Shown here in pieces: positions 1-64,000 of a DNA stretch of 64,000 bases. This DNA comes from a virus. Within the stretch, counting starts at the first letter, position 1. Each line of letters starts with the position of its first letter. Both the position numbers and the translations under genes were made by a program. The stretch is from IMG/VR virus record IMGVR_UViG_3300032579_000009, positions 31,184-95,183 of that record; one strand, written 5' to 3'. The notes under the pieces were generated by a model. That model ran no database searches. It saw only the letters and a program-made list of their open reading frames with translations, and was not told the origin of the DNA.

Positions 1-183
1 TTTAGCAAACACCACACCTAGATATAGATAAAACTCATCCATGTGCCATCTACACACAGTGACACTACTATCCATGGCCATTAGCCAACCCGGTAGTTCG
101 TCAGCAACAAAATATCCATTATTTCGCTGGAAATGGCTTTCGATGCTGTCTAGTAATTCACCGTTGATTAGCGTTCTTTTCAT
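1..183 (-). CDS. Hypothetical small protein, truncated by the window edge
   Basis: An open frame starts at the ATG at 183-181, which overlaps the TGA stop of the gene before it (ATGA), and runs off the left edge without a stop after 61 codons. It is the most downstream visible gene of the minus-strand operon that starts at 2687. The frame begins MKRTLINGELLDSIESH and contains a CRWHMDEFYLYL stretch. The placement and aromatic-rich end suggest it belongs to the same small-protein family as its neighbours. No function is recognised. Confidence 0.6.
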   Translation of the reverse strand, partial: MKRTLINGELLDSIESHFQRNNGYFVADELPGWLMAMDSSVTVCRWHMDEFYLYLGVVFAK

Positions 184-467
184 TGGAATTTTAACGTAAA
201 TATTAAAAACTTTTGTTCATCTACAACAGTATACCCATTAATACCAATCATACCATTACCACCATGGTTAAATTGAAGTTCTACACCGTATTCATCTTTT
301 AGCCAAGCGTAGAATTTATCATTATCAACATTGTTAGGTGATATAGACTGCCAATAATGATTACTCTTTAATAAAAATTTATGAATACGATATAAATCAG
401 CATCAGGATCAAATGCCGTATTGGCACGAGCCTCTGGTGTGCTATATAAATCATTTTGTGAAGTCAT
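180..467 (-). CDS. Hypothetical small protein of the operon's paralogous family
   Basis: About 95 residues. I prefer the ATG at 467, which overlaps the TGA stop of the preceding gene, over the in-frame GTG at 473. The body has an aromatic YAWLKDEYGVEL segment and ends in FLIFTLKFQ, a variant of the F-L-L-R-W type ending seen in neighbours. No known domain is recognised. Translational coupling with both flanking genes is likely from the overlaps. Confidence 0.65.
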   Translation of the reverse strand: MTSQNDLYSTPEARANTAFDPDADLYRIHKFLLKSNHYWQSISPNNVDNDKFYAWLKDEYGVELQFNHGGNGMIGINGYTVVDEQKFLIFTLKFQ

Positions 468-742
468 AGCCACCTCAGGGCAAATGCTGTAGCATCATTG
501 GCATGCTTAAAGTGAAAATTATAATAACCATACCAATTAAATGTATACCAAACATCTTGGTCGTCTAACCAATTATGTCCAGGTTCTGGTCTGCCTGGGC
601 CAACAGTATCTTCGCACCACTTCATCATATTGTGATAACGCCAGCCATTGTCGCCAGTGACTTTGACCAAACGAACCGCATGCCACCCTTCGTTGAGTAG
701 CTGATGTTCTGCTTGATGTCTTTCTGCTGGTGCTGCTCTCAT
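464..742 (-). CDS. Hypothetical small protein ending in FALRWL
   Basis: 92 residues, Trp/Tyr/His-rich, with a WLDDQDVWYTFNWYGYYNF segment before the C-terminal ATAFALRWL. Its ATG overlaps the stop of the preceding gene by four bases. The ending is shared in type with the proteins at 739-987 (FLMRYA), 987-1223 (FLLRWA) and 26505-26699 (FLLRWA). Function unknown; the family looks like a tandemly expanded set of phage accessory proteins. Confidence 0.7.
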   Translation of the reverse strand: MRAAPAERHQAEHQLLNEGWHAVRLVKVTGDNGWRYHNMMKWCEDTVGPGRPEPGHNWLDDQDVWYTFNWYGYYNFHFKHANDATAFALRWL

Positions 743-987
743 GCATACCTCATTAAAAATGCTGTTAGATCGTTTGGCGTACCAAAGCGTATATAATGTT
801 TTTTGGCGTAATCCCCTCGCTTGTCTAATACAAGTTGATATTTGGCATTGTAGTCAGCTAACGCAGTATTGACATGATCCCATGTATAATATTGACCGTG
901 TTCAGCAATAACAGTTAATATAAAGTTATTCCAAACTTTAGTAGCTTCAATGTTGTCTTTAAGGTTTAAGTATAAATTTTCAGCCAT
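739..987 (-). CDS. Hypothetical small protein ending in FLMRYA
   Basis: About 82 residues. The chosen ATG at 987 shares its A with the TAA stop of the preceding gene (TAATG); an earlier in-frame ATG at 996 gives three more residues. It contains QYYTWDHVNTALADY and ends LTAFLMRYA, nearly the same ending as the next gene upstream (LTAFLLRWA). Function unknown. Member of the local small-protein family. Confidence 0.65.
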   Translation of the reverse strand: MAENLYLNLKDNIEATKVWNNFILTVIAEHGQYYTWDHVNTALADYNAKYQLVLDKRGDYAKKHYIRFGTPNDLTAFLMRYA

Positions 988-1223
988 TATGCCCACCTCA
1001 ATAAAAACGCTGTCAGTTGTTCTTTGGTTTCTAATGCTATGGTCATGCCTTCTTGATGCATACGACCTCTAGGCAAATTTTCATCCATCCAAGTGTATAT
1101 TTCTGACTCATGGTTAAGCCAATACCTAATGTCAGCAATGACAATATAGTGGTAAGGCATTTCGTGATCAAATGGCCCACTAGCAATAAACTTACGCCCA
1201 TTGCCTCCGTCTAATATACTCAT
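987..1223 (-). CDS. Hypothetical small protein ending in FLLRWA
   Basis: 78 residues; ATG overlaps the stop of the methyltransferase gene by four bases, so it is probably translated by coupling. Contains YWLNHESEIYTWMDENL and ends QLTAFLLRWA. The same ending, followed by the same overlap arrangement (RWA stop fused to the next start), recurs at 26505-26699, so the two loci are related copies. Function unknown. Confidence 0.7.
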   Translation of the reverse strand: MSILDGGNGRKFIASGPFDHEMPYHYIVIADIRYWLNHESEIYTWMDENLPRGRMHQEGMTIALETKEQLTAFLLRWA

Positions 1224-2356
1224 TTAGTAAAAACGTAAACGCCTTCCCATTTTTCACGACCTTTGGTTTTGTCATTGCCTACACCTGGGCGAGTGTTCAA
1301 CATCATCTTGATAGTGCGAGAATGTTTGAAGCCTAGTTTTTCAGCAGTAGCAATCCAGCGGTCAACTACCTTGTATTCTTTGTTGCCATAACTCTTATAG
1401 TCAGCGATGTTGGTGGCAAATACTCCATCACTGTTTAATCCTTTGTGAATATTTGACATAGTAGGCACTACATAACCATCAAACCATTCATCAAGTGTAG
1501 TAAACTGATTCATACACTGTGTGGGTTCATCACTGTATTTTTCCAAGTTAAAATAAGGTGGACTACTAAATGCTAAGTCTATGTTCTCAGGAATGTATTC
1601 TTCACTGACTGCCTGCGCAATTCTAGGACGACTGAATCCAGACTTTTCTATTAGGGTGGCTAGGTAAACTAGATACTTGACAGTTTCAGTGTTGGGATCT
1701 ATACACTCATAATCATGGCGCAGGTTGCCAGTGGCAATGCCCAACATACGACCACCATAGCCAGCTGAGTAGTCATAGACACGACCCCACAGCATATTAC
1801 ACAACTCATAGCTGACTGCACGAGCATTTAAGGGTTTGAAGTTCTGTATGTTCTCTCCTGTGACCAACTCAAGAGCTCTACGTAGTGCGGTAGGACTAAC
1901 AAGATTATTACCATCCCTGTGCTCAAAACAAAGCCTAATGGCCCGCTCAAGTTTTCTATCATCATAAAAACGATCCTTTAAACTGTTACTGCCACGACCT
2001 TTGGGTTCAGCTGTCATCATGTTAGGAAACAAGAAACGATTAACTGTCTGCCCACCATTGTTGCCTAGGCCTAACACACCTTTGTTAACTTGATTACCAG
2101 CGGTATTGGCCAGCTCTTTGATCTTGGCGATCAACCCCTGTTCAGTGAAGTAAACAATAGGTGTGATGTTTACACTGCGATAGATGTCAAATACTTCTTG
2201 TAAGCACACTTCAGGTTCTTGACTATAACGTTCTTTGGTGTAGGTTGCTAACTGTTCGTAGTGCGCTTCATAACAGGTAAATTCACCCAGGTCACTTAAG
2301 TTAGCTAGGGTAGCATATTGTTCAACACCCCAGGTTTTATGTAGTTGATTAATCAA
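1220..2356 (-). CDS. DNA methyltransferase (amino-methylating, SPPY type)
   Basis: 378 residues. In the second half, DYSAGYGGRMLG resembles the SAM-binding motif I, and DLAFSSPPYFNLEKY is the catalytic motif IV of amino-MTases; the S-PPY form is most typical of N4-cytosine or some N6-adenine enzymes. The N-terminal third (about residues 1-130) has no recognised fold and could be the target recognition part. No restriction endonuclease lies nearby, so it is probably an orphan phage methyltransferase protecting or marking phage DNA. Lies 13 bases after the previous gene in a minus-strand operon. Target sequence cannot be predicted from the sequence alone. Confidence 0.85.
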   Translation of the reverse strand: MINQLHKTWGVEQYATLANLSDLGEFTCYEAHYEQLATYTKERYSQEPEVCLQEVFDIYRSVNITPIVYFTEQGLIAKIKELANTAGNQVNKGVLGLGNNGGQTVNRFLFPNMMTAEPKGRGSNSLKDRFYDDRKLERAIRLCFEHRDGNNLVSPTALRRALELVTGENIQNFKPLNARAVSYELCNMLWGRVYDYSAGYGGRMLGIATGNLRHDYECIDPNTETVKYLVYLATLIEKSGFSRPRIAQAVSEEYIPENIDLAFSSPPYFNLEKYSDEPTQCMNQFTTLDEWFDGYVVPTMSNIHKGLNSDGVFATNIADYKSYGNKEYKVVDRWIATAEKLGFKHSRTIKMMLNTRPGVGNDKTKGREKWEGVYVFTK

Positions 2357-2369
2357 TCTTTGCTCTTTC

Positions 2370-2687
2370 TCAATCTGTATTTTTGTCTGAATCTAGTAGT
2401 TTCTGCCACAGTTGCATAGGATATTTTAAATAAAAATAAGTTAAAAATCGCTCAAGTTCACTGTGGCTAGTCCAATGCCAAGTATCGTAACTCATGCGTT
2501 TGACCCCCACACGACCTTCTAGTTCTTCTACTACATAGTCTATGATCTGTGTCCAACCTATAACACCCTCATCATCACCAAAGACCTTTTGGTTATAGCG
2601 TTCTTTAACAACCCCGGCAGGCAAGCTGATAAAGCCCTGTTCAGCTGTCATAGCCCAACATTTAGGTTTTTTGGTTATAGTAAACAT
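2370..2687 (-). CDS. Hypothetical protein, first gene of the minus-strand operon
   Basis: 105 residues, no recognised domain. Contains WTQIIDYVVEELEG and an aromatic segment LERFLTYFYLKYP near its C-terminus that resembles the endings of the small family downstream. The ATG at 2687 lies exactly six bases after a TATAAT box on the minus strand (2694-2699), so the transcript should begin at or near the start codon, with no room for a ribosome-binding site. Confidence 0.65.
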   Translation of the reverse strand: MFTITKKPKCWAMTAEQGFISLPAGVVKERYNQKVFGDDEGVIGWTQIIDYVVEELEGRVGVKRMSYDTWHWTSHSELERFLTYFYLKYPMQLWQKLLDSDKNTD

Positions 2688-2693
2688 ACAAGT

Positions 2694-2722
2694 ATTATAC
2701 AGTATTTAAGATAAAAAAGCAA
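2694..2722 (-). promoter_or_regulatory. Sigma70-type promoter for the minus-strand operon, leaderless
   Basis: Reading the minus strand: TTGCTT (2722-2717), 17-base spacer, TATAAT (2699-2694), six bases, then ATG. The -35 is weak, the -10 is consensus. The predicted start point coincides with the start codon. Confidence 0.6.
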
Positions 2723-2735
2723 GTCAAAATTCCAC

Positions 2736-2764
2736 TTGACTCTTGGATATTTTGAGTGTATAAT
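2736..2764 (+). promoter_or_regulatory. Sigma70-type promoter (TTGACT-N17-TATAAT)
   Basis: Near-consensus -35 and -10 with a 17-base spacer, 32 bases upstream of the gene at 2797, which also has an AAAAAGGAA ribosome-binding sequence. Divergent from the minus-strand promoter at 2694-2722. Confidence 0.8.
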
Positions 2765-2796
2765 GTTACACATGAACAATAAAAAAGGAACCACAG

Positions 2797-3006
2797 ATGA
2801 TTTTTTCATTAGACCATTTATTTCCTAAACGCAGGTTTGATCCCGCTAATCGTGACGACCTACTGGCTTATAAAAAGTATATGACCACAGGTGCTTGGGG
2901 CAAGGGCGGATGTCCATTTAAACTTGAACAGGGCTGGACTAGTATTCCGCAGATGTGTACAGTTAAACTAGCTACTTGGGCAGTTAAAAACGCTATTAAA
3001 CGATGA
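2797..3006 (+). CDS. Hypothetical small protein
   Basis: 69 residues, preceded by AAAAAGGAACC and a near-consensus promoter. Contains WGKGGCPFKLEQGWTSIPQ; no recognised domain. Its TGA stop overlaps the next start (ATGA), so the two are co-translated. Confidence 0.65.
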   Translation: MIFSLDHLFPKRRFDPANRDDLLAYKKYMTTGAWGKGGCPFKLEQGWTSIPQMCTVKLATWAVKNAIKR

Positions 3007-3239
3007 AAGCTGTGGTATTTGAATCTGAATACTGGCACAAGAAGTTGTGGCCCCGCATCATTGAAGAAAATGGTGCGGCTGTGCGTATATCCTGGGTGTG
3101 TCGTCAACGCCTAGGATTTACAGTACGTGAACATACTTGGTATGAAGATGTAGATGGATTCCTAGATAGATTCACTGATATTCGTTTGGATTTCTACGAC
3201 GAATCTTTGCGCACTATGTTCTTACTCAAATACAAATAA
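3003..3239 (+). CDS. Hypothetical small protein ending in MFLLKYK
   Basis: 78 residues. Contains HTWYEDVDGFLDRFTDIRL and ends LRTMFLLKYK, matching the ending type of the minus-strand small family at 180-1223. Overlaps the preceding gene by four bases. Function unknown. Confidence 0.65.
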   Translation: MKAVVFESEYWHKKLWPRIIEENGAAVRISWVCRQRLGFTVREHTWYEDVDGFLDRFTDIRLDFYDESLRTMFLLKYK

Positions 3240-3242
3240 TTC

Positions 3243-3250
3243 CATAAATA
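3243..3250 (+). promoter_or_regulatory. T4-late-type promoter motif (CATAAATA)
   Basis: CATAAATA four bases upstream of the ATG at 3255. The same octamer type precedes several virion and membrane genes in the window. No -35 is expected for T4-type late promoters. Confidence 0.45.
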
Positions 3251-3254
3251 CTGT

Positions 3255-3536
3255 ATGGCTTCATACAGTATTCCAGTAAATAATTCCACTAGTACCACCA
3301 CTGCTACTACACTACCACGTAGTACAGTGCAGGTTTTTGCTAACGTACCTGTCTACTACACCGTAGGCAGTGACACACCTGTGGCCACAGATCGTTGCGC
3401 AGTCATAGCCGCAAATCAAACTCTTACCCTACGCTTACCAGTTAAATGCCTACGAATAGCATTCCTAGCAGTAGACGCACCAGGATTTGCTACTATTGTA
3501 GAAATAAATGGAACCAAAGCTAGCTGTTCTGCATAA
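3255..3536 (+). CDS. Probable small virion protein
   Basis: 93 residues, very rich in Thr, Ser, Val and Ala, starting MASYSIPVNNSTSTTTATTL. Short beta-rich proteins of this kind sit next to fibre genes in T4-like aquatic phages, and it heads the block of virion-like genes here. Similar in character to the proteins at 3566 and 55686. No Shine-Dalgarno sequence is apparent; a late-type motif ends four bases before the start. The specific role is inferred only from composition and position. Confidence 0.6.
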   Translation: MASYSIPVNNSTSTTTATTLPRSTVQVFANVPVYYTVGSDTPVATDRCAVIAANQTLTLRLPVKCLRIAFLAVDAPGFATIVEINGTKASCSA

Positions 3537-3539
3537 ATA
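3532..3539 (+). promoter_or_regulatory. T4-late-type promoter motif (CATAAATA)
   Basis: CATAAATA overlapping the stop of the preceding gene, 26 bases before the ATG at 3566, which has a TTAGGAAAA ribosome-binding sequence. Confidence 0.4.
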
Positions 3540-3565
3540 TAGTTATTAGATATTAGGAAAACATT

Positions 3566-3913
3566 ATGGCAGTTCAAACCATTACCTGGAACGTTGTAGC
3601 AAACACAGCACAGGCCACCACAGCCCAAGCATTAACCAGCACCAAAGTTAAGGTAGCAGCCAACAACCACGTTTGGGTAGGTGTAGGCAACGTTAGCACA
3701 GTTAGAGCTAACAATGTCAGTAGCTTTATTATCCCACCAAACGTTATTACCACAGTAGACTGCGGCCCAGCTAATTTGTCTATTGATGCTAACAACAAGA
3801 ATGTTATCAGTACTACAGGTCCATTTATCAGCTTCTTATCAGCAGGTCCTGGTCCAGCGGCAGTGTCATTCACTGAAATTGGTACTGTAAACTTTAACAA
3901 CGTACAGAGTTAA
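3566..3913 (+). CDS. Probable virion protein
   Basis: 115 residues, Asn/Val/Ala/Thr-rich with few charged residues (for example ANNHVWVGVGNVSTVRANN), as expected of a beta-structured particle or fibre-associated protein. Preceded by AGGAAAAC. Lies directly before an acidic protein and a large fibre gene. No specific homologue recognised. Confidence 0.6.
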   Translation: MAVQTITWNVVANTAQATTAQALTSTKVKVAANNHVWVGVGNVSTVRANNVSSFIIPPNVITTVDCGPANLSIDANNKNVISTTGPFISFLSAGPGPAAVSFTEIGTVNFNNVQS

Positions 3914-3915
3914 TT

Positions 3916-4263
3916 ATGAAAACAGCAGAAATCCTACGTAAACTAGCAGACGTTATTGATCAACACGAAGGCGGTGCAGAACATCGTCCAGAAAATTCAA
4001 TGCCACACGCTGATTTAACTCCGGTTGAAGTTGATCACACTGATGGTACAGAACCAGCAGCAATGGTTCCGCCCTTACAACAAAAACTAGAATTACTTAA
4101 ACAGGCAGTACATAGTGATGATGAGGTATGCACAGTCTGTGGTGGTTGCCCATGCGAATGCAGTGATGAACCTGAAGACGAATTATCATTTATTAAACGT
4201 GCAGCTGGCGTTCCAGTTGCAGTCATTGACGCCGTAGCTGAAGATAACGACATAGGAGACTAG
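3916..4263 (+). CDS. Acidic protein with a Cys cluster
   Basis: 115 residues, strongly acidic. A central CTVCGGCPCEC cluster (about residues 73-83) could bind a metal ion, but no known zinc-ribbon family is recognised. It starts three bases after the preceding stop and ends four bases before the fibre gene, so it is part of the virion operon. Function unknown. Confidence 0.6.
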   Translation: MKTAEILRKLADVIDQHEGGAEHRPENSMPHADLTPVEVDHTDGTEPAAMVPPLQQKLELLKQAVHSDDEVCTVCGGCPCECSDEPEDELSFIKRAAGVPVAVIDAVAEDNDIGD

Positions 4264-4267
4264 TTCT

Positions 4268-6103
4268 ATGTCAACTAATGCGGTAAAAGTTAGTTCAGGG
4301 TTTACCCAATACCCATTTACTACTCATATAGGCGAAGCAGGCCGACTATTCTATAATGCAGCCACTGGCGAACTACGCATCAGTAACGGTGTTACTCCAG
4401 GCGGTTTGCCAGTTTATACCGCAGTAGGCGCAGCCAACATTGGTAATCTGGTAATTACCAACACTACTATTAGTACCTATTCTGCCAATGCCAACATCAG
4501 TATACAGACCAATGGCACCGGCGTTATCAATCTGGTAGGCAACATTGGATTTTTTACCACAGCAACAGGTCCAGTCGGAACTCCGCTACTATCAGTAGAC
4601 AATCTGGGCAATCTTGTAGTCAATGGTAAATTGGTAGTTAATGGACAGAGTTACTTTATTGGCAATGAAACTAATTTTGGTAACATAGTAGTCAATGGTG
4701 TCACAACATTTAACGGTGCTACTATCATCAACGGTGATACTACTCGTAATGGCAACACTTATCAGACTGGTAATGTAAACATCACTGGTAATTCAGTTAA
4801 CAGCGGCACCAGCACATTTAACGGTAATACTATATTCAATGGTAATGCTTATCACACAGGATTCACATCATTTGTTGGCGATGTAGCACACATAGGTAAC
4901 ATTGTCATCACAGGCCAAACAACCAACAATGGTCTAAGCATATTCAACGGCGACCTAACTATTGCTGGTAATGCGCACTTAGTTGGTAACACCAGCATAA
5001 CTGGTAACACTCTAGTAACTGGATTCACAACAGTAGCAGGCAATACTCTGGTTACAGGTAATACTGTAGTAGTAGGAACTGCGACTCTAACTGGTAATAG
5101 TTATATAGCTGGCAATACCTTTGTTACAGGAACTACGACTGTAGTTGGTAATACCTATGTAACTGGACAGGTTACAACTATTACTGGTAACACTTACCTA
5201 CAAGGCAACAGTTTTGTCACTGGCACTATATCAATCACTGGTAATAGTTTTCAAACTGGTCTAGCAACATACATAGTATCAACAGTAAATACCACACAAG
5301 GTGCGGTGGAAATTACTGGTGATAGTAGTGGCTTATACCAAGCACCAATTAACCCTGGTGTGATGTTACAGGTTACTGGACAATATAATCTTCCTGGTCG
5401 AGTTTACAACGACGGACAAAATAATTATGCAGTATACGTAGGTCGTAGATACAACGGCAATATTATAGTTCCCACACAGGTATTAAACAATCAAGATGTG
5501 GCTCGTTATGGTGCCACAGCCTACACATCAGGTGGTTGGTTTGGTAACGGTATTGCTAGAATAAGCATAGTAGCTAACGAAGATCAAACCTTGACTAACC
5601 AAGGTGGTCGTATTGATTTTTGGGTAACACCAAACGGCAGTAATTCTAGCGGCATCACTAGTGTAGTATCTGTAACTTCTAGTCAAATGACAGTTAATGC
5701 CAACATAGCCATTGGTGCAAACAGCACACTTACAACTCCACGTGTGGTTATTAACGATGGTGGCCTACGCATTATTAATGGTGGTATTTGGGCCAATGTG
5801 AGCTTTGCTTCAGACAGTATGGTATTAGCATACCATCCCACTGGAGCAGGTACTGTGCCATTTACAGTTAACCTAAGCAATTACACCGCTGGTGCTACAG
5901 TTAGAGTACAGATTAGACTAGACAATACCAGCCGTGATATCAATTATGGTGTGTCCACAGGTGAAAACAGCAGTACAGCCGCTACCAGTTACAACGGTAA
6001 TGGTATAGGGTCAACTGACATTAGTAACAGTACTATACAACTGCTCTATACCTGCTATGATGGCACAGCGGCTAATACCTACGTGGCTGTAACTACACTT
6101 TAA
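4268..6103 (+). CDS. Long repetitive tail-fibre-like virion protein
   Basis: 611 residues. The N-terminal ~50 residues (AGRLFYNAATGELRISNG) resemble the start of phage fibre and baseplate-attached proteins. Residues ~70-350 are built of short degenerate repeats of the type TGNTxVTGxT or NGNTxxxG, a pattern expected to form a beta-solenoid or triple beta-spiral shaft. The C-terminal ~230 residues are less repetitive and probably form a head domain. Likely a structural fibre; whether it binds the host is inferred. Confidence 0.75.
   Translation: MSTNAVKVSSGFTQYPFTTHIGEAGRLFYNAATGELRISNGVTPGGLPVYTAVGAANIGNLVITNTTISTYSANANISIQTNGTGVINLVGNIGFFTTATGPVGTPLLSVDNLGNLVVNGKLVVNGQSYFIGNETNFGNIVVNGVTTFNGATIINGDTTRNGNTYQTGNVNITGNSVNSGTSTFNGNTIFNGNAYHTGFTSFVGDVAHIGNIVITGQTTNNGLSIFNGDLTIAGNAHLVGNTSITGNTLVTGFTTVAGNTLVTGNTVVVGTATLTGNSYIAGNTFVTGTTTVVGNTYVTGQVTTITGNTYLQGNSFVTGTISITGNSFQTGLATYIVSTVNTTQGAVEITGDSSGLYQAPINPGVMLQVTGQYNLPGRVYNDGQNNYAVYVGRRYNGNIIVPTQVLNNQDVARYGATAYTSGGWFGNGIARISIVANEDQTLTNQGGRIDFWVTPNGSNSSGITSVVSVTSSQMTVNANIAIGANSTLTTPRVVINDGGLRIINGGIWANVSFASDSMVLAYHPTGAGTVPFTVNLSNYTAGATVRVQIRLDNTSRDINYGVSTGENSSTAATSYNGNGIGSTDISNSTIQLLYTCYDGTAANTYVAVTTL
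4590..5260 (+). repeat. Degenerate in-frame repeats encoding GNT/TG units
   Basis: Short degenerate repeats, mostly of GGTAATAC- or ACTGGTAA-type codon strings, encode repeated Gly-Asn-Thr units inside the fibre gene. Spacing is regular in protein terms but the DNA copies diverge, so this is protein-level repetition and not a CRISPR array. Confidence 0.7.
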
Positions 6104-6155
6104 CCAAAACTCTTGACATTCAATTATCTTTTATTATAACATATAGATAACATTC

Positions 6156-6163
6156 TATAAATA
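6156..6163 (+). promoter_or_regulatory. T4-late-type promoter TATAAATA
   Basis: Exact TATAAATA seven bases before the ATG at 6171. No ribosome-binding site lies in the short interval, so the mRNA may have little or no leader. Confidence 0.55.
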
Positions 6164-6170
6164 TTTAACT

Positions 6171-7844
6171 ATGATATTTGGATTATTCACCCTAGCAGTA
6201 GCAATATTCATATCTGGTGTTAGTGCCTTTTATTCTGTAACAGGTTTAACAGCAATATTCGCCGCGGCATTTTGGCCTATAGTTATCATGGGCGGCGCAT
6301 TAGAGTTGGGAAAAATTACCGCAACTGTCTGGTTACACAAATACTGGAATAGGGCAGGATGGCAATTCAAAACTTATCTAGTGCCTGCTATCGTCATCTT
6401 AATGTTAATCACAAGCATGGGTACGTTTGGGTATCTTTCGGCCGCTCACTTATCGCAATCAACAGCAAATGAAGATATTTCATCACAAGTTTCTCTATTA
6501 GATGAAAAGATTAAAACGGAACAAGATAATATTGCTACTAGCAAACAAGCCCTCAAACAAATGGATGCCCAAGTAGATCAACTACTAGGACGCACAGACG
6601 ATGACAAGGGTGCTAATCGTGCTGTTCAAGTACGCAAGCAACAAGCTAAGGAACGCAAATCATTACAAGCAGATATTAGTATAGCACAGAAAAATATTAG
6701 CACACTACAAGCAGAACGTGCGCCTATTGCGGCCAAAAGTCGTGTTGCTGAAAGCCACATAGGACCAATTAAGTACATAGCCGCACTGATCTACGGTGAC
6801 AATCCCAATGCTGATCTATTAGAGCGTGCTGTGCGTTGGGTAATCATCTTACTAGTATTTGTATTTGATCCCCTAGCACTTATATTAATCTTGGCCGCAG
6901 AACAAACTATTGCCTGGGCTCGAGATGACAAAGAAAAACGCAAGGGCTGGCATCAAGAGTGGGTACCCGACACAGAAGCATGGCCTGAGTGGGACGATGA
7001 AATCACTGAAGAGCAAATAGAGGCTATCAAACAAGAAGCCAACGTAGACAATGACATTGAAATGACGTCGTTCTTTGATGAAGGTAAGGAACTAGCTAAA
7101 GAAATAGATGCCAATAATGGATATCTAAACAAACCATGGGCATGGCCAAGTGCTTCTGGTAATGTAGGCTTAGTTGCTAAAGAGCCTTTATTCATTAGTC
7201 GTATTGCTGTGCCGGAATCAAACCCAGACGTAGTTGTTACACTACCTGAAGAGCCTGCTGAAATAAAAAAGCCAGAACCTGAACTCAACGGCATTGCCGC
7301 TGAAGATTTCATTGATTTTATCACTGCTAACACTGTAGTAGCAGAAAATCCAGAACCAGTTGCAAGTATACCTGTGGCCACAGTAGAAGAAGTTGCAGTA
7401 CCTGCTAGACCAAAACCACAACAACGTACTCTATTCCATCATCATTTGGCTAACACAGTTGAAGAACCAGAGGTAGTACACCATCCAGATAAGTTTGATC
7501 CAGAACCTATTATCAAACCTAGATCTGTGGATATTCCTAGTTTTGCTATCAGTGAAGCAGACAATAATCCAGTGGATGCTGGATTTGGTACAGAGTTTCC
7601 ACCAAATCCAAACAAAGGTGATATGTTTCTACGTGTAGACATGTTGCCCAGCAAGCTGTTCAAGTGGAATGAAAAGAAGTGGATAGAAGTAGATAAAACC
7701 AAGACTGACAGTTTTGCCTACGACGCCGCATATATACAACATCTAATCGAGAAGATTGACAGCGGAGAGTATGATGTGGACATGTTGTCCGTCGCTGAAC
7801 AAGAGCAAATTTCAAGGTACTTAAACAATGACAAACCCAACTGA
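6171..7844 (+). CDS. Membrane protein with coiled coil and long acidic tail
   Basis: 557 residues. Hydrophobic segments at about 1-25, 28-45, 65-90 and 220-245 are separated by a charged coiled-coil region (about 100-195). The C-terminal half is acidic and Pro/Glu-rich, ending in a small folded region (LPSKLFKWNEKKWIEVDK). Architecture suggests an inner-membrane protein with a large soluble tail. Proteins of similar architecture occur in T4-like aquatic phages, but no function is recognised. Preceded by an exact TATAAATA late motif. Confidence 0.7.
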   Translation: MIFGLFTLAVAIFISGVSAFYSVTGLTAIFAAAFWPIVIMGGALELGKITATVWLHKYWNRAGWQFKTYLVPAIVILMLITSMGTFGYLSAAHLSQSTANEDISSQVSLLDEKIKTEQDNIATSKQALKQMDAQVDQLLGRTDDDKGANRAVQVRKQQAKERKSLQADISIAQKNISTLQAERAPIAAKSRVAESHIGPIKYIAALIYGDNPNADLLERAVRWVIILLVFVFDPLALILILAAEQTIAWARDDKEKRKGWHQEWVPDTEAWPEWDDEITEEQIEAIKQEANVDNDIEMTSFFDEGKELAKEIDANNGYLNKPWAWPSASGNVGLVAKEPLFISRIAVPESNPDVVVTLPEEPAEIKKPEPELNGIAAEDFIDFITANTVVAENPEPVASIPVATVEEVAVPARPKPQQRTLFHHHLANTVEEPEVVHHPDKFDPEPIIKPRSVDIPSFAISEADNNPVDAGFGTEFPPNPNKGDMFLRVDMLPSKLFKWNEKKWIEVDKTKTDSFAYDAAYIQHLIEKIDSGEYDVDMLSVAEQEQISRYLNNDKPN

Positions 7845-8166
7845 AAGTAGATTCATCACACACCCAACAGTTTTAGAAAAAAGCACCACAAGTCACACAG
7901 TAGTCTTAGTTGATCCATACGAATTAGAAACCAAAGTTCTTACTATATTTTTACAATCTTGTTCACTTAACTTTGATGTGTACTTCTACACAGGCGAAAC
8001 TGGTGATTTAGAGTATCTAAGTGAAATTACCAAAAATGCTGATGCAGTGCTGATCAACACAGTCAGTGAAGTTTCAGTAGTCCCAGATGGTCAACGCTAT
8101 GGTCCAGATCTAGACCTAAAGAGTTGTATAGACTATTTCCGTCGCTATGCTGCTCAAAATAGTTGA
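7828..8166 (+). CDS. Hypothetical protein
   Basis: 112 residues, starting inside the end of the membrane-protein gene (17-base overlap). Contains alternating hydrophobic strands (TVVLVDPYELETKVLTIFL, ADAVLINTVSEV) suggesting a small Rossmann-like or receiver-like alpha/beta fold. No catalytic motif recognised. Confidence 0.6.
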   Translation: MTNPTESRFITHPTVLEKSTTSHTVVLVDPYELETKVLTIFLQSCSLNFDVYFYTGETGDLEYLSEITKNADAVLINTVSEVSVVPDGQRYGPDLDLKSCIDYFRRYAAQNS

Positions 8167-8192
8167 CACTCCAGATAAATCCCTGTTATAAT
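8163..8192 (+). promoter_or_regulatory. Promoter for the bS21 gene (TTGACA-N18-TATAAT)
   Basis: Consensus -35 and -10 with an 18-base spacer, overlapping the stop of the preceding gene and ending about 40 bases before the bS21 start codon. Confidence 0.75.
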
Positions 8193-8234
8193 GCTAGTAT
8201 TGGTAAATAATATACTAATATAATAAAGGATTTT

Positions 8235-8468
8235 ATGCCATACGAAAACCCACTTAAAGGCAGTACTGTTTACGTTAAGAATGATAACGTAGAAGCGGCC
8301 ATGCGCAAGTTCAAAAAGAAAATGATGGACAGCGGCCTGCTACAAGAACTACGTGATCGTGAATTTTATGAAAAGCCCACAGCTACTCGTAAGAAAAAAG
8401 CGTCGGCAGCTAAAAACCGTTGGAAAAAGAAAATTTCCAGCCAAGAGTTGCCCAAAAAATTATATTAG
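8235..8468 (+). CDS. rpsU: Ribosomal protein bS21 homologue
   Basis: 77 residues. The segment [19 protein letters not shown] followed by [15 protein letters not shown] and a Lys/Arg-rich tail ([16 protein letters not shown]) matches bS21, the small-subunit protein near the mRNA exit region where Shine-Dalgarno pairing occurs. Length is close to the bacterial norm (about 70). bS21 is known in several large and marine phages; it could replace host bS21 and bias initiation toward phage mRNAs, which is inference. Own promoter, ribosome-binding AATAAAGGA, and directly upstream of dnaK. Confidence 0.9.
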
Positions 8469-8476
8469 TATATAAT
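8448..8476 (+). promoter_or_regulatory. Probable dnaK promoter (TTGCCC-N17-TATAAT)
   Basis: Consensus -10 with a fair -35, 17-base spacer, overlapping the end of the bS21 gene. It would give a long (about 185 base) leader ahead of dnaK. Confidence 0.6.
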
Positions 8477-8561
8477 AACTAATACAAGAAATAAATAATT
8501 ATACAACCGCTGATTTATACTTAATTGCAGGCGGCTAAACTTGCTAAAGGAGGATGGCAGA

Positions 8562-8624
8562 ATGAATAATTCTGATACAGAAGTGGGAGGCTTTGGCTTC
8601 CCAACATACGGTAGACTGCTCTGA
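8562..8624 (+). CDS. Possible 20-residue leader peptide ahead of dnaK
   Basis: ATG at 8562 follows a strong AAAGGAGG sequence (8546-8553) and encodes MNNSDTEVGGFGFPTYGRLL then TGA. An upstream ATG in another frame would give only MAE. The frame contains a stable hairpin (GGGAGGC-TTTG-GCTTCCC). It may be a real leader peptide or a by-product of a structured RNA leader. Confidence 0.3.
   Translation: MNNSDTEVGGFGFPTYGRLL
8584..8601 (+). promoter_or_regulatory. Stable hairpin in the dnaK leader
   Basis: GGGAGGC / GCTTCCC with a TTTG loop, seven base pairs including one G-T. No U-tract follows, so it is not a terminator; it is a candidate regulatory element of the dnaK 5' leader. Confidence 0.45.
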
Positions 8625-8644
8625 TGAGGGTTTACATTTTAGAT

Positions 8645-8663
8645 CTTGCTTAATAAAGGAGAA
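8645..8663 (+). promoter_or_regulatory. Shared chaperone leader element with ribosome-binding site (dnaK copy)
   Basis: CTTGCTTAATAAAGGAGAA immediately before dnaK. Almost identical elements precede hsp20 (10609-10628) and groES (53350-53368). Confidence 0.7.
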
Positions 8664-8668
8664 ACTAT

Positions 8669-10591
8669 ATGTCTAAGATCATTGGTATTGACCTCGGCAC
8701 CACTAACTCATGTGTGGCCATTCTTGAAAACAACAAACCAAAAGTAATTGAAAATAACGAAGGTGCTCGTACTACACCTAGTATCGTTGCCTACGGCGAT
8801 GAGATCGTAGTTGGTGCACCAGCTAAACGTCAAGCAGTTACAAATCCAAAGAAAACAGTCTATGCGGCTAAACGCTTAATTGGTCGTAAGTTTGACGAAA
8901 AAGAAGTACAAAAAGACATTGACCTAATGCCATACAAAATTGTTAAAAACAAAAATGGTGATGCATGGGTTAAGATTGATGATCAAGAACTAGCACCACC
9001 ACAGATTTCAGCTGAAGTCTTACGCAAAATGAAAAAGACCGCTGAAGACTATCTTGGACATGAAGTAACACAGGCAGTTATTACTGTTCCTGCTTACTTT
9101 AATGACAGCCAACGTCAAGCAACTAAAGATGCAGGTACTATTGCAGGCCTAGAAGTCTTACGTATTATCAATGAGCCAACAGCGGCTGCACTAGCGTTTG
9201 GTATGGATAAAGATTCTAAGAAAGATCGTAAGATTGCTGTATACGATCTAGGTGGTGGTACATTTGACGTATCAATCATTGAAATTGTAGATGTTGATGG
9301 CGAAAAACAATTTGAAGTACTAGCTACCAATGGTGACACATTCCTAGGCGGTGAAGACTTTGACCAACGTCTAATGAACTACTTAATTGATGAATTCTTA
9401 AAAGAGTCAGGCGTTGACCTGTCAAAAGATGTTCTAGCTCTACAACGCCTAAAAGAATCAGCAGAAAAAGCTAAAATTGAACTATCAAGCAGCCAACAAA
9501 CCACAGTAAACTTACCGTACGTTACTGCTGATGCCACTGGTCCTAAACACTTAAACGTAACTATTACACGTGCTAAGTTTGAAGGCCTAGTAGAAGATTT
9601 GATCAAACGTGCTAGCGAGCCATGTAAGGTAGCATTGAAAGATGCAGGTGTAAGTGCCAGCGACATTGATGATGTTATCTTAGTTGGTGGCCAAACACGC
9701 ATGCCTAAGGTACAGGAATCAGTTAAAGAGATCTTTGGACGTGATCCACGCAAAGACGTTAACCCAGACGAAGCTGTAGCAGTTGGTGCGGCTATCCAAG
9801 GTGCTGTTCTAGCAGGTGATAAAACAGACGTGTTATTGTTAGACGTTACTCCGTTGAGCCTAGGTATTGAAACAGTTGGCGGTGTTATGACTAAACTGAT
9901 TAAAAAGAATACAACTATTCCTACTAAAGTTAGTCAAACATTCTCAACAGCAGAAGACAACCAACCAGCAGTTACAGTAGCTATTGGACAAGGTGAACGT
10001 GAGTTTATCAAGGACAACAAGAAACTAGGTGAATTTAACCTAGAAGGTATTGCTCCTGCTCCACGTGGCGTGCCAGCAATTGAAATTACACTTGACATTG
10101 ATGCTAACGGTATCTTGAAAGTAAGTGCCAAAGATAAAAACACTGGCAAAGAAAACAAGATCACTATCAAAGCTAACTCAGGCTTAACTGAAGAAGAAAT
10201 TGAAAAGATGATTCAAGAAGCTGAAGCTAACAAAGATGCTGACGTTAAAGCTCGTGCTGTAGTTGATGCTAAAAACCGTGCTGATGAACAAGTACACGGT
10301 ATTAACAAAGCATTAAAAGAACACGGTGACAAGTTAGATGATGGCATGAAAGAAAAAATTGAATCAGCACTAAAAGATCTTGAAACAGCCAAAGCTACAG
10401 AAGATGCTGACAAGATCATGGAAGCTATCTCAGCACTAGCTGAGCCAGTTAAACCATTGTTTGATATTATGCAACAGGCTGAAGTAGCTAAACAAGCTGA
10501 AGTTCAACCTGGTGCACAACCCAATTCAGAGAAACCAGTAGAAGGTGAAGTAGTAGATGCTGAGTTCACTGAAGTTAAAAAGGATGCCTAA
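8669..10591 (+). CDS. dnaK: Chaperone DnaK (Hsp70)
   Basis: 640 residues, full length for DnaK. The ATPase domain has [12 protein letters not shown] (about residues 6-17), [12 protein letters not shown] (~167) and [11 protein letters not shown] (~193); the substrate domain has [17 protein letters not shown] (~390). The tail ends [16 protein letters not shown], like bacterial DnaK tails. It folds client proteins with ATP and normally needs DnaJ and GrpE, neither of which is in this window, so it presumably uses host co-chaperones. Directly followed by hsp20 and clpS, forming a proteostasis cluster. Confidence 0.97.
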
Positions 10592-10608
10592 GGGGTCCTT
10601 TAATTAAT

Positions 10609-10628
10609 CTTGCTTAATATAAGGAGAA
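10609..10628 (+). promoter_or_regulatory. Shared chaperone leader element (hsp20 copy)
   Basis: CTTGCTTAATATAAGGAGAA directly upstream of the hsp20 start; matches the dnaK and groES leader elements with a one-base length difference. Confidence 0.7.
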
Positions 10629-10634
10629 TAAGCT

Positions 10635-11078
10635 ATGAAACAAGTATATGTAAATTCGTTAGATATCCCACAAATTCACAGATTTGCTGTGGGCTTTGAC
10701 CGTATGTTTGATGAACTTGCTCGTACAGCAGGTACATTAAACTCAAGTAACTATCCACCATACAACATCGTTCGTGTTGCTGAGAACGAGTATGAAATTG
10801 AAGTAGCAGTCGCTGGCTTTGCAGAAGACGAACTAGATGTTGAAATGCAAAATGGTGAACTGTTTGTGCGTGGTGAATCAAAAGCCACTGACACACGTGT
10901 GGGCAACTACTTACATCAAGGCATTGCTGCACGTGACTTTACACGCACGTTTGCTCTTGCAGACAACGTTGAAGTCAAAGGTGCTAGTGTTAAAAACGGC
11001 ATCTTAACAATCAAATTGGAAGTGTTTGTTCCTGAACACGAAAAGCCAAAAAAGATTGCAATTACCTTTCAGAAGTAG
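10635..11078 (+). CDS. Small heat-shock protein Hsp20 (IbpA type)
   Basis: 147 residues. The alpha-crystallin domain spans about residues 35-135: YNIVRVAENEYEIEVAVAGF, then DELDVEMQNGELFVRGE and a final strand GILTIKLEVFVPE. The C-terminal EHEKPKKIAITFQK resembles IbpA tails. Acts as an ATP-independent holdase that passes aggregating clients to DnaK, whose gene is next door. Hsp20 genes are common in T4-like aquatic phages. Confidence 0.92.
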   Translation: MKQVYVNSLDIPQIHRFAVGFDRMFDELARTAGTLNSSNYPPYNIVRVAENEYEIEVAVAGFAEDELDVEMQNGELFVRGESKATDTRVGNYLHQGIAARDFTRTFALADNVEVKGASVKNGILTIKLEVFVPEHEKPKKIAITFQK

Positions 11079-11093
11079 TATAATTAATAGTAA

Positions 11094-11113
11094 GGGGTAA
11101 GGAAACTTACCCC
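11094..11113 (+). other. Intergenic hairpin between hsp20 and clpS
   Basis: GGGGTAAG-GAAA-CTTACCCC, a perfect eight-base-pair stem with a GNRA loop. No U-tract follows, so it is more likely an RNA stability or processing element than a terminator. Confidence 0.6.
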
Positions 11114-11156
11114 GCTATTCAACTAAAAAATTATGTCAATTATAGAAAAGGAACAT

Positions 11157-11465
11157 ATGGGTACCAAAGCTGTCACAAGGACAAAGCCTGTCCCTAACTT
11201 TGATTTGCAAGAACCTCCAATGTATCGTGTGATCTACATTAATGATAATGTAACTACCATGGAGTTTGTTGTGGAAACATTGGTAACTATATTCAATCAT
11301 ACACCAGAATCAGCAGAAGCAGTTACAATGAAGATCCATGAAGAAGGATCAGGTATTGCCGCTGTACTACCATATGAAATGGCAGAACAAAAAGGTGTAG
11401 AAGTAACGCAACTGGCCCGTAACAACGGATTTCCACTGCAAGTTAAACTAGAACCAGACGCATGA
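11157..11465 (+). CDS. clpS: ClpS, adaptor of the N-end rule for Clp protease
   Basis: About 102 residues from the ATG at 11157, chosen because GAAAAGGAAC lies just upstream; an in-frame ATG at 11133 lacks such a site. The core YRVIYINDNVTTMEFVVETL, then HEEGSGIAAVLPYEMAEQKG and FPLQVKLEPD match ClpS, including the Asn-Asp of the N-degron pocket region. In bacteria ClpS delivers N-degron substrates to ClpA-ClpP. A ClpP homologue is encoded at 46586. No ClpA is visible here, so host ClpA would be the partner. Confidence 0.93.
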   Translation: MGTKAVTRTKPVPNFDLQEPPMYRVIYINDNVTTMEFVVETLVTIFNHTPESAEAVTMKIHEEGSGIAAVLPYEMAEQKGVEVTQLARNNGFPLQVKLEPDA

Positions 11466-11950
11466 TTTTCAACAAGATTAAAGAACTCAAAGCTGAAGGT
11501 AAGCGCATAGGTATCACCTTTAGTACCTTTGACATGCTACATGCTGGCCATATAGCCATGTTAAGTGAAGCTAAAAACCACTGTGATTACCTAATATGTG
11601 GATTACAAACAGATCCAACTATTGATCGTCCTGACACTAAGAACAAACCTGTTCAAAGTATTGTTGAACGTCAAATTCAATTGGCCGCTTGTCGTTATGT
11701 AGATGAAGTTGTTATCTACCAAACAGAACAAGACCTAATTGACTTGCTGTTAATCCTACCACTTGATGTGCGTATTTTAGGTGAAGAATATCAACATACT
11801 GATTTTACTGGTAAAGAAGAATGTCTATATCGTGGCATTGAATTAATTTACAATAAACGTGATCATTCATTTAGTAGTTCAAGTTTACGTAAACGTGTAG
11901 CACATGCCGAAACTGAAAAATTATTGAAGGCTAAACATGAAACTAAGTGA
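11462..11950 (+). CDS. Cytidylyltransferase-like nucleotidyltransferase
   Basis: 162 residues. ITFSTFDMLHAGHIAML (about 18-34) is the HxGH signature of the class I nucleotidyltransferase fold, and FSSSSLRKRV (~143-152) fits the closing ISSTxIR motif. Such enzymes (glycerol-3-phosphate cytidylyltransferase, RfaE C-domain) activate a phosphorylated small molecule with CTP or ATP. The substrate cannot be told. The start overlaps clpS by four bases, so they form one operon. Confidence 0.8.
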   Translation: MIFNKIKELKAEGKRIGITFSTFDMLHAGHIAMLSEAKNHCDYLICGLQTDPTIDRPDTKNKPVQSIVERQIQLAACRYVDEVVIYQTEQDLIDLLLILPLDVRILGEEYQHTDFTGKEECLYRGIELIYNKRDHSFSSSSLRKRVAHAETEKLLKAKHETK

Positions 11951-12122
11951 AGATACAAAATTTTTTATCCTACTATTTGTTGTTATTGCATCAATGGTCA
12001 TGGCATTTTTTCCACCTAAACCAGAAGTAACAGTGTTCTATGACTGCCGCATAGCTGAGATTAGTCCAGATGTGCCACCCAAGGTCAAAGAAGAATGTCG
12101 TAAGAAAATGGAGAAACACTAA
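11937..12122 (+). CDS. Small single-pass membrane protein
   Basis: 61 residues with one hydrophobic segment (FFILLFVVIASMVMAFF, residues ~9-25) and a charged tail with two Cys. Overlaps the preceding gene by 14 bases and shares one base with the next start. Function unknown. Confidence 0.6.
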   Translation: MKLSEDTKFFILLFVVIASMVMAFFPPKPEVTVFYDCRIAEISPDVPPKVKEECRKKMEKH

Positions 12123-12655
12123 TGGATGTGATGTTAGACTTAGAAACGCTAAGTGTGCGTCCTGATGCTACAATTTGTACATTTGGTGCTTGTAAATTTA
12201 GTCCTTATAACCAAGAAGACATTGTAGACGGTATCTACTTCCGCATTGACATTGACAGTCAAATTGCTCTAGGACGACATGTAGATGACAATACTATTGC
12301 TTGGTGGGGTAATCAAGCAGAAGATGTCCGTGAAGAAGCTCTGGGTGAAGGTGATAGAGTCAGCTTAGAAAAGTTTACGCAAGAACTAAACAGATTTATT
12401 GTAGGTTGTGATAATATCTGGGCACAAGGTCCAGTATTTGACATTGTTATTTTAGAAAACCTATATCGCCAAATGGGCTTACCATGCCCATGGCAGTTCT
12501 GGCAGATCCGTGATAGTCGTACCTTGTTAAGTAGCCTAGGTGACCCACGTGAAAAGAACAAAGCAGGCCTACACAATGCCTTAGAAGATGCAGTAAGTCA
12601 AGCACAGGCTGTGCAGTACGTGTTTAAACAAGCAGGTATTACGGAGAAGCGTTAA
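12122..12655 (+). CDS. DEDD-family 3'-5' exonuclease
   Basis: 177 residues. MDVMLDLETLSVRPDATI carries the DxE motif I, IWAQGPVFDIVILENLYRQ the motif II Asp, and HNALEDAVSQAQAV the HxxxD motif III, defining a DEDDh-type exonuclease of the kind encoded by T4 dexA and small exoribonucleases. Whether it acts on DNA or RNA is unclear. Tightly packed (TAATG overlaps) between small genes. Confidence 0.85.
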   Translation: MDVMLDLETLSVRPDATICTFGACKFSPYNQEDIVDGIYFRIDIDSQIALGRHVDDNTIAWWGNQAEDVREEALGEGDRVSLEKFTQELNRFIVGCDNIWAQGPVFDIVILENLYRQMGLPCPWQFWQIRDSRTLLSSLGDPREKNKAGLHNALEDAVSQAQAVQYVFKQAGITEKR

Positions 12656-12975
12656 TGCAGATTATATTTGGGCGTGAAAACGCAGAAAAACTCAGAGAAA
12701 AGTACACAGTACTTGATCTAGAAACAGTAGAAAAAGATGGACACAGTCTAGAAGTATTTTGTCTAATTCCTGGTGATAAAATTGGTCTAGGTGATTTACC
12801 ACAGTTAGAAAGCTGGGTTAAACTACATCACGATTTCCTTAATGGGTATTCTAAACAAGAATATGACTACTGCCTACAATGCATTGAACATCTTCGCGGC
12901 AAGTTTGGCGGAGAAGTAGACACATTCTACGATGAAATTCTTCGTCGTATCAACGAAAAAGACGTCAAAGTTTAA
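12655..12975 (+). CDS. Hypothetical protein
   Basis: 106 residues, mixed charge, no recognised domain. Contains EVFCLIPGDKIGLGDLPQL and a C-terminal helix-rich part. Start overlaps the exonuclease stop. Many such small proteins occur next to exonucleases in T4-like genomes. Confidence 0.6.
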   Translation: MQIIFGRENAEKLREKYTVLDLETVEKDGHSLEVFCLIPGDKIGLGDLPQLESWVKLHHDFLNGYSKQEYDYCLQCIEHLRGKFGGEVDTFYDEILRRINEKDVKV

Positions 12976-13049
12976 TCTAGATTAAGATTAAAGTACTATA
13001 AAACTTCACCCTAGGGTTCTAGTAAATATTAATACTAGGAGCCTAGACA

Positions 13050-13502
13050 GTGAAAAAAATAATAATAACAATCACTTTCTTAGCGGCATCAACTGCGACG
13101 GCCGCACCTCTGCCTGACTATACATTCAAAAGCCCAAGCTTCAATGGCAATGGTTACGGCACTTATGTCTTAACCATACAGAACGAAGAGTTTACTCGCA
13201 AGCAGGCAATTGAGCAGGCCTTACAAGCAGCACAGCAACAGGCCAAAACAGATGCAGCTAATACTCCTATTAACCAGTTCCTAGTAAACTTAGAATCACG
13301 TGTGCTAGCACAGGTAAGTCAAAACCTAGCTACTGCTATGTTTGCTCCTGGTGCAGCCACTAGCGGAACATTTAATTTCCAAGGTAATACAATATTTTGG
13401 CATAACCTAGGGAATTCTGTAGAATTACAAGTAACGGATAACTTGGGGAATGTAACCACGATCAATGTACCACTAGGATCATTTACATTTACACAACCAT
13501 AA
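13050..13502 (+). CDS. csgF: Curli assembly protein CsgF homologue
   Basis: 150 residues from GTG, preceded by ACTAGGAGCC. A signal peptide (MKKIIITITFLAASTATAA) precedes DYTFKSPSFNGNGYGTYVL, which corresponds to the conserved CsgF N-terminus (FRNPNFGGN in E. coli) that inserts into the CsgG pore. The C-terminal part GNSVELQVTDNLGNVTTINV also matches CsgF. CsgF sits at the cell surface, couples the CsgG channel to nucleation of the fibre. First gene of a six-gene operon; csgG follows after one base. Confidence 0.88.
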   Translation: MKKIIITITFLAASTATAAPLPDYTFKSPSFNGNGYGTYVLTIQNEEFTRKQAIEQALQAAQQQAKTDAANTPINQFLVNLESRVLAQVSQNLATAMFAPGAATSGTFNFQGNTIFWHNLGNSVELQVTDNLGNVTTINVPLGSFTFTQP

Positions 13503-13503
13503 T

Positions 13504-14535
13504 ATGAAAAGAATAATAACAATATTAGCTATATTATCGTTGACTGGCTGTGCCACTATACAGAAAGCTGGATATGAGTCTAAACCAGAAACAGTGGGTA
13601 TTAAACTACAAAAAGAGTTTGATACTATACCAGCACCAATGGGCAAGCCTATTACTGTGGCTGTGTATAGTTTTAAAGATCAAACTGGGCAACGCCGTAA
13701 TATACCAAACATTGCTAGTTTTAGTACTGCGGTAACACAGGGTGCTGAGCCGTTTTTAATACGTGCCTTACAGGAAGTAGGACACGGACAATGGTTTGAT
13801 GTAGTAGAACGTGTTAACGTGGACAACCTAGTTAAAGAGCGTACTATTATCAAACAGATGCGCGATGCCTACGAAGGCACTAATGCTAAACCACTAATGC
13901 CCTTACAGTTTGCTGGTGTTATTATGGAAGGTGGTATTATTGGTTATGATAGCAGTATAGAAAGCGGTGGTACAGCTTATAAATGGTTGGGCATTGGTCC
14001 ACAGACACAGTACAGTAAAGATGTAGTTACAGTTAGTTTGCGAGCAATATCAGTTAACTCTGGTAAAGTTCTAGCCACAGTAACAGAAAGTAAAACAATT
14101 TATTCAACAGCTGATAGTATTGCTGTGCTTAAGTTCTTTAAAGGTGGCACACAATCATTTGAATTTGAAACAGGCTTGACTATAAACGAGCCAACAAGTT
14201 TAGCGGTGAAAACTACAATTGAAGCCGCAGTAGTAGAGTTGATCAAAGAAGGTCAACGTAAAGGAATTTGGGACTATAGAACTAATGCTCCACAGGCATT
14301 ACCTGTAGTACCAAGTACTCCTGTAGCACAACCTCCAGAGCCAGCGGTGGTAACACAACCAATAGCTAAAGAGGAACCAATTGAGGCCAAGGCGGTGGAA
14401 GAGCCAACAGCACCAGTGGAAGTAAAACAGGAAACTAAGAAACCACAGGTAAAAAAGAAAACTAATAAACTAATGCCAGTGGTGGATAACGGACCTAAAG
14501 TGTCCAAGGAGCAGATAGATGTTAAATTACATTAA
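13504..14535 (+). CDS. csgG: Curli secretion pore CsgG homologue
   Basis: 343 residues. A lipoprotein signal ends in LTGC (Cys16). The body follows CsgG in order: PAPMGKPITVAVYSFKDQTGQ, SFSTAVTQGAEPFLIRAL, WFDVVERVNVDNLVKER, GVIMEGGIIGYDSS, GIGPQTQYSKDVVTVSLRA and a final KGIWDYR. E. coli CsgG is 277 residues; the extra ~65 residues here form a Pro/Lys/Glu-rich tail. CsgG makes a nonameric outer-membrane channel exporting unfolded curlin. The operon supplies its partner CsgF and candidate substrates. No CsgE-like specificity factor is seen. Confidence 0.93.
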   Translation: MKRIITILAILSLTGCATIQKAGYESKPETVGIKLQKEFDTIPAPMGKPITVAVYSFKDQTGQRRNIPNIASFSTAVTQGAEPFLIRALQEVGHGQWFDVVERVNVDNLVKERTIIKQMRDAYEGTNAKPLMPLQFAGVIMEGGIIGYDSSIESGGTAYKWLGIGPQTQYSKDVVTVSLRAISVNSGKVLATVTESKTIYSTADSIAVLKFFKGGTQSFEFETGLTINEPTSLAVKTTIEAAVVELIKEGQRKGIWDYRTNAPQALPVVPSTPVAQPPEPAVVTQPIAKEEPIEAKAVEEPTAPVEVKQETKKPQVKKKTNKLMPVVDNGPKVSKEQIDVKLH

Positions 14536-15349
14536 AAGTTTATTCGCAGTGTTATTACTTACTACAAGTGTGGCCTATGCTGACAACAACATCTATATTG
14601 ATCAAAGCGGTGACTCTAACACTATCACAGTAACACAAGGTGATGGTAGTGGCAGCACAGGCAGTGACAATATTGGTGGTACAGGCAGCGGCAGTGCCGG
14701 CACAGGTAATCGTGCTAAAATTTACGGTAACAACAATGTTGTCAACGTAGATCAAGCTGGTACAAGTGATACCTTAAAATTGAATATCAATAACAATGCT
14801 ACAAGTGGCTTTACATCAGAAACACGCAATGGTAATACATATAACAAAACATTCAATTATAGCGTAACTGGTGACAGTTCAACTGGTGTTATTAATATTA
14901 CAGGTACACCTAGTGGCGGTGCAGCAACAGCCAGCTCAGGCAACCTAGTTAATATTAATCAAAGCGGTAACAGTGCTGGAGTTACTTTAAGTATTACAGG
15001 TAGCACCAACGACGTTACAGCATTAACCAGTGGTGGTAGTAGCAATACACTTACTTCAACAATCACAGGTAGTGGAAATAGTCAAGGTATCAGCCTAACA
15101 GGTGGCGGTAGCAACGCAGCAACACTAACACAAACTGGTGGTAGCAATATTATCAATTTGACCAGTGTTGGCGCAAGCAATACCTACACAGTTAGTCAAA
15201 CGGGCACAGGTCACGATGCTGAATTGAGTTTCAATGGTAGTAGCAATACAGTTGCAGTTACACAGCAAGGTAGTACAGGTGTAAGCAACGTTAATGTTAC
15301 TTCAGTAGGCAGCAGTAACTCAATCACTATCAACACCAACGCTCACTAA
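14519..15349 (+). CDS. Secreted curlin-repeat (CsgA/CsgB-like) amyloid protein 1
   Basis: 276 residues; start lies within the end of csgG. Signal peptide (FAVLLLTTSVAYA) then repeated strand-turn units of the curlin type: NIYIDQSGDSNTITVTQGDG, LVNINQSGNSAGVTLSI, AATLTQTGGSNIINL, TYTVSQTGTG. The alternating Gln/Asn/Ser/Gly pattern matches the curlin repeats that stack into a cross-beta solenoid. Likely the major subunit or nucleator exported through the CsgG above. Glycine/serine-rich linkers separate the repeats, more than in E. coli CsgA. Confidence 0.85.
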   Translation: MLNYIKSLFAVLLLTTSVAYADNNIYIDQSGDSNTITVTQGDGSGSTGSDNIGGTGSGSAGTGNRAKIYGNNNVVNVDQAGTSDTLKLNINNNATSGFTSETRNGNTYNKTFNYSVTGDSSTGVINITGTPSGGAATASSGNLVNINQSGNSAGVTLSITGSTNDVTALTSGGSSNTLTSTITGSGNSQGISLTGGGSNAATLTQTGGSNIINLTSVGASNTYTVSQTGTGHDAELSFNGSSNTVAVTQQGSTGVSNVNVTSVGSSNSITINTNAH

Positions 15350-15361
15350 GCGGGGTGTAAA

Positions 15362-16177
15362 ATGCGAGCATGGATATGGGCAGCAGTCTTATTTGTTACG
15401 ACTCTGCCCTCTTTTGCTGGCGACAACCAAGCATATATTGATCAATCTGGTCAATTCTCAGATATTTACGTATTACAAGATGGAGTAGGCAATGGCCTAT
15501 ATGGTATAGGCGGCCCTGCTATTCCCACAAATACAGCTACCATTCATGGTAATGGTAATGTAGTAACCATACAACAAACAGGCTCCAACGATCAACTACA
15601 GTTGAACATGGAAACTTCCAGTATGCCACGTCCGATGACCAATGTTAGTTGTCCTACATGCCCACAACCTGTACAAGGCAACAGTTGGAGTTATAACATT
15701 AATGGTAACAATGCCAAAGCGGTTATAGATGTCAACGCAGATGGCAAGAATACTTCAGTGAGTAATGGCATGGATGTGTCACAGATAGGTGATAATGCCG
15801 TATACAATGGGCGTTTTATTGGCGACCATAACTCAGTGACTGTATCAACTACAGGACTTAACCAAACAGTTAATACAAGCGTAAGCGGTAGTACTAATAC
15901 ACAGACTACCAGTGCCGCTAATGGTAGTTACAATATTGTCACGGTAACACAATCTGGCACAAATGGCACGGCGCAGACTAACTTAAATGGTACTGCTAAT
16001 ATAGTCACAGTAAATCAAACAGATGGCGCTGCAAATGGACATCGCACAAACCTAGACATTAGTGGTAATAGTAATACCATTGCTGTTAATCAAAGTAGTC
16101 TAGTAGCAGATAGTAATATAAATCTTAAAACCACTGGCAGTAATAATGTTATCAACATAACGAGTATGTCAAGATGA
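15362..16177 (+). CDS. Secreted curlin-repeat amyloid protein 2
   Basis: 271 residues, starts after GCGGGGTGTAAA. Signal peptide (WAAVLFVTTLPSFAG), then NQAYIDQSGQFSDIYVLQDG and further repeats such as VVTIQQTGSNDQLQL, IVTVTQSGTNGTAQTN, TIAVNQSSLVADSN. A VSCPTCPQP insertion has two cysteines that could form a disulphide. Second curlin subunit; which of the proteins nucleates and which polymerises is not clear from sequence. Confidence 0.82.
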   Translation: MRAWIWAAVLFVTTLPSFAGDNQAYIDQSGQFSDIYVLQDGVGNGLYGIGGPAIPTNTATIHGNGNVVTIQQTGSNDQLQLNMETSSMPRPMTNVSCPTCPQPVQGNSWSYNINGNNAKAVIDVNADGKNTSVSNGMDVSQIGDNAVYNGRFIGDHNSVTVSTTGLNQTVNTSVSGSTNTQTTSAANGSYNIVTVTQSGTNGTAQTNLNGTANIVTVNQTDGAANGHRTNLDISGNSNTIAVNQSSLVADSNINLKTTGSNNVINITSMSR

Positions 16178-17298
16178 AGCAACTACTAATCTTGTTACTT
16201 GTCCCTTTACTAGCCAATGCCGCAGTGGGTACTATCACAGAACAAACAGCCCTGCCTGGTACTATTACTCGTAGTTTTACTGCCATGGAAGGTAAGAAAG
16301 GTGCTGGCATTGAAATGAATGACAAGGTACAGACTACTAAAGGTAAGATTGGCATTACATTCCAAGACGATACTAAAGTAGAAGTTAATGAAAGTAGTAA
16401 GTTAGTCATTGATGATTTTGTATTTGATCCTAAAAAGCCCAGTGCCGGCAAACTGGCTATGAAGTTTACACAGGGCACAGTTCGTTACGCATCAGGTGCT
16501 ATTGCGCACAGTAACCCTAACAAAGTAGCACTAAACACGCCTAGCGCGACCATAGCAGTGCGTGGTACAGACTTTACGGCTACAGTAGATGAAATGGGCG
16601 AAAGTACTGTTATTCTACTGCCAAGTTGTCCTAAAGGTTGGGCAGATATAGACAGAGATTGTAAAACAGGTGCCATTGACGTTATTAACGATGCTGGTAT
16701 GGTTAGTCTTAATGTAGCCTTTCAAGGCACTAAGGTAGCCAGTCGTACTACAATGCCAATGAAACCAACAGTATTAAACTTGTCACCTGATACGATTAAC
16801 AACCTGCTGATCGTTAGTCCGCCCAAAGAACTACGCAAGGAAGGAATAGAAACTAAAAACATATCAACTAAAAATCCTGCTGATATGTTAAATGTAGACT
16901 TTCTTAAACAAGATTATTTAAAAAATGAGTTTGAAAAAGAAGGCACACCCTTTGGAGATAACCCATTGGCACACCCACTATTAGAACAATACTTCCTTGA
17001 AAACATTTTTGACATCTTGGCACAACAGCTACAAGAAGAACAAGCTGGACTACTAGCTAACTTGATAGCACCAAGTCAAACTAATAACATACTGCCAGAC
17101 TATAAAAAGTCTACAGGTGTTACTGAAAGTATTGGCGCAAGTGAAGTTACCTTATGCCGTAGTGATGGCAGTAACAATCAATGTATTAGTACTCCTAAAG
17201 ATCAAAATAGTCTACTAGTAGAAACACAGGGCGCAGTTACTATTAAAAACCGTGTCAATCAAGGTGCGGGCAGTACTATAACGGTGATACAACGATGA
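16174..17298 (+). CDS. Exported FecR-domain protein in the curli operon
   Basis: 374 residues with signal peptide (QLLILLLVPLLANAA). Residues ~30-160 form a FecR-like domain: GAGIEMNDKVQTTKGKIGITFQD, VEVNESSKLVIDDFVFDP, ATIAVRGTDFTATVDEMGE. A CPKGWADIDRDC loop carries two cysteines. The last ~50 residues (VETQGAVTIKNRVNQGAGSTITVIQR) look like a curlin unit. FecR domains in secreted proteins bind glycans or partner proteins; here it may link fibres to the envelope or matrix, which is inference. Overlaps both neighbours by four bases. Confidence 0.8.
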   Translation: MKQLLILLLVPLLANAAVGTITEQTALPGTITRSFTAMEGKKGAGIEMNDKVQTTKGKIGITFQDDTKVEVNESSKLVIDDFVFDPKKPSAGKLAMKFTQGTVRYASGAIAHSNPNKVALNTPSATIAVRGTDFTATVDEMGESTVILLPSCPKGWADIDRDCKTGAIDVINDAGMVSLNVAFQGTKVASRTTMPMKPTVLNLSPDTINNLLIVSPPKELRKEGIETKNISTKNPADMLNVDFLKQDYLKNEFEKEGTPFGDNPLAHPLLEQYFLENIFDILAQQLQEEQAGLLANLIAPSQTNNILPDYKKSTGVTESIGASEVTLCRSDGSNNQCISTPKDQNSLLVETQGAVTIKNRVNQGAGSTITVIQR

Positions 17299-18770
17299 AA
17301 AAGTTACTGTTAATCTTATTACTTGTATGTTCTAGTGCATGGGCTGACGTTACCCAAGAACATTTTAGCTTCGCACAGGTATTTGATGTACAGTGGTATA
17401 CCAGCAACGGCAAATTATATGCCAGCAGTTTCAATTATTTGTATGCCAGTGTCAACGCAAGTGGCCAATTACAAGCGGGCAGACTAACATCTACACAAAC
17501 TAATGCCTATGCATCAGCTGGTGATTATTTGGCTTTTTTTCATAGCTCAACTAATCCTGGAACCTTTGGACTTGGAGTATATGACACTAACAATAATCTA
17601 GTTCGTGTGTTGGACTACACAGGGACCTTTGTGGCTCTGGCAGATGGTGCTATATTCTATAATGGTAATGGCAGTTGGGGTACATTGTTCACTACAGCAC
17701 AGGGATATAGTTATGGGCAAGGTGGATCTTGGACTATCACACAGAGTTATCCTAGTAATACCTACATGACTAATTATACTCCGCCTAACACTACTCCCTT
17801 AGCGGCAGGACAGTCGGCGCCACCTGCTGTTACTATAACCAGCAGAGTAAACTCAACAATTACCACAACAGCTACAAGTGGAGCGACGGTCTATACCTAC
17901 AGTCAACCTATTACCACTACAACCTATAGTGATGGCTCTCAGACTGTGGTTAACAATGGCAGTGCAGTACTATTAAGCACAACTACTGTGGGTGGGGGCA
18001 GTGGTATTACCAATGCTGAACAAACATCAATGAACATTTCTCGTAATCAGCAGGTCAACTTGCCCACACCCAGCCACGTCTATATAGATCAAATTGGCAG
18101 TGGTGATCATATTAATATCACAGTAAACAATCAGTCTAACCTAATAGGTGGACAAGATCAAACTGCTATGAAAGTTCGTGGCGGCAATAACACAGTTACT
18201 ATACATCAGGGCGACCCTACTAATACATTAAGCACACATAACGTCATAGCCGCAGACCTACTAGGGGGAAGCAATAGTCTAACAGTTAATCAAGGCACAG
18301 ACGCAAACGGTAACGGTAGTGGCACAGACTCTGGATATCATTATAGTAGCATATATGTTAGTGGAGTTAACAATTCAGTTAACGTTCAACAGCAGGCCAC
18401 AGTTAATAATAACGTAGGCAACTATGCCAGCATCAATGTCACAGGCAATCAGAATAACATAGGTCTAATACAAACTGGTAACTCACCTAAACAGTTATTC
18501 ACCGCAGTCTCAGGCAATCAAAATACAGAAACAATTAGTCAAACTGGACTTGGGCAGCATTTTCTAGATGTTAATCTAAATGGAGATGGTAACACTGCTA
18601 CAGTAAATCAGTCAGGCAATACAGCCAACACAGCAACCATCAACCTAACCAATGCTGGTGGCCCCGCTAGTGTAAATCTAACACAAACAGGCGGACAAAG
18701 TTATGGTATAAGTCAAACCTGCGTACAAGCAGGAGGCTGCGGTACTGTGACTGTACGTCAAGGACCGTAA
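17295..18770 (+). CDS. Large secreted curlin-repeat protein 3
   Basis: 491 residues with signal peptide (KLLLILLLVCSSAWAD). Residues ~20-165 form a non-repetitive N-terminal domain (YASSFNYLYASVNASGQL), ~170-235 a Thr/Ser-rich linker, and ~250-491 curlin repeats (VYIDQIGSGDHINITVNNQ, IGLIQTGNSPKQLF, TATVNQSGNTANTATINL). The last residues hold a CVQAGGC pair. The extra N-terminal domain suggests an adhesive or capping role on the amyloid fibre. Last gene of the operon. Confidence 0.82.
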   Translation: MKKLLLILLLVCSSAWADVTQEHFSFAQVFDVQWYTSNGKLYASSFNYLYASVNASGQLQAGRLTSTQTNAYASAGDYLAFFHSSTNPGTFGLGVYDTNNNLVRVLDYTGTFVALADGAIFYNGNGSWGTLFTTAQGYSYGQGGSWTITQSYPSNTYMTNYTPPNTTPLAAGQSAPPAVTITSRVNSTITTTATSGATVYTYSQPITTTTYSDGSQTVVNNGSAVLLSTTTVGGGSGITNAEQTSMNISRNQQVNLPTPSHVYIDQIGSGDHINITVNNQSNLIGGQDQTAMKVRGGNNTVTIHQGDPTNTLSTHNVIAADLLGGSNSLTVNQGTDANGNGSGTDSGYHYSSIYVSGVNNSVNVQQQATVNNNVGNYASINVTGNQNNIGLIQTGNSPKQLFTAVSGNQNTETISQTGLGQHFLDVNLNGDGNTATVNQSGNTANTATINLTNAGGPASVNLTQTGGQSYGISQTCVQAGGCGTVTVRQGP

Positions 18771-18813
18771 CTAAACTGTAATCTAAAATGTAATCTTTTA
18801 ATAGGATATTCTT

Positions 18814-18821
18814 TATAAATA
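18814..18821 (+). promoter_or_regulatory. T4-late-type promoter TATAAATA
   Basis: Exact TATAAATA 20 bases before the ATG at 18842, which has a strong AAAGGAGG site. Confidence 0.5.
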
Positions 18822-18841
18822 TCTTACTAAAGGAGGACATC

Positions 18842-19003
18842 ATGATGAAACAAAGTAAACTAGTAACTAAGTTGTATCGTGCTTGTCTCGACCACGATAC
18901 AGAAGCAATTAAAGAACTACGTAAAAAAGAGTTTCTTAAAATTGTGAAACACAAGGCCGAAGGGAAGCCATTCAACAGCAAATGGTCTATAGTTAGGATC
19001 TAA
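18842..19003 (+). CDS. Small basic protein
   Basis: 53 residues (start MMKQSKLVTKLYRACLDHD), Lys-rich, mostly helical in character. Preceded by AAAGGAGGACATC and a late-type promoter motif, and followed by a strong terminator, so it is a well-delimited single-gene unit. Function unknown. Confidence 0.65.
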   Translation: MMKQSKLVTKLYRACLDHDTEAIKELRKKEFLKIVKHKAEGKPFNSKWSIVRI

Positions 19004-19013
19004 CTGTATCAAT

Positions 19014-19039
19014 AAAAAGCCCCTTAATTGGGGCTTTTT
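19014..19039. terminator. Bidirectional terminator between convergent genes
   Basis: AAAAAGCCCC / GGGGCTTTTT ten-base-pair stem with six-base loop, giving a U-tract in either direction. It separates the plus-strand gene ending at 19003 from the minus-strand gene ending at 19055. Confidence 0.9.
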
Positions 19040-19054
19040 ATTGAGTTAGTTTTC

Positions 19055-19255
19055 TTATGCGTAGGTATCTGGGTTAATTTTTGTTGCTTCTACTAGCTCG
19101 CCTTCGGCATTGTAGACTTTAACGGTTTGATCAACATCAACTTCAGGTTTTACATCTTTACGTGCAAAACTTAGAGCTTCTTTGATAGTTTCAAACTCAT
19201 ACTCTATTTGTTCTAGTACGCCTTTGATCCATCTGTTGATTTTAACTAAGCCCAT
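19055..19255 (-). CDS. Small hypothetical protein, paralog of the next gene
   Basis: 66 residues: KINRWIKGVLEQIEYEFETI, then ALSFARKDVKPEVDVDQTVKVY and an end in DTYA. The protein at 19258-19500 follows the same plan (HKWQRGRLTVQDHEFEDL, ALTFAN, TEQVIKIYDDEDG, DSTYA), so the two are tandem duplicates. Function unknown. Confidence 0.7.
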   Translation of the reverse strand: MGLVKINRWIKGVLEQIEYEFETIKEALSFARKDVKPEVDVDQTVKVYNAEGELVEATKINPDTYA

Positions 19256-19257
19256 GA

Positions 19258-19500
19258 TTAAGCGTAAGTTGAATCCTGACTAGATAACCCAACTGATTGT
19301 ACTAGTGAACCGTCTTCGTCATCATATATCTTAATTACTTGTTCTGTTTCAACTTCGTAAATTGTTTTTTGATGATTTACTTCAGCTTGATTAGCAAATG
19401 TAAGAGCCTGTCCTAGATCTTCAAATTCATGATCTTGAACTGTTAAACGACCTCTTTGCCATTTGTGTACTTTAACGTGATGCTTATTGTGATGTGCCAT
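19258..19500 (-). CDS. Small hypothetical protein, paralog of its neighbour
   Basis: 80 residues, His/Lys-rich N-terminus (MAHHNKHHVKVHKWQRG) and the same pattern as the protein at 19055. Preceded by AAGGATAATAAAA on its strand. Two bases separate it from the next stop-start pair, so they are co-transcribed with the glycosyltransferase at 19506. Confidence 0.7.
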   Translation of the reverse strand: MAHHNKHHVKVHKWQRGRLTVQDHEFEDLGQALTFANQAEVNHQKTIYEVETEQVIKIYDDEDGSLVQSVGLSSQDSTYA

Positions 19501-19505
19501 TTTTA

Positions 19506-20558
19506 TTATCCTTTAAAAATTTTTGCCCAAATCTTACGGGTGTTATCTGTGTATTTATTTAAATTTCTTTGATTCAATGCTACATTAACAGCAGCAAAGC
19601 GGTGTGTACGCAGTAGCGCATCAGCAATTTCGTCGCTTTCAGCTGGGCGAGCATTAAACCATCTAGTAGCCCAAGGAATTTCGTAACTGCCCACTACAGG
19701 CACACCTTGACTGATCAAGTCAGCTGACACAATATTAAATGTTTCACTGAAGTTACACTGTAGGCCAATGTCCATGGTTGAACAGATTTCTAAGAATCCT
19801 TCACGTGGAGTCCACTCATGTCCAATTAGTTGATGCCCTTGGCCAGCCAGATGTTGAAATAGCCCACGTAGGTTATGCATCACAGGATCGCCCTTCATTT
19901 CAATACGGCCCATGTTGATATGGAAACGCAGTTGTTTACCTGCGGTCTGAGCAAACTTAAGAGCTGCTACAGCCTGTACCAAATGATTCTTTAACGGGCG
20001 CACTGCACCAAAACAGGCAATGTCTACCCAGTATTTGTTCTTGTCATATTTTTTCTGTTTCATTTCTTGCGGATAGAAATTAGGCATGTAGATGATACGG
20101 CGCTGAGTTTCTTCGTCAGTCCACCCCTGTTTGATCTGCAGATAAGTTCTAACTTCATCTAACATGCGAGGAGCATTGACACCAATAACAATATTTTTGA
20201 ATGTGACATAGTCGCCAATCCAATCCATGGCCATACCTTCACCAGCCATAAATGGCATTTCACTGTGTAAGCGTATGATCCAAGTTACGTTAGGATGTAG
20301 TTTGGTTAGAATTTCAAACTTTTGCGGAACAACCCAAAGTGCTTCAACAATACAGTGTGTGGGCTTATGGCGTGTTACCAAGCGATCAATGCAGTTGTTG
20401 TCTATAGCCACTTCCATAGCTGACTCAACTCCCATGTCGTTTAGCATTTGATCAACAAAGCTGGCACTGTTAAACAAGCCTGTGCTAAGGCCCTGCGGAC
20501 TGTGTTTAACTGGGTTGAAATCCTCACGCCGCTTGAGGATAAAAAGTACCTTGCTCAT
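19506..20558 (-). CDS. GT4-like glycosyltransferase
   Basis: 350 residues with a GT-B plan. In the C-terminal half, DIACFGAVRPLKNHLVQAV matches the start of a GT4 nucleotide-sugar domain and SETFNIVSADLISQGVPVVGS is the conserved E-x7-E type donor-binding stretch. Transfers a sugar from an activated donor; acceptor may be phage DNA, virion protein or a surface glycan. Similar single glycosyltransferases occur in T4-like aquatic phages. A TATAAATA motif lies 32 bases upstream on this strand. Confidence 0.82.
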   Translation of the reverse strand: MSKVLFILKRREDFNPVKHSPQGLSTGLFNSASFVDQMLNDMGVESAMEVAIDNNCIDRLVTRHKPTHCIVEALWVVPQKFEILTKLHPNVTWIIRLHSEMPFMAGEGMAMDWIGDYVTFKNIVIGVNAPRMLDEVRTYLQIKQGWTDEETQRRIIYMPNFYPQEMKQKKYDKNKYWVDIACFGAVRPLKNHLVQAVAALKFAQTAGKQLRFHINMGRIEMKGDPVMHNLRGLFQHLAGQGHQLIGHEWTPREGFLEICSTMDIGLQCNFSETFNIVSADLISQGVPVVGSYEIPWATRWFNARPAESDEIADALLRTHRFAAVNVALNQRNLNKYTDNTRKIWAKIFKG

Positions 20559-20589
20559 TGAAAAACCTTTCTAATTGATAATATACAGC

Positions 20590-20597
20590 TATTTATA
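20590..20597 (-). promoter_or_regulatory. T4-late-type promoter TATAAATA (minus strand)
   Basis: TATTTATA on the plus strand, i.e. TATAAATA on the minus strand, 32 bases before the glycosyltransferase start. Confidence 0.5.
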
Positions 20598-20646
20598 TCT
20601 TAGACGATTACGTGTAGATTACATTGATAATTCCTTATTATTTTTG

Positions 20647-20675
20647 TTGACTTTAAGATAAATCTGTTGTATAAT
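20647..20675 (+). promoter_or_regulatory. Promoter for the omega-subunit gene (TTGACT-N17-TATAAT)
   Basis: Near-consensus -35 and consensus -10 with a 17-base spacer, ending 29 bases before the ATG at 20705. Confidence 0.8.
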
Positions 20676-20704
20676 AGTTTAAATACTAACGTTTGGAGAA
20701 ATAC

Positions 20705-20953
20705 ATGGACAACAAAACCTACAGTAAAGACTTAGATATTCAAAAGATTGAAAACAATGTAGGGGGTAGCCGTTTTGAATTGATATTAATTGCAGCTACA
20801 CGAGCCCGTGAAATATCTAATATACGCAATATTGCTAATAGAAATAATCCAGCGTTGAAGTATGATACTAAAATTACCACAGAAGCATTAAAAGAAATTG
20901 AAGATGGTAAAATAGGCCGCGAATACTTAATGAAAGTAGTCAAAGCAAGATAA
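20705..20953 (+). CDS. rpoZ: RNA polymerase omega subunit homologue
   Basis: 82 residues from the ATG at 20705, seven bases after GGAG; an in-frame TTG at 20693 overlaps that site and is rejected. NVGGSRFELILIAATRAREI matches the omega core (IGNRFDLVLVAARRARQ in E. coli), and KITTEALKEIEDGKIG matches the second conserved block (KTTVIALREIEEGLI). Omega helps assemble and stabilise beta-prime in host RNA polymerase. A phage copy could replace host omega and alter promoter choice or ppGpp response; that is inference. Strong own promoter suggests early expression. Confidence 0.88.
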   Translation: MDNKTYSKDLDIQKIENNVGGSRFELILIAATRAREISNIRNIANRNNPALKYDTKITTEALKEIEDGKIGREYLMKVVKAR

Positions 20954-20974
20954 CTAATAAGCACAAGTTTCTGC

Positions 20975-21199
20975 ATGAAAACCCTGGCAGACCTAGCCGT
21001 TGGCCAAGTAGCAGTGATCAAAGCCTTAGCGTTTGATGATCTAGGTTACCATAAGCGACTATATGGTCTAGGACTGCGAGAGGGTAAAGAAATAAAAATT
21101 ATTAGAAAGGGGTTGACAGGTAGCCCACTTCATGTTATAATAGGTACTACTGAATTAGCAATTCGTCAAAAAGAGGCGAAAAATATACATATATTTTAA
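20975..21199 (+). CDS. FeoA-domain (SH3-like) protein
   Basis: 74 residues. LADLAVGQVAVIKALAF, then HKRLYGLGLREGKEIKIIRKG, PLHVIIGTTELAIRQKEAKNI follow the FeoA domain closely. FeoA is a small cytoplasmic protein linked to the FeoB ferrous transporter; the same domain ends DtxR regulators. No feoB is nearby. It lies 21 bases after rpoZ, suggesting one transcript. Phage role unknown: it might modulate host FeoB or be a re-used protein-binding fold. Confidence 0.8.
   Translation: MKTLADLAVGQVAVIKALAFDDLGYHKRLYGLGLREGKEIKIIRKGLTGSPLHVIIGTTELAIRQKEAKNIHIF
21113..21141 (+). promoter_or_regulatory. Consensus promoter inside the FeoA-like gene (TTGACA-N17-TATAAT)
   Basis: Perfect -35 and -10 at optimal spacing, located in the 3' part of the FeoA-like coding sequence and facing the 21309 gene and tRNA cluster. 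Confidence 0.75.
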
Positions 21200-21204
21200 T
21201 TCGG

Positions 21205-21212
21205 TATAAATA
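21205..21212 (+). promoter_or_regulatory. T4-late-type motif TATAAATA
   Basis: Exact TATAAATA just after the FeoA-like gene and upstream of a sigma70-type promoter; could give late transcription of the same region. Confidence 0.35.
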
Positions 21213-21236
21213 AATTTATAAGAAATAAAAAAGAGG

Positions 21237-21265
21237 TTGACACAGTTTATATTAGACTGTATAAT
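21237..21265 (+). promoter_or_regulatory. Consensus promoter TTGACA-N17-TATAAT
   Basis: Perfect hexamers and spacing, 44 bases upstream of the small gene at 21309. Confidence 0.85.
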
Positions 21266-21308
21266 AGTTTTTATAGTAACAAATTAATTAAAGGAAAGCG
21301 AAAGCAAA

Positions 21309-21461
21309 ATGTTTAACAACAAGCTACATCAATTTAGAGGATCGAAACAAGTGCAAGCACTCGTAACGATATCTTATTGGCTAGCGATTGAGACAACATT
21401 AGGCAATGATCGTGCACCGAATAGTATCGATGGGGTTCGAGAGGGATGGGATGGTTATTAA
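21309..21461 (+). CDS. Small hypothetical protein
   Basis: 50 residues beginning MFNNKLHQFRGSKQVQALV and ending DGVREGWDGY. Preceded by AAAGGAAAGCG, a perfect promoter, and followed by a strong terminator, so it forms a discrete transcription unit, probably expressed early. No homologue recognised. Confidence 0.65.
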   Translation: MFNNKLHQFRGSKQVQALVTISYWLAIETTLGNDRAPNSIDGVREGWDGY

Positions 21462-21488
21462 GTAAATAACAAAATCCAAAACTTTAAG

Positions 21489-21521
21489 AACCCTAGAACA
21501 GAAATGTTACTAGGGTTTTTT
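21489..21521 (+). terminator. Rho-independent terminator
   Basis: AACCCTAG / CTAGGGTT stem followed by TTTTTT, right after the 50-residue gene. Confidence 0.9.
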
Positions 21522-21740
21522 GTTTTATGTGTCAGGGAAACGAGGTCCAAGCAAGGCACATTAAAGATTGTATGTTAAACGGGCGGGACTAGAGGATGGA
21601 TTACCCTTGTGTGGGTAAAAAAATTCTAGTTATAATAAAACACATTGGACGAATATACTTGCTGGGGTCGTATAATGCGGCGCCTTCAATACCAAACACC
21701 AGTGTGCTTTATTATACGCATTCGCAAGAGTGTGTTTAAA
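21522..21740 (+). other. Intergenic region with inverted repeats ahead of the tRNA cluster
   Basis: No convincing gene. It holds a TTACCC/GGGTAA hairpin (about 21600-21618) and a CGTATAAT...ATTATACG inverted repeat (about 21669-21718). It may be the processed 5' leader of the tRNA precursor or an uncharacterised RNA. Confidence 0.4.
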
Positions 21741-21814
21741 CTCAGTGTGGTGTAGAGATAACATGCGTGGTTTGGGACCATGTGTCGAAGGTTTGATTCC
21801 TTCCACTGAGACCA
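21741..21814 (+). tRNA. tRNA-Pro (TGG)
   Basis: Acceptor CTCAGTG/CACTGAG, anticodon stem CGTGG/CCATG with loop TTTGGGA, T stem GAAGG/CCTTC, encoded CCA. Confidence 0.88.
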
Positions 21815-21820
21815 TTTAGC

Positions 21821-21904
21821 GGGTGATGAGCAGCATTGGCGACTGCAGCAGACTGTAAATCTGTGTCCTCTGGAAACTAGGTTCGACTCCTAGATCACCC
21901 ACCA
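21821..21904 (+). tRNA. tRNA-Tyr (GTA)
   Basis: Acceptor GGGTGAT/ATCACCC, loop CTGTAAA, long variable arm as expected for bacterial Tyr, encoded CCA. Confidence 0.92.
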
Positions 21905-21910
21905 AGTTAT

Positions 21911-22005
21911 GTCGCAGTTCCAGTTACATTAATCTCTCAGTTCAAAGCTGTTAGTGTGCAAAGGACACGAGAAAGTCAACTTCTTCTGGGTAGACTGTGA
22001 CGCCA
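21911..22005 (+). ncRNA. tRNA-like RNA with 3' GCCA but no canonical tRNA body
   Basis: This 95-base element occupies a tRNA slot: six bases after tRNA-Tyr and seven before tRNA-Lys. Its ends form a full seven-pair acceptor-type stem (GTCGCAG/CTGTGAC) followed by G-CCA. Inside, TCCAG/CTGGG extends the stem, and hairpins CAG-TTCAAAG-CTG (a T-loop-like sequence) and GTGT-GCAAAGG-ACAC follow. No anticodon arm with U33 or T arm in the normal position exists. It may be a novel tRNA-like RNA or a scrambled tRNA remnant. Confidence 0.5.
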
Positions 22006-22012
22006 AAATTTA

Positions 22013-22086
22013 GGGTCGTTAATTCAATGGGAGAATAGCTGGCTTTTAACCAGTCTACGACGGATCGTAACCGTCACGACTCACCA
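22013..22086 (+). tRNA. tRNA-Lys (TTT)
   Basis: Acceptor GGGTCGT/ACGACTC, anticodon loop CTTTTAA, T stem GACGG/CCGTC with loop ATCGTAA, encoded CCA. Confidence 0.9.
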
Positions 22087-22133
22087 AGTATTTTATAGAT
22101 AGAGCTAAATAATAGTAATAAGGAGCTCTACCT

Positions 22134-22544
22134 ATGAAGTATTTTAATTGTTTATGTTGCGGAAAAGAAAATATCATTAAAGGCTATAGTTATACAGGAA
22201 AATATTGTAATAACAAATGTCAAGCAACACATCGCACAGCTAAATGGTTTGAAGATAATAAATTATTGTTTGAACAAGGTTTACTTAAGCATAGATCAGC
22301 AATTAAAAAGTTTGTTAAATTAAGAGATGGTGAAATGTGTTCTATTTGCGGACAATCGCCAGAATATAATAACAAGCCGTTAGTTATGATTATAGATCAT
22401 ATTGATGGTGACGCAAGTAATAATATGCCGGATAATTTTAGATTAGTGTGTCCAAATTGCGACTCGCAGTTAGATACATATAAAGCACGAAATATAGGAA
22501 ATGGTCGTGCTACTAAAGGTATGAAATGGTATAGTAGTTTATAA
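22134..22544 (+). CDS. HNH homing-type endonuclease
   Basis: 136 residues. Two zinc-type Cys pairs at the N-terminus (CLCCGKENI) and in CSICGQSPE / CPNC frame an HNH nuclease: MIIDHIDGDASNNMPDNFRLVC carries the His-Asn-His elements. Preceded by AATAAGGAGCTC. Sits between tRNA-Lys and tRNA-Asp, ending two bases before the latter, as a free-standing mobile endonuclease; two further endonuclease genes lie in the same cluster. Confidence 0.88.
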   Translation: MKYFNCLCCGKENIIKGYSYTGKYCNNKCQATHRTAKWFEDNKLLFEQGLLKHRSAIKKFVKLRDGEMCSICGQSPEYNNKPLVMIIDHIDGDASNNMPDNFRLVCPNCDSQLDTYKARNIGNGRATKGMKWYSSL

Positions 22545-22546
22545 AT

Positions 22547-22622
22547 GCGGTATTAGCTCAATCGGGAGAGCACGGCACTGTCACTGCCGAGGTAAGGGGA
22601 TCGAAACCCCTATATCGCGCCA
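22547..22622 (+). tRNA. tRNA-Asp (GTC)
   Basis: Acceptor GCGGTAT/ATATCGC, anticodon CGGCA-CTGTCAC-TGCCG, discriminator G, encoded CCA. Confidence 0.93.
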
Positions 22623-22630
22623 AATAATTG

Positions 22631-22659
22631 TTGACAGCATTGTCTGTTAGCTATATAAT
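22631..22659 (+). promoter_or_regulatory. Consensus promoter for tRNAs (TTGACA-N17-TATAAT)
   Basis: Perfect hexamers and spacing, ending 16 bases before tRNA-Glu. Confidence 0.88.
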
Positions 22660-22675
22660 GTTTATTAGAGTCATT

Positions 22676-22751
22676 GCTCCCATCGTCTAGAGGCCTAGGA
22701 CACCCGCCTTTCACGCAGGTAACACGAGTTCGAATCTCGTTGGGAGTACCA
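22676..22751 (+). tRNA. tRNA-Glu (TTC), copy 1
   Basis: Acceptor GCTCCCA/TGGGAGT, loop CTTTCAC, encoded CCA. The anticodon stem CCCGC/GCAGG has one C-A mismatch that the second Glu copy at 28902 lacks. Confidence 0.85.
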
Positions 22752-22764
22752 GTTTTAAAGTTAC

Positions 22765-22839
22765 GGGCTGTTGGTATACTTGGGAACACACCTGCCTTGC
22801 ACGCAGGAGTACGGGGTTCGACTCCCCGACGGTCCACCA
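22765..22839 (+). tRNA. tRNA-Ala (TGC)
   Basis: Acceptor GGGCTGT/ACGGTCC with G-T pairs, anticodon CCTGC-CTTGCAC-GCAGG, T arm CGGGG/CCCCG, encoded CCA. Confidence 0.9.
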
Positions 22840-22847
22840 AATTAATT

Positions 22848-22922
22848 GCGCGGTTAGCTCAGCGGGAGAGCAGGGCCCTTACAAGGCCAAGGTCGAAAGT
22901 TCAATCCTTTCACTGCGCACCA
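22848..22922 (+). tRNA. tRNA-Val (TAC)
   Basis: Acceptor GCGCGGT/ACTGCGC, D arm GCTC/GAGC, anticodon loop CTTACAA, encoded CCA. Confidence 0.92.
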
Positions 22923-22945
22923 AGTTAGTAGTAGTAAAGTTTTAT

Positions 22946-23021
22946 TCCGGTCAAGCAAACACGGTGTAGGCGGTGGACTGTTAATCCATGAAGGTTGGTT
23001 CGATTCCAACGACCGGAGCCA
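22946..23021 (+). tRNA. tRNA-Asn (GTT)
   Basis: Acceptor TCCGGTC/GACCGGA, anticodon GTGGA-CTGTTAA-TCCAT, discriminator G, encoded CCA. Confidence 0.92.
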
Positions 23022-23028
23022 TTTTTAT

Positions 23029-23102
23029 AGTCTGTTAGTTCAATGGGAGAACAGTCGACTGATAATCGACAAACACTGGATCGTAACCAGTACGGACTAC
23101 CA
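23029..23102 (+). tRNA. tRNA-Ile (GAT)
   Basis: Acceptor AGTCTGT/ACGGACT, anticodon GTCGA-CTGATAA-TCGAC, T stem ACTGG/CCAGT, encoded CCA. Confidence 0.92.
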
Positions 23103-23295
23103 AGTATTCCAACCACATCGCGTTTAGGGTGAAGTAGGGCGTGCCAATAAAACCCTGTAAGATCAAAAATACCTACCAAGCAAGGAGGAATCACAGCGCA
23201 AGCTGAAGAACAATGTGGTGACTTGCTACCCGGGAGAAAGCTGTAACATTACGTATTCGAGGTTAGGAGAGTACAGCAAACCGCCCACTTATTTT
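23103..23295 (+). other. Gene-free, probably structured RNA stretch within the tRNA cluster
   Basis: No open frame. Ends can pair: TCCAACC (23108-23114) with GGTTAGGA (23261-23268), one bulge. Inside is a CAGC-GCAA-GCTG tetraloop hairpin and a GCAAG/CTTGC pairing. Not recognisable as tRNA, RNase P RNA or an intron; possibly a co-transcribed uncharacterised RNA. Confidence 0.35.
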
Positions 23296-23385
23296 GGAAG
23301 CGTGGCAGAGCCTGGCTGATTGCACCTGTCTTGAAAACAGACAAGGGGAAACCCTTCGTGAGTTCGAATCTCACCGCTTCCGCCA
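23296..23385 (+). tRNA. tRNA-Ser (TGA)
   Basis: Acceptor GGAAGCG/CGCTTCC, loop CTTGAAA, long variable arm, discriminator G, encoded CCA. Confidence 0.93.
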
Positions 23386-23396
23386 AATATTTTTAT

Positions 23397-23488
23397 CCTT
23401 CTGTAGTTCAATGGTAGAACGGCTCCCTTATAAGGAGTGAGTGCTAGATAAGCCGCTAATGGGGGTTCGAGTCCCTCCAGAAGGACCA
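23397..23488 (+). tRNA. tRNA with anticodon TAT and a long variable arm
   Basis: Acceptor CCTTCTG/CAGAAGG, D stem GTTC/GAAC, anticodon GCTCC-CTTATAA-GGAGT, T stem GGGGG/CCCTC, A73, encoded CCA. The anticodon UAU predicts Ile (AUA codon), but the 22-base variable region is of the Leu/Ser/Tyr class, which is unusual. Confidence 0.75.
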
Positions 23489-23490
23489 AT

Positions 23491-23564
23491 GCTCTTATAG
23501 TTAAGTGGCATAACGCATCCATGGTAAGGATGTATTCCAAGTTCGATTCTTGGTGAGAGCACCA
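23491..23564 (+). tRNA. tRNA-Thr (GGT)
   Basis: Acceptor GCTCTTA/TGAGAGC, anticodon CATCC-ATGGTAA-GGATG, encoded CCA; two bases after the previous tRNA. Confidence 0.9.
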
Positions 23565-23576
23565 AAAAAGTTTAAT

Positions 23577-23650
23577 TGGCTCATGGTGTAGTGGTAGCAC
23601 AACAGGTTTTGATCCTGTTAGTCCTAGTTCGATTCTAGGTGGGCCTGCCA
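23577..23650 (+). tRNA. tRNA-Gln (TTG)
   Basis: Anticodon ACAGG-TTTTGAT-CCTGT, acceptor TGGCTCA/TGGGCCT with an unpaired first position, discriminator G, encoded CCA. A weak first pair is typical of Gln tRNA. Confidence 0.88.
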
Positions 23651-23834
23651 AATAAATAAAGAACAGTCCGGAGCATGCGAGTCCTACGATAAGTAGGAGA
23701 AAACTCCACTTATAGCTGGAATTTACCAGTGAACCCTATGGACGCATAGGGCTACGGGCATCCTGGGGGACAACTCCAACCTAATTAAAATGGTAGCACA
23801 GCAGTTTTGTATAAATAATATAGTGGAGATAAAA
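23651..23834 (+). other. Gene-free region with two strong hairpins
   Basis: Contains CCTAC/GTAGG and CCCTATG/CATAGGG hairpins and a distal GTCC/GGAC pairing; no open frame or tRNA found. Possibly a structured RNA. A TATAAATA motif (23810-23817) near its end serves the next gene. Confidence 0.4.
23810..23817 (+). promoter_or_regulatory. T4-late-type motif TATAAATA
   Basis: Exact octamer 17 bases before the GIY-YIG gene start; T4 homing endonuclease genes are often under late promoters. Confidence 0.45.
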
Positions 23835-24437
23835 ATGTTCTATATTATATACAAGACTACAAATTTAATCGATAATAAAATTTATGTCGGATCGCACCAA
23901 ACTAAAGAGTTGAATGACGATTACTTAGGGTCCGGAAAGTATCTTAAGCGTGCTATTTCTAAACACGGAAAGCAAAATTTTACTAAAGAGATTTTACATG
24001 TGTTTGACAATAAACAAGACATGTTTAATAAAGAACGCGAAATAGTAAATGAAGAATTTGTTAAGGATACAAATACATACAATTTCAAAATAGGCGGCTC
24101 GGGTGGTAATCCAGGCATTGTGGGTGCATTTTCTGGTAAAAAACATTCGCAAGAGTCGATTGAAAAAATAAGATTGTCTGCCCTTGCCCAAGGAACAACA
24201 GATGAAAAAAGAAGAAAATGTTCTGTTAATAATTGGGCAAAACAAGACCCAGACGCATTTAGAAAACACGCATCACGCATAAACAAAGATATCCCTAAAA
24301 CAGATACACATAGAAATGCGCTAGCAAAGGCACAGCTAGGACGAAAGATGATGAACAATGGTACAGTATCTAGTTTTATTAAAGCTGATGATATAAATGA
24401 ATATTTAGAAAAAGGGTGGACACTAGGCCACCATTAA
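23835..24437 (+). CDS. GIY-YIG homing endonuclease
   Basis: 200 residues from the ATG at 23835, which follows GTGGAG; an upstream ATG at 23790 lacks a ribosome-binding site. MFYIIYKTTNLIDNKIYVGS holds the GIY-YIG core (YIIYK...YVG), with a following catalytic region SGKYLKRAISKHGKQNF. The C-terminal half (FSGKKHSQESIEKIRLSALA) contains a NUMOD3-type DNA-binding motif. Free-standing mobile element within the tRNA cluster. Confidence 0.9.
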   Translation: MFYIIYKTTNLIDNKIYVGSHQTKELNDDYLGSGKYLKRAISKHGKQNFTKEILHVFDNKQDMFNKEREIVNEEFVKDTNTYNFKIGGSGGNPGIVGAFSGKKHSQESIEKIRLSALAQGTTDEKRRKCSVNNWAKQDPDAFRKHASRINKDIPKTDTHRNALAKAQLGRKMMNNGTVSSFIKADDINEYLEKGWTLGHH

Positions 24438-24445
24438 CAATCAAT

Positions 24446-24519
24446 TACCCCATAGTGTAACGGCAGCACGCGAAGCTCCAAACTTCTTAGTCGCGGTTCA
24501 AATCCGTGTGGGGTAGCCA
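24446..24519 (+). tRNA. tRNA-Trp (CCA)
   Basis: Acceptor TACCCCA/TGGGGTA, anticodon loop CTCCAAA, discriminator G, encoded CCA. Confidence 0.9.
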
Positions 24520-24526
24520 TTTTTAC

Positions 24527-24604
24527 GCAACGGTACCAGAGTGGCCTAATGGCGGGGACTGCAAATCCCTAAAGCCGCCGGTTCAAATCCGGCCCTGTGC
24601 TCCA
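24527..24604 (+). tRNA. tRNA-Cys (GCA)
   Basis: Anticodon GGGGA-CTGCAAA-TCCCT, T stem GCCGG/CCGGC, discriminator T as in bacterial Cys tRNA, encoded CCA. The acceptor stem has two mismatches, so function could be reduced. Confidence 0.8.
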
Positions 24605-24626
24605 AGAATAAATGTAAATATATACT

Positions 24627-25202
24627 ATGTTAACAATGGATTTTATTGACGGCTCATATCCAGATTTCATTCATCGATTAGATGATTTTTTGGAATTGGT
24701 CCCATCTGGGCATGCTAAATGTTCTAAGAATGATATACTATTTTTATATTCAATCATCTATTCTAAAAAACCAGAAAATGTATTAGAAATAGGCCGTAGT
24801 TATGGCACATCAACTTTGACTATATGTGGTGCTTTAACGGACAATAATAAAGGTAAATTATATTCAATTGATGTGGAAAACTTATTGCCAAAAGATATAG
24901 CAAATATAATTGATAAAAGAACTCAATTGATTACTAATTCAAGTGAATACCTATTAGATGAAATCAATGATGTTAAATTTGGTGTTACATTCATTGATGG
25001 CGATCATTCATACGAGATGGCCAAAAATGATATTATTAAATCCATGACACTATCAGAAGATGAAGCAATCATACTTTGTCATGATTCAGACATGTTAGGA
25101 GTACAACAGGCTATCAACGAAGTCTGTGGTATGTATCCAACTAGCTTATTAAATTGTGGAGTATTTGGAGAAAAGATCCAAATGCTCATAGTCCGTAAAT
25201 AA
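24627..25202 (+). CDS. Class I SAM-dependent methyltransferase
   Basis: 191 residues. NVLEIGRSYGTSTLTIC (about 51-67) is the SAM-binding motif I, IDVE (~83) the acidic loop, and VTFIDGDHSYEMAKNDI (~116-132) is the DGDHxY signature of the Methyltransf_24-type family. These modify small molecules or sugars, often alongside glycan synthesis. Lies alone between tRNA-Cys and tRNA-Met; substrate unknown. Confidence 0.82.
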   Translation: MLTMDFIDGSYPDFIHRLDDFLELVPSGHAKCSKNDILFLYSIIYSKKPENVLEIGRSYGTSTLTICGALTDNNKGKLYSIDVENLLPKDIANIIDKRTQLITNSSEYLLDEINDVKFGVTFIDGDHSYEMAKNDIIKSMTLSEDEAIILCHDSDMLGVQQAINEVCGMYPTSLLNCGVFGEKIQMLIVRK

Positions 25203-25210
25203 TCCAACAT

Positions 25211-25287
25211 AGCAATATAGCTCAGCTGGCCAGAGCAGATCCTTCATACGGATAAGGTCACTAGTTCGAATCTAGTTATTGCTACCA
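25211..25287 (+). tRNA. tRNA-Met (CAT), probably elongator
   Basis: Acceptor AGCAATA/TATTGCT fully paired, anticodon loop TTCATAC, T stem ACTAG/CTAGT, encoded CCA. A lysidine-modified Ile tRNA cannot be excluded. Confidence 0.85.
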
Positions 25288-25288
25288 T

Positions 25289-25366
25289 GCCTCCATAGCT
25301 CATTTGGATTAGAGCATTTGGCTACGAACCAAAAGGTGGGGAGTTCGAATCTCTCTGGGGGCTCCA
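25289..25366 (+). tRNA. tRNA-Arg (ACG)
   Basis: Acceptor GCCTCCA/TGGGGGC, anticodon TTTGG-CTACGAA-CCAAA, encoded CCA. Wobble A34 would need host TadA to become inosine. Confidence 0.9.
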
Positions 25367-25374
25367 GTTTTAAT

Positions 25375-25448
25375 GCAGGATTAGTTTAATGGTAAAACGA
25401 AACGTTGCCAACGTCTAGTCACGAGTTCGATTCTCGTATCCTGCTCCA
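25375..25448 (+). tRNA. tRNA-Gly (GCC)
   Basis: Acceptor GCAGGAT/ATCCTGC, loop TTGCCAA, discriminator T, encoded CCA. One mismatch in the anticodon stem. Confidence 0.88.
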
Positions 25449-25450
25449 AT

Positions 25451-25525
25451 GGTGTCTATAATGTAGCGGTAACATTCAGGATTGTGATTCCTGCATCACG
25501 GGTTCGAACCCCGTTAGACACCCCA
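25451..25525 (+). tRNA. tRNA-His (GTG)
   Basis: Anticodon CAGGA-TTGTGAT-TCCTG; extra G at -1 opposite C73, the His identity pair; encoded CCA. Confidence 0.93.
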
Positions 25526-25526
25526 C

Positions 25527-25555
25527 TTGACATTTTGATTAAATGACTGTATAAT
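25527..25555 (+). promoter_or_regulatory. Consensus promoter, leaderless start (TTGACA-N17-TATAAT-N6-ATG)
   Basis: Perfect hexamers and spacing; the ATG at 25562 begins six bases after TATAAT, at the expected transcription start. Confidence 0.88.
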
Positions 25556-25561
25556 ACACAT

Positions 25562-25726
25562 ATGAAAAATAAAAATACATACACCAAGTTCCAAGAAGCA
25601 GAAGATGCTGAAACAGCCTATGCTATGGTATTATCTGGGCAGTGGACTGTTGAACGATTTGCTGAATGGCACGATCAGGTCAAACATATTGAATATATGT
25701 ATGCCACAGCAGATGAGAGTTTCTGA
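25562..25726 (+). CDS. Small hypothetical protein, leaderless
   Basis: 54 residues (MKNKNTYTKFQEAEDAETAY...), acidic, no recognised domain. ATG lies where transcription from the perfect promoter upstream should begin. The next gene starts with GTG immediately after its stop. Confidence 0.65.
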   Translation: MKNKNTYTKFQEAEDAETAYAMVLSGQWTVERFAEWHDQVKHIEYMYATADESF

Positions 25727-25984
25727 GTGACTGAAGAACAACAATTAGCCTGGGATATATTAAGCACACCTGACAATGCGGACTTTAAAGAGTACCGCAG
25801 AATGCACTATGCAACATGGCTAACTAAAGAACGCAAGGTATTACTAATATCTGATATGGAAACAGGTTATATTATTAACTGTATTAACATGCTAGAAGCA
25901 TTAGGACAAGAAACTACTTTAGCCTACGCAGGCTTAATTGATGAACTAGGAAGGCGAGGGCATGAATATGAAAACCAAATTTGA
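25727..25984 (+). CDS. Hypothetical protein
   Basis: 85 residues from a GTG directly abutting the previous stop. Helical in character; contains RRMHYATWLTKERKVLLISDM. No known domain. Overlaps the next gene by 23 bases. Confidence 0.6.
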   Translation: MTEEQQLAWDILSTPDNADFKEYRRMHYATWLTKERKVLLISDMETGYIINCINMLEALGQETTLAYAGLIDELGRRGHEYENQI

Positions 25985-26315
25985 TTGGAATGGTCTAAGT
26001 GATTTACCTGATGTAAGTCAAGAAGCACTTAAGAACTATTTCTTATATGCTCTACCACCAGGTAGTTTCTTAACCAGTTTGTTAAGTTGCGATCCGTGGA
26101 CCGATGTTATTGCACGTGCAGACCATTGGAACAAAACACGCTTAAAAGAATATTCACTATGGCTACAGGACTTTGCTCCGCCAGGTAGTTGGGGTAGCCA
26201 AGATATTGTTGCTGATTGGTTGCGTAAAGGTTCTGCTTACGAACAGTTCCAAAAGTCTATGACTTGGGAAATACTACAAGCAAATGAATATGAATCAAAA
26301 GACTATGACTTCTAA
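25962..26315 (+). CDS. Hypothetical protein
   Basis: 117 residues, preceded by GGAAGGCGAGGG. Contains ALPPGSFLTSLLSCDPWTDV and several Trp. No known domain. Overlaps both neighbours, indicating coupled translation. Confidence 0.6.
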   Translation: MNMKTKFDWNGLSDLPDVSQEALKNYFLYALPPGSFLTSLLSCDPWTDVIARADHWNKTRLKEYSLWLQDFAPPGSWGSQDIVADWLRKGSAYEQFQKSMTWEILQANEYESKDYDF

Positions 26316-26499
26316 GCAACAACCAAGTTGGGTTGAGACACGAGAAGCTCTTCGTACACATGTTGAGGAGCCTCCTGTGTTTGTAGGAGAAATGGGCGTC
26401 GCAGGAGTTATAGATGGTCTATTACCCAACGGTGAACCATATGGTTGGTATAAACGTCGTGGTACTAAAGATACCAAGTTCAAAGGCAGGAAAGTTTAA
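26284..26499 (+). CDS. Hypothetical protein
   Basis: 71 residues. Contains VFVGEMGVAGVIDGLLPNGE and a basic end (YKRRGTKDTKFKGRKV). Starts within the preceding gene. Function unknown. Confidence 0.55.
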   Translation: MNMNQKTMTSKQQPSWVETREALRTHVEEPPVFVGEMGVAGVIDGLLPNGEPYGWYKRRGTKDTKFKGRKV

Positions 26500-26504
26500 A
26501 CTGA

Positions 26505-26699
26505 ATGAATAAGATTAATTTTAGTGTTAATGAGTTTCCAAAATTGTGTAAAGAATTTTATAGGCAAGACTATATTAATTGGATAACATTTTTGTCTGAC
26601 CTAGGATATAAGTTTACCTGGCAACATTACGCCAGTAAACGAAAATATGTAGAAATGGACGAAGATGAATTTACTTTATTCTTGTTAAGGTGGGCATAA
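26505..26699 (+). CDS. Small protein ending in FLLRWA (family of 180-1223)
   Basis: 64 residues. FTWQHYASKRKYVEMDEDEF leads to LFLLRWA. The ending, and the way its TAA stop fuses to the next start (TAATG), repeat what is seen at 987-1223 on the minus strand, so the family occurs at two distant loci. Function unknown. Confidence 0.65.
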   Translation: MNKINFSVNEFPKLCKEFYRQDYINWITFLSDLGYKFTWQHYASKRKYVEMDEDEFTLFLLRWA

Positions 26700-27082
26700 T
26701 GGACTTTACAATTAACCCAGAGTATATGACTAGTGTGACTATTCATAAAGAATGGAATTCTTATACGAATAATGGTCGTGTGCCAACCAATGATGAACTG
26801 CTATTAATCCTACAAGGTAAAGGTAAGTGTAGTAGCACAAGTTCAGAAGACCACCCAGAGTTTGCCCGTTTGCGTGAGCAGTTAGGCGAGCTAGGTTACA
26901 TTCATATCCAACGTGGTCAGTGGAATGGCGATAGAGTTCTAAAGCCGTTCAAACTTAACGGCAGAAAGTTCAAAGAGGGTGATCGGTTTAGCTGTGGTGC
27001 GGCAATGGGTACGCATCTTGCTGTCCGTGCTAAACACCCAGAATATTATAAGGATGAGTACGATGATGAAACCGTGGATTGA
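26699..27082 (+). CDS. Hypothetical protein
   Basis: About 127 residues; the ATG at 26699 shares a base with the previous stop (an ATG at 26690 is also in frame). Contains LREQLGELGYIHIQRGQWNGD and GAAMGTHLAVRAKHPE. No known domain. Confidence 0.6.
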   Translation: MDFTINPEYMTSVTIHKEWNSYTNNGRVPTNDELLLILQGKGKCSSTSSEDHPEFARLREQLGELGYIHIQRGQWNGDRVLKPFKLNGRKFKEGDRFSCGAAMGTHLAVRAKHPEYYKDEYDDETVD

Positions 27083-27482
27083 AAATATTAGTCTTGATGA
27101 TGTTCGCAAGGGATATCACTACGACCCAGGTTTCAACAGTATGCTGATCCAGATTGTAGATCCTGGTGTAGAGTTTCCAACGCCTAAACATCAGTTCCGT
27201 AAGACCTATCAGTTCTACTTCCTAGACGTAGAAGACAATGAGCCTGACGGTTGTTTGTATGATGCAGCAATTACCAATGAAGATGCTAAAGGTATTGCTG
27301 AAGCATTACGTGAAGCATGGAATGAACATATGAATGTAGTGGTACACTGCCATATGGGTGTAGCACGCAGTGGTGCAGTAGCAGAAGTTGGCGTTATGAT
27401 TGGGTTTAGAGATACAGAGAAATTTCGTATTCCTAACTTGATGGTCAAACACAAGCTAATGCACTATTTAGGTTTAGTTTAA
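27063..27482 (+). CDS. Dual-specificity / tyrosine phosphatase-like protein
   Basis: About 139 residues from the ATG at 27063, inside the end of the preceding gene; upstream in-frame codons back to 26979 lie within that gene and are probably not used. VVHCHMGVARSGAVAEVG carries the HCx5R(S) P-loop of cysteine phosphatases (His-Cys-His-Met-Gly-Val-Ala-Arg-Ser). An upstream LDVEDNEPDG segment fits the general-acid loop region. Could act on host phosphoproteins or on RNA/nucleotide phosphate; the substrate is unknown. Such phosphatases occur in several large phages. Confidence 0.8.
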   Translation: MMKPWIENISLDDVRKGYHYDPGFNSMLIQIVDPGVEFPTPKHQFRKTYQFYFLDVEDNEPDGCLYDAAITNEDAKGIAEALREAWNEHMNVVVHCHMGVARSGAVAEVGVMIGFRDTEKFRIPNLMVKHKLMHYLGLV

Positions 27483-27484
27483 AT

Positions 27485-27560
27485 GCTACCTTAGCTCATC
27501 TGGTAGAGCACCGGCCTGAAGAGTCGGGTGTGCTTGGTTCAAGTCCAAGAGGTAGCACCA
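27485..27560 (+). tRNA. tRNA-Phe (GAA)
   Basis: Acceptor GCTACCT/AGGTAGC, anticodon CCGGC-CTGAAGA-GTCGG, encoded CCA; two bases after the preceding stop. Confidence 0.93.
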
Positions 27561-27580
27561 ACGTTAAATAAAGGTATAAC

Positions 27581-28051
27581 ATGAAAAAATTAGACATCAA
27601 TTATGTCCGTGATTACATAGAATCACAGAGCGCAGAAACCAAAGTCTACATTGGTGGAGACAGCCGTCGTTTCCGTAAAAATGGCAAATGGTATGCTGAA
27701 TACACCTTGGCAGTGGTTGTACACCTTAACGGTAAAAACGGCTGTAAGATCTTTGGTGAAAGCTCAGTTGAAGTTGACTATGATCAAAAGCGTAGTCGTC
27801 CAGCTATGCGTCTAATGAACGAAGTATATAAGATTTCAGAACTATACCTTAAACTGCACGAAGTATTAGAAGATCGTGAAGTTGAAGTTCACTTAGACAT
27901 TAACCCTGATGAAATGCATGGGTCAAGCTGTGTGGTGCAACAAGCAATTGGTTATATCCGTGGTACCTGTAATGTCATACCATTGGTTAAACCAAATGCG
28001 TTTGCGGCTAGCTATGCGGCAGACCGTCTACATCACGTAGTAAATGGTTGA
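27581..28051 (+). CDS. RNase H-like YkuK-family protein
   Basis: 156 residues. VYIGGDSRRFRKNGKWYAEYTL at the N-terminus, EVHLDINPDEMHGSS in the middle and the C-terminal AASYAADRLHH follow the YkuK/DUF458 family, which has an RNase H-like fold with conserved acidic residues. The biochemical role of the family is not settled; nucleic-acid processing is likely. Located within the tRNA cluster, where RNA processing would make sense, though that is inference. Confidence 0.75.
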   Translation: MKKLDINYVRDYIESQSAETKVYIGGDSRRFRKNGKWYAEYTLAVVVHLNGKNGCKIFGESSVEVDYDQKRSRPAMRLMNEVYKISELYLKLHEVLEDREVEVHLDINPDEMHGSSCVVQQAIGYIRGTCNVIPLVKPNAFAASYAADRLHHVVNG

Positions 28052-28076
28052 CACAGCGGCCAAATGAGCGTATAAT
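28048..28076 (+). promoter_or_regulatory. Consensus promoter for tRNAs (TTGACA-N17-TATAAT)
   Basis: Perfect hexamers and spacing overlapping the end of the YkuK-like gene, 19 bases before tRNA-Gly(TCC). Confidence 0.88.
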
Positions 28077-28095
28077 ATATGCTTGTTTGGTTAAT

Positions 28096-28169
28096 GCGGG
28101 ATTAGTTTAATGGCAGAACAAGAGATTTCCAATCTTTTGGTGAGGGTTCGATTCCCTTATCCCGCTCCA
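28096..28169 (+). tRNA. tRNA-Gly (TCC)
   Basis: Acceptor GCGGGAT/ATCCCGC, anticodon AGAGA-TTTCCAA-TCTTT, discriminator T, encoded CCA. Confidence 0.92.
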
Positions 28170-28176
28170 TTTTACA

Positions 28177-28253
28177 GGGCCTATAGCTTAATTGGTTGAA
28201 GCAACAAACTCATAATTTGGAGATTCCTGGTTCAAGTCCAGGTGGGCCCACCA
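28177..28253 (+). tRNA. tRNA with anticodon CAT (Met or Ile2)
   Basis: Acceptor GGGCCTA/TGGGCCC, anticodon loop CTCATAA, T stem CCTGG/CCAGG, encoded CCA. Of three CAT tRNAs this GGGCC-type acceptor is closest to bacterial Ile(CAT) that carries lysidine, but identity is uncertain. Confidence 0.85.
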
Positions 28254-28255
28254 AA

Positions 28256-28330
28256 CCGGTGTTAGTTAAATGGATATAACAGGGGATTTCTACTCCCTAG
28301 TTGGGGGTTCGATTCCCTCACGCCGGACCA
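28256..28330 (+). tRNA. tRNA-Arg (TCT)
   Basis: Acceptor CCGGTGT/ACGCCGG, anticodon GGGGA-TTTCTAC-TCCCT, encoded CCA. Confidence 0.9.
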
Positions 28331-28337
28331 TAAGTAT

Positions 28338-28366
28338 TTGACATAGTCACTAAAAGGCAGTATAAT
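28338..28366 (+). promoter_or_regulatory. Consensus promoter abutting a start codon (TTGACA-N17-TATAAT-ATG)
   Basis: Perfect hexamers and spacing. The -10 runs straight into the ATG at 28367, so transcripts from it would begin inside the reading frame. Confidence 0.85.
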
Positions 28367-28606
28367 ATGAAATATACGCAAGAAGAGATTATTGAACTGG
28401 CCAAAGAAGTAGAGCTCAGTGATATGATTGATTGGGAAGGCCTGCCTTTAGAAAAAGATAGAATCTATCAAATCGTTGGCAGTCAAGCCTATGAAGTGTA
28501 TGAAGAATTTACCAATAGTGCTGATGGTGAAGCAATACTGTTAGCCACAGTAACTAAGTTATTAGTAGAGAATTTTGTTCTTAACCTTAGGGTTAATAAC
28601 GTTTAA
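28367..28606 (+). CDS. Small acidic protein
   Basis: 79 residues (MKYTQEEIIELAKEVELS...), acidic and helical, no recognised domain. The ATG at 28367 directly follows a promoter -10, so that promoter could express only a shorter product, for instance from Met20; a transcript reading through from upstream could use the full start with AAAGG 13 bases ahead. The true start is therefore uncertain. Confidence 0.6.
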   Translation: MKYTQEEIIELAKEVELSDMIDWEGLPLEKDRIYQIVGSQAYEVYEEFTNSADGEAILLATVTKLLVENFVLNLRVNNV

Positions 28607-28612
28607 GTTGAT

Positions 28613-28687
28613 AGCGGTGGTGGAGCAATTGGCAGCTCGCCAGCCTCATAAGCTGGAGACCAGGTTCGAGTCCTGCGACCGCAACCA
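28613..28687 (+). tRNA. Initiator-like tRNA-fMet (CAT)
   Basis: Anticodon CCAGC-CTCATAA-GCTGG, D arm GAGC/GCTC followed by G as in bacterial initiator, and position 1 (A) cannot pair with A72, the initiator hallmark; ends CGCAACCA like E. coli fMet. The anticodon stem lacks the full GGG/CCC run. Acceptor has one further mismatch. Confidence 0.75.
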
Positions 28688-28707
28688 ACACTAGGTTACA
28701 CTTTTCC

Positions 28708-28905
28708 TTAAAGAAAGTGGGTCATTGGTGATACCATAACGCCAGGGTGCGCACGATAAAGTTTAGCGACTACCTCTAAGTCCCATTGCCGGGAGCCTTG
28801 AAAGTATCGTGGGTGTTTTGCTGTTTTTAACCACAAAGCAAACAGACGGACAGAGTAACCGCTCAGTTCTGGGCCAGGTAGTGCTGGTAGCAGGACACAA
28901 TGCAT
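28708..28905 (-). CDS. Doubtful antisense open frame between tRNAs
   Basis: 65 residues on the strand opposite to the tRNAs, filling a 214-base gap between tRNA-fMet and tRNA-Glu. The translation (for example SVRLFALWLKTAKHPRYFQ) is unusually protein-like. Its ATG overlaps the first bases of tRNA-Glu by four. A stem-type sequence (CACTTT/AAAGTG) follows its stop. Could equally be a structured plus-strand RNA. Confidence 0.3.
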   Translation of the reverse strand: MHCVLLPALPGPELSGYSVRLFALWLKTAKHPRYFQGSRQWDLEVVAKLYRAHPGVMVSPMTHFL

Positions 28906-28977
28906 CTATCGTCTAGAGGCCTAGGACACCGCCCTTTCACGGCGGGAACACGAGTTCGAATCTCGTTAGATGTACCA
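28902..28977 (+). tRNA. tRNA-Glu (TTC), copy 2
   Basis: Acceptor GCATCTA/TAGATGT, anticodon CCGCC-CTTTCAC-GGCGG (fully paired), encoded CCA. The D arm is identical to copy 1 at 22676. Confidence 0.92.
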
Positions 28978-29048
28978 ATTAATTTTGGTAATTACAATAA
29001 ATGACATTTTTCAATGTGTTTAGCTAAATAAACATAAGGAGATATAAA

Positions 29049-29501
29049 ATGTTATTAATAGAAGAGTATATTAAACAATCTAAAGAAGCAAGGCAACAAC
29101 ACTTAGTTTTAACGGAGTCTTGCATAGAAAGAGGTGGCCCACAAAAAGGTGGATTATCTAGTTATTGTAAAGGGCTAATGGCCCATGTATTAGATACGAG
29201 TATCCCAAGTGGACATAAAATACATATATGCCATGCCTGTAACAATGAAAAGTGTAGTAACCCAAAACATTTATATTGGGGCACTGCACAAGAAAATAGA
29301 ATAGATCAGGGCAAAGATAATAGTCCTTGGGATAGAATGGTTGCCAAATATGGGTATGAAGAAGCCTGTAAAATGAATGGTAAAAATAAAAAAGGTAATA
29401 CCAATGGGTCAGGTAATAAAGGTAAACCTAAATCAGAAGAACATAAAAGAAAAATTGCCCTTAATCGTAAGGGTGGTAGAAAGAAAAAAGAAACAGTTTA
29501 A
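29049..29501 (+). CDS. HNH homing-type endonuclease with NUMOD3-like tail
   Basis: 150 residues. HICHACNNEKCSNPKHLYWGT followed by ENRIDQ is the typical HNH_3 signature (C-H-x-C...C-x-NP-x-HL-x-x-GT). The tail KPKSEEHKRKIALN is NUMOD3-like and Lys-rich. Preceded by ATAAGGAGATAT and by an AGCTAAATAAxxATAAGGAG leader similar to that of the HNH gene at 22134. Third mobile endonuclease in the tRNA region. Confidence 0.88.
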   Translation: MLLIEEYIKQSKEARQQHLVLTESCIERGGPQKGGLSSYCKGLMAHVLDTSIPSGHKIHICHACNNEKCSNPKHLYWGTAQENRIDQGKDNSPWDRMVAKYGYEEACKMNGKNKKGNTNGSGNKGKPKSEEHKRKIALNRKGGRKKKETV

Positions 29502-29506
29502 ATATT

Positions 29507-29591
29507 GCCCCGATGGTGGAATTGGCAGACACGCTTGTCTTAGAAGCAAGTACCGAAAGGTGTGAGAGTTCAAGTCTCTCTTGGGGCACCA
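29507..29591 (+). tRNA. tRNA-Leu (TAG)
   Basis: Acceptor GCCCCGA/TTGGGGC, anticodon CTTGT-CTTAGAA-GCAAG, long variable arm, encoded CCA. Confidence 0.92.
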
Positions 29592-29598
29592 TTAAATT

Positions 29599-29673
29599 GC
29601 TGGATTAGCTCAGTGGTAGAGCAACCGCCTTGTAAGCGGTAGGTCGTCAGTTCAATCCCGACATCCAGCACCA
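29599..29673 (+). tRNA. tRNA-Thr (TGT)
   Basis: Acceptor GCTGGAT/ATCCAGC, anticodon ACCGC-CTTGTAA-GCGGT, encoded CCA. Confidence 0.93.
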
Positions 29674-29679
29674 AGAATT

Positions 29680-29773
29680 GGAGAGCTGGCCGAGTGGTCG
29701 AAGGCACTTCCCTGCTAAGGAAGCATACGGGCTTAAACCTGTATCGAGGGTTCGAATCCCTCGCTCTCCGCCA
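29680..29773 (+). tRNA. tRNA-Ser (GCT)
   Basis: Acceptor GGAGAGC/GCTCTCC, loop CTGCTAA, long variable arm, discriminator G, encoded CCA. Last tRNA of the cluster. Confidence 0.93.
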
Positions 29774-29774
29774 A

Positions 29775-29782
29775 TATAAATA
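29775..29782 (+). promoter_or_regulatory. T4-late-type promoter TATAAATA, near-leaderless
   Basis: Exact octamer starting two bases after the last tRNA and five bases before the ATG at 29788. Confidence 0.55.
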
Positions 29783-29787
29783 TTAAT

Positions 29788-30000
29788 ATGAATCCAACGA
29801 CATCATTTCTAGTAGTACTACTAATCACAGGCTGTGCTGTCCAGCCTACTCCCGCAAAAAATAATAAGCAAGTTGAAACAACACCAAATAAACCAGCGTA
29901 CACATTGTACGTACCACCAGAAGAAATATGGCCAGAAGATTATCAATCACCCCCAAAAGTCTGTGCTAGCCCATTTAGAGGAAGTATATTAGAAAGATGA
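29788..30000 (+). CDS. Small lipoprotein
   Basis: 70 residues. A signal sequence (TTSFLVVLLITGC) ends in a lipobox with Cys16; the mature part is short and Pro-rich. Small outer-membrane lipoproteins in phages can act as spanins or block receptors, but none of these can be assigned. Its stop overlaps the start of the adenylate cyclase gene by four bases, so the two are co-translated. Confidence 0.75.
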   Translation: MNPTTSFLVVLLITGCAVQPTPAKNNKQVETTPNKPAYTLYVPPEEIWPEDYQSPPKVCASPFRGSILER

Positions 30001-32021
30001 AAAACAAACTTAAGAAAATCTTAGTCAGTCCATGGACTGCTCTCATTACTCTAGCTCTTATTGTAGCTGTAGTGTTTCAAGGACCTACATTTGTAGAAAG
30101 TGTTAGGCTCCGATACTTTGACACACTTATTACCAATCAGAAGCCTACTCAAAATAATATCTATACTGTAAACATAGATGAAGCTACCATAGACCGTTAT
30201 GGTCAATGGCCATTTAAGCGTGACATCTATGCTAATCTAATTGATCAAATATACGCCCACAATGCTGGCCTAGTTGTTTGGGACGTATTAATGCCAGAAA
30301 AGGATCGCCAAGGTGGCGATGCAACACTAGCCACAGTGTTAAGAACACAGGCTAATGTTATTCTTACTAACATGCCCGCACAGACCAGCAAGAATATTCC
30401 ACGCAAACCAGGTAGTGCTGTAATTGGTGCAGACTATTTAGATACTATCATTAACTATCCAGGCATTATTGCCAACATTCCAGAATTAGAAAATAATGCC
30501 ATTGGTGTTGGTATTGCTAACACTATGCCAGAGATTGATGGTGTTAATCGTCGCTTGCCATTGTTTGTGGGCTATAATGGTGGCTTATATCCCAGCGTTC
30601 CTTTAGAAGTACTGCGTGTTATTAGTAATGATGACACATTCCAAGTTAAGCTAAATGAGAATGGCGTTGAGAAAATGCGTGTGCCTAGCTTCCGTCCTAT
30701 TAGTACAGACAGCCTAGGTCGTATCTGGGTAGACTGGAGTCAACAGAGTATTCCTGTATCAGCAGTTAACCTACCTAAAGACTTTAAGAAAGGTATTGTT
30801 ATTGTAGGTACCAGTGCCGCAGGTATTGGTAATCCAGTAGCAACATCAAAAGGCAGTGTTTGGCCACAAGACATGCAGGCCGCTGTAGTTGCTACGCTGG
30901 CTAACAATGTAAATATTGAACGTCCTGATTGGGCTCCTGGTGCTGAACTATTAGCACTTGTAGTTATCTCACTTATTATCCTAATATTATCACGTTGGGT
31001 ATATGTTGGCCTAGGTGTAGGTGTTGTATTAACTGCTAGTTTAATTCCAGCAAGCATGTATGTGTTTGCGCACTACAAGTTCTTAATAGATGCTATTGTG
31101 CCTACAGCAGGTGTAGTTCTTGTTATGCTACACGCTTATGGTGTTAAGTTTGTTAGTGAATTCTTACAGAAACAACAGATCAAGAAACAGTTTGGCAGCT
31201 ATGTTAATCCTACTATAGTAGAACGCTTGCAAAAGAATCCAGAGCTGATCAAACTAGGTGGTGAGCGTAAAGAACTATCAATTGTCATGACAGACCTGCG
31301 TGGGTTTACTACCCTAGGCGAATCGTTTGGTGATGATGTAGAAGGACTTACACAGATCATGAACGACTACATGACAGCACTGAGTATTCCTGTGCTTAAG
31401 AATGACGGTACACTGATCAAGTTCATTGGTGATGCCAGCCTGCACGTTCATGGTGCTCCATTGGATGATGCTAACCATGCCAAGACTGCGGTACGTACAG
31501 CACTAGAAATGATTGATGCCATTGCTGATTTCAACAAGGAACTAACAGCCAAAGGTCGTCCACCAGTGGGCATGGGTGCTGGTGTTAACACAGGTGAAAC
31601 TTTAATTGGTAACATTGGTGCTAAAAGTAAGTTTGGCTATGATGTCTTAGGTGATAGTGTCAGCACTGCGGCACGTTTAGAAGGACAAACTAAGGCCTAT
31701 GGTGTATTACTAATCATTGGACCTAAGACTGCTGAGTATTGTAAAGATGACTTCCCTGTGGTATGGTTAGACAACATTGCTGTTAAAGGCAAAACCATCG
31801 GCTTAGATATCTATGCTGTGGGTCATACAGTCGCATACAAACACGAAGAATATAAGAAAGAATATCTACGTGGCAATTGGGTTGCCGCACTTAAATGGGC
31901 ACGTGAACTAGAAGCTGATCCAACTGTAGAAATTAAAGAATACTATCACAAGATGATTGAGCGTCTTGAAGAGGGAGTTCCAGCTAACTGGGACGGCACT
32001 TATCACGCTACGAGCAAATAA
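29997..32021 (+). CDS. Class III adenylate/guanylate cyclase with CHASE2 sensor
   Basis: 674 residues. One N-terminal membrane helix (PWTALITLALIVAVVF), an extracytoplasmic CHASE2 domain (about 35-300: RLRYFDTLI, NIDEATIDRYGQWPFKRD), then two or three membrane helices (~310-385), and a C-terminal cyclase domain (~425-610). MTDLRGFTTLGESF (~430) and FIGDAS (~475) supply the two metal-binding Asp; YDVLGDSVSTAARLE is the adenine/transition-state region. Makes cyclic AMP (or GMP) from the nucleotide triphosphate in response to a periplasmic cue. A phage cyclase could reset host catabolite or stress signalling; inference. Confidence 0.9.
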   Translation: MKNKLKKILVSPWTALITLALIVAVVFQGPTFVESVRLRYFDTLITNQKPTQNNIYTVNIDEATIDRYGQWPFKRDIYANLIDQIYAHNAGLVVWDVLMPEKDRQGGDATLATVLRTQANVILTNMPAQTSKNIPRKPGSAVIGADYLDTIINYPGIIANIPELENNAIGVGIANTMPEIDGVNRRLPLFVGYNGGLYPSVPLEVLRVISNDDTFQVKLNENGVEKMRVPSFRPISTDSLGRIWVDWSQQSIPVSAVNLPKDFKKGIVIVGTSAAGIGNPVATSKGSVWPQDMQAAVVATLANNVNIERPDWAPGAELLALVVISLIILILSRWVYVGLGVGVVLTASLIPASMYVFAHYKFLIDAIVPTAGVVLVMLHAYGVKFVSEFLQKQQIKKQFGSYVNPTIVERLQKNPELIKLGGERKELSIVMTDLRGFTTLGESFGDDVEGLTQIMNDYMTALSIPVLKNDGTLIKFIGDASLHVHGAPLDDANHAKTAVRTALEMIDAIADFNKELTAKGRPPVGMGAGVNTGETLIGNIGAKSKFGYDVLGDSVSTAARLEGQTKAYGVLLIIGPKTAEYCKDDFPVVWLDNIAVKGKTIGLDIYAVGHTVAYKHEEYKKEYLRGNWVAALKWARELEADPTVEIKEYYHKMIERLEEGVPANWDGTYHATSK

Positions 32022-33178
32022 TGGAAGAAATTAAATCAATTGGGATCGCTCTAGATCCCAATAATATACCAGCCTTTCTATTAGATTGGGAACTAACCAA
32101 AAAGTGCAATTTGGATTGCAGCTATTGCGAAATAGGTGAAGAAGGAGGGCACGATAACTCGTTACCTCATCCTCCGCTAGATGAATGTTTACAAACTATT
32201 GACTTTATGTATGAGTACGTTAGCCTATACATGGCCAATAAAAAGCCCACTCAACGTAAGGTAGTATTAAACGTCTATGGCGGCGAAAGTTTGTATCATC
32301 CAGACATCATTGATATTCTCACTGCCTGCAGAGAAAAATATAAAAAGTATTCCAGCCAATGGGAATTAACTATTACCACCACTACCAATGCTATTGTTAA
32401 ACAAAGTATCTGGAGCAAAGTAATAGATCTAATAGATGAATTTACAGTCAGCTATCATGCAGAAAATCTTCCTAAACAAGAAAAGATATTCTTTGAAAAT
32501 CTATTAGAATTAAAGAACAATAACAAGCGTGTAAAATGTGTGGTAATGATGCACACCGTACCTGAGTTATGGATTAAATCATCTGAAGCTGTGGAATTTT
32601 GTAAGCAACACGATATTAGATGTATACCCAAACCATTTGATAATCCAGAACTAGCATACACCGCTGATCAATATTCAAAGTTTAAAACATTTTGGATTTC
32701 TAATACCAATTCAAAAAATAATCAACCAGCTATAGAACAATTAAATGATATAGCAACAGATACCAGCGATGTTGTAAGCATCTGTGAAGGTCGTGCATGT
32801 TGTGGTGGTAGGAAAATGTCCTTAAACAAAGACTTGAAATCAGCTGTGGTATTTGTGCCTAAACAGGGATTCTTTGGCTGGAACTGTAGTGTAAATTGGT
32901 TCTTCTTATTTGTTCAACAGACCACTGGCAAGGTCTATTTTAATAAAGATTGTAAGATGTCATTCACTGGCAAAGTAGAACCAATTGGCAACTTGAGCAA
33001 TAGCTCAGCACTAATCAATAATCTTAAAGAGCAATTTGAAACTAAATCTATGCCTGTGGTCAAGTGTGCAAAATCTATATGCTTCTGCGGGTATTGCGCA
33101 CCAAAGGCAGACAACATGGAAGACTTCAAAGAGTTAATTAAACGAAATGTCATAACGGATGTTATTAACTATGAATAA
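32021..33178 (+). CDS. Radical SAM protein with C-terminal Cys motifs
   Basis: 385 residues. LTKKCNLDCSYCEIGEEGG holds the CxxxCxxC iron-sulphur motif (Cys29, 33, 36), and LNVYGGESLYHPDI the GGE SAM-binding region. A later CEGRACCGG and a C-terminal CAKSICFCGYCAP suggest auxiliary clusters as in SPASM/twitch proteins, which modify peptides. The substrate is unknown; a second radical SAM enzyme lies at 43087. Start shares one base with the cyclase stop. Confidence 0.85.
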   Translation: MEEIKSIGIALDPNNIPAFLLDWELTKKCNLDCSYCEIGEEGGHDNSLPHPPLDECLQTIDFMYEYVSLYMANKKPTQRKVVLNVYGGESLYHPDIIDILTACREKYKKYSSQWELTITTTTNAIVKQSIWSKVIDLIDEFTVSYHAENLPKQEKIFFENLLELKNNNKRVKCVVMMHTVPELWIKSSEAVEFCKQHDIRCIPKPFDNPELAYTADQYSKFKTFWISNTNSKNNQPAIEQLNDIATDTSDVVSICEGRACCGGRKMSLNKDLKSAVVFVPKQGFFGWNCSVNWFFLFVQQTTGKVYFNKDCKMSFTGKVEPIGNLSNSSALINNLKEQFETKSMPVVKCAKSICFCGYCAPKADNMEDFKELIKRNVITDVINYE

Positions 33179-33929
33179 AATTATATTTTTTCTTTTGGTA
33201 TCGTTTGCAGTTACCGTACAAGCTGGTGTAACTGCTAAGAGCTATTTGGTCACTGATACTCAAGGACAAGTTGTTATTGAGAAAGATGCAGATCAACCAC
33301 GCCCTATTGCTAGTATTACTAAACTAATGACCATTATGGTTGTGCTAGATTCTCGCCAGCCGTTAGATGACGTGATTATCTTAGACTATAAGTTAACCCG
33401 CCAATATCATACACACTTACCTCATAGTGTTAAAACACTTACTCGCCAAGACCTAATTGATCTAGCCATGGTTAAAAGTGATAACTTTGCGGCCTATACT
33501 TTATGCGCGAACTATCCAGGCGGAGTTGATAGTTGTATAGAGGCTATGAATCTCAAGGCCATCAATCTTGGCATGGCCAACACACACTACACTGATCCCA
33601 CTGGCCTAGAGGAAACCAACGTCAGTACAGCTCGCGATTTAATTAAACTTATTATCAGTGCTAAAAGTTATCCCAACATAGTCAGTGCTACTCGACCTAG
33701 CGTTGAGATTAAAGTAAAGAAACATTGGTATCAGGCATTTAATACCAGCCCTATTGTTAGACTACATGACGATGATATTATTGTAAGTAAAACTGGGTAT
33801 ATTCACCAAAGTGGCGGATGTTTGGTAATGCTGATGAATACGCAGTTAGGTCAGCGTATAATTGCCCTACTTGGAAGTCGCAATGCACATACACGCTTTC
33901 CAGAGGCAGAAGAGCTAATTAAAAGTTAA
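33171..33929 (+). CDS. D-Ala-D-Ala endopeptidase (PBP7/PbpG-like)
   Basis: About 252 residues from the ATG at 33171; another ATG at 33159 would add four. Signal peptide (IIFFLLVSFAVTVQAG) followed by the three S11 peptidase motifs: ASITKLMT (SxxK), VKSDNFAA (SDN, the SxN motif) and VSKTGYI (KTG). Periplasmic enzymes of this family cut peptide cross-links in murein. Phage copies are uncommon; it could loosen the wall for surface structures, secretion or lysis. It overlaps the end of the radical SAM gene. Confidence 0.88.
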   Translation: MNKIIFFLLVSFAVTVQAGVTAKSYLVTDTQGQVVIEKDADQPRPIASITKLMTIMVVLDSRQPLDDVIILDYKLTRQYHTHLPHSVKTLTRQDLIDLAMVKSDNFAAYTLCANYPGGVDSCIEAMNLKAINLGMANTHYTDPTGLEETNVSTARDLIKLIISAKSYPNIVSATRPSVEIKVKKHWYQAFNTSPIVRLHDDDIIVSKTGYIHQSGGCLVMLMNTQLGQRIIALLGSRNAHTRFPEAEELIKS

Positions 33930-34255
33930 CCTTCGCCGCTTGATGCGGCTTGGTCGTCTTCTGTTTTAGCTTTATGTACTTTCATATTAATTTCTTTTTC
34001 AGCTTCAACACGTTCGTGTTCAATTGTTTTGCCACGTAGGTGTAAGACTGTGTTTACTTTTTGATTTAAGCGTATTAGGTCATTGTCTAGCATACGTATA
34101 CGATCAATAAGCGCAATCAGCACAGTGTTAGCATCGCTAATCACAGGCTTAACTTCTTTTGTGCTCCATTCCCATACGTATTTGATAATATAGCCCATGC
34201 CCACTGCCATGACAATGGGGAAGCCATACTTATTGATTAACATTACAATATCCAT
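33926..34255 (-). CDS. Small membrane protein with coiled coil, holin-like plan
   Basis: 109 residues. One membrane helix (KYGFPIVMAVGMGYIIKYVW) is followed by a helix with LIDRIRMLDNDLIRLNQKV and a charged tail. The protein at 35723 has the same plan (GFPIAVALAGGYFVYL, ITALDNRVKTMNHDVIRID), so they are paralogs. The plan resembles small BhlA/UviB-type phage proteins sometimes called holins; lysis function is only a possibility. Confidence 0.65.
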   Translation of the reverse strand: MDIVMLINKYGFPIVMAVGMGYIIKYVWEWSTKEVKPVISDANTVLIALIDRIRMLDNDLIRLNQKVNTVLHLRGKTIEHERVEAEKEINMKVHKAKTEDDQAASSGEG

Positions 34256-34256
34256 A

Positions 34257-34385
34257 CTACTCCTCTAACGCCTTTTGAATTTGTGCGTTATGTTCCGCTA
34301 CTCTATCTTTGATAGAGTCTATCTCAGGAGTCAGCCACCAAAACACCAGTGCTAACCAAAAAATCCAAATTAATGCAACTCTCAT
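34257..34385 (-). CDS. Small membrane protein
   Basis: 42 residues (MRVALIWIFWLALVFWWL then a charged helix SIKDRVAEHNAQIQKALEE). One hydrophobic segment plus an amphipathic tail. Starts one base before the next gene upstream ends and stops just before the 33926 gene starts, so it belongs to the operon. Function unknown. Confidence 0.6.
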   Translation of the reverse strand: MRVALIWIFWLALVFWWLTPEIDSIKDRVAEHNAQIQKALEE

Positions 34386-34386
34386 A

Positions 34387-34965
34387 TTAGAACCAAAGGA
34401 AAAGACCTTGGCTCATTAGCAGTATGCCAACTGCGCATACGCCAAAGCTGGTCCAAAATAGTGCCATGCTAACTGCTAAAATACTTGCTGAAAGTAAAAC
34501 AATCGCTAGTTGATATGCTGTGCCAGCGTAGCCAATCCACGGCGATTTTTTCTTAGCATGATCACGTTCTTCTTCTAACTTTTTAGCCTTTTCAAACAGT
34601 GCAGGTTTGCCTTCGTCACCTAGTTCATAATTAGCGGCTTTTTCACTAAACTTTTTAGCCTTGACTGGATCAGAGGTAGTCTGTGCAGCTAGTTCGTATT
34701 CTGTTTGTTTGATTGATTTTGCTTGATAAAAATTCCAAATATCGTTTGCTTTGATAGTGTTGTTCATAATAGTTGAACTTAACCCACCGCCATACCAAAC
34801 GTTAAATGCTAGTAAGGCAGCAAAAATATTAATTACTAAGCCAGCGTGTCCTTTGATCTTTGCTTCGCGTTCACTGCGACTAGGGCCGCCTGTGGCCGGA
34901 GCTTTATCATCACCTGGTTTAGGTTCACGTGTTACCATTTTCATTACTGTATCCATTAATGCCAT
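34387..34965 (-). CDS. DUF4337-like membrane protein
   Basis: 192 residues. A charged N-terminus, a membrane helix (~43-60), NDIWNFYQAKSIKQTEYELA, a charged helical part, and two C-terminal membrane helices (~148-192). The W-x-x-YQAKSIKQ segment and overall plan match the DUF4337 family of uncharacterised bacterial membrane proteins. Preceded by GGAGATAGATA. Confidence 0.7.
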   Translation of the reverse strand: MALMDTVMKMVTREPKPGDDKAPATGGPSRSEREAKIKGHAGLVINIFAALLAFNVWYGGGLSSTIMNNTIKANDIWNFYQAKSIKQTEYELAAQTTSDPVKAKKFSEKAANYELGDEGKPALFEKAKKLEEERDHAKKKSPWIGYAGTAYQLAIVLLSASILAVSMALFWTSFGVCAVGILLMSQGLFLWF

Positions 34966-34975
34966 TATCTATCTC

Positions 34976-35128
34976 CTAAAATATCAGCCCAATTAAAAAT
35001 CCTAATAACATACCTATAACTAAGAATCTAAACAAATCAGCATCGTGCCAGATTGCTTGTTTCTTTAACCATATTTGGGTATGCTTTGGTTGTTGCTCTA
35101 GCCATACTTGATGTGGTAATTTAAACAT
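34976..35128 (-). CDS. Small membrane protein
   Basis: 50 residues. A Gln/Lys/Trp-rich N-terminal half (VWLEQQPKHTQIWLKKQ) and a C-terminal hydrophobic helix (FLVIGMLLGFLIGLIF). Preceded by AGGGAGAGATTA on its strand. Overlaps the end of the GIY-YIG gene by eight bases. Function unknown. Confidence 0.6.
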   Translation of the reverse strand: MFKLPHQVWLEQQPKHTQIWLKKQAIWHDADLFRFLVIGMLLGFLIGLIF

Positions 35129-35684
35129 TAATCTCTCCCTTATGAGTTCTCATATGAGAAGCCATTGCATTTGTTGGTATTTCTTTGCCACAATGCTCGC
35201 AAGCCTTTTTAGGATATTTTTTTCCTAGTTGTCCCACGGACATATTTTTTTTACCTTCTTCAGACTTTGGCTTCATAAATGCTTTTTTTGTTTCTTCGCT
35301 ATATCTAACACGAGAACGAGATTTAGCATTTTCTTTTACTCTTTTATCAGTAGATGCTGTAAGTCCTTTGTTCCAAGGGGTTCTACCTTTTCCTGCTACA
35401 GATATTTTTTGTTTAATATCATCAGTCAATGAAGGCCCTTCTCCACCATCTGTTTTGTTTTTTAAAATACCAGTGCCCAAATCTTTTCTACCGTATTTTG
35501 CAATTAGTTCTACTTCTAAATTAAATGCTTCTTGTTCAGTCAACTTATCAGCAACAATTCGTATGCGAGATTTGTCGTTGGGTTTATATGGCCTTTTACA
35601 ATACGCTCTAAACCCACTACCTTTACCTACATAATAAGGAGTGCCATTTTCTCTGAGATATTCATATACATAATATTTGTTCAT
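35121..35684 (-). CDS. GIY-YIG homing endonuclease inserted among membrane-protein genes
   Basis: 187 residues. MNKYYVYEYLRENGTPYYVGKGS is the GIY-YIG core, with ELIAKYGRKDLGTGIL downstream (catalytic Glu region ENKTDGGEG). A NUMOD3-like stretch (SEETKKAFMKPKS) and a C-terminal zinc-finger-like CEHCGKEIPTNAMASHMRTH complete DNA binding. Interrupts a run of small membrane protein genes; a TATAAATA motif lies five bases before its start. Confidence 0.88.
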   Translation of the reverse strand: MNKYYVYEYLRENGTPYYVGKGSGFRAYCKRPYKPNDKSRIRIVADKLTEQEAFNLEVELIAKYGRKDLGTGILKNKTDGGEGPSLTDDIKQKISVAGKGRTPWNKGLTASTDKRVKENAKSRSRVRYSEETKKAFMKPKSEEGKKNMSVGQLGKKYPKKACEHCGKEIPTNAMASHMRTHKGEINV

Positions 35685-35689
35685 ATATG

Positions 35690-35697
35690 TATTTATA
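35690..35697 (-). promoter_or_regulatory. T4-late-type promoter TATAAATA (minus strand)
   Basis: Octamer on the minus strand five bases before the GIY-YIG ATG at 35684, leaving no room for a ribosome-binding site. Confidence 0.5.
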
Positions 35698-35722
35698 TCT
35701 TTGCGTCATTTTTACGATATAG

Positions 35723-36004
35723 CTAATCGCGACGGGCGTCCGTCTTACCATCTGCACGTGCAATACGATCAGTGTCTGGTCTAAGTCCAAGTGCATTACT
35801 TACAATAGTATCAATACGGATAACGTCATGGTTCATTGTTTTTACACGATTATCTAAGGCTGTGATAATACCTGCCATGCCCTTGATTGAGCCTAGCACA
35901 CCCTGTAGTAATAGTTTAATTGTGAGATAAACGAAATAGCCGCCTGCTAGCGCCACTGCGATAGGAAAACCTAAATCACCTATGAGTTTGAATACATCAC
36001 CCAT
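35723..36004 (-). CDS. Small membrane protein, paralog of 33926-34255
   Basis: 93 residues: membrane helix LGFPIAVALAGGYFVYLTI, then ITALDNRVKTMNHDVIRIDT and a charged tail rich in Arg/Asp. Preceded by AAGGAGCAGGAC. Paralogous by pattern to the protein at 33926. Could be a holin or other membrane factor; unproven. Confidence 0.68.
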   Translation of the reverse strand: MGDVFKLIGDLGFPIAVALAGGYFVYLTIKLLLQGVLGSIKGMAGIITALDNRVKTMNHDVIRIDTIVSNALGLRPDTDRIARADGKTDARRD

Positions 36005-36040
36005 GTCCTGCTCCTTGAAATACTATTTTTATTATACTAG

Positions 36041-36048
36041 TATTTATA
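36041..36048 (-). promoter_or_regulatory. T4-late-type promoter TATAAATA (minus strand)
   Basis: TATAAATA on the minus strand 36 bases before the gene starting at 36004, which has its own ribosome-binding site. Confidence 0.5.
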
Positions 36049-36061
36049 TTTAGGTGAGATT

Positions 36062-37336
36062 TTAATGGGTCAGCACATGATAGATATCATGGTAGTTAAT
36101 GTGACTGTCATCATAGCCTAGATCTTTAAACAAGGTCTTTGCATTAGTGATTAATTCTTGTGTGATTATGTGGCGGAATTCGCCATAAAAGTGATGGAAA
36201 TTGTGCAAAACAATAGGTTCTATACGCTTTATGACATCTAATTTTTCATCTTCAGATAAACCGCAATACCATGCCAATTGATCAACTACTGCGGCAGTGC
36301 GCTGATCGTTGTCTTGAATAAGATCGTAGCTTTCATCAATGATTCCATCAAAGGTTTTAAATCCATAACTGCGTAAGTAGGCAAGATTACCTGGTGCAGC
36401 CACGAGCATAAAAGGTTGCTTGCTGACGATAGGTTTGAATATCTTTTCAGTTAGATGTAGCTTATTGTAGTAAAACACTGTTTCAGTTACAATGTTCCAC
36501 AGTGCATCATTTCCTCTAGGAATGTCAGCACTGGCACTACCTGGCAATTCTGCATGGTCTATGACTAATTTATCAACATTAACCAAATGAGTTTCTGCGT
36601 GCTGTTTTGCAAACTCGCTTAGTTTACTATTTGGATCAGCAACTTCATCACGCCAATCATCAAATGCGTTGTCAGTAACATTAAAACTGACTAGCCCTTT
36701 GTTTAATAGACCTTGAGCTTTTAGCAAACTAATCAAGTAAATCCTATAGCTACGATCATAGTTGATAATTCTATTAAACGAGGTAAAATCATAGTCATAT
36801 GATCTGACTATTGATTTATTAAAGTTCAAAGCATAGAATCCACGATACCAATCTAAGGCCGCAAAGCCATGGAAAAAGTAGTAAAGCGGATTCAATTCAT
36901 AATTTTTTAATAGAGTCTGCAGATATTCTGATATTTCAGAAACTACTATTATATGTGGTTCTTTAAAAAAGGTATTAGGATAAGCCAACGTAGTAGCATG
37001 AACATCTGGATGATTGGCTGTTTTATCAGTATTAGGATCATTGAAATACAGATTATACAATTCATCTAATGAATATTCTTTAAATTTAGGGTATCTAAGA
37101 TCTTCAAAGATTGTAATTCTAGTCAAGGGTTCTGGAGTTTTAAACCAACCAAGTAAATCCTCAACTTCATTTAGGAATGGCTCTTGATCATAGAATAATA
37201 TTTTAGAATTGGAACTATTTCTATTAAATACATTTACATTATCTTTAGTCACAACCCCATTGGGACGAAAATATCCCTCTGATTTTGGGAAGACATTTTT
37301 TAAAAAAAATTCGTAGATATGATCAATTTGGAGCAT
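36062..37336 (-). CDS. Putative glycosyltransferase-like protein 1
   Basis: 424 residues. The C-terminal third (HLTEKIFKPIVSKQPFMLV, YLRSYGFKTFDGIIDESYD) matches the protein at 44577 (NTEKIVKPILAERLFLVAS, LRALGFRTFDTVIDESYD). The T-E-K-I-x-K-P-I pattern resembles the donor-binding region of fucosyltransferase-like (GT10-type) enzymes, and related proteins occur in T4-like aquatic phages. The N-terminal half is not recognisable. Divergent from the sugar dehydrogenase gene, one base apart. Confidence 0.6.
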   Translation of the reverse strand: MLQIDHIYEFFLKNVFPKSEGYFRPNGVVTKDNVNVFNRNSSNSKILFYDQEPFLNEVEDLLGWFKTPEPLTRITIFEDLRYPKFKEYSLDELYNLYFNDPNTDKTANHPDVHATTLAYPNTFFKEPHIIVVSEISEYLQTLLKNYELNPLYYFFHGFAALDWYRGFYALNFNKSIVRSYDYDFTSFNRIINYDRSYRIYLISLLKAQGLLNKGLVSFNVTDNAFDDWRDEVADPNSKLSEFAKQHAETHLVNVDKLVIDHAELPGSASADIPRGNDALWNIVTETVFYYNKLHLTEKIFKPIVSKQPFMLVAAPGNLAYLRSYGFKTFDGIIDESYDLIQDNDQRTAAVVDQLAWYCGLSEDEKLDVIKRIEPIVLHNFHHFYGEFRHIITQELITNAKTLFKDLGYDDSHINYHDIYHVLTH

Positions 37337-37337
37337 T

Positions 37338-38582
37338 ATGTCAATTCAATTAAAAACAGTAGGATTCATTGGAATCGGTAAATTAGGCCTAGCCTGTGCA
37401 GAAGTAATGGCACAAGAATATGATGTAACTGGCTATGATATTTACCCTAAACACAGTAAGAAGATTAAGATTTCTGATACACTAGAAGGTGCAGTACGAG
37501 GCAAAGACGTAATCTTTGTAGCAGTACAAACACCACATGATCCTGTATATGATGGATCTATTCCTAGTACACATTTGGCTAATAAAGATTTTGATTACAC
37601 CATTGCTAATCAAGTCTTAGCTGACATCAATCAATACGTGACCAAAGATCAACTAGTGGTATTAATCTCAACGGTACTACCTGGCACAACAAGACGTGAA
37701 TTACGTCGTCATATTACCAACGCACGTTTTATCTATAATCCTTACCTAATAGCCATGGGCAGTGTTGCCTGGGATATGGTTAATCCAGAAATGGTTATCA
37801 TTGGCACAGAAGATGGTAGCCTAACAGGTGATGCACAATTACTCAAAGACTTCTACCAACCCCTCATGGCTAACAATCCACGCTACGCTATCGGCACATG
37901 GGACGAAGCAGAAGCTATCAAAGTCTTTTACAATACATTTATATCAACCAAGATTGGCCTAGTTAATATGATACAAGATGTGGCCATGAAGAATGGCAAC
38001 ATGAATGTAGATGTAGTAACATCTGCCCTAGCAGAATCAACTATACGTATTATGAGTCCTAAGTACATGACCGCAGGCATGGGCGATGCTGGCCCTTGTC
38101 ATCCTCGCGATAATATTGCTCTACGATATCTAGCAGAAAGACTAGATCTAGGCTATGATATATTTGACACAGTCATGCACGCTCGTGAAAAGCAAGCAGA
38201 GAACCTAGCATTATACCTAATAGATTTACAAAACACACACGATATGCCAATTATTATTCATGGCAAGGCCTACAAGCCAGATGTAGATATGTTAGAAGGC
38301 AGTTACAGCTTATTAATTGGTAGTTATCTAGAGGAACATGGCGCACAATACTTGTACAGTGATCCTCTAACAGGCGATACGGTGTATGACGACACCGAAG
38401 GTATTGTTCTACTAGCACACAATCGTCAGATTACCTACGGCTATACAGGTAACTTGCCAGAACAACAACTATATTTTACACCAGGCCACGGTAGCATTAT
38501 TGTAGATCCATGGCGTAGGTACTCTACACGTAACCCATCGTATACTGTTATTCACTACGGAAACACACGTGGACAGATTTAA
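37338..38582 (+). CDS. UDP-glucose/GDP-mannose dehydrogenase family protein
   Basis: 414 residues. KTVGFIGIGKLGLACAEVM (about 6-24) is the NAD-binding GxGxxG fold; STVLPGTTRREL and the conserved FYNTFISTKIGLVNM helix follow; AGMGDAGPCHPRDN (~250-263) carries the catalytic Cys in a variant of the usual GGxCxPKD. The family oxidises a nucleotide-sugar C6 alcohol to the acid in two NAD-dependent steps. With the neighbouring oxygenase and amidinotransferase it suggests a sugar-modification cluster. Confidence 0.85.
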   Translation: MSIQLKTVGFIGIGKLGLACAEVMAQEYDVTGYDIYPKHSKKIKISDTLEGAVRGKDVIFVAVQTPHDPVYDGSIPSTHLANKDFDYTIANQVLADINQYVTKDQLVVLISTVLPGTTRRELRRHITNARFIYNPYLIAMGSVAWDMVNPEMVIIGTEDGSLTGDAQLLKDFYQPLMANNPRYAIGTWDEAEAIKVFYNTFISTKIGLVNMIQDVAMKNGNMNVDVVTSALAESTIRIMSPKYMTAGMGDAGPCHPRDNIALRYLAERLDLGYDIFDTVMHAREKQAENLALYLIDLQNTHDMPIIIHGKAYKPDVDMLEGSYSLLIGSYLEEHGAQYLYSDPLTGDTVYDDTEGIVLLAHNRQITYGYTGNLPEQQLYFTPGHGSIIVDPWRRYSTRNPSYTVIHYGNTRGQI

Positions 38583-39075
38583 CATAGAGCCGTTTTGGGG
38601 CGATGCATATCTGCATTTAGATTATAGCAAAGAACCATTTAACAATCCCAGCGACACTGCACGTTGGACAGACATGGGCTTTGCTGATAACTTTGTGGGC
38701 AGCATGTGTGATATGCGCAAGACACAGCCTGTATGGAATAATCGTATTATTGCTTACTTTGAAGAACAGCTAAAGTGGAAAGATGTCTGTACTAGTTATT
38801 ATCGCATGGATTCGGGTACAATCTTACCTAATCATATAGACACTTATAAACGCTATATTGACGTATTTGAATTAGAAACTACACATCAAAGCATTTATCG
38901 TGCTATTGTGTTTTTAGAAGACTGGGCCAGTGGCCACTATTTAGAAGTAGCAGGTGAACCTGTGGTTAAATGGTCAGCGGGTGATGTGGTAGTATGGTGG
39001 TACGATACTCCGCACCTAGCGGCTAACATGGGCTACACACCAAGATACACACTACAAGTTACAGGACACGTATGA
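38569..39075 (+). CDS. 2-oxoglutarate/Fe(II)-type oxygenase
   Basis: 168 residues. ILPNHIDTYKRY supplies the HxD pair, and WSAGDVVVWWYDTPHLAANMG followed by PRYTLQVTG provides the distal His and the Arg that binds 2-oxoglutarate in the jelly-roll fold. Resembles aspartyl/prolyl-hydroxylase-like proteins that are frequent in cyanophage-type genomes. Overlaps both neighbours (14 and four bases), so it acts with them. Confidence 0.82.
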   Translation: MDRFNIEPFWGDAYLHLDYSKEPFNNPSDTARWTDMGFADNFVGSMCDMRKTQPVWNNRIIAYFEEQLKWKDVCTSYYRMDSGTILPNHIDTYKRYIDVFELETTHQSIYRAIVFLEDWASGHYLEVAGEPVVKWSAGDVVVWWYDTPHLAANMGYTPRYTLQVTGHV

Positions 39076-39986
39076 AGATCAGCACAAGTAATGAATGGGG
39101 AAAACTAAAATCAGTGGTCGTAGGATCAGCAACACATGCCAATTGGCCTAGTACAGATCCTGTGTTTGCTCAGGAAAGTTCTAAGACCACTTGGAAAGAA
39201 ACACCAGTGCCTAGTGGCCCAGTGCCGCAGTGGATCATTGACGAAGCCAATGAGGATCTAGATGACCTAGCCAATGTCTTGACACAAATAGGCGTTGAAG
39301 TCCATCGTCCCGCAGATATGAACTTTCAAGAGCTAGGTGGCATGTACAATTATTGTCCTAGAGATAGATTGATAATATGGGGTAGCTGTGTAGTTGATCC
39401 TGCTATGATGTATCCTTGCCGTGATCAAGAAATTCAAGCACTACAAGCGGTGACTAATTCAGCACGCATGGTGTTTAATATGCCGCGTGGTCAAGGTATG
39501 ACCTTAGATGCCGCTAACATTTGCCGTTTAGGTAACACTTGGTTATACTTAGAAAGCCCCAGCGGCAATCGTAAGGCCTACGAATGGTTATGTCAACAGT
39601 TCCCACAAATCAAAATAGAACTATGTAACTTCTACAGCGGTGTGCATATTGATTCAACCATAGCACCACTGCGTGAAGGGTTAGTTGTATTAAATGCTAG
39701 TCGTGTTAATCAAGTAAACTGCCCAAAAGCCTTTGATGGATGGGAGAAGATTTGGGTACAGGATGTAGTAGCACAGGACTTTTATCAATATCCCTATGCC
39801 AGCAAGTGGGTTGGTATGAATATGCTGAGTGTTGATCCAAACACTGTGATCATTGATGCGGCGCAGACCCAGCTTATTAAAGACCTAGAGCGAGTAGGTA
39901 TTACCAGTATTCCATTAAAATTGCGCCATAGCCGCACACTAGGAGGCAGCTTCCATTGTGTAACGCTTGATTTAGTTAGAGAATAA
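39072..39986 (+). CDS. Amidinotransferase family protein
   Basis: 304 residues. The guanidino-modifying fold is indicated by the N-terminal EWGKLKSVVVGSATHANWP, MTLDAANICRLG (Asp), GVHIDSTIAPLREGLVVLN (catalytic His) and GGSFHCVTLDL (nucleophilic Cys296). The family moves an amidino group from arginine to an amine (glycine or aminocyclitol) or hydrolyses it. Overlaps the oxygenase gene, forming a three-enzyme unit with the sugar dehydrogenase; product unknown. Confidence 0.87.
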   Translation: MKISTSNEWGKLKSVVVGSATHANWPSTDPVFAQESSKTTWKETPVPSGPVPQWIIDEANEDLDDLANVLTQIGVEVHRPADMNFQELGGMYNYCPRDRLIIWGSCVVDPAMMYPCRDQEIQALQAVTNSARMVFNMPRGQGMTLDAANICRLGNTWLYLESPSGNRKAYEWLCQQFPQIKIELCNFYSGVHIDSTIAPLREGLVVLNASRVNQVNCPKAFDGWEKIWVQDVVAQDFYQYPYASKWVGMNMLSVDPNTVIIDAAQTQLIKDLERVGITSIPLKLRHSRTLGGSFHCVTLDLVRE

Positions 39987-40001
39987 ACTAAATAGTTACA
40001 A

Positions 40002-40745
40002 ATGGAAACAATTATGCCGCAAGGTTTTGCCACGTATTCTGAAGCCAGTTTAAGTGCTTTCAAATTTAATCCTAAAAGCCAAGAAGTTATTGACAAGAAG
40101 CAAGAAATTCTTCGTTCAATCTCAGAGCATCATGGAGCAGTTCCCACCAGTGTACTGTTCTACGGATTCAGTCCTATGATGTTGGGTGCCAAATATAAAC
40201 AGATAGCTGTTACAGGTATCACAGCAGATACAAAAAAATTCCTAGACACTACAGGAGTTAAATACGTATATATTGCTGATGCAGAATTAAAAGAATATAA
40301 AAAGCAGTTTAATTGGGTAGTGGCCAGCGATGAGTATTTTACCTTTGCCAACTCAGAACAAGAGCAGTTAGATAAAATAAAGTCAGCTAGTGATCTAGCC
40401 AAAGATGTTATTATAACCACCTTACGTGACTATAAGAACCAAGATTTCCGTGATCGTGAATTTAGTCAACCATTGGCAGTTCACGCACACAACGATACAA
40501 AACTATTTTTAGAGTATCATCATTATGATTTCAATGATAGAAATAGTTGGAGCACCACAGTATATGAGATGCATGGTGCTAATGCAGTGACCACCGGCCC
40601 ATTTGCTCGTCGCAGTATGTTTTTCAAGCAGATGGCTAAATTCAGCATTGATGCTGGAGCAAAGAGTTTTTATGTACATAAGAACTTGATGTATAAAAGT
40701 TTAATCAAGAAAAACTACGAACACGTTATTTCAATTAGTTTCTAA
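40002..40745 (+). CDS. Hypothetical protein with Rossmann-like (methyltransferase-like) plan
   Basis: 247 residues. TSVLFYGFSPMMLGAKYKQIAVTGI and KYVYIADAELKEYKKQFNWVVASDEYFTF resemble the first strands and the acidic motif of SAM-dependent methyltransferases, but a clean GxGxG is missing. DVIITTLRDYKNQDFRDREF is a conserved-looking block. Starts at 40002 or 40014; no strong ribosome-binding site at either. Function unknown. Confidence 0.55.
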   Translation: METIMPQGFATYSEASLSAFKFNPKSQEVIDKKQEILRSISEHHGAVPTSVLFYGFSPMMLGAKYKQIAVTGITADTKKFLDTTGVKYVYIADAELKEYKKQFNWVVASDEYFTFANSEQEQLDKIKSASDLAKDVIITTLRDYKNQDFRDREFSQPLAVHAHNDTKLFLEYHHYDFNDRNSWSTTVYEMHGANAVTTGPFARRSMFFKQMAKFSIDAGAKSFYVHKNLMYKSLIKKNYEHVISISF

Positions 40746-40763
40746 GTTTTTCAAAGAGGTGTT

Positions 40764-42032
40764 ATGGATATCAATGAACAGTTACAACCTATTGTCGCCA
40801 GCATCATAGACAGCCTTAAAGGCACTATCGAAGCTGAACTACGCGATCAAATTTCCAATGAAATCGTTGCTAAAATTGCCAATACTGAATTTGACAGCGT
40901 TGTACAACGCCTTGTTGAACAACAAATCCGTACACGCCTGGACAATTTTAACTTTGTTAGCACCAGCGATGAACAACTGCAAAAGATTGTAGCACAATTA
41001 ACTGACCAGATTAATAAAAACCTAACTGCAACTGCTAACCAACAGATCAGCAGCTACATCAATCAAAAACTAGCCGCAGTAAACGTCACAGAAGTTATTG
41101 GAGCATTGGTGCAGAACAAAGTAGGCAGTATGCTACAGACTACCAGCTTCCCAGAAAAAAGTATCAGTCACAACAGCATAGATTTTTCAGGACTAAAGTT
41201 AACAGGTGACCAGGTCAGCGGCGGTATTATCACAAACTTTGGCAGTACAGGCATAGAAGATCTAAGTACTCGTGTACAGATGACCTTGATGGATCGTGGT
41301 ACTGCATTTGAAGGGCCATTGTTTGCTCCACAACTCACAGTCAAAGGTGACATCAGTCTCAATGGCCGTTTGGTGATTAATGGTGAAGTAGCGGCTGATG
41401 CCAAGGGCTTTTTAAAGCTGGTAGAACAAACCAGTCAAGCAGTCAAAGAATTACTAACAGATGATTTATTTTCAGGATTCAGCGACATTATCTTTAAAAA
41501 GATGCAGGCTGATGGTATTGATCTAGACAAGATCACACAAGGTGGGAAAGAAATTGTCAGTGGTAATAGGCTAGGATACCATATCATTGATACCAACATC
41601 AGACGTTTGGGTGTGGTTAACGACCTACAGACATCAGGTGAAAATCTATTAGTTGATACCTTGTATGTTACACAGGGACGAGTAGGAGTAAACACCATTG
41701 ATCCTACTGCGGTGTTAAGTGTTTGGGACCAAGAAGTTGAAGTGGTAGTGAACAAACGCAGTCAAGACACAGGTTATATTGGCACACCACGTAGTCAACA
41801 GTTGGTCATTGGTGCTAATAACAAACAAAATATTCTATTAGATCCTGATGGTAGTGTAGAAATAGAAAACCTACGCATAGGTAATACTCCTATGAGCTCA
41901 GCTTCGACAATACCAAACTATCCTGCTATCACAGGTACTATAGTTTGGAATGAAAGTCCTATGCCTGGTTCAGCAATTGGCTGGGTTTGTTTGGGCGCAA
42001 CACAGTGGGCAAGTTTTGGTAAAGTAGGTTGA
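40764..42032 (+). CDS. Fibre-like virion protein
   Basis: 422 residues. The first ~140 residues are helical and coiled-coil-like (VQRLVEQQIRTRLDNF, QKIVAQLTDQINKNL). Then beta-type segments LTVKGDISLNGRLVINGEV and VGVNTIDPTAVLSVWDQ, typical of trimeric fibre proteins, and a C-terminal GTIVWNESPMPGSAIGWVCLG resembling fibre tip domains. Likely a structural protein. Isolated from the other virion genes. Confidence 0.65.
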   Translation: MDINEQLQPIVASIIDSLKGTIEAELRDQISNEIVAKIANTEFDSVVQRLVEQQIRTRLDNFNFVSTSDEQLQKIVAQLTDQINKNLTATANQQISSYINQKLAAVNVTEVIGALVQNKVGSMLQTTSFPEKSISHNSIDFSGLKLTGDQVSGGIITNFGSTGIEDLSTRVQMTLMDRGTAFEGPLFAPQLTVKGDISLNGRLVINGEVAADAKGFLKLVEQTSQAVKELLTDDLFSGFSDIIFKKMQADGIDLDKITQGGKEIVSGNRLGYHIIDTNIRRLGVVNDLQTSGENLLVDTLYVTQGRVGVNTIDPTAVLSVWDQEVEVVVNKRSQDTGYIGTPRSQQLVIGANNKQNILLDPDGSVEIENLRIGNTPMSSASTIPNYPAITGTIVWNESPMPGSAIGWVCLGATQWASFGKVG

Positions 42033-42057
42033 CATAAAGACATTTTGGTGTTATAAT
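42029..42057 (+). promoter_or_regulatory. Consensus promoter, leaderless start (TTGACA-N17-TATAAT-N6-ATG)
   Basis: Perfect hexamers and spacing overlapping the end of the fibre gene; ATG at 42064 begins exactly six bases after TATAAT. Confidence 0.88.
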
Positions 42058-42063
42058 AGTTTT

Positions 42064-43107
42064 ATGACATCACAAATCAAACGCATCGGTTTTGCCTGCA
42101 AGTGGATTGATCGCCCTGATCAAGTTGAGGGTATCAAATCCACAGACGCTGCAAAAGAATTCAATACAGGTACTACTACAGTGGCTTGGCTTAATCGTCA
42201 ATCCCGCGAAGTAGCTGAACAGCGGCTATGGGACCTAATGGAACAAAACATTATGTCCACTCGCAAACTAATTGAGAGGGTAGGTAACTTAGATGAATCA
42301 CTTCGCATGGTACGTATTAGCAGTGACATCTTGCCTGTATATACTGAGTCTAGCTGGTCTTATTATTGGCAGCAAGCTGATGTTAAAAGGCGTTGTGAAC
42401 AGCTTTTTGCAGAAGTTGGATTGGTTGCTAAGGATCGTGGTGTACGTTTATCCTTTCATCCTGGTCAGTTTACTGTTTTGGCTAGCGATAATGACGATAT
42501 TGTCGCCAGGAGTATAGCAGAGTTTGAGTATCATGCGGACATGATTCGCATGATGGGCTATGGCCAAAAGTTCCAAGACTTTAAATGCAACGTGCATATT
42601 GCAGGTCGTAGAGGCTATCAAGGTATCCTTGATGTCTACCCTAAACTCAGTGTTGAAGCACGCAACACTATTACCATTGAAAACGAGGAAATGAAACATG
42701 GTCTTGATGATTGCCTCAATCTTGTCGATACTGTACCTATTGTTCTTGATATCCACCACCATTGGATCCGCGAAGGGCATTACATTGATCTTAAGGATGC
42801 CAGAATTGCACGCATTCTTGACAGTTGGCGCGGCCTGCGTCCTACGCTACACTATAGTGTATCCAGAGAAGACGTTCTCCCCGCTCATTCATCTAGTACA
42901 GCTCCTAACCACAGCCTACTACTAGAGCAAGGCTACAAGAAAAGTAAGATGCGTGCGCACAGTGACTTCTACTGGAACACTGCTTGTAACGATTGGGCAT
43001 TGTCATTCTTAGACAAGTTTGACATCATGTGCGAAAGCAAGGGTAAGAATTTGGCTAGTTTTGCACTATACGAACGTGCTCGGCAACTATCTATAATTGA
43101 TCTTTGA
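42064..43107 (+). CDS. uvsE: UV damage endonuclease UvsE/UVDE
   Basis: 347 residues. GVRLSFHPGQFTVLAS, EFEYHADMIRMMG, KCNVHIAGRRG, ITIENEEMKHGLDDCL, VPIVLDIHHHW and LRPTLHYSVSRE follow the metal-binding His/Glu/Asp residues of the UVDE TIM barrel in order. The enzyme nicks DNA 5' of UV photoproducts. A repair enzyme makes sense for a phage of sunlit water. Its mRNA appears leaderless. The 3' end overlaps the convergent radical SAM gene by 21 bases. Confidence 0.93.
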   Translation: MTSQIKRIGFACKWIDRPDQVEGIKSTDAAKEFNTGTTTVAWLNRQSREVAEQRLWDLMEQNIMSTRKLIERVGNLDESLRMVRISSDILPVYTESSWSYYWQQADVKRRCEQLFAEVGLVAKDRGVRLSFHPGQFTVLASDNDDIVARSIAEFEYHADMIRMMGYGQKFQDFKCNVHIAGRRGYQGILDVYPKLSVEARNTITIENEEMKHGLDDCLNLVDTVPIVLDIHHHWIREGHYIDLKDARIARILDSWRGLRPTLHYSVSREDVLPAHSSSTAPNHSLLLEQGYKKSKMRAHSDFYWNTACNDWALSFLDKFDIMCESKGKNLASFALYERARQLSIIDL

Positions 43108-44568
43108 GTTAATATATTCTTTAATTAATTTTTTAGTCTGATGTTGGACTATAAAATGATTTATTTTTTCTGCAGGTGTATTAACAAATTGTTCAATTGA
43201 TAAATTGGTATAGGGCAGGACCTGACCAAACGCCCACCCTGATACAGAATGCTTTATCTGTTTAGTTGCATTCCAATCATTGATAGTTGCAATGGCCCAT
43301 TTTAAATCCATGTGATCATTGGCCCAGTGTAATCCTAAAATTTCATCATGCCATGGCAGATTGTTTGTGCGTGCCAGACTTTCTTCAGGCATGCTTATAT
43401 TTTCAAGAGGTTTAATTCTGTAGCCTCTTGAAGCCCAATCTTCCCCAATGGTAGATTTGTGACGATCCTCAACAACAATGTTTAATGGATAAAAAGTTGC
43501 ATGCTGATCTTGCCAATTGGCATCAACCCAATCAAATGTAGTTTGAATAGTCTCTTTTGTTTCGTGCGGTAATCCAACAATAAAACTCATTACCCCATGA
43601 TATGGAACATATTGTTTGAACCACTGCTTGGCTTCTAACAATCCCTGAGTTAACTTTTCAGTAGGCATGCCTTTGCCTATGCTTTTAGCTGACTGCCAGT
43701 TAAGACTTTCTACACCATAGTGATGCATAAAAAATCTCATTCTCAGTAGATGTTCCCAATCTTCACGACGCGACACTAGCAAATCAGGGCGTATGAATCC
43801 CATAAAGGTAGGATTAAAGTTTAAATTTTCAACAGCATCTGCAAATTTAATAATTTTTTCTGTGCGATCATTGAATGTTTCATCAGCGGCATAATAATGG
43901 CTGACTCCCCATTGATCATAATTGTCCTGAAGTTCTTGTTGAAAATCATCTGCGGCTCTAGAATAATCACCTTTGACTCCCAGTATAGGATAAGCGCAGA
44001 AGTCACACTTAAATTTACAACCTCGCCCAATCTCAATACCTAGCCATTCAAATTCACGTATAAAATCTCTAGCTTCGTACTGCACACGCAGACTAGACAT
44101 TGGATAAGCTGGATAGCTGTGTATGGCATTGATAAATTTCTTGCCGTTGTTCCATAGAGAGTATTTGACTTTGTTATTATTACCCAACAGATGAGCTATT
44201 ACTTCTAAGATAGCATGTTCGCCATATCCTTCAATGTACCAATCAGCAGGTATAATAATACGTCCTAGGCTTTGCCCGCCCACAACCAGTTTAATTTTAG
44301 GATATGTTGCCTTAATCCATATAAACAATTTTTGTATTAATGGACTAGAATAAGAAAATGTTGTGCTACACCCAACAAATACTGTGCGATCATTAAGACG
44401 TTCGCGACAAAGTTCTTGTAATTCTTCTAAAGTCCAAAATTCAATAAAGTCAATTACTTCGGCATCCCATCCTTGTTCACGTAGCCAAGAGGCTATACGA
44501 TGACCGCCTAGACTTCTGCGATATTCTGGTTGATAAGAGCTTAAATTGAAAATTAACGTATGGTGCAC
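43087..44568 (-). CDS. B12-binding-type radical SAM protein
   Basis: About 493 residues from a GTG at 44568, eight bases after the upstream stop; an ATG at 44622 lies inside the preceding gene. The N-terminal part (RIASWLREQGWDAEVIDF, KLVVGGQSLGRIIIP) resembles a cobalamin-binding domain, though no DxHxxG is clear. GCKFKCDFCAYPILG carries the CxxxCxxC cluster motif, and DNYDQWGVSHYYAADETFND continues the SAM barrel. Such enzymes methylate or rearrange unreactive carbons in natural products or lipids. Substrate unknown. Confidence 0.82.
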   Translation of the reverse strand: MHHTLIFNLSSYQPEYRRSLGGHRIASWLREQGWDAEVIDFIEFWTLEELQELCRERLNDRTVFVGCSTTFSYSSPLIQKLFIWIKATYPKIKLVVGGQSLGRIIIPADWYIEGYGEHAILEVIAHLLGNNNKVKYSLWNNGKKFINAIHSYPAYPMSSLRVQYEARDFIREFEWLGIEIGRGCKFKCDFCAYPILGVKGDYSRAADDFQQELQDNYDQWGVSHYYAADETFNDRTEKIIKFADAVENLNFNPTFMGFIRPDLLVSRREDWEHLLRMRFFMHHYGVESLNWQSAKSIGKGMPTEKLTQGLLEAKQWFKQYVPYHGVMSFIVGLPHETKETIQTTFDWVDANWQDQHATFYPLNIVVEDRHKSTIGEDWASRGYRIKPLENISMPEESLARTNNLPWHDEILGLHWANDHMDLKWAIATINDWNATKQIKHSVSGWAFGQVLPYTNLSIEQFVNTPAEKINHFIVQHQTKKLIKEYINSKINYR

Positions 44569-44576
44569 ACTAGTAT

Positions 44577-45629
44577 TTAAACTATAATTGCGCCAAGAGA
44601 ATTTAAAAATTCTCCATACCAATCAGTACCTAACATCAAACTTTGGTTATGCTTTGTTATTGGACTAATTTTAGCTAAAAGTTCTTTCTGAGGTTGACCA
44701 GCTAAGAATTTTATCTGTTCACCAATCATTTGGCATCTGATTTTATAATCAGGTTCTAGATCATAACTTTCATCTATGACCGTGTCAAATGTACGAAATC
44801 CCAATGCACGTAAGTTACGTAGATAGTATTGATTGCTGGCCACTAAAAATAACCTTTCAGCTAGAATAGGTTTGACGATTTTTTCAGTGTTAAAGGTAAA
44901 GCGATTATCAATCCCCCATGTTTCTGCTACTACTGTGTAGGCTGTTTGGTTATAAATGCTCAATGGAATGATCTGGCTTAATGAAATTATTTGATTGTAG
45001 TATTTTACTGGGCGTATAGTATGCCTAATAGGCCAATCAGGAATTTCTAATCCTTCACTTTCCCATTGCCACTCAGTGGCGGATTTTTCTTGAAAACTTT
45101 CTGTTATACTAGATATATAGGTTAGAATAACTTTGTCATCTAGGTTATTGTGTTTGATATAAGAAAATATTTCATCACGATGTTTTCTTTCTTGTCCTAA
45201 TAATATGTCAAAATATTTAGGTTTAGCAGTATAAGGAGTTAACTTGTCTAGTAGAAACTGATTATTTTTATAAAACAACGTAGTAGACTCAAACCAATGA
45301 TGGTAGTGATAGTAGGTAGCATGATCTAGTTTGAAATTTAAATCACCATTTAAGAACAGGACTATTTTAGGGCGATCAAACTTTTCAATGAAATCTACAG
45401 TGACATCGTGTAGTTCTGTGACCAGTAGTATTATCTGCTCACTAGAATCATATATTTGGTTGAAAGTTTCTTCTAAATGATCAAAATCTGAATACCTAGG
45501 AAAGGGCGCATGAAATACTGCGGTTTTTGGCCCTGGCGAATCCATATAAACATTAATATTTTTTACTATGGTAATGTTAGGTAATTCTGCCCAACTATCG
45601 CAAACACTGGTATCACTATAGATAATCAT
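44577..45629 (-). CDS. Putative glycosyltransferase-like protein 2
   Basis: About 350 residues from the ATG at 45629 (MIIYSDTSVCDSW); in-frame codons up to 45686 enter the divergent promoter. Contains TYYHYHHWFESTTLFYKNN and a C-terminal block shared with the protein at 36062 (NTEKIVKPILAERLF, LRALGFRTFDTVIDESYD). Probably a sugar transferase by that resemblance only. Directly upstream of the radical SAM gene. Confidence 0.6.
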   Translation of the reverse strand: MIIYSDTSVCDSWAELPNITIVKNINVYMDSPGPKTAVFHAPFPRYSDFDHLEETFNQIYDSSEQIILLVTELHDVTVDFIEKFDRPKIVLFLNGDLNFKLDHATYYHYHHWFESTTLFYKNNQFLLDKLTPYTAKPKYFDILLGQERKHRDEIFSYIKHNNLDDKVILTYISSITESFQEKSATEWQWESEGLEIPDWPIRHTIRPVKYYNQIISLSQIIPLSIYNQTAYTVVAETWGIDNRFTFNTEKIVKPILAERLFLVASNQYYLRNLRALGFRTFDTVIDESYDLEPDYKIRCQMIGEQIKFLAGQPQKELLAKISPITKHNQSLMLGTDWYGEFLNSLGAIIV

Positions 45630-45652
45630 TTTAATATTTAATGAAATTTTGG

Positions 45653-45681
45653 TTGACACAACCATAAACTGATAGTATAAT
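45653..45681 (+). promoter_or_regulatory. Consensus promoter TTGACA-N17-TATAAT
   Basis: Perfect hexamers and spacing preceded by TTTTGG, an upstream sequence it shares with the promoters at 48413, 48762 and 49351. Confidence 0.88.
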
Positions 45682-45714
45682 AACACTTATGTTTTTAAGT
45701 ATGAAAGGTCAATC

Positions 45715-46131
45715 ATGGGTTTAGACATGTATGCTTACGTTGCTGCCAAAGCAGGTCAAAATAGTGAATATTGGGACACCTGTGAGTTCAACGAAGAAAC
45801 TGGTGAGTATGTTAATCCCAAAGTAAGTAAACCTATTGAAATCGCCTACTGGCGCAAGCATCCAAACCTACATGGTTGGATGTACAATCTCTGGGTCAGT
45901 AAAGGCAATGAAGGTGAGTTCAACGGTGATGAACTAGAGCTGACCTGGGAAGACATTGACCAACTTGAAGAAGATCTCAAACGAGGTCGTGTTAAAGGTG
46001 TTGAAGCAACGGGGTTCTTCTGGGGTGATCCAAGTGATGATTACTACTACGAAGATGATTTAAAATTTATCAAGGAGGCACGCAGCCAGTTGTTCTTAGG
46101 CCTAAAAGTGTTTTATAATAGTTCATGGTAG
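45715..46131 (+). CDS. Hypothetical protein
   Basis: 138 residues, Trp/Tyr-rich and acidic: MGLDMYAYVAAKAGQ, IEIAYWRKHPNLHGWMYNLW, FFWGDPSDDYYYEDDLKFI. The MGLDMY...W-R-K-x-P-N-x-H-x-W pattern recurs in phage proteins I have seen named only as hypothetical. Preceded by AAAGGTCAATC. Confidence 0.65.
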   Translation: MGLDMYAYVAAKAGQNSEYWDTCEFNEETGEYVNPKVSKPIEIAYWRKHPNLHGWMYNLWVSKGNEGEFNGDELELTWEDIDQLEEDLKRGRVKGVEATGFFWGDPSDDYYYEDDLKFIKEARSQLFLGLKVFYNSSW

Positions 46132-46322
46132 ATAAAAATAAATTAGAAGAATTACAGACCCAAATTGGGCTAGTACACGATATCATCAGACACACTGATG
46201 TTAAAGATCCTCGTATGGAAAGTCTGCGAGGACTTTTAGCTACAATGTATCAGAAGTTAAGTGAGTTAGAACCGCCCAGAGATAAATTAGATAAACCGCT
46301 ACTAAGTGAAGACAGCCTATGA
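46125..46322 (+). CDS. Hypothetical protein
   Basis: 65 residues, helical, no domain recognised (LEELQTQIGLVHDIIRH). Overlaps the preceding gene by seven bases; a TATAAT box (46114-46119) lies five bases before its ATG, with only a weak -35, so a second leaderless transcript is possible. Overlaps the next start by four bases. Confidence 0.6.
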   Translation: MVDKNKLEELQTQIGLVHDIIRHTDVKDPRMESLRGLLATMYQKLSELEPPRDKLDKPLLSEDSL

Positions 46323-46585
46323 CCGTAAAAGAAATCCAAATAAACGACGACTTCGTGTACAATAACGAAGAAGAAGCCGAAATGGGGCAGTTACATGCCA
46401 TCCACAACAACATGAATGCTATCGCTAACGTGCGCCGCCAATTAGAACAGCAAGCGGCGCAACCAAGCCTTACGCACTGTGAAGAGTGCGGAGATGAAAT
46501 TCCAGAAAAGCGTAGGTCAGCTATTCGCGGAGTCAAGCTCTGCGTATTTTGTCAAGAATTACAAGAACGAACAAAAGGAAGATAA
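46319..46585 (+). CDS. DksA/TraR-type zinc-finger protein
   Basis: 88 residues. HCEECGDEIPEKRRSAIRGVK followed by CVFCQEL is the C4 zinc finger of the DksA/TraR family (CxxC...CxxC), preceded by a helical coiled region. Small TraR-like proteins bind RNA polymerase through the secondary channel and mimic ppGpp-DksA control. Together with the omega homologue, it suggests phage control of host transcription; inference. Adjacent to clpP (no gap). Confidence 0.83.
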   Translation: MTVKEIQINDDFVYNNEEEAEMGQLHAIHNNMNAIANVRRQLEQQAAQPSLTHCEECGDEIPEKRRSAIRGVKLCVFCQELQERTKGR

Positions 46586-47206
46586 ATGTCAAATTTAGTC
46601 CCAATGGTAGTAGAACGTACAAGTCAAGGCGAACGTGCCTATGACATTTATTCACGTCTACTTAAAGATCGTATCGTGATGTTAGATACTGATGTTAATG
46701 AACATACAGCCAGTTCAATCGTAGCACAGATGTTATACCTAGAAGCAGAAAATTCAGAAGCAGACATCTTATTCTATATCAACAGTCCAGGTGGCAGTGT
46801 AACTGCTGGCTTGGCTATCTATGATACTATGCAGTTTATCCGTCCAGATGTGCGTACTATTGTTCTTGGGCAGGCATGTAGTATGGGTAGTTTCCTTGCT
46901 CAAGCAGGTCATCCAGGCAAGCGTTTTGTCTTACCAGAAGCACGTACAATGATCCATCGTGTTAGTTCAGGTACTCCTGGCACACGTGGTAGTGTACACG
47001 TACAAGATCTACAGTTTGAAGATGCTAAACGTAGTTTTGAAGAAAGTGTGCGCATTAACAAACGTCTAACTGAACTCTATGTCAAACATAATACGCAAGG
47101 TAAGACCTACGAAGAATTGTTTGACACTATGAAGTTTGATACATTCTTATCAGCAGAAGAAGCAGTGGCCTATGGGCTTGCTGACGAGGTGATTACAAAA
47201 AGATAA
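46586..47206 (+). CDS. clpP: ClpP serine protease subunit
   Basis: 206 residues, normal length. [14 protein letters not shown] has the catalytic Ser99 (alanine of the usual AASMG replaced by Cys98), TMIHR the His124, and [10 protein letters not shown] the Asp185. [16 protein letters not shown] supplies the oxyanion/strand region. Forms the tetradecameric proteolytic barrel, loaded by a Clp ATPase; host ClpA or ClpX would be needed. The phage also encodes the adaptor ClpS and tmRNA. Ribosome-binding AAAGGAAG. Confidence 0.95.
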
Positions 47207-48378
47207 TGTTTTTTCACATTAGCAAAACTGCACAGACTAATTTTAAACATAACTATCAAACTGATCATTTTGTTATAAATTTAGATGATGGGTGGACACA
47301 GGTACAAGACTACCACGGTGATCTTGTATGGTACAAGGGATATTTAGACAACGCAGATCTAAGTCATTTTGCTGTAAGAATCAGTGAAGAAATATCTCCC
47401 ACCCATAGCGGCAATTTTTGTATTATCAAAGTCACTGACAGTGGCCTGCTGATAAGAACTGATAATCTCAGAAGTTTTCCAATTTGGTATGACTATGATC
47501 TTGGATTAACAAATCTGAGAGAAATAGGCAAGTTGCAGTACACTGATGGAATAGTTGGTCTTACCAATAACCTAGAATTAATCCATACTGCATTTGACCC
47601 AATTGGCTCAATTGACGATTCGCCTGTGTCATTTGATCAGGCAGTTGATCAAATTGACCTTATACTGAAATCAAAAGTTCAACAGTTTATTGAATACAAT
47701 AGACTGCCTTTGCGTGTATTTTTAAGTGGTGGCGTGGATACCGCTCTGCTGTTTTCATATATAAAAAACTACACTGACGACTACCATATAGTTACAAATG
47801 GGTATATAGAACACGATTATTTTTATCTTAAAAATCACGGGCATTTGAGTAGATTTTGGGCATATAACCAAATTCACTATTGGGCAGAAAATTGTGTGTT
47901 GGCCAGCGGAGCTCCTGGTGATGAATTTACTGCCAGAAATCCTGTAACAGTTGATCAGCTATTGCAGGCCCACGGCTCTTCATTTGTCAAAGTAATGTCT
48001 GAGGAAAGATTTAAAAATAGTCTTAATTATGATTTTTTTAAACGTAGTTACATAGAAAAATTATCCAACACACCCGCACAATCTGCAACACTAGCCGAAG
48101 CTATAAAACAGTGTTGCGAATACAATGCCAATGACTGGCAACACTGGCATTTAGGAAAAACATTAACTTGGACTCCGTTCAGAGATATGAATATGTTTAA
48201 GTTAGTGGCCAGACTGCCCTTAGAAGATCTCAAACACCAACTAATGGATAGTAGTATTCAAATTGAATTAATACGTAGAAATAGTCCAGAACTGTTGTCT
48301 GTACTTTCATCTCAAAAAAATGCCCTAAATTACATGGAAAATGTAGTTGGCTATCTACAAAAAATCAAAGACTTATAA
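47206..48378 (+). CDS. Asparagine-synthase-like (PP-loop) protein
   Basis: 390 residues. RVFLSGGVDTALLFSYI (about 170-186) is the ATP-pyrophosphatase PP-loop (SGGxDx) of the asparagine synthase C-domain; GAPGDEFTARNP fits the second conserved block. The N-terminal ~150 residues would occupy the place of the glutaminase domain but lack a leading Cys2, so ammonia or another amine may be the donor. Amide-bond formers of this kind act in cell-wall, glycan and antibiotic synthesis. Starts on the last base of clpP. Confidence 0.75.
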   Translation: MFFHISKTAQTNFKHNYQTDHFVINLDDGWTQVQDYHGDLVWYKGYLDNADLSHFAVRISEEISPTHSGNFCIIKVTDSGLLIRTDNLRSFPIWYDYDLGLTNLREIGKLQYTDGIVGLTNNLELIHTAFDPIGSIDDSPVSFDQAVDQIDLILKSKVQQFIEYNRLPLRVFLSGGVDTALLFSYIKNYTDDYHIVTNGYIEHDYFYLKNHGHLSRFWAYNQIHYWAENCVLASGAPGDEFTARNPVTVDQLLQAHGSSFVKVMSEERFKNSLNYDFFKRSYIEKLSNTPAQSATLAEAIKQCCEYNANDWQHWHLGKTLTWTPFRDMNMFKLVARLPLEDLKHQLMDSSIQIELIRRNSPELLSVLSSQKNALNYMENVVGYLQKIKDL

Positions 48379-48412
48379 GTCACTGATATTTTCCCTTTTC
48401 TGCTGATTTTGG

Positions 48413-48441
48413 TTGACTTTTTGGTTAAGTGACTGTATAAT
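48413..48441 (+). promoter_or_regulatory. Promoter TTGACT-N17-TATAAT with TTTTGG upstream
   Basis: Near-consensus; spacer begins TTTTGGTTAA as in the promoter at 48762, indicating duplication. Confidence 0.85.
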
Positions 48442-48472
48442 ATACACATATTAACAATAAGGAACTAGACAA

Positions 48473-48748
48473 ATGCAACTAATTAAACATGATTATCAAG
48501 TAGGCGATGATGTTAGTTACGGTTTCAATGGTGATTGGTATTACGCAGGTAAGGTTGCTCGTATCACTAAAAAGTATCTGACTACATTCACAGGCCATAA
48601 GTTTTATCTAAAAGAATTCCGTTCACGTGTGTATGACTCTGCTACATTTGACTATGTAGATGTTATGAAAGAATACTTTGTCAGTGTGGGCAATGGCACT
48701 TGGACACTTACCAAAGGCCGCAAAGAAGAGTTGAACCCACACTTTTAA
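48473..48748 (+). CDS. Hypothetical protein
   Basis: 91 residues: HDYQVGDDVSYGFNGDWYYAG and KKYLTTFTGHKFYL suggest a small beta-barrel (SH3/KOW-like) fold. Own promoter and AAGGAACTAG site. No recognised family. Confidence 0.65.
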   Translation: MQLIKHDYQVGDDVSYGFNGDWYYAGKVARITKKYLTTFTGHKFYLKEFRSRVYDSATFDYVDVMKEYFVSVGNGTWTLTKGRKEELNPHF

Positions 48749-48761
48749 GATTAGATTTTGG

Positions 48762-48790
48762 TTGACTTTTTGGTTAAAAGAATGTATAAT
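48762..48790 (+). promoter_or_regulatory. Promoter TTGACT-N17-TATAAT with TTTTGG upstream
   Basis: Near-consensus; duplicates the pattern at 48413. About 33 bases before the ATG at 48824. Confidence 0.85.
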
Positions 48791-48823
48791 GTTACACATA
48801 CACTAACAACACAGGAGCAATAA

Positions 48824-49144
48824 ATGGACATTCAAGCTATTAAAAATGAAGCACAAACAGCCGCAATTACAGCAGAACAAGCATTTATTGCCCAGCATGG
48901 TGAAATGGCCTACTGTGGTTTTGCTTGGGTAGATGTGTTTGTATCGCGTACTAATTCAAAAGAAGCCAAAGCACTAGCTGAAATGGGCTTTAAGAAAAGC
49001 TATCGTCCAAAAACAATGAACCTATGGACTTGTGGTAGCTACAATGGTCAAAGCATGGATGTTAAAGAAGCAGGTGCACGTGCTTACGCAGATGTGTTAA
49101 CCAAACATGGTTTCCGTGCTTACATGGGTTCACGTGCAGACTAA
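48824..49144 (+). CDS. Hypothetical protein
   Basis: 106 residues. Contains MAYCGFAWVDVFVSRTNSKEA and KTMNLWTCGSYNGQSMDVKEA. Preceded by ACAGGAGCAATAA and its own promoter. Compact alpha/beta composition, no recognised domain. Confidence 0.65.
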   Translation: MDIQAIKNEAQTAAITAEQAFIAQHGEMAYCGFAWVDVFVSRTNSKEAKALAEMGFKKSYRPKTMNLWTCGSYNGQSMDVKEAGARAYADVLTKHGFRAYMGSRAD

Positions 49145-49158
49145 CTAAGGAGCAAACA

Positions 49159-49344
49159 ATGGATAAGGCAATGAAAGTAATTCAGGGCGTTGGTGAAGTT
49201 GGTATTGATACAGAAGCAAGTCCGGGTAATGGTCGTTGGTATGTCAAGCACTATGCTACTGGGTATGATGTCTGTGGCTTTGACAGTGAACAAGAAGCCT
49301 TAGATGAACTTGAATATGTTGAAAATGACACTGTAGCGGTATAA
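49159..49344 (+). CDS. Hypothetical protein
   Basis: 61 residues, acidic: GDTEASPGNGRWYVKHYATG preceded by VQGVGEVGI type strand. Preceded by TAAGGAGCAAACA. Likely co-transcribed with the gene at 48824. Function unknown. Confidence 0.6.
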   Translation: MDKAMKVIQGVGEVGIDTEASPGNGRWYVKHYATGYDVCGFDSEQEALDELEYVENDTVAV

Positions 49345-49350
49345 TTTTGG

Positions 49351-49379
49351 TTGACAATCAAATCAAAAGGTGCTATAAT
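49351..49379 (+). promoter_or_regulatory. Consensus promoter, leaderless start (TTGACA-N17-TATAAT-N6-ATG)
   Basis: Perfect hexamers and spacing with TTTTGG upstream; ATG at 49386 begins six bases after TATAAT. Confidence 0.88.
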
Positions 49380-49385
49380 AGCTTT

Positions 49386-49592
49386 ATGAAATACAATAAT
49401 TTAACAAGAATTTGTGGTGGCAACATCACTCCGCAGGCACTCAAAGGAGTGTTTGCTGATCTAGAATTTCAAACTACTGCCGTAAAGCAAGAGTTTTGGG
49501 AGTACATGTTTGAGATGGGTGAAGCCTTTGGAGACATTCAAAGCTTCGTAGTTCAAGATAGACAACAACAAGAAGGAGTAGTAAATGTTTAA
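49386..49592 (+). CDS. Hypothetical protein, leaderless
   Basis: 68 residues from the ATG at 49386 (MKYNNLTRICGGNITPQAL); an earlier in-frame ATG at 49347 lies upstream of the promoter and is rejected. Acidic, helical, no recognised domain. Its stop overlaps the next start. Confidence 0.65.
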   Translation: MKYNNLTRICGGNITPQALKGVFADLEFQTTAVKQEFWEYMFEMGEAFGDIQSFVVQDRQQQEGVVNV

Positions 49593-49896
49593 AGTAACAG
49601 GTATTTCAACGTTAAATGGTAAGACCAAGGTTCGTTTTGCTAATGATCTAGTTAGCCGTGTTAAAATCTTAAACAAAGATGGTCACACAGACATTAACCT
49701 TATCGAGTTACCAACAGCTATGTCTAAGTTAGACGCTGTAAACTACTTGAAAACCACAGACCTTTACAGTAAATTTGCAGCAGCAATTGACGCGGCAGAT
49801 GAAAAGTATGCAGGTCTTGGCACTGTTAAAGTTACTAAGCCTAGCCTAGAAGCAATCAAGGCTCGTGCTGGTATCACTGAAACAGAAGCTGCCTGA
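49585..49896 (+). CDS. Hypothetical protein
   Basis: 103 residues, preceded by AGAAGGAGTAG. KTKVRFANDLVSRVKILNKDG suggests a beta-strand start; the tail LGTVKVTKPSLEAIKARAG ends in TETEAA. Followed by a strong terminator. The tail shares LGTVKV with the predicted tmRNA tag, possibly by chance. Confidence 0.62.
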   Translation: MFKVTGISTLNGKTKVRFANDLVSRVKILNKDGHTDINLIELPTAMSKLDAVNYLKTTDLYSKFAAAIDAADEKYAGLGTVKVTKPSLEAIKARAGITETEAA

Positions 49897-49910
49897 GTGG
49901 AGCAGGACCT

Positions 49911-49938
49911 AAAAAGCCCGCTCTGACGCGGGCTTTTT
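49911..49938 (+). terminator. Rho-independent terminator
   Basis: AAAAAGCCCGC / GCGGGCTTTTT stem with six-base loop and U-tract after the gene ending at 49896. Confidence 0.92.
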
Positions 49939-50007
49939 ATTTTAGAGTAAATACTGGTGTAAGCGATCTCTTCATAATGATCTGACCGCTAATATGAGGA
50001 GAGTAAA

Positions 50008-50412
50008 ATGCTTAAACACTTAGCGGTTATCAGTCTTTTTGTGTCTTCTACAGCATTAGCAGACACAGTAGTTCAAGAATTATACATGCCTAATGACGCA
50101 GGTGGTTATGTAACGTTAACCATGGATGAATGCAAGTTGGGTGACAGAGTCAAAAAAGATTATCCTTTCCGAACCTATGCTACAGAAGATGAAGAAGGTA
50201 AGATCAAGCATGAAGGGTGTTGGATACGTCCAAGCACAGATGATGCACCAAAGGTTCAGGGTATGACTATTATTCCGTTGGTTAATACCTATTGGGAAGG
50301 TGGCGATCGTGCTACATTCCAAGCCAGCCAATTTGGACCAATTAAACAGCGTTGGGATTTTAAGCTACCCCCAATAGAAGTTAAGCCAGAACATATACCA
50401 AATTCAATTTAA
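50008..50412 (+). CDS. Exported hypothetical protein
   Basis: 134 residues with a signal peptide (HLAVISLFVSSTALAD). The mature part has two Cys (DECKLGD, EGCWIRP) that could form a disulphide, and a Trp/Pro-rich C-terminus. Preceded by GAGGAGAGTAAA. Probably periplasmic; function unknown. Confidence 0.7.
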   Translation: MLKHLAVISLFVSSTALADTVVQELYMPNDAGGYVTLTMDECKLGDRVKKDYPFRTYATEDEEGKIKHEGCWIRPSTDDAPKVQGMTIIPLVNTYWEGGDRATFQASQFGPIKQRWDFKLPPIEVKPEHIPNSI

Positions 50413-50446
50413 TGTATGGGCATACCCATATGATAATAAATATGGT

Positions 50447-50599
50447 ATGGACATTAAAGACTATACTGATGTTGGCGTAACTGAACAGGATTTGAGTAAG
50501 GTCCTCGTCAGTAATGAGCCAACCAACGGTGAACAACAACTTAACAAGGCAACTGGGCAAGTTGAAGTTTACTATAACGGCATGTGGTGCGTACGATGA
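50447..50599 (+). CDS. Small hypothetical protein
   Basis: 50 residues (MDIKDYTDVGVTEQDLSKVL...), ending VYYNGMWCVR. Its TGA overlaps the next ATG. No strong ribosome-binding site is visible. Confidence 0.5.
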   Translation: MDIKDYTDVGVTEQDLSKVLVSNEPTNGEQQLNKATGQVEVYYNGMWCVR

Positions 50600-50706
50600 C
50601 TTTTGGCGAAATATTTACTGTTGGGGTAGTGGTGATTATCGTCTGTGTCATGCTAGATGAATTTTTAACAGCCTATGAAGAATACATGGGCAGTGATGAC
50701 GAATAG
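50596..50706 (+). CDS. Small membrane protein
   Basis: 36 residues: a hydrophobic helix (FTVGVVVIIVCVMLDEF) and an acidic tail. Starts on the stop of the preceding gene (ATGA). Function unknown. Confidence 0.5.
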   Translation: MTFGEIFTVGVVVIIVCVMLDEFLTAYEEYMGSDDE

Positions 50707-50772
50707 AGATTAACATGAAAACAATGTACATGGAGACTGTTATGCGATCGTAAACTTTACGAGGAGCATAAT

Positions 50773-51090
50773 ATGTCTAGAACACGTAGACGTAAGCGTG
50801 GCGACCACACTGATCTAGCTTGGCAAACTAGAGAAATGATCAAAGTCCCAGGCAGATTAATTTGGGTGCCAATGGACCCAAAAACCAAGCAGTATAAACG
50901 AGTAGTAAACAAGTATCACAGTGATGCAGGCACACATAAGTTTAACAACTGTCCACAAGGATGGTGGGTTAACATGGTAATGCAAAGACCACATCGCCGT
51001 GATGCTAAAAGAAAAATCCAAAAATGGTTGTTGGATCCAGAGTATGAAGTTATACTAAATGCTAAGGAACCACTTCCATATTGGGATTAA
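50773..51090 (+). CDS. Basic hypothetical protein next to the tmRNA
   Basis: 105 residues, strongly basic: MSRTRRRKRGDHTD at the start and RPHRRDAKRKIQKW near the end, consistent with nucleic-acid binding. Preceded by ACGAGGAGCATAAT. Ends about ten bases before the tmRNA acceptor piece. No recognised family. Confidence 0.62.
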   Translation: MSRTRRRKRGDHTDLAWQTREMIKVPGRLIWVPMDPKTKQYKRVVNKYHSDAGTHKFNNCPQGWWVNMVMQRPHRRDAKRKIQKWLLDPEYEVILNAKEPLPYWD

Positions 51091-51099
51091 AGAATTGTT

Positions 51100-51157
51100 G
51101 TATGAAGCGAGTCCAAAAACGGACAAGACACGGGTTCGACTCCCGTCGCCTCCACCA
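51100..51157 (+). ncRNA. ssrA: Split tmRNA, acceptor piece (3' half of the tRNA-like domain)
   Basis: CGGAC, then T arm ACGGG-TTCGACT-CCCGT, acceptor strand CGCCTCC, A and CCA, as at the 3' end of tmRNAs. In this gene it lies upstream of the tag-coding piece, so the gene is circularly permuted. CGCCTCC pairs over seven positions (two G-U) with GGGGGTG at 51186-51192. The 5' limit is approximate; AAGC near 51105 can pair with GCTT of the coding piece (helix P2). Confidence 0.88.
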
Positions 51158-51185
51158 AAGCATTTTTGAAAGAGAGTTTTTCGTT

Positions 51186-51400
51186 GGGGGTGCCATGGTA
51201 TCGATTGACGGCTTAGTAGGCAAGTGGACAACACAGTAGGCGATGACTGTAAATCAAGCAAAATCCGTAAATGCAAAAGCATCTACACTTGGTACTGTAA
51301 AAGTATCTATGGGCCGCGGTTTCCGCTTTGCTCGTGGTACAGAAGCAGTAGCTGCCTAAGAAACAGCAACCACGGGGCAGTTATGCCTTGTTACCCAAAA
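51186..51400 (+). ncRNA. ssrA: Split tmRNA, coding piece with a long proteolysis tag
   Basis: Starts GGGGGTGCCATGGTATCGATTGACGG in consensus tmRNA 5'-end style (quoted in part: GGGGGTG...TCGATTGACGG). A hairpin ACAGT/ACTGT is followed, seven bases later, by resume codon GCA at 51258. The frame then reads AKSVNAKASTLGTVKVS then MGRGFRFARGTEAVAA and TAA at 51357-51359: a 33-residue tag with the expected hydrophobic -AVAA end. tmRNA frees stalled ribosomes and tags products for Clp proteolysis; the phage also has ClpP and ClpS. Two-piece tmRNAs occur in alpha- and some betaproteobacteria, cyanobacteria and some marine phages. The 3' limit is approximate. Confidence 0.85.
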
Positions 51401-51405
51401 TAACC

Positions 51406-51425
51406 AAACCCGCTTCGGCGGGTTT
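51406..51425 (+). terminator. GC-rich hairpin after the tmRNA
   Basis: AAACCCGC-TTCG-GCGGGTTT, a perfect eight-pair stem. The U-tract is short (TTT within the stem), so it may terminate weakly or act as the processing boundary. Confidence 0.65.
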
Positions 51426-51443
51426 GCTACCTCTAAAAAGAGG

Positions 51444-51472
51444 TTGACAACAATACCAAATGATACTATAAT
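51444..51472 (+). promoter_or_regulatory. Consensus promoter TTGACA-N17-TATAAT
   Basis: Perfect hexamers and spacing, 67 bases upstream of the gene at 51540, which has ACAAAGGAGAAATAT. Confidence 0.88.
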
Positions 51473-51539
51473 AGTAACTAGTATGTCGTAGTTGGTTCTA
51501 CGCATACGTTAATTCAACTTTAGGACAAAGGAGAAATAT

Positions 51540-52838
51540 ATGTCACAAGCAACATCTTGGGTTAATCACTTGGCTGCTAACCCTGACCCAAAATATCCTA
51601 ATCAAGGATACCCAGAAGTAATTGCTCAACGTTTTGGTAAAGATTTGGACCAAATACTTGGACCAGTATCCCAACGACGACCATATGACCAAATTAGTCA
51701 AACAGAAGTAGAAAGCAGACTTGAATTAGTTGACGAAAAACTATTCCTTGCTAATATGCGTGGGGGCAAACAGCAACTTCTACAAACATTTTATGATTTG
51801 TTAGAGCACTTAGAAGATACTAAAGCATTATGGGGTATTGATATTCCTTTGATGAATATCATGCCAATGGAAGGCGTTGAACGCCACGCTGTAGAAAAGT
51901 TATGGATTAACTATCGTTCACAGCGTACATTATATGCACGTCACATTGTTCAGATTGTTTTTAAATTTGATCCATGGAGTGTGTTTAATGGCATTGGGCG
52001 CATGACTAAAGATTTAAAACGACTGTTTATCAATGATGCCCAACACCGTACTATTGCTTGTATGATTTTTGGTATTAGATATATGTCTGTACAATATCGC
52101 ATCAGTGACGATGAAAACGTAGACATTGATCAGTTCTGTGCTTGTAATGTAGATAACCTACCGTCAGAAGCATACGATAACTATCGCAACCGTAAAGAAC
52201 GTTGTGATGCTTATATCCAGGCTGATCGTCCACCGATCCGTGAAGATAAGTTTATGTGGGATATCGCACAATGGGCTCAACGTTGGGCTGTTAATATTTG
52301 TCGTGTAGGGGATCCTGTAGCTAACGGTGCAAGAGGTATTAGCCACATGGCAGATTTGTATAAATCTGCACGCATGGGATTTGACGTAATGGACGCTGCG
52401 GCAGCAGTGCTAGTTAAAGTTTACCCAAATGATCCAATGAAGTCAGCAAACTTAGTTGGACTATGCGAGTTATTGAAACAACAAGAACCCGAGTGGTTAG
52501 ATGTAGACTACCAAGGTCCAAATAATTCAATCCTAAATCCTAAACTAGAGGATCTAGCTGAGATAATTGGAAAACGTTTTGGTAATGTAAACAAAGGTCA
52601 AAATTCTGGTACATATCACGACCAATGTAAGCAAGCAATTAACAATTGGTATAAGGAAGCGTTTAATACTTTAAGTAACCCAAGTGGTATTGCACCTGAG
52701 GTAAAAGTTGCACACGCTACATATCACGTATATGATTCTTACAGTACCAAATATAAACTTACTGTGCCTAAAACAGAAAAAGGTGAGACATACAAAGTAT
52801 TGTTATCATTCACAGAAGGATACAAAAAATGGATGTAG
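51540..52838 (+). CDS. ParB/DGQHR-like protein
   Basis: 432 residues. Around 150-185, KDLKRLFINDAQHRTIACMIFG resembles the DGQHR/ParB-nuclease-like motif (here N-D-A-Q-H-R) found in DndB-like and phage ParB-fold proteins. The rest (RMGFDVMDAAAAVLVKVYP, GEIIGKRFGNVN) is not recognised. May bind or cleave DNA or nucleotides; the assignment is tentative. Overlaps the following HNH gene by ten bases. Confidence 0.55.
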   Translation: MSQATSWVNHLAANPDPKYPNQGYPEVIAQRFGKDLDQILGPVSQRRPYDQISQTEVESRLELVDEKLFLANMRGGKQQLLQTFYDLLEHLEDTKALWGIDIPLMNIMPMEGVERHAVEKLWINYRSQRTLYARHIVQIVFKFDPWSVFNGIGRMTKDLKRLFINDAQHRTIACMIFGIRYMSVQYRISDDENVDIDQFCACNVDNLPSEAYDNYRNRKERCDAYIQADRPPIREDKFMWDIAQWAQRWAVNICRVGDPVANGARGISHMADLYKSARMGFDVMDAAAAVLVKVYPNDPMKSANLVGLCELLKQQEPEWLDVDYQGPNNSILNPKLEDLAEIIGKRFGNVNKGQNSGTYHDQCKQAINNWYKEAFNTLSNPSGIAPEVKVAHATYHVYDSYSTKYKLTVPKTEKGETYKVLLSFTEGYKKWM

Positions 52839-53260
52839 AACTAATTAACCAAAAGATTATTGAAGTAGAAAATAATCCATATCCGGATATGGATGAAGCA
52901 ACTTATCTTAATAAAGATATTTGGTTTAAGGTAATTACAGGTAAAATGGATCTTAAAATGGTACAATGTATCTACTGGAGTATGCAACCGGAGTACGATG
53001 CAACTCCGGAAGAGTTGTACAATATTAGTCCTGATTATCATAATGGTTTTAAGTTTTGTTATGGCCGCGGTAAGAATAGAGTAACTAGTGATGATATATT
53101 CTTACCTAGTCCAGACCATGTGATTCCGCAAAAACACAACGGTCCGTCTACTATAGACAATCTTAAAATTGTTCCAAAGAAATATAATATTTGGAAACGA
53201 GATATGCTTAAAGAGGAATGGAATGACTTTAAAGTATGGATGGATAATCATTTAGAGTAG
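52829..53260 (+). CDS. HNH endonuclease-like protein
   Basis: 143 residues. SPDHVIPQKHNGPSTIDNLKI and VPKKYNIWKRDM give an HNH-type pattern (DHVIP...N-L...N-x-x-K), without the usual zinc Cys pairs. Overlaps the preceding ParB-like gene, so they may act together; AT-rich codon use hints it may be mobile like the other HNH genes. Confidence 0.72.
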   Translation: MDVELINQKIIEVENNPYPDMDEATYLNKDIWFKVITGKMDLKMVQCIYWSMQPEYDATPEELYNISPDYHNGFKFCYGRGKNRVTSDDIFLPSPDHVIPQKHNGPSTIDNLKIVPKKYNIWKRDMLKEEWNDFKVWMDNHLE

Positions 53261-53267
53261 AAAACAC

Positions 53268-53297
53268 TTGACATAAATAATTCTGCTAGTGTATACT
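53268..53297 (+). promoter_or_regulatory. groES promoter (TTGACA-N18-TATACT)
   Basis: Consensus -35, near-consensus -10, 18-base spacer. A GC-rich TTCG-loop hairpin (about 53321-53344) lies in the leader before groES. Confidence 0.7.
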
Positions 53298-53320
53298 GTA
53301 TTATCAAGTATATACTAGTA

Positions 53321-53344
53321 GTTTTGTGCCTTCGGGGCAAAACA
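53321..53344 (+). promoter_or_regulatory. TTCG-loop hairpin in the groES leader
   Basis: TTTTGTGCC-TTCG-GGGCAAAAC type stem between the promoter and the ribosome-binding site. It may be an attenuator or stability element; a terminator of a minor upstream transcript is also possible. Confidence 0.5.
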
Positions 53345-53349
53345 TTTTA

Positions 53350-53368
53350 CTTGCTTAATTAAGGAGAA
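53350..53368 (+). promoter_or_regulatory. Shared chaperone leader element (groES copy)
   Basis: CTTGCTTAATTAAGGAGAA before groES, matching the elements before dnaK and hsp20 over 42 kb away. Confidence 0.7.
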
Positions 53369-53376
53369 ATAAAATC

Positions 53377-55298
<1,922 letters not shown>

Positions 55299-55325
55299 TT
55301 AACTACCCAGTTAATTGCTTAAAAG

Positions 55326-55352
55326 AATAGCACCTTCGGGTGCTATTTTTTT
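55326..55352 (+). terminator. Rho-independent terminator after groEL
   Basis: AATAGCACC-TTCG-GGTGCTATT followed by a run of T. Confidence 0.93.
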
Positions 55353-55376
55353 GTCTTGAACTTTTCAATTCTCTAG

Positions 55377-55384
55377 GATAAATA
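55377..55384 (+). promoter_or_regulatory. T4-late-type motif GATAAATA
   Basis: Octamer 44 bases before the first gene of the right-hand virion block. Confidence 0.45.
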
Positions 55385-55428
55385 ACTTAAAGCAAGTAAT
55401 CATTTAACCTTGGGGAATATGGAACCAA

Positions 55429-55671
55429 ATGGCTAACACCAACTTTGTAGTTCAGAACGGCTTAACAGTCGGACCATTAACGATAGATGCAGCAACAGGT
55501 AGTATTACCACAACAGGTAACTTGTCAGTTGCAGGTCTTACAGCTAATACCACACAAGAAACCCTTACAGCTAATACCGTATCAGTAACGCACGCGGCAG
55601 GATTAACCATCAATGGAGTCCAAGCCGCCACAGTATCAGATGCGCAAGCATTTGCAATCGCATTAAGTTAA
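55429..55671 (+). CDS. Small fibre-associated virion protein
   Basis: 80 residues: NGLTVGPLTIDAATGSITTTG followed by NLSVAGLTANTT-type strands. This short LxVxGxLTxNG pattern is the same as in the N-termini of the large fibre genes. Probably a small structural protein. Preceded by a weak site. Confidence 0.6.
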   Translation: MANTNFVVQNGLTVGPLTIDAATGSITTTGNLSVAGLTANTTQETLTANTVSVTHAAGLTINGVQAATVSDAQAFAIALS

Positions 55672-55685
55672 TAGGATAACATAAA

Positions 55686-56039
55686 ATGGCAAGTAATTTT
55701 TATTTAAAAACAAGCAAAAACGCTGGTAACACATGGTCACTGGTAGGTAACTACACTGTAAGTAGCACTGTGTTATCTTCAGTAATACTAGGCATAGCAG
55801 TTGCTAATACCACAGGCTCTACTATTAGTGCCAACGTTGGTATATTCACTGGCAACTATGCCGCTGGTAGTAGTGCAAATATCTATTTGATTTATAATGC
55901 ACCTATTTCAGCAGGCGGTACACTAATTCCAGTTGGTGTTGACCAAAAGGTAGTATTACAATCTAATAATGCAGTTTTTGTTCAGACTTCAGCTGCTAAC
56001 TCAGCTGACGTAGTAATGAGCGTTTTGGAGCTTTCATAA
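55686..56039 (+). CDS. Probable virion protein
   Basis: 117 residues, beta-rich and poor in charge: YTVSSTVLSSVILGIAVANTT, PISAGGTLIPVGVDQKVVL. Similar in character to the proteins at 3255 and 3566. Typical of small particle-surface or fibre-base proteins. One base before the next gene. Confidence 0.6.
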   Translation: MASNFYLKTSKNAGNTWSLVGNYTVSSTVLSSVILGIAVANTTGSTISANVGIFTGNYAAGSSANIYLIYNAPISAGGTLIPVGVDQKVVLQSNNAVFVQTSAANSADVVMSVLELS

Positions 56040-56040
56040 C

Positions 56041-57513
56041 ATGGCATACGTAGGTATACAACCAATTACCCAAACCCTGGCTACTAGTAACCAGTTTTTT
56101 AGTGGTGATGGTACAACCGTAAACTTTACTCTACAACAAAGTGTTGGTAGAGCTTCTGACTTGATTGTACAGGTTGGCAGTACCTTACAAGTTCCATTTA
56201 CCAACTATGTAGCCGCAGGATCAAGTTTAACTTTTGTTACCGCACCAACTGCTGGTACAAACAATATTTCAGTAACATATCTAGCTGGCGCACTTAACAC
56301 TATCAACTTAACAGCCAACGTTTATCCATTGGGCACTAACGTTGCTCCAAGTATTTCAGGCATTGGTGCAAGTACCACAGGTATTTACTGGCCAACAACT
56401 ACATCTTTAGGTGTAACTGCCGCAGGTCAAAATACTATTGTATTTTCAGGCACTCCAACAGCAACCAGCACTACCTCAGGTGCACTACAGGTCAAAGGTG
56501 GCGTTGGTATTACAGGTGCAACTTATGTGGGTGGTACTATATATGCTACCAGCACAACTGGTTCAACTAACCAATCAACTGGCGCACTGGTAGTATCAGG
56601 TGGGGTTGGCGTAACTGGATCTATGTATCTAGGCGGGTCAATGACTGTAGCTGGATCATTTACAGTTGCTGGTGCGTTTAATACCACAGCTACTAACAGT
56701 TTAACAGTTAACGATCCATTCTTATTCTTAGCTAATACCAACGTAGGTAACGCAGTTGATATTGGTATTGCTGGTACATACAATGATGGTACAGCGCAAC
56801 GCTACACAGGCCTATACAAAACAGCGGCAGACGGTCGTTGGAGATTGTTCAGTAACTTAGTTACTCCTCCAGGCACAACAGTTACTACCAGTGATGGTAG
56901 TTATGTTTATGCTGACTTGTGGATTGGTAATGCTAACGTTACACAAACTAGTACTTCGACCAGCAGTCAAACAGGCGCACTACAGGTTATGGGTGGCGCG
57001 GGTATTCGCGGAGCTATCTATGTCAACAGTTTAAACAATGCTATTGCTATTGGTAACGGTGGCACAGCTGGTCAAGGCAATATCGGTACAAGTGGCGCTG
57101 GCTTTAATATTATCTACGCACAGGCAACCACAGCACAATACGCTGACTTGGCAGAAAAATATTTAGCTGATGCCAAATATGCTCCAGGCACAGTGGTATC
57201 ATTTGGTGGTGAACAAGAAGTCACACAATCAACAGTTAACATGGACACACGTATAGCTGGTGTAGTGTCTACACAACCAGGATACATCATGAACGAAGGT
57301 TTAGAAGGTAACTATGTAAGTACAGTTGCACTTTATGGTCGTGTTCCTTGTAAGGTTCAAGGTCATATTAACAAAGGTGATATGTTAGTTTCAGCAGGTA
57401 ACGGATATGCACGTGCAGAATCTAATCCAGTTGTAGGGTCAGTAATTGGTAAGGCCTTAGAAAGTCACAATGACTTAGAAGGTGTTATTGAAGTAGTAGT
57501 GGGTAGAAACTAG
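56041..57513 (+). CDS. Fibre-like virion protein with C-terminal chaperone/peptidase-type domain
   Basis: 490 residues. N-terminal FFSGDGTTVNFTLQQSVGRAS domain, middle repeats of GALQVKGGVGITGATYVGG type, and a C-terminal domain (~365-490): QYADLAEKYLADAKYAPGTVV, RIAGVVSTQPGYIMN, VQGHINKGDMLVSAGNGYA. The C-terminal region resembles the G2-peptidase/IMC-like tips of phage fibres. Probably a trimeric fibre. Same repeated unit GALQVxGGxG occurs in the 61886 gene. Confidence 0.75.
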   Translation: MAYVGIQPITQTLATSNQFFSGDGTTVNFTLQQSVGRASDLIVQVGSTLQVPFTNYVAAGSSLTFVTAPTAGTNNISVTYLAGALNTINLTANVYPLGTNVAPSISGIGASTTGIYWPTTTSLGVTAAGQNTIVFSGTPTATSTTSGALQVKGGVGITGATYVGGTIYATSTTGSTNQSTGALVVSGGVGVTGSMYLGGSMTVAGSFTVAGAFNTTATNSLTVNDPFLFLANTNVGNAVDIGIAGTYNDGTAQRYTGLYKTAADGRWRLFSNLVTPPGTTVTTSDGSYVYADLWIGNANVTQTSTSTSSQTGALQVMGGAGIRGAIYVNSLNNAIAIGNGGTAGQGNIGTSGAGFNIIYAQATTAQYADLAEKYLADAKYAPGTVVSFGGEQEVTQSTVNMDTRIAGVVSTQPGYIMNEGLEGNYVSTVALYGRVPCKVQGHINKGDMLVSAGNGYARAESNPVVGSVIGKALESHNDLEGVIEVVVGRN

Positions 57514-57521
57514 GAGATAGT

Positions 57522-57926
57522 ATGTCATACATTGGACAAAGACCACAAGTAGGTAATTTCGTTAAAATTGACGATATTAGTTCACAATTTAACGGTGTTA
57601 CTGTGACATTTAACGTTACAGTATCAGGTGCACCATACACACCAGGTAACCCAAACGCTACTATTGTTGGCCTTGGGGGTGCAATACAAAACCCAGGGGT
57701 TGACTATTTCTTCAGCGGCAGTACTATATCATTTGCTATAGCACCAACTAGTGCCAACAACGGTAAATTTTTCTGTTTGGTATTAGGGGATGTATTAAGC
57801 ATTGGTACACCTAGCAACAACAGTATTACAAATGCAATGTTCCAAGCAAACACAATTCAATATGGTTCATTTGCATCAACGACAAAAGCTACACTGTTAG
57901 CTAATTCATTATTATTTGGGGCATAA
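57522..57926 (+). CDS. Fibre-associated small virion protein
   Basis: 134 residues: VTFNVTVSGAPYTPGNPNATI and FSGSTISFAIAPTSANNGKFF resemble the N-terminal domain of the 56041 fibre (FFSGDGTTVNFTL...SSLTFVTAPTAGT), so it is a related head or base domain without the repeats. Preceded by ATAGGAGATAGT-like sequence. Confidence 0.65.
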   Translation: MSYIGQRPQVGNFVKIDDISSQFNGVTVTFNVTVSGAPYTPGNPNATIVGLGGAIQNPGVDYFFSGSTISFAIAPTSANNGKFFCLVLGDVLSIGTPSNNSITNAMFQANTIQYGSFASTTKATLLANSLLFGA

Positions 57927-57929
57927 AAC

Positions 57930-60900
57930 ATGGCAAGACAAGCAATTAAACAATACATATTTGTACCAGGCAACTCAGGGGTTGGCTATGTGCAGATACC
58001 TGGCAACTATTCAAATGGTCAGGTCATAGCGATCTTAGATGCTACAGCACAGACATTCCTTTACAACTTTGCTGATGCAACTTTACAGGGTGTGATTACT
58101 TGGACACAAGGTCCAAACAGTAACTTCCCAACTAGTATTGATGGTGTAACTACTATTACTTTAAACCTTAATACTACACAATATCCTAGTACTGATAAAT
58201 TAGCCGTTTACGTTGAAGCTCCATATCAAGTAGATCGCCCATTTGCTCGTGATGCAGTTGAACGTTTACGTGTAGCTAACCCACAGTCACTAATTGACGC
58301 TGACTTTGAGTACGGCTTACAAAACACTAAATGGCAAAGTCTATTTACTAACAATGATAACCCAAGTATCTATGAAGTTCCAGGTTCAGACGTTTATGCT
58401 AACACAATTTCATACATTAGTTTCTTAGGTAACAGCCTAACATCAGGTGCGGTGGCAGCTGGTTCAAGTAACGTACAGATTATTTCAAACGGCTTTTCAC
58501 AAGCAGGTCCAGGTAACAACCAACCTAACTGGACACAAAATGACTTTGCACTATTATTAAACAGTGACCCTGTGGGCAAACCAACACTGACCACATACTT
58601 AACAACCAACGTAGCTTCGCAGAACCAACGTGGTCTAACAGTGGTTAGCTCAACTGGATTTAATCCAGGTGATAACGTTGTATTGATTTATGCTAATGCA
58701 CAAGGTGTTACAGCAACTACATCAACAACTAGTAGCTTGACAGCTGGTCAAACAGCGTTAGCAGTAGCTTCAGGTACACCTATTGTCAACGGTAGTATGA
58801 TTGCTGTTAACACTGGTAACATACAATATCCAGTAGAATTGATGGTAGTTACAGCAGGTGGCGGCACAAGTTCGCTAACAGTGGTGCGTAACAGATGGAA
58901 CACTAACTCAGCCAACATTGCTATTGCTTCAGGCGCAGGTATTAGTGTGGTTGGTCAAGCAGAAATGGCCAACGTGGTCAGCGTGCCAAACTCAACAACT
59001 ATTAACGTTAACCGTGGCTACCAAAATACATCACCACAAGACAGTATGTACGCTAATACTATTATTACCAAAGCCTACTGGGACGCAGGTGGAGTAAGTG
59101 GTACCAACGTTGAAATTGTACAGATGACAACAATTGGTACAGCACAGGCTAACATTGCGCAGTTTACACGTGGTGCGATGGGCACAACTCCAATAGCACA
59201 AGCAGGTGCAGGCAGTTTAGTTTTACGTTTATCAGGTATATTCACAGCTGGTAATACTAGTGTTCCATTGGTGGCTATGAACTTAAAAGGTCATAGTTTC
59301 AATAAATTCTCAGCTATTAGCACACAAAACCACTATACTCCTGTAACAGAAGGACAATATCAAGTCAGTGATGTGTATACTAACTATCTAGACTATGTAC
59401 CTAAGAACCCACCAAATACAGCAATTGGTTATCAAGTTAACCGTTGGGACACTTATATTCGTTATGCAGGCTTCTACGGTACAGCTAGCTTGCCACAACT
59501 TTCATTTACCACAGATGGTGCTAACCCAAGTACAATTACAGCTACTAGTGCTTATGCACATGGTCTATCACCAGGTACACCAATCTTAGCTAACATAGCC
59601 GCTTCAGGCGGTACAGTATTTGGTTTTGGTCCAGCGGTGATTCAGACTATTCCAAGTGCAACCACGTTTACATTTGTGGCCAGAGGTACTGTTACGGGAC
59701 CTGTTACAGGTGCTTGTTATGTACGTCCAAACTCATTCTTCACACACCGTGCGGCAGACGGTGGGGTTAACCTAGGTACTGGTACACCACACCATGGTGC
59801 GGCAGCAGCTAGACAGACTAAGAAATATTTCCGTTACCAATCTGGTAAAGGTATTATGTGGACATCAGGTACACTGTTAGGCAGTAACTTTGACATTACC
59901 AGCATCTCTGCTACAGGTACAGGCGTTGGTAACGTTATTAACATTACCACAGACACAGAACATCAACTACAAATTGGTGCTAATGTTTTAGTGCAACAAA
60001 TCAACACTCTAGGCTATAATGGCTACTATCTAGTACAACAGGTTACTGGATTTAATAGCTTCCAATGTAACGTAACCACACCTTTAGGTAGTACTACTCC
60101 GGTAGTGGGTAACCAACCTAAAATAGCTACAGTTACCTGGGCAGGTGCGAGTGTACGTGCTGGTTTGTTTGATGATCAAAACGGCGTGTACTGGGAAAAC
60201 AACGGAGTAACAATCAGTGTAGTCCTACGTGCAGCTACATTCTATATGACAGGCACAGTGTCAGTTGAGGTTGCTACTAACTTGTGTGCAGGTGACGGTA
60301 CTTGCTTGTTTACACAACAGTTTGTTGCAGGTGATAAAATTATCCTACGCGGTATGACACACACTGTAACATCAGTTATTGACGACAACAACCTAACAAT
60401 TAGTCCAGTATGGCGCGGCTTAACTAACCAAGTGCGTATTAAACCAAGTAAAGTTATTGAACAACGTTATCCACAAAAATATTGGAACCTTGATCGTCTA
60501 GACGGCACAGGTCCAAGTGGTTACTTGTTAGATGGCACTAAGATGCAGATGTTGATGATTCAGTACACATGGTACGGTGCTGGTTTCATTGACTTTGGTG
60601 TTCGTGGCCCACGTGGTGATTATATTTTCTGCCATAGAATTATGAACAACAACTTTAACTATCAAGCATATATGCGTTCAGGTAACTTACCGGCACGTTA
60701 TCAAGCGATTAATGATACACCATATCAAATCTTGTTAGGTAACAGTGCTACCTATGGTGCTAACTATAGTGGCATTACATCAAGTGATACGACATTCTAT
60801 ATACAAGATGCTACACACTTCCCAACACCAACACCAACGCAACCAGTGTGGGTATTGATTGATAACGAAATATTAAAATGTACAGGTATTACCTACGGTA

Positions 60901-61808
60901 ACATTGTTTACTCACCAACTACTTACAGTAACGTACAACCAGCTACAGTAACAGGTGTGACACGTGCAGCTAGCTTTAACCTGTTCCAAGACGGTAAAAA
61001 CACTACATTCTCAGCAGGTAATGCTCAGCCACATAGTGCTAACGTTTCAGTACGTGTAATTAACAGTACATCAGCACCGAGCTTGAACCACTGGGGTAGT
61101 GCAGTTATCCTAGACGGCGGCTTTGACACTGACCGCGGTTACGCTTATACGTACTCAGTAGCTAACGTTGCGTTCCCAACAGGTAGTTCAGCAACATCTA
61201 GCACTATTACAGCGTTTGCAATGCGTCTAGCACCAAGCGTAAGTAATCAAATTCCAGGTGACTTAGGTACACGTGATCTAGTTAATCGTGCGCAGTTGAT
61301 TCTACAAAACATGATTATTAACTTCTCTGGTAACAACGTCAGCCAAACAACTGGTGCACGTTACCTAGTTGAAGGTATTCTAAATCCAAATAATATCAGT
61401 ACTACCAGCACAACTTGGAGTTACTTATACAACCAGGCATTTAACGCACAGAACAATCCATCAAGTGCTATTCAACCAAGCTACACACAGGTGGCTTCAG
61501 GTAATATCTTAGGCGCAGCTCAATACACTGGTTCATTGAGTTTCAATGGTTACAGTTACGCTAGTGGTGGTACAAGTTGGGCCACAGGTGGTGAACGTTT
61601 GTTTGCGATTCCAGTTAACTATACCAACTCAGGTCAGCTAGACTTGAGTCAAGTTAAACAGATTGGTAACAGTGGTATTCCAGGATTTAACATCTATCCA
61701 GACGGTCCAGAGTTACTAGCTATTAACGTTACTGCTCTAGTACCAACAGCAGCTGGTGTTAACGTTACAGGTGAAATTCAAGTTCAGTGGAACGAATCAC
61801 AAGCATAA
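57930..61808 (+). CDS. Giant structural (tail or baseplate-associated) protein
   Basis: 1292 residues, the largest gene here. Rich in Thr, Asn, Gly and Val with long strand-forming stretches; contains YVEAPYQVDRPFARDAVERLR near residue 95 and, in the C-terminal half, GFIDFGVRGPRGDYIFCHRIM and TRDLVNRAQLILQNMIINF. Such very large beta-rich proteins form tail fibres or baseplate appendages in T4-like aquatic phages. No catalytic motif is recognised. Followed by a strong terminator. Confidence 0.7.
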   Translation: MARQAIKQYIFVPGNSGVGYVQIPGNYSNGQVIAILDATAQTFLYNFADATLQGVITWTQGPNSNFPTSIDGVTTITLNLNTTQYPSTDKLAVYVEAPYQVDRPFARDAVERLRVANPQSLIDADFEYGLQNTKWQSLFTNNDNPSIYEVPGSDVYANTISYISFLGNSLTSGAVAAGSSNVQIISNGFSQAGPGNNQPNWTQNDFALLLNSDPVGKPTLTTYLTTNVASQNQRGLTVVSSTGFNPGDNVVLIYANAQGVTATTSTTSSLTAGQTALAVASGTPIVNGSMIAVNTGNIQYPVELMVVTAGGGTSSLTVVRNRWNTNSANIAIASGAGISVVGQAEMANVVSVPNSTTINVNRGYQNTSPQDSMYANTIITKAYWDAGGVSGTNVEIVQMTTIGTAQANIAQFTRGAMGTTPIAQAGAGSLVLRLSGIFTAGNTSVPLVAMNLKGHSFNKFSAISTQNHYTPVTEGQYQVSDVYTNYLDYVPKNPPNTAIGYQVNRWDTYIRYAGFYGTASLPQLSFTTDGANPSTITATSAYAHGLSPGTPILANIAASGGTVFGFGPAVIQTIPSATTFTFVARGTVTGPVTGACYVRPNSFFTHRAADGGVNLGTGTPHHGAAAARQTKKYFRYQSGKGIMWTSGTLLGSNFDITSISATGTGVGNVINITTDTEHQLQIGANVLVQQINTLGYNGYYLVQQVTGFNSFQCNVTTPLGSTTPVVGNQPKIATVTWAGASVRAGLFDDQNGVYWENNGVTISVVLRAATFYMTGTVSVEVATNLCAGDGTCLFTQQFVAGDKIILRGMTHTVTSVIDDNNLTISPVWRGLTNQVRIKPSKVIEQRYPQKYWNLDRLDGTGPSGYLLDGTKMQMLMIQYTWYGAGFIDFGVRGPRGDYIFCHRIMNNNFNYQAYMRSGNLPARYQAINDTPYQILLGNSATYGANYSGITSSDTTFYIQDATHFPTPTPTQPVWVLIDNEILKCTGITYGNIVYSPTTYSNVQPATVTGVTRAASFNLFQDGKNTTFSAGNAQPHSANVSVRVINSTSAPSLNHWGSAVILDGGFDTDRGYAYTYSVANVAFPTGSSATSSTITAFAMRLAPSVSNQIPGDLGTRDLVNRAQLILQNMIINFSGNNVSQTTGARYLVEGILNPNNISTTSTTWSYLYNQAFNAQNNPSSAIQPSYTQVASGNILGAAQYTGSLSFNGYSYASGGTSWATGGERLFAIPVNYTNSGQLDLSQVKQIGNSGIPGFNIYPDGPELLAINVTALVPTAAGVNVTGEIQVQWNESQA

Positions 61809-61828
61809 TTGCAGTATTGTGTTAAAAG

Positions 61829-61852
61829 AAATAGGACCTCAGGGTCCTATTT
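61829..61852 (+). terminator. Rho-independent terminator
   Basis: AAATAGGACC / GGTCCTATTT ten-pair stem with four-base loop, followed by TTCTT. Confidence 0.88.
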
Positions 61853-61856
61853 TCTT

Positions 61857-61864
61857 GATAAATA
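61857..61864 (+). promoter_or_regulatory. T4-late-type motif GATAAATA
   Basis: Octamer just after the terminator, 21 bases before the ATG at 61886. Confidence 0.45.
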
Positions 61865-61885
61865 CTAGATAATTAAGAGAGCATT

Positions 61886-64000
61886 ATGGCGTTAACCAGA
61901 ATTAATCAGGCACAGGTTTTTAACGACGAGTGGAAACAACCAGTCAATGTGGCCACTACCGCTGACGTTGGTAACCTATATCTAGGTAACACACAACCTA
62001 ATACTGTTGATGGAGTATCAACATTCAACGGTATGCGTATTCTAGTAAAAAATCAAACCACAGGATCACAAAATGGTATCTGGGACGTTGTAACTCCTGG
62101 TTCTGGATCAAATGGTTGGTGGATACGCACCACAGACGCCAGCAGTAATCTGTTTATCAAGAGTGGTATGACTGTGGTATCTACACAGGGCAATACCTAT
62201 GCTGGTCAAGAATTTCGTTTAACCACAGCTGATCCTATAGTACTAAACAACACAAGTTTAACATTTCAACTGGTGTCAGGTATTCCTGGCGGTGGCAACA
62301 CACAGGTACAGTTTAATGACACCGGATTCCTAAGTGGGACAACAGCATTTACCTACAATAAAGTGTCAAACGTAGTAACGGTCTCTGGTAATCTAACTGT
62401 TGGCAATGTTTATAATCAGGGTAGCGAAACTATTCTTGGTCAGCTGTCAGTTGGCAGTACCATCACTGTCACAGGCAATATATTACCCAGTGCCAACGTT
62501 ACCTACAACCTAGGATCGCCAACACAGAAATTTAAGAGTGCTTACTTTAGTGGCAACACTGTGTACATTGGCAGTGAGTCGATGGGCGTTGACCCAAGCG
62601 GTACTTGGCAGTTTAGCAGTAATGGATCCACAGTAACTTTAGGTGCCAACGCTACATTCAACCCGCCAAGTATTAACGTAACTGGTAATGTATCATCAGC
62701 TATCGATAACACAGGATTATTAAATTCATCAGGTAACGTCTTAGCCAATACTGTTTCAGCTTATGCATTAAGTGGCTTAATTACCACAGCTGGTCAGACT
62801 AATATCACTTCAATTGGTAATCTAACATCATTGAGTGTAGGCGGCACTAGTACCTTTTACTCAGCCCCAATTATTACCCCAACTACTAATGCCACTACCT
62901 TAGGCACAGGTGCACTAATTGTACAAGGTGGTGCTAGCTTTGCTAAAGACGTATATATTGGCGGTAACTTATATGCGGCTAACGTAGTTAGTATAAATTA
63001 TAGTTACTTAACAGTCAACGATCCGTTGATCTACCTTCAAGGTAACGTATATCCCTATAACTTTAGTATTGGATTCTATGGTCACTTTATTGGCGGGCCT
63101 GCCAACACATACGCACATACTGGATTTGTACGTTCGTGGACTAATAATGCTTGGTACTTGTTTAGTAATATCGCTGAACCTATTGCAGGCAATGTCAACG
63201 TCAGTGATGGTAATATAATATATGATCCTATTTACACAGGTTCACATACTGTGGTTGGATTTATTAATGCTAATGGTAATGTCTCAGCTAGTACAGTCAA
63301 CGCTGGGCAAATTAATACCACAGGTAATGTACTAGCCACTAACGCAGTACTTAACGCATTGACAGTTAATGGTGTGATTAATGCCAGTGGTAACATCTTA
63401 GCTGGCTTTGGTGTGTTCAATGGATTAACTACCAATAACGGTTTAACTGTAAACGGCGGTTGGATTAATAATGCCGGCAATATTGTAGCCACAGGCGGTA
63501 TCTTTAACTCTCTAACAGTTAATGGGTTGATCACACAAGGTATTACCACAGCCAATACCGCAACTGCAATATTTACACACGGTAATGATACTAACTTCCA
63601 ATTAACAGCACAGAATGGTGTATTATCAAATGCAACCGGTTCAGAAGTAGCACGCTTTGGTATTAACTACAATACAGCAGGTTGGGATAGCTTTACACAA
63701 TATGTACGTGGGGCGTCAAGTCAAAATGGTTACCTAAGTTTCTGGGCAGCTAACGCACCAATAGCTAATGTACAGTCTACTGGCTTAACTGTAACAGGTG
63801 TTATAAACGCATCAGGTAACATATTATCAACTGGTGCCGTACACAATACCCTAACAGTCAACGGTACAGCAAGCACCAACGTAGCTTCAGTGGCTTCTAC
63901 AATACTTGCTGGTGCTGTTGGTGTTACTGGTAACATTATTGCCAATGCCAGTGTTATCTATGGTAACACTTCAGGTGGCTATGGTGTGCGTCAATTCTTT
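61886..64000 (+). CDS. Long tail-fibre protein, truncated by the window edge
   Basis: An uninterrupted frame of 705 codons runs off the right edge. The start MALTRINQAQVFNDEWK and the next ~100 residues (FNGMRILVKNQTTGSQNGIWD, GNTYAGQEFRLTTADPIVL) match the N-terminal attachment domain of many phage tail fibres. From ~170 onwards come shaft repeats such as GNLTVGN, LTVNGVINASGNILA, with GALIVQGGASFAKDVYIGG. Likely a host-recognition fibre, possibly expressed from the late motif at 61857. Confidence 0.8.
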   Translation, partial: MALTRINQAQVFNDEWKQPVNVATTADVGNLYLGNTQPNTVDGVSTFNGMRILVKNQTTGSQNGIWDVVTPGSGSNGWWIRTTDASSNLFIKSGMTVVSTQGNTYAGQEFRLTTADPIVLNNTSLTFQLVSGIPGGGNTQVQFNDTGFLSGTTAFTYNKVSNVVTVSGNLTVGNVYNQGSETILGQLSVGSTITVTGNILPSANVTYNLGSPTQKFKSAYFSGNTVYIGSESMGVDPSGTWQFSSNGSTVTLGANATFNPPSINVTGNVSSAIDNTGLLNSSGNVLANTVSAYALSGLITTAGQTNITSIGNLTSLSVGGTSTFYSAPIITPTTNATTLGTGALIVQGGASFAKDVYIGGNLYAANVVSINYSYLTVNDPLIYLQGNVYPYNFSIGFYGHFIGGPANTYAHTGFVRSWTNNAWYLFSNIAEPIAGNVNVSDGNIIYDPIYTGSHTVVGFINANGNVSASTVNAGQINTTGNVLATNAVLNALTVNGVINASGNILAGFGVFNGLTTNNGLTVNGGWINNAGNIVATGGIFNSLTVNGLITQGITTANTATAIFTHGNDTNFQLTAQNGVLSNATGSEVARFGINYNTAGWDSFTQYVRGASSQNGYLSFWAANAPIANVQSTGLTVTGVINASGNILSTGAVHNTLTVNGTASTNVASVASTILAGAVGVTGNIIANASVIYGNTSGGYGVRQFF

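Follow-up and report, generated by a model that had tools for sequence, protein, structure and literature searches.

A phage-encoded curli-type module that probably displays an adhesin head on the infected cell

Results and Discussion

We propose that the stretch of viral DNA analyzed here (the window, 64,000 nucleotides of the IMG/VR record IMGVR_UViG_3300032579_000009) encodes a type VIII (curli) export and display module, and that the head of its last curlin protein, CurC, is most likely an adhesin by which the infected cell probably sticks to its neighbors or to particles. A phage curli-type operon is already known as a kind, and operons with CsgF, CsgG, curlins, FecR, and an adenylate cyclase are described in the part of PMC9599517 available to us. 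Its purpose is debated, the published ideas being a lysis pore, nutrient uptake, sibling capture, and superinfection defense. What is new here is that the curlin stalk carries exchangeable heads, that the same head is found on autotransporters, and that a curlin-like strand ends the FecR protein. Where relatives have the whole operon, some phages have an autotransporter with the same head instead. If this holds, showing the head on the cell surface is a selected function that can be tested with single proteins, and these phages would manage the adhesion of their host cell while infecting it, which would affect aggregation, attachment to particles, and how often encounters occur in water.

Organization of the operon

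The first-pass annotation had read csgF, csgG, three curlin-repeat genes, and one fecR gene as a single tight operon with overlapping genes, and this reading is borne out by six open reading frames and a Pfam profile search. The features are as follows.

10635..12975, + strand: conserved block ahead of the operon, serving as position marker, with a cytidylyltransferase, ORF61, an Rv2179c-like exonuclease, ORF106, and two small ORFs (synteny; Pfam for the cytidylyltransferase and the exonuclease)
13050..13502, + strand: csgF, CsgF homolog, 150 aa, GTG start (Pfam PF10614, 3.9e-14)
13504..14535, + strand: csgG, CsgG homolog, lipoprotein pore, 343 aa (Pfam PF03783, 8.8e-44; phmmer match to 6lqh)
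14519..15349, + strand: curA, curlin-repeat subunit CurA, 276 aa (Pfam Curlin_rpt, 2.8e-8; motif count 5)
15362..16177, + strand: curB, second curlin subunit CurB, CurA paralog, 271 aa (34% identity to CurA over 285 columns)
16174..17298, + strand: fecR, protein with a FecR domain, 374 aa, bearing a signal sequence and, at its C-terminus, a curlin-like tail (Pfam FecR, 3.1e-8; model)
17101..17295, + strand: FecR tail, residues 310-374, six predicted strands (model, pLDDT about 63-84)
17295..18770, + strand: curC, CurC, 491 aa, head, linker, and curlin solenoid with a C-terminal Cys pair
17355..17828, + strand: head of CurC (W-head), residues 21-178 (unmatched by sequence in Pfam and the PDB)
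18072..18767, + strand: curlin stalk of CurC, residues 260-491, a predicted beta-solenoid with regular strand pairs (profile match to 8c50)
29997..32021, + strand: CHASE2 and adenylate/guanylate cyclase protein, 674 aa (Pfam CHASE2, 2.5e-38; Guanylate_cyc, 1e-17)

The six-gene row is nearly gapless and has three overlaps (from csgF to curC, a 1 nt gap, a 17 nt overlap, a 12 nt gap, and two overlaps of 4 nt each). The Pfam matches of CsgF, CsgG, CurA (Curlin_rpt), and FecR all exceed the curated cut-offs, and N-terminal signal sequences were read by eye on all six proteins. Two features lie beyond what was first annotated, namely the head domain on CurC and the CHASE2-adenylate cyclase gene 11 kb downstream. 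The cyclase was present in eight of nine records searched, and in many relatives a cyclase-like ORF (recognized by pattern) directly follows the operon, the window's copy being displaced past a tRNA region.

The two small ORFs of the upstream block are presumably small heat-shock-like and ClpS-like, as they were labeled. The + strand has five exact copies of TATAAATA, which we take to be the T4-type late-promoter consensus, and a single one of them precedes a listed gene (6171); upstream of csgF there is only CTATAAAA, about 54 nt away, and the late-promoter idea was set aside. By eye, an inverted repeat is visible close to the ribosome site of csgF, and the csgF leader aligns closely with one relative (L008) alone and partially with another (L009). 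A "histidine kinase" is placed before csgF in phage operons in the available part of PMC9599517; Pfam gave no histidine kinase match for the two genes immediately upstream of csgF in the window and no match for the small membrane ORFs ahead of csgF in relatives. Elsewhere in the window, positions 57930-61808 match 107 phage records, mainly Synechococcus phages and cyanophages (T4-like/Kyanoviridae core-gene test).

Export machinery

CsgG matches 6lqh at 8.6e-47 across residues 1-279 (phmmer), with Ile and Ser aligned at the positions of E. coli Tyr51 and Asn55, and the lipobox reported in the first annotation can be read by eye as LTGC. A comparison of the CsgG constriction by regular expression was dropped, 64 of 105 CsgG sequences having been missed. 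For CsgF, a profile of 20 relatives gave a weak match to E. coli CsgF (6l7a; E 0.0074 for the sequence as a whole and 0.46 for its best stretch) with the N-terminus aligned, and the single sequence retrieved no CsgF from the PDB.

CsgE enhances curli secretion in E. coli. As first annotated, neither CsgE nor CsgC was found in the window's 95,183-base record, which is possibly a fragment, and the same holds for all 17 phage records searched (the window's own and 16 chosen others, maybe fragments too), with positive E. coli controls for both. CsgE is missing from the phage operons in the available part of PMC9599517 as well, and in E. coli the curli secretion that is lost without CsgE is restored by over-expression of CsgG (PMC6957492, in part). 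With no CsgE found, the phage pore may be ungated, which would suit the proposal, in the available part of PMC9004378, that CsgG and CsgF are reused as a cell-depolarizing channel, a gated pore for the timing of lysis. We regard this role as very unlikely, since the curlin and fecR genes are kept in the row (in 92 loci that have both CsgG and a full FecR) and the locus can carry an autotransporter without any curli genes. The system had also been called a complete extracellular amyloid system: an export operon with pore, CsgF, and three substrates stands, and completeness would be conjecture, CsgE and CsgC not having been found.

Curlin subunits

The count of three substrates was right, CurA being recognized by Pfam, CurB by paralogy, and the relatives of CurC by a profile of 13 CurC-type proteins that matches the solved curlin-repeat protein 8c50 at 9.6e-8; CurB and CurC themselves have no Pfam match. 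With the regular expression printed in PMC10192328 and 500 shuffles per protein, strict curlin motifs number five in CurA (shuffle maximum 3), four in CurB (maximum 3), and five in CurC (shuffle mean 1.3, maximum 6, so that some shuffle reaches higher), and zero in CsgF, CsgG, and FecR. A looser motif of our own gave 8, 7, and 8 in CurA, CurB, and CurC, counts reached by 0.1%, 0%, and 0.3% of 1000 shuffles. One curlin gene separates csgG from fecR in 91 of the 92 phage loci that have CsgG and a full FecR, two do so in the remaining locus, that of the window's phage, and the extra (third) curlin is, judged from its sequence, a lineage-specific paralog of CurA. In the CurC model (mean pLDDT 58.8 overall), the stalk is a predicted beta-solenoid, and the VIA rows mostly span residues 239-491, as a generic beta-solenoid. 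Residues C476 and C482 are invariant across the 13 relatives.

Exchangeable heads on CurC-type proteins

On the evidence of domain profiles, CurC-type proteins combine a conserved curlin stalk with exchangeable N-terminal heads, which are PA14, F5/8 type C, or, in the window, an unnamed domain of about 155 residues. Pfam placed PA14 in 11 and F5/8 type C in three of 52 CurC-type proteins, and in all six whose positions were read the head lies N-terminal to the curlin part. The W-head occurs in 59 IMG/VR loci, contigs from earlier sets included. Window CurC has no Pfam sugar-binding domain, the W-head profile has no PDB sequence match, and Foldseek gave no match at E≤0.001 for the CurC model, the head part of which is of low confidence. 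Because the W-head lacks a Pfam or PDB sequence match, we infer its binding from the company it keeps; sugar binding is reported for a PA14 domain from one bacterial adhesin (PMC6650083, in part).

A CsgG tree built from 53 phage loci ("quick" type, long branches flagged) requires 26 changes of head type, changes to and from "none" and "other" being counted, and the labels are still clustered (0 of 200 shuffles as low). PA14 heads are clustered (nine changes against a mean of 11.8, with 13 of 500 shuffles as low), and W-only heads change seven times against a shuffle mean of 7.6, a clustering no stronger than shuffled. Among the 53 proteins, 16 are headless, meaning that fewer than 70 residues precede the last 225, and 11 are unassigned; some of those labeled "other" (L001, L192) are long curlins. 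Heads were assigned by domain profiles, which the seeds match by construction (five PA14, five W-head, two F5/8C, and two of a fourth kind); clustering of heads by blastp was discarded, a Ser/Thr linker having chained most of them together. The survey covers CurC-type ORFs of at least 150 aa that are uncut by a contig end (thus omitting L145, L165, and L179 by length and L015 and L150 as cut).

Exchangeable heads are typical of receptor-binding proteins, and for three of the 52 CurC-type proteins PHROG gave a match that is named tail protein (best 3.6e-6), as might be expected if the curlin proteins were virion fibers packed into particles. This we consider extremely unlikely: all of them carry export signals (by eye), their genes adjoin that of an outer-membrane pore, and autotransporter barrels carry the same head as a fusion.

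An autotransporter at the same locus

At the syntenic position, defined by the upstream block, 17 of 25 loci carry curli genes, four an autotransporter without curli genes, and four neither; leaving out L250, which was drawn in through the head search, gives 17, 3, and 4 of 24. The 25 loci are 33 rows less two without room (L306, L317) and six repeats, namely L335, L351, and L357 (contigs of L250, L255, and L257), L352 (the phage of L255), and L330 and L359, taken as repeats of L329 and L358 from equal gene spacing, not alignment; near-identical phages were otherwise retained. The ORF106 query favors close relatives of the window, L334 is without ORF106, and L257, L353, and L354 show just a csgF cut by the contig end. 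The locus samples behind the counts were the best 80 of 153, the best 80 of at least 200, and the best 80 of at least 597. Pfam Autotransporter exceeded its cut-off in seven of 18 records searched.

One head pair, carried by an autotransporter in L250, recurs on a curlin in L339 (59% identity over 352 columns), and a second such case shows 61% identity over 172. The fusion of the same head to autotransporter barrels locates the W-head on the cell. We also put forward, more tentatively and as something a little short of an even bet, that the locus is a dedicated "adhesin cassette" in which curli and autotransporter are interchangeable platforms for often-swapped, probably glycan-binding heads, FecR is a periplasmic anchor and nucleator replacing CsgB, and the infected cell, not the virion, is the adhesive agent. 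Of the purposes named in the first-pass annotation, holding cells together and trapping fit the adhesin-type heads and the autotransporter swap, and a block to superinfection has no specific pointer. An amyloid coat that shields the infected cell against other phages is one option offered in the available part of PMC9599517; such a coat agrees with the display machinery, and heads could mask receptors. We nevertheless hold it to be unlikely, as exchangeable lectin-type heads are unneeded for it and the replacement by an autotransporter is left unexplained.

The FecR protein

Pfam finds the FecR domain in 20 of 20 FecR proteins, and of 116 viral loci, 108 have both FecR and CsgG (some contigs counted twice). 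In the model of the window's protein (mean pLDDT 65.4), residues 47-213 match the PupR signaling domain 6ovk (Z 14.6, rmsd 2.7, 135 aligned) and residues 15-112 match 5ix9 (Z 9.6), which we take to be the anchoring domain from an RTX/Lap-type adhesin; Foldseek gave no match at E≤0.001, the best being 6ovk at 1.3e-3. The fold shared with this periplasmic domain of PupR would suit an iron-dependent regulator of the module, a role suggested in the available part of PMC9599517 and compatible with any other reading. It seems to us quite unlikely, given that a signal sequence replaces the cytoplasmic part, that FecR is the protein's sole Pfam match at E up to 1, with no anti-sigma domain, that no FecI-type sigma factor was found among ten proteins scanned by Pfam, and that the tail is curlin-like.

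Profile comparison by hhalign relates the FecR tail to the CurC-type stalk (E 3.9e-5, probability 70.5) and barely to CurA-type proteins (E 0.0032, probability 9.9). Of 94 unique phage FecR proteins, 83 have a strict terminal strand pattern, compared with a mean of 15.6 (maximum 26) of 94 when the last 30 residues are shuffled, and so do 119 of 986 other ORFs, those listed including many curlins and some unrelated ORFs. The pattern as widened after viewing the 11 exceptions, and without a shuffle control of its own, covers 93 of 94. Curlin_rpt matched none of the 20 FecR proteins at E 0.1, and curlin motifs are not in excess over the whole window protein. The modeled tail gives weak Ig-type rows against known structures (Z about 3), and its tight turn between two strands fits a hairpin or a curlin arch equally.

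Since CsgG is a pore and FecR domains are known in iron signaling, an uptake pore for large nutrients has been suggested (available parts of PMC7029224 and PMC9599517). We judge it highly improbable, as it leaves curlins and heads unexplained and no anti-sigma match was obtained for the FecR protein, which carries a signal sequence.

Proposed mechanism

In the adhesive display that we favor, CsgG would form the outer-membrane pore of the infected cell with CsgF seated in its neck. CurA and CurB would exit unfolded and then polymerize as amyloid, and the FecR protein, whose last strand is curlin-like, may take over from CsgB as base or nucleator. CurC would co-polymerize through its solenoid, with its N-terminal head exposed outside; the head would need to stay unfolded in the periplasm because, once folded, it would be too large for the narrow CsgG pore. 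The infected cell would adhere to neighbors or particles, and progeny would be released nearby. It should be noted that no clumping was seen in Melnitz-infected cultures (PMC9004378, in part) and that the CurC of Melnitz is curlin from its start.

Comparison with known systems

CsgG and CsgF had been noted as present in related marine phages, and indeed HTVC008M and Melnitz share the order csgF-csgG-curlin-fecR-curlin and the adenylate cyclase (available parts of PMC9599517, PMC7029224, and PMC9004378), in which no mention of the heads, the FecR tail, or the autotransporter swap was found. Like the window, modules of this type have no CsgE or CsgC that we could find, whereas the window differs in its two curlins before fecR, in the head that CurC carries, and in the 11 kb displacement of its cyclase. 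Alphaproteobacterial operons (Caulobacteraceae MAGs L038 and L040 and Hyphomonas TMED17, L042) have csgF-csgG-curlin(s)-fecR as in the window, with two curlins ahead of fecR in L038 and L040. Next comes an ORF of 688-691 aa, cyclase-like by eye, and, unlike in the window, no second curlin was seen after fecR. Their CsgG is separate from phage CsgG on the tree, and the L042 FecR is without the terminal Q strand.

The window has the CsgG pore, CsgF, and curlin repeats in common with E. coli curli (CsgA-G), from which it differs in that no CsgE, CsgC, or clear CsgB was found (a search with NCBIfam CsgB gave CurA at 1.5e-6 and CurB at 0.0019, both below the cut-off), in the presence of the FecR protein, and in the Cys pair and head of CurC. 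Its curlins are presumably also longer than E. coli CsgA and CsgB. RTX/Lap-type adhesins such as MhLap, as far as the source was available, are giant single proteins of type I secretion, whereas the window uses curli export; they share with the phage systems the anchoring-domain fold (the FecR protein against 5ix9) and PA14 heads, which here reside on separate proteins.

Organization of the curli operon

The window (G000:C1:31184-95183) lies within a virus record of 95,183 bases, and its six curli-module genes are separated by gaps or overlaps of at most 17 nt. These genes and the other features discussed here are as follows.

Features of the window
13050-18770: six curli-module genes, csgF, csgG, curA, curB, fecR and curC
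21741-29773: 28 tRNA genes with ORFs among them, in the stretch from the curli operon to the cyclase
29997-32021: cyclase with CHASE2 and catalytic domains, beyond a tRNA region
33159-33929: D-alanyl-D-alanine carboxypeptidase (Peptidase_S11, 2.1e-39), two genes past the cyclase
51042-51393: tmRNA gene, matching permuted and betaproteobacterial tmRNA families
53679-55298: phage GroEL-type chaperonin (PHROG 5725, 1e-179)

The profile check called for in the first-pass annotation bears out its assignments, as CsgF, CsgG, Curlin_rpt (in CurA) and FecR all match in Pfam, each over its cut-off, while CurB and CurC are without a Pfam match. CurB is a paralogue of CurA (34% identical), and a profile built from 13 CurC-type proteins matches 8c50, a curlin-repeat protein of solved structure, with 9.6e-8. 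By eye, all six proteins start with a signal sequence and CsgG has a lipobox. The N-terminal segment of CsgF aligns, in a match that is weak overall, with the pore-binding segment of E. coli CsgF, and Tyr, Phe and Phe occupy the three sites aligned to the phenylalanines that are described as important there (PMC6957492). The reported absence of CsgE also holds in the records searched, with none found in the window's record or in 16 others, and CsgC was not found in any of 17 records. The csgF leader (12976-13049) is AT-rich with an inverted repeat beside the ribosome site (by eye), and is conserved in phage locus L008.

The tmRNA match could point to a host of betaproteobacterial lineage. A virion protein of 1292 aa encoded in the window is related to those of Synechococcus phages, and carboxypeptidase-like ORFs were noted by eye near the locus in L018, L296, L301, L311 and L355.

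Survey of viral and bacterial loci

The viral sample comprised 116 loci (33 from a CsgG query, the best 80 listed from a FecR query, two phage records and the window), with some contigs counted twice. In this sample, which includes the best 80 listed for FecR, FecR occurs in 110/116 loci and together with CsgG in 108/116; CsgG is in the locus for 92 of 94 unique full FecR proteins. A set of three curlin substrates had been claimed, and this stands for the window. Of the 92 loci with both genes, 91 have just one curlin-type ORF in the interval from csgG to fecR, and two curlins were seen there only in L003, the window's own phage with the same sequence. Among the loci compared, then, the third subunit is an addition specific to this lineage.

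A FecR search of bacterial genomes gave CsgG in 6 of the best 80 loci, three of which resemble phage contigs by eye. Two Caulobacteraceae MAGs (L038, L040) and a Hyphomonas (L042) carry csgF, csgG, one or two curlins and fecR, in that order, followed by a cyclase-sized ORF (by eye). FecR and the cyclase are stated to lie outside bacterial curli operons, and the phage modules to resemble alphaproteobacterial ones, in PMC9599517; these three contigs suggest that FecR came along with the module from bacteria. Four loci assigned to MAGs of Flavobacteriaceae, Rhodobacteraceae or Pirellulales (L036, L037, L039, L041) have phage-like gene content by eye and are likely mis-binned.

Several phages have pairs of small membrane-type ORFs directly upstream of csgF (L002:6841-7403, L014:7027-7589), which have no Pfam match and are not at that site in the window. 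An additional short curlin-like ORF after curC (L009:12546-12986), also with no Pfam match, looks by eye like the CurC of L007, which is headless.

Exchangeable heads on a conserved curlin stalk

The CurC-type protein is the second curlin, encoded after fecR, and has a conserved C-terminal curlin part of ~230 residues with a cysteine pair at its end. C476 and C482 are invariant in 13 relatives; among 52 CurC-type proteins C476 is invariant and C482 is kept in at least 90%. Residues 316-489 are modeled as regular strand pairs of a beta-solenoid, in a model whose overall mean pLDDT is only 58.8. The N-terminal parts differ from one another, with PA14 in 11/52, GLEYA in 4/52 and F5/8 type C in 3/52 by Pfam; where positions were read, PA14 (L002, L020, L024, L028) and F5/8 type C (L027, L186) are N-terminal to the curlin part. 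The window's own head (W-head, CurC residues 21-178) has no match in Pfam and none by sequence in the PDB; by profile it occurs in 11/53 CurC-type proteins, either by itself or combined with F5/8 type C or a different domain.

Mapped on the CsgG tree of 53 phage loci, the head labels require 26 changes (minimum possible 8, shuffled mean 34.1), or 27 with three bacteria counted as a further state, and yet they are clustered, with 0/200 shuffles as low. PA14 alone changes 9 times, at least 7 of which are forced by well-supported branches. Exchange of heads is thus frequent in relation to the secretion pore, but not free.

The same head on autotransporters

A W-head profile search of IMG/VR gave 59 loci, of which 51 have CsgF, CsgG or FecR within the fetched stretch. 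In five of the remaining eight (L222, L223, L227, L246, L250) the W-head opens a large secreted protein that ends in phenylalanine and is without a curlin part. In that of L250 the signal sequence is followed by the W-head, F5/8 type C and an autotransporter barrel matched by Pfam (3.7e-9), and residues 1-346 share 59% identity with curlin protein L339 over 352 columns; likewise, the head of the L311 autotransporter is 61% identical to that of curlin protein L027 over 172 columns. The window's upstream genes (10635-12975) are found in L250 with their order kept (58, 59, 84, 61 and 47% identity).

Loci with this upstream block, reduced from 33 rows to 25 by removing 2 without room and 6 repeats and including the window's phage, have curli genes after it in 17 cases (3 showing only csgF at the contig end), an autotransporter without curli in 4 (L250, L286, L310, L311) and neither in 4 (L296, L301, L355, L358). 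L250 came in through the head search, and with this locus left out the counts are 17, 3 and 4 of 24. Two of the 17 curli loci, L315 and L323, have both systems. An independent search of 18 records placed the Pfam autotransporter domain over cut-off in 7 (L250, L286, L310, L311, L315, L323, L337) and not in L222, L223, L227, L246, L341 or the window's record. The heads of L286, L315 and L323 are of a different kind.

Autotransporter barrels are outer-membrane structures of the cell, and so the shared head is cell-surface cargo in the autotransporter-bearing phages. This argues against reading the head-bearing curlins as virion fibers, and also against the view that CsgG acts mainly as a pore.

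Where relatives have curli genes, L296:12157-15603 and L310:10477-13163 hold a set of three ORFs (153-161, 529 or 809, and 177-210 aa), which may be a third surface system; by eye, signal sequences are present in the first and second of them.

The FecR protein

Pfam FecR is matched by 20/20 members of alignment A1. In the window's model (mean pLDDT 65.4), residues 47-213 have the fold of the PupR periplasmic signalling domain (Z 14.6) and residues 15-112 that of the cell-surface anchoring domain 5ix9 (Z 9.6). A terminal strand of the type G..N-x-hydrophobic-x-hydrophobic-x-Q ends 83 of 94 unique FecR proteins (shuffles mean 15.6, max 26), or 93 with the pattern widened after the fact, and 164 strand motifs were counted in their last 65 residues, where shuffling gives a mean of 36.5 (max 53). 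By profile-profile comparison the tail matches CurC stalks (E 3.9e-5, probability 70.5; best E 0.16 among 40 column-shuffled controls, and none below 0.0043 among reversed and other controls) and, weakly, CurA-type proteins (E 0.0032, probability 9.9). This end, which by these profiles appears curlin-like, is common to the two Caulobacteraceae FecR proteins and is not in the Hyphomonas one. A regulatory role has been proposed in print and the PupR-type fold is that of a signalling domain; no anti-sigma domain was matched by Pfam in the window's protein, and we consider a regulator improbable. We infer that the FecR protein is an anchor or nucleator.

Proposed mechanism and comparison with known modules

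The sequences directly show the gene content, the homology, the export signals (by eye), the exchange of heads and the swap of platform between curli and autotransporter. In the display model that we consider most likely, the pore would assemble, amyloid would grow, CurC would co-polymerize and its head would mediate adhesion. Two points weigh against this model: CsgE was not found, and a head-bearing protein must be threaded unfolded through the pore.

Literature titles and abstract openings, with subscription journals mostly outside the scope, were searched for curlin with PA14; curlin or curli with FecR, CsgG and phage; freshwater phage curli; type VIII secretion with jumbo phage; and phage autotransporter with curli. 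Nothing there pointed to CurC heads, the FecR tail or the platform swap. Curli in marine phages are mentioned in PMC7003362 and PMC11309003. The published accounts describe the cluster with sibling capture as its suggested purpose (PMC7029224), propose a lysis pore for Melnitz (PMC9004378), and describe pelagiphages as carrying curlins, FecR and adenylate cyclase, naming superinfection defense, sibling capture and uptake as options (PMC9599517). The published phages HTVC008M and Melnitz have the order csgF-csgG-curlin-fecR-curlin-cyclase, with fecR and the second curlin of HTVC008M annotated as hypothetical. Hence, a curli operon on a phage is, as such, already of a known kind.
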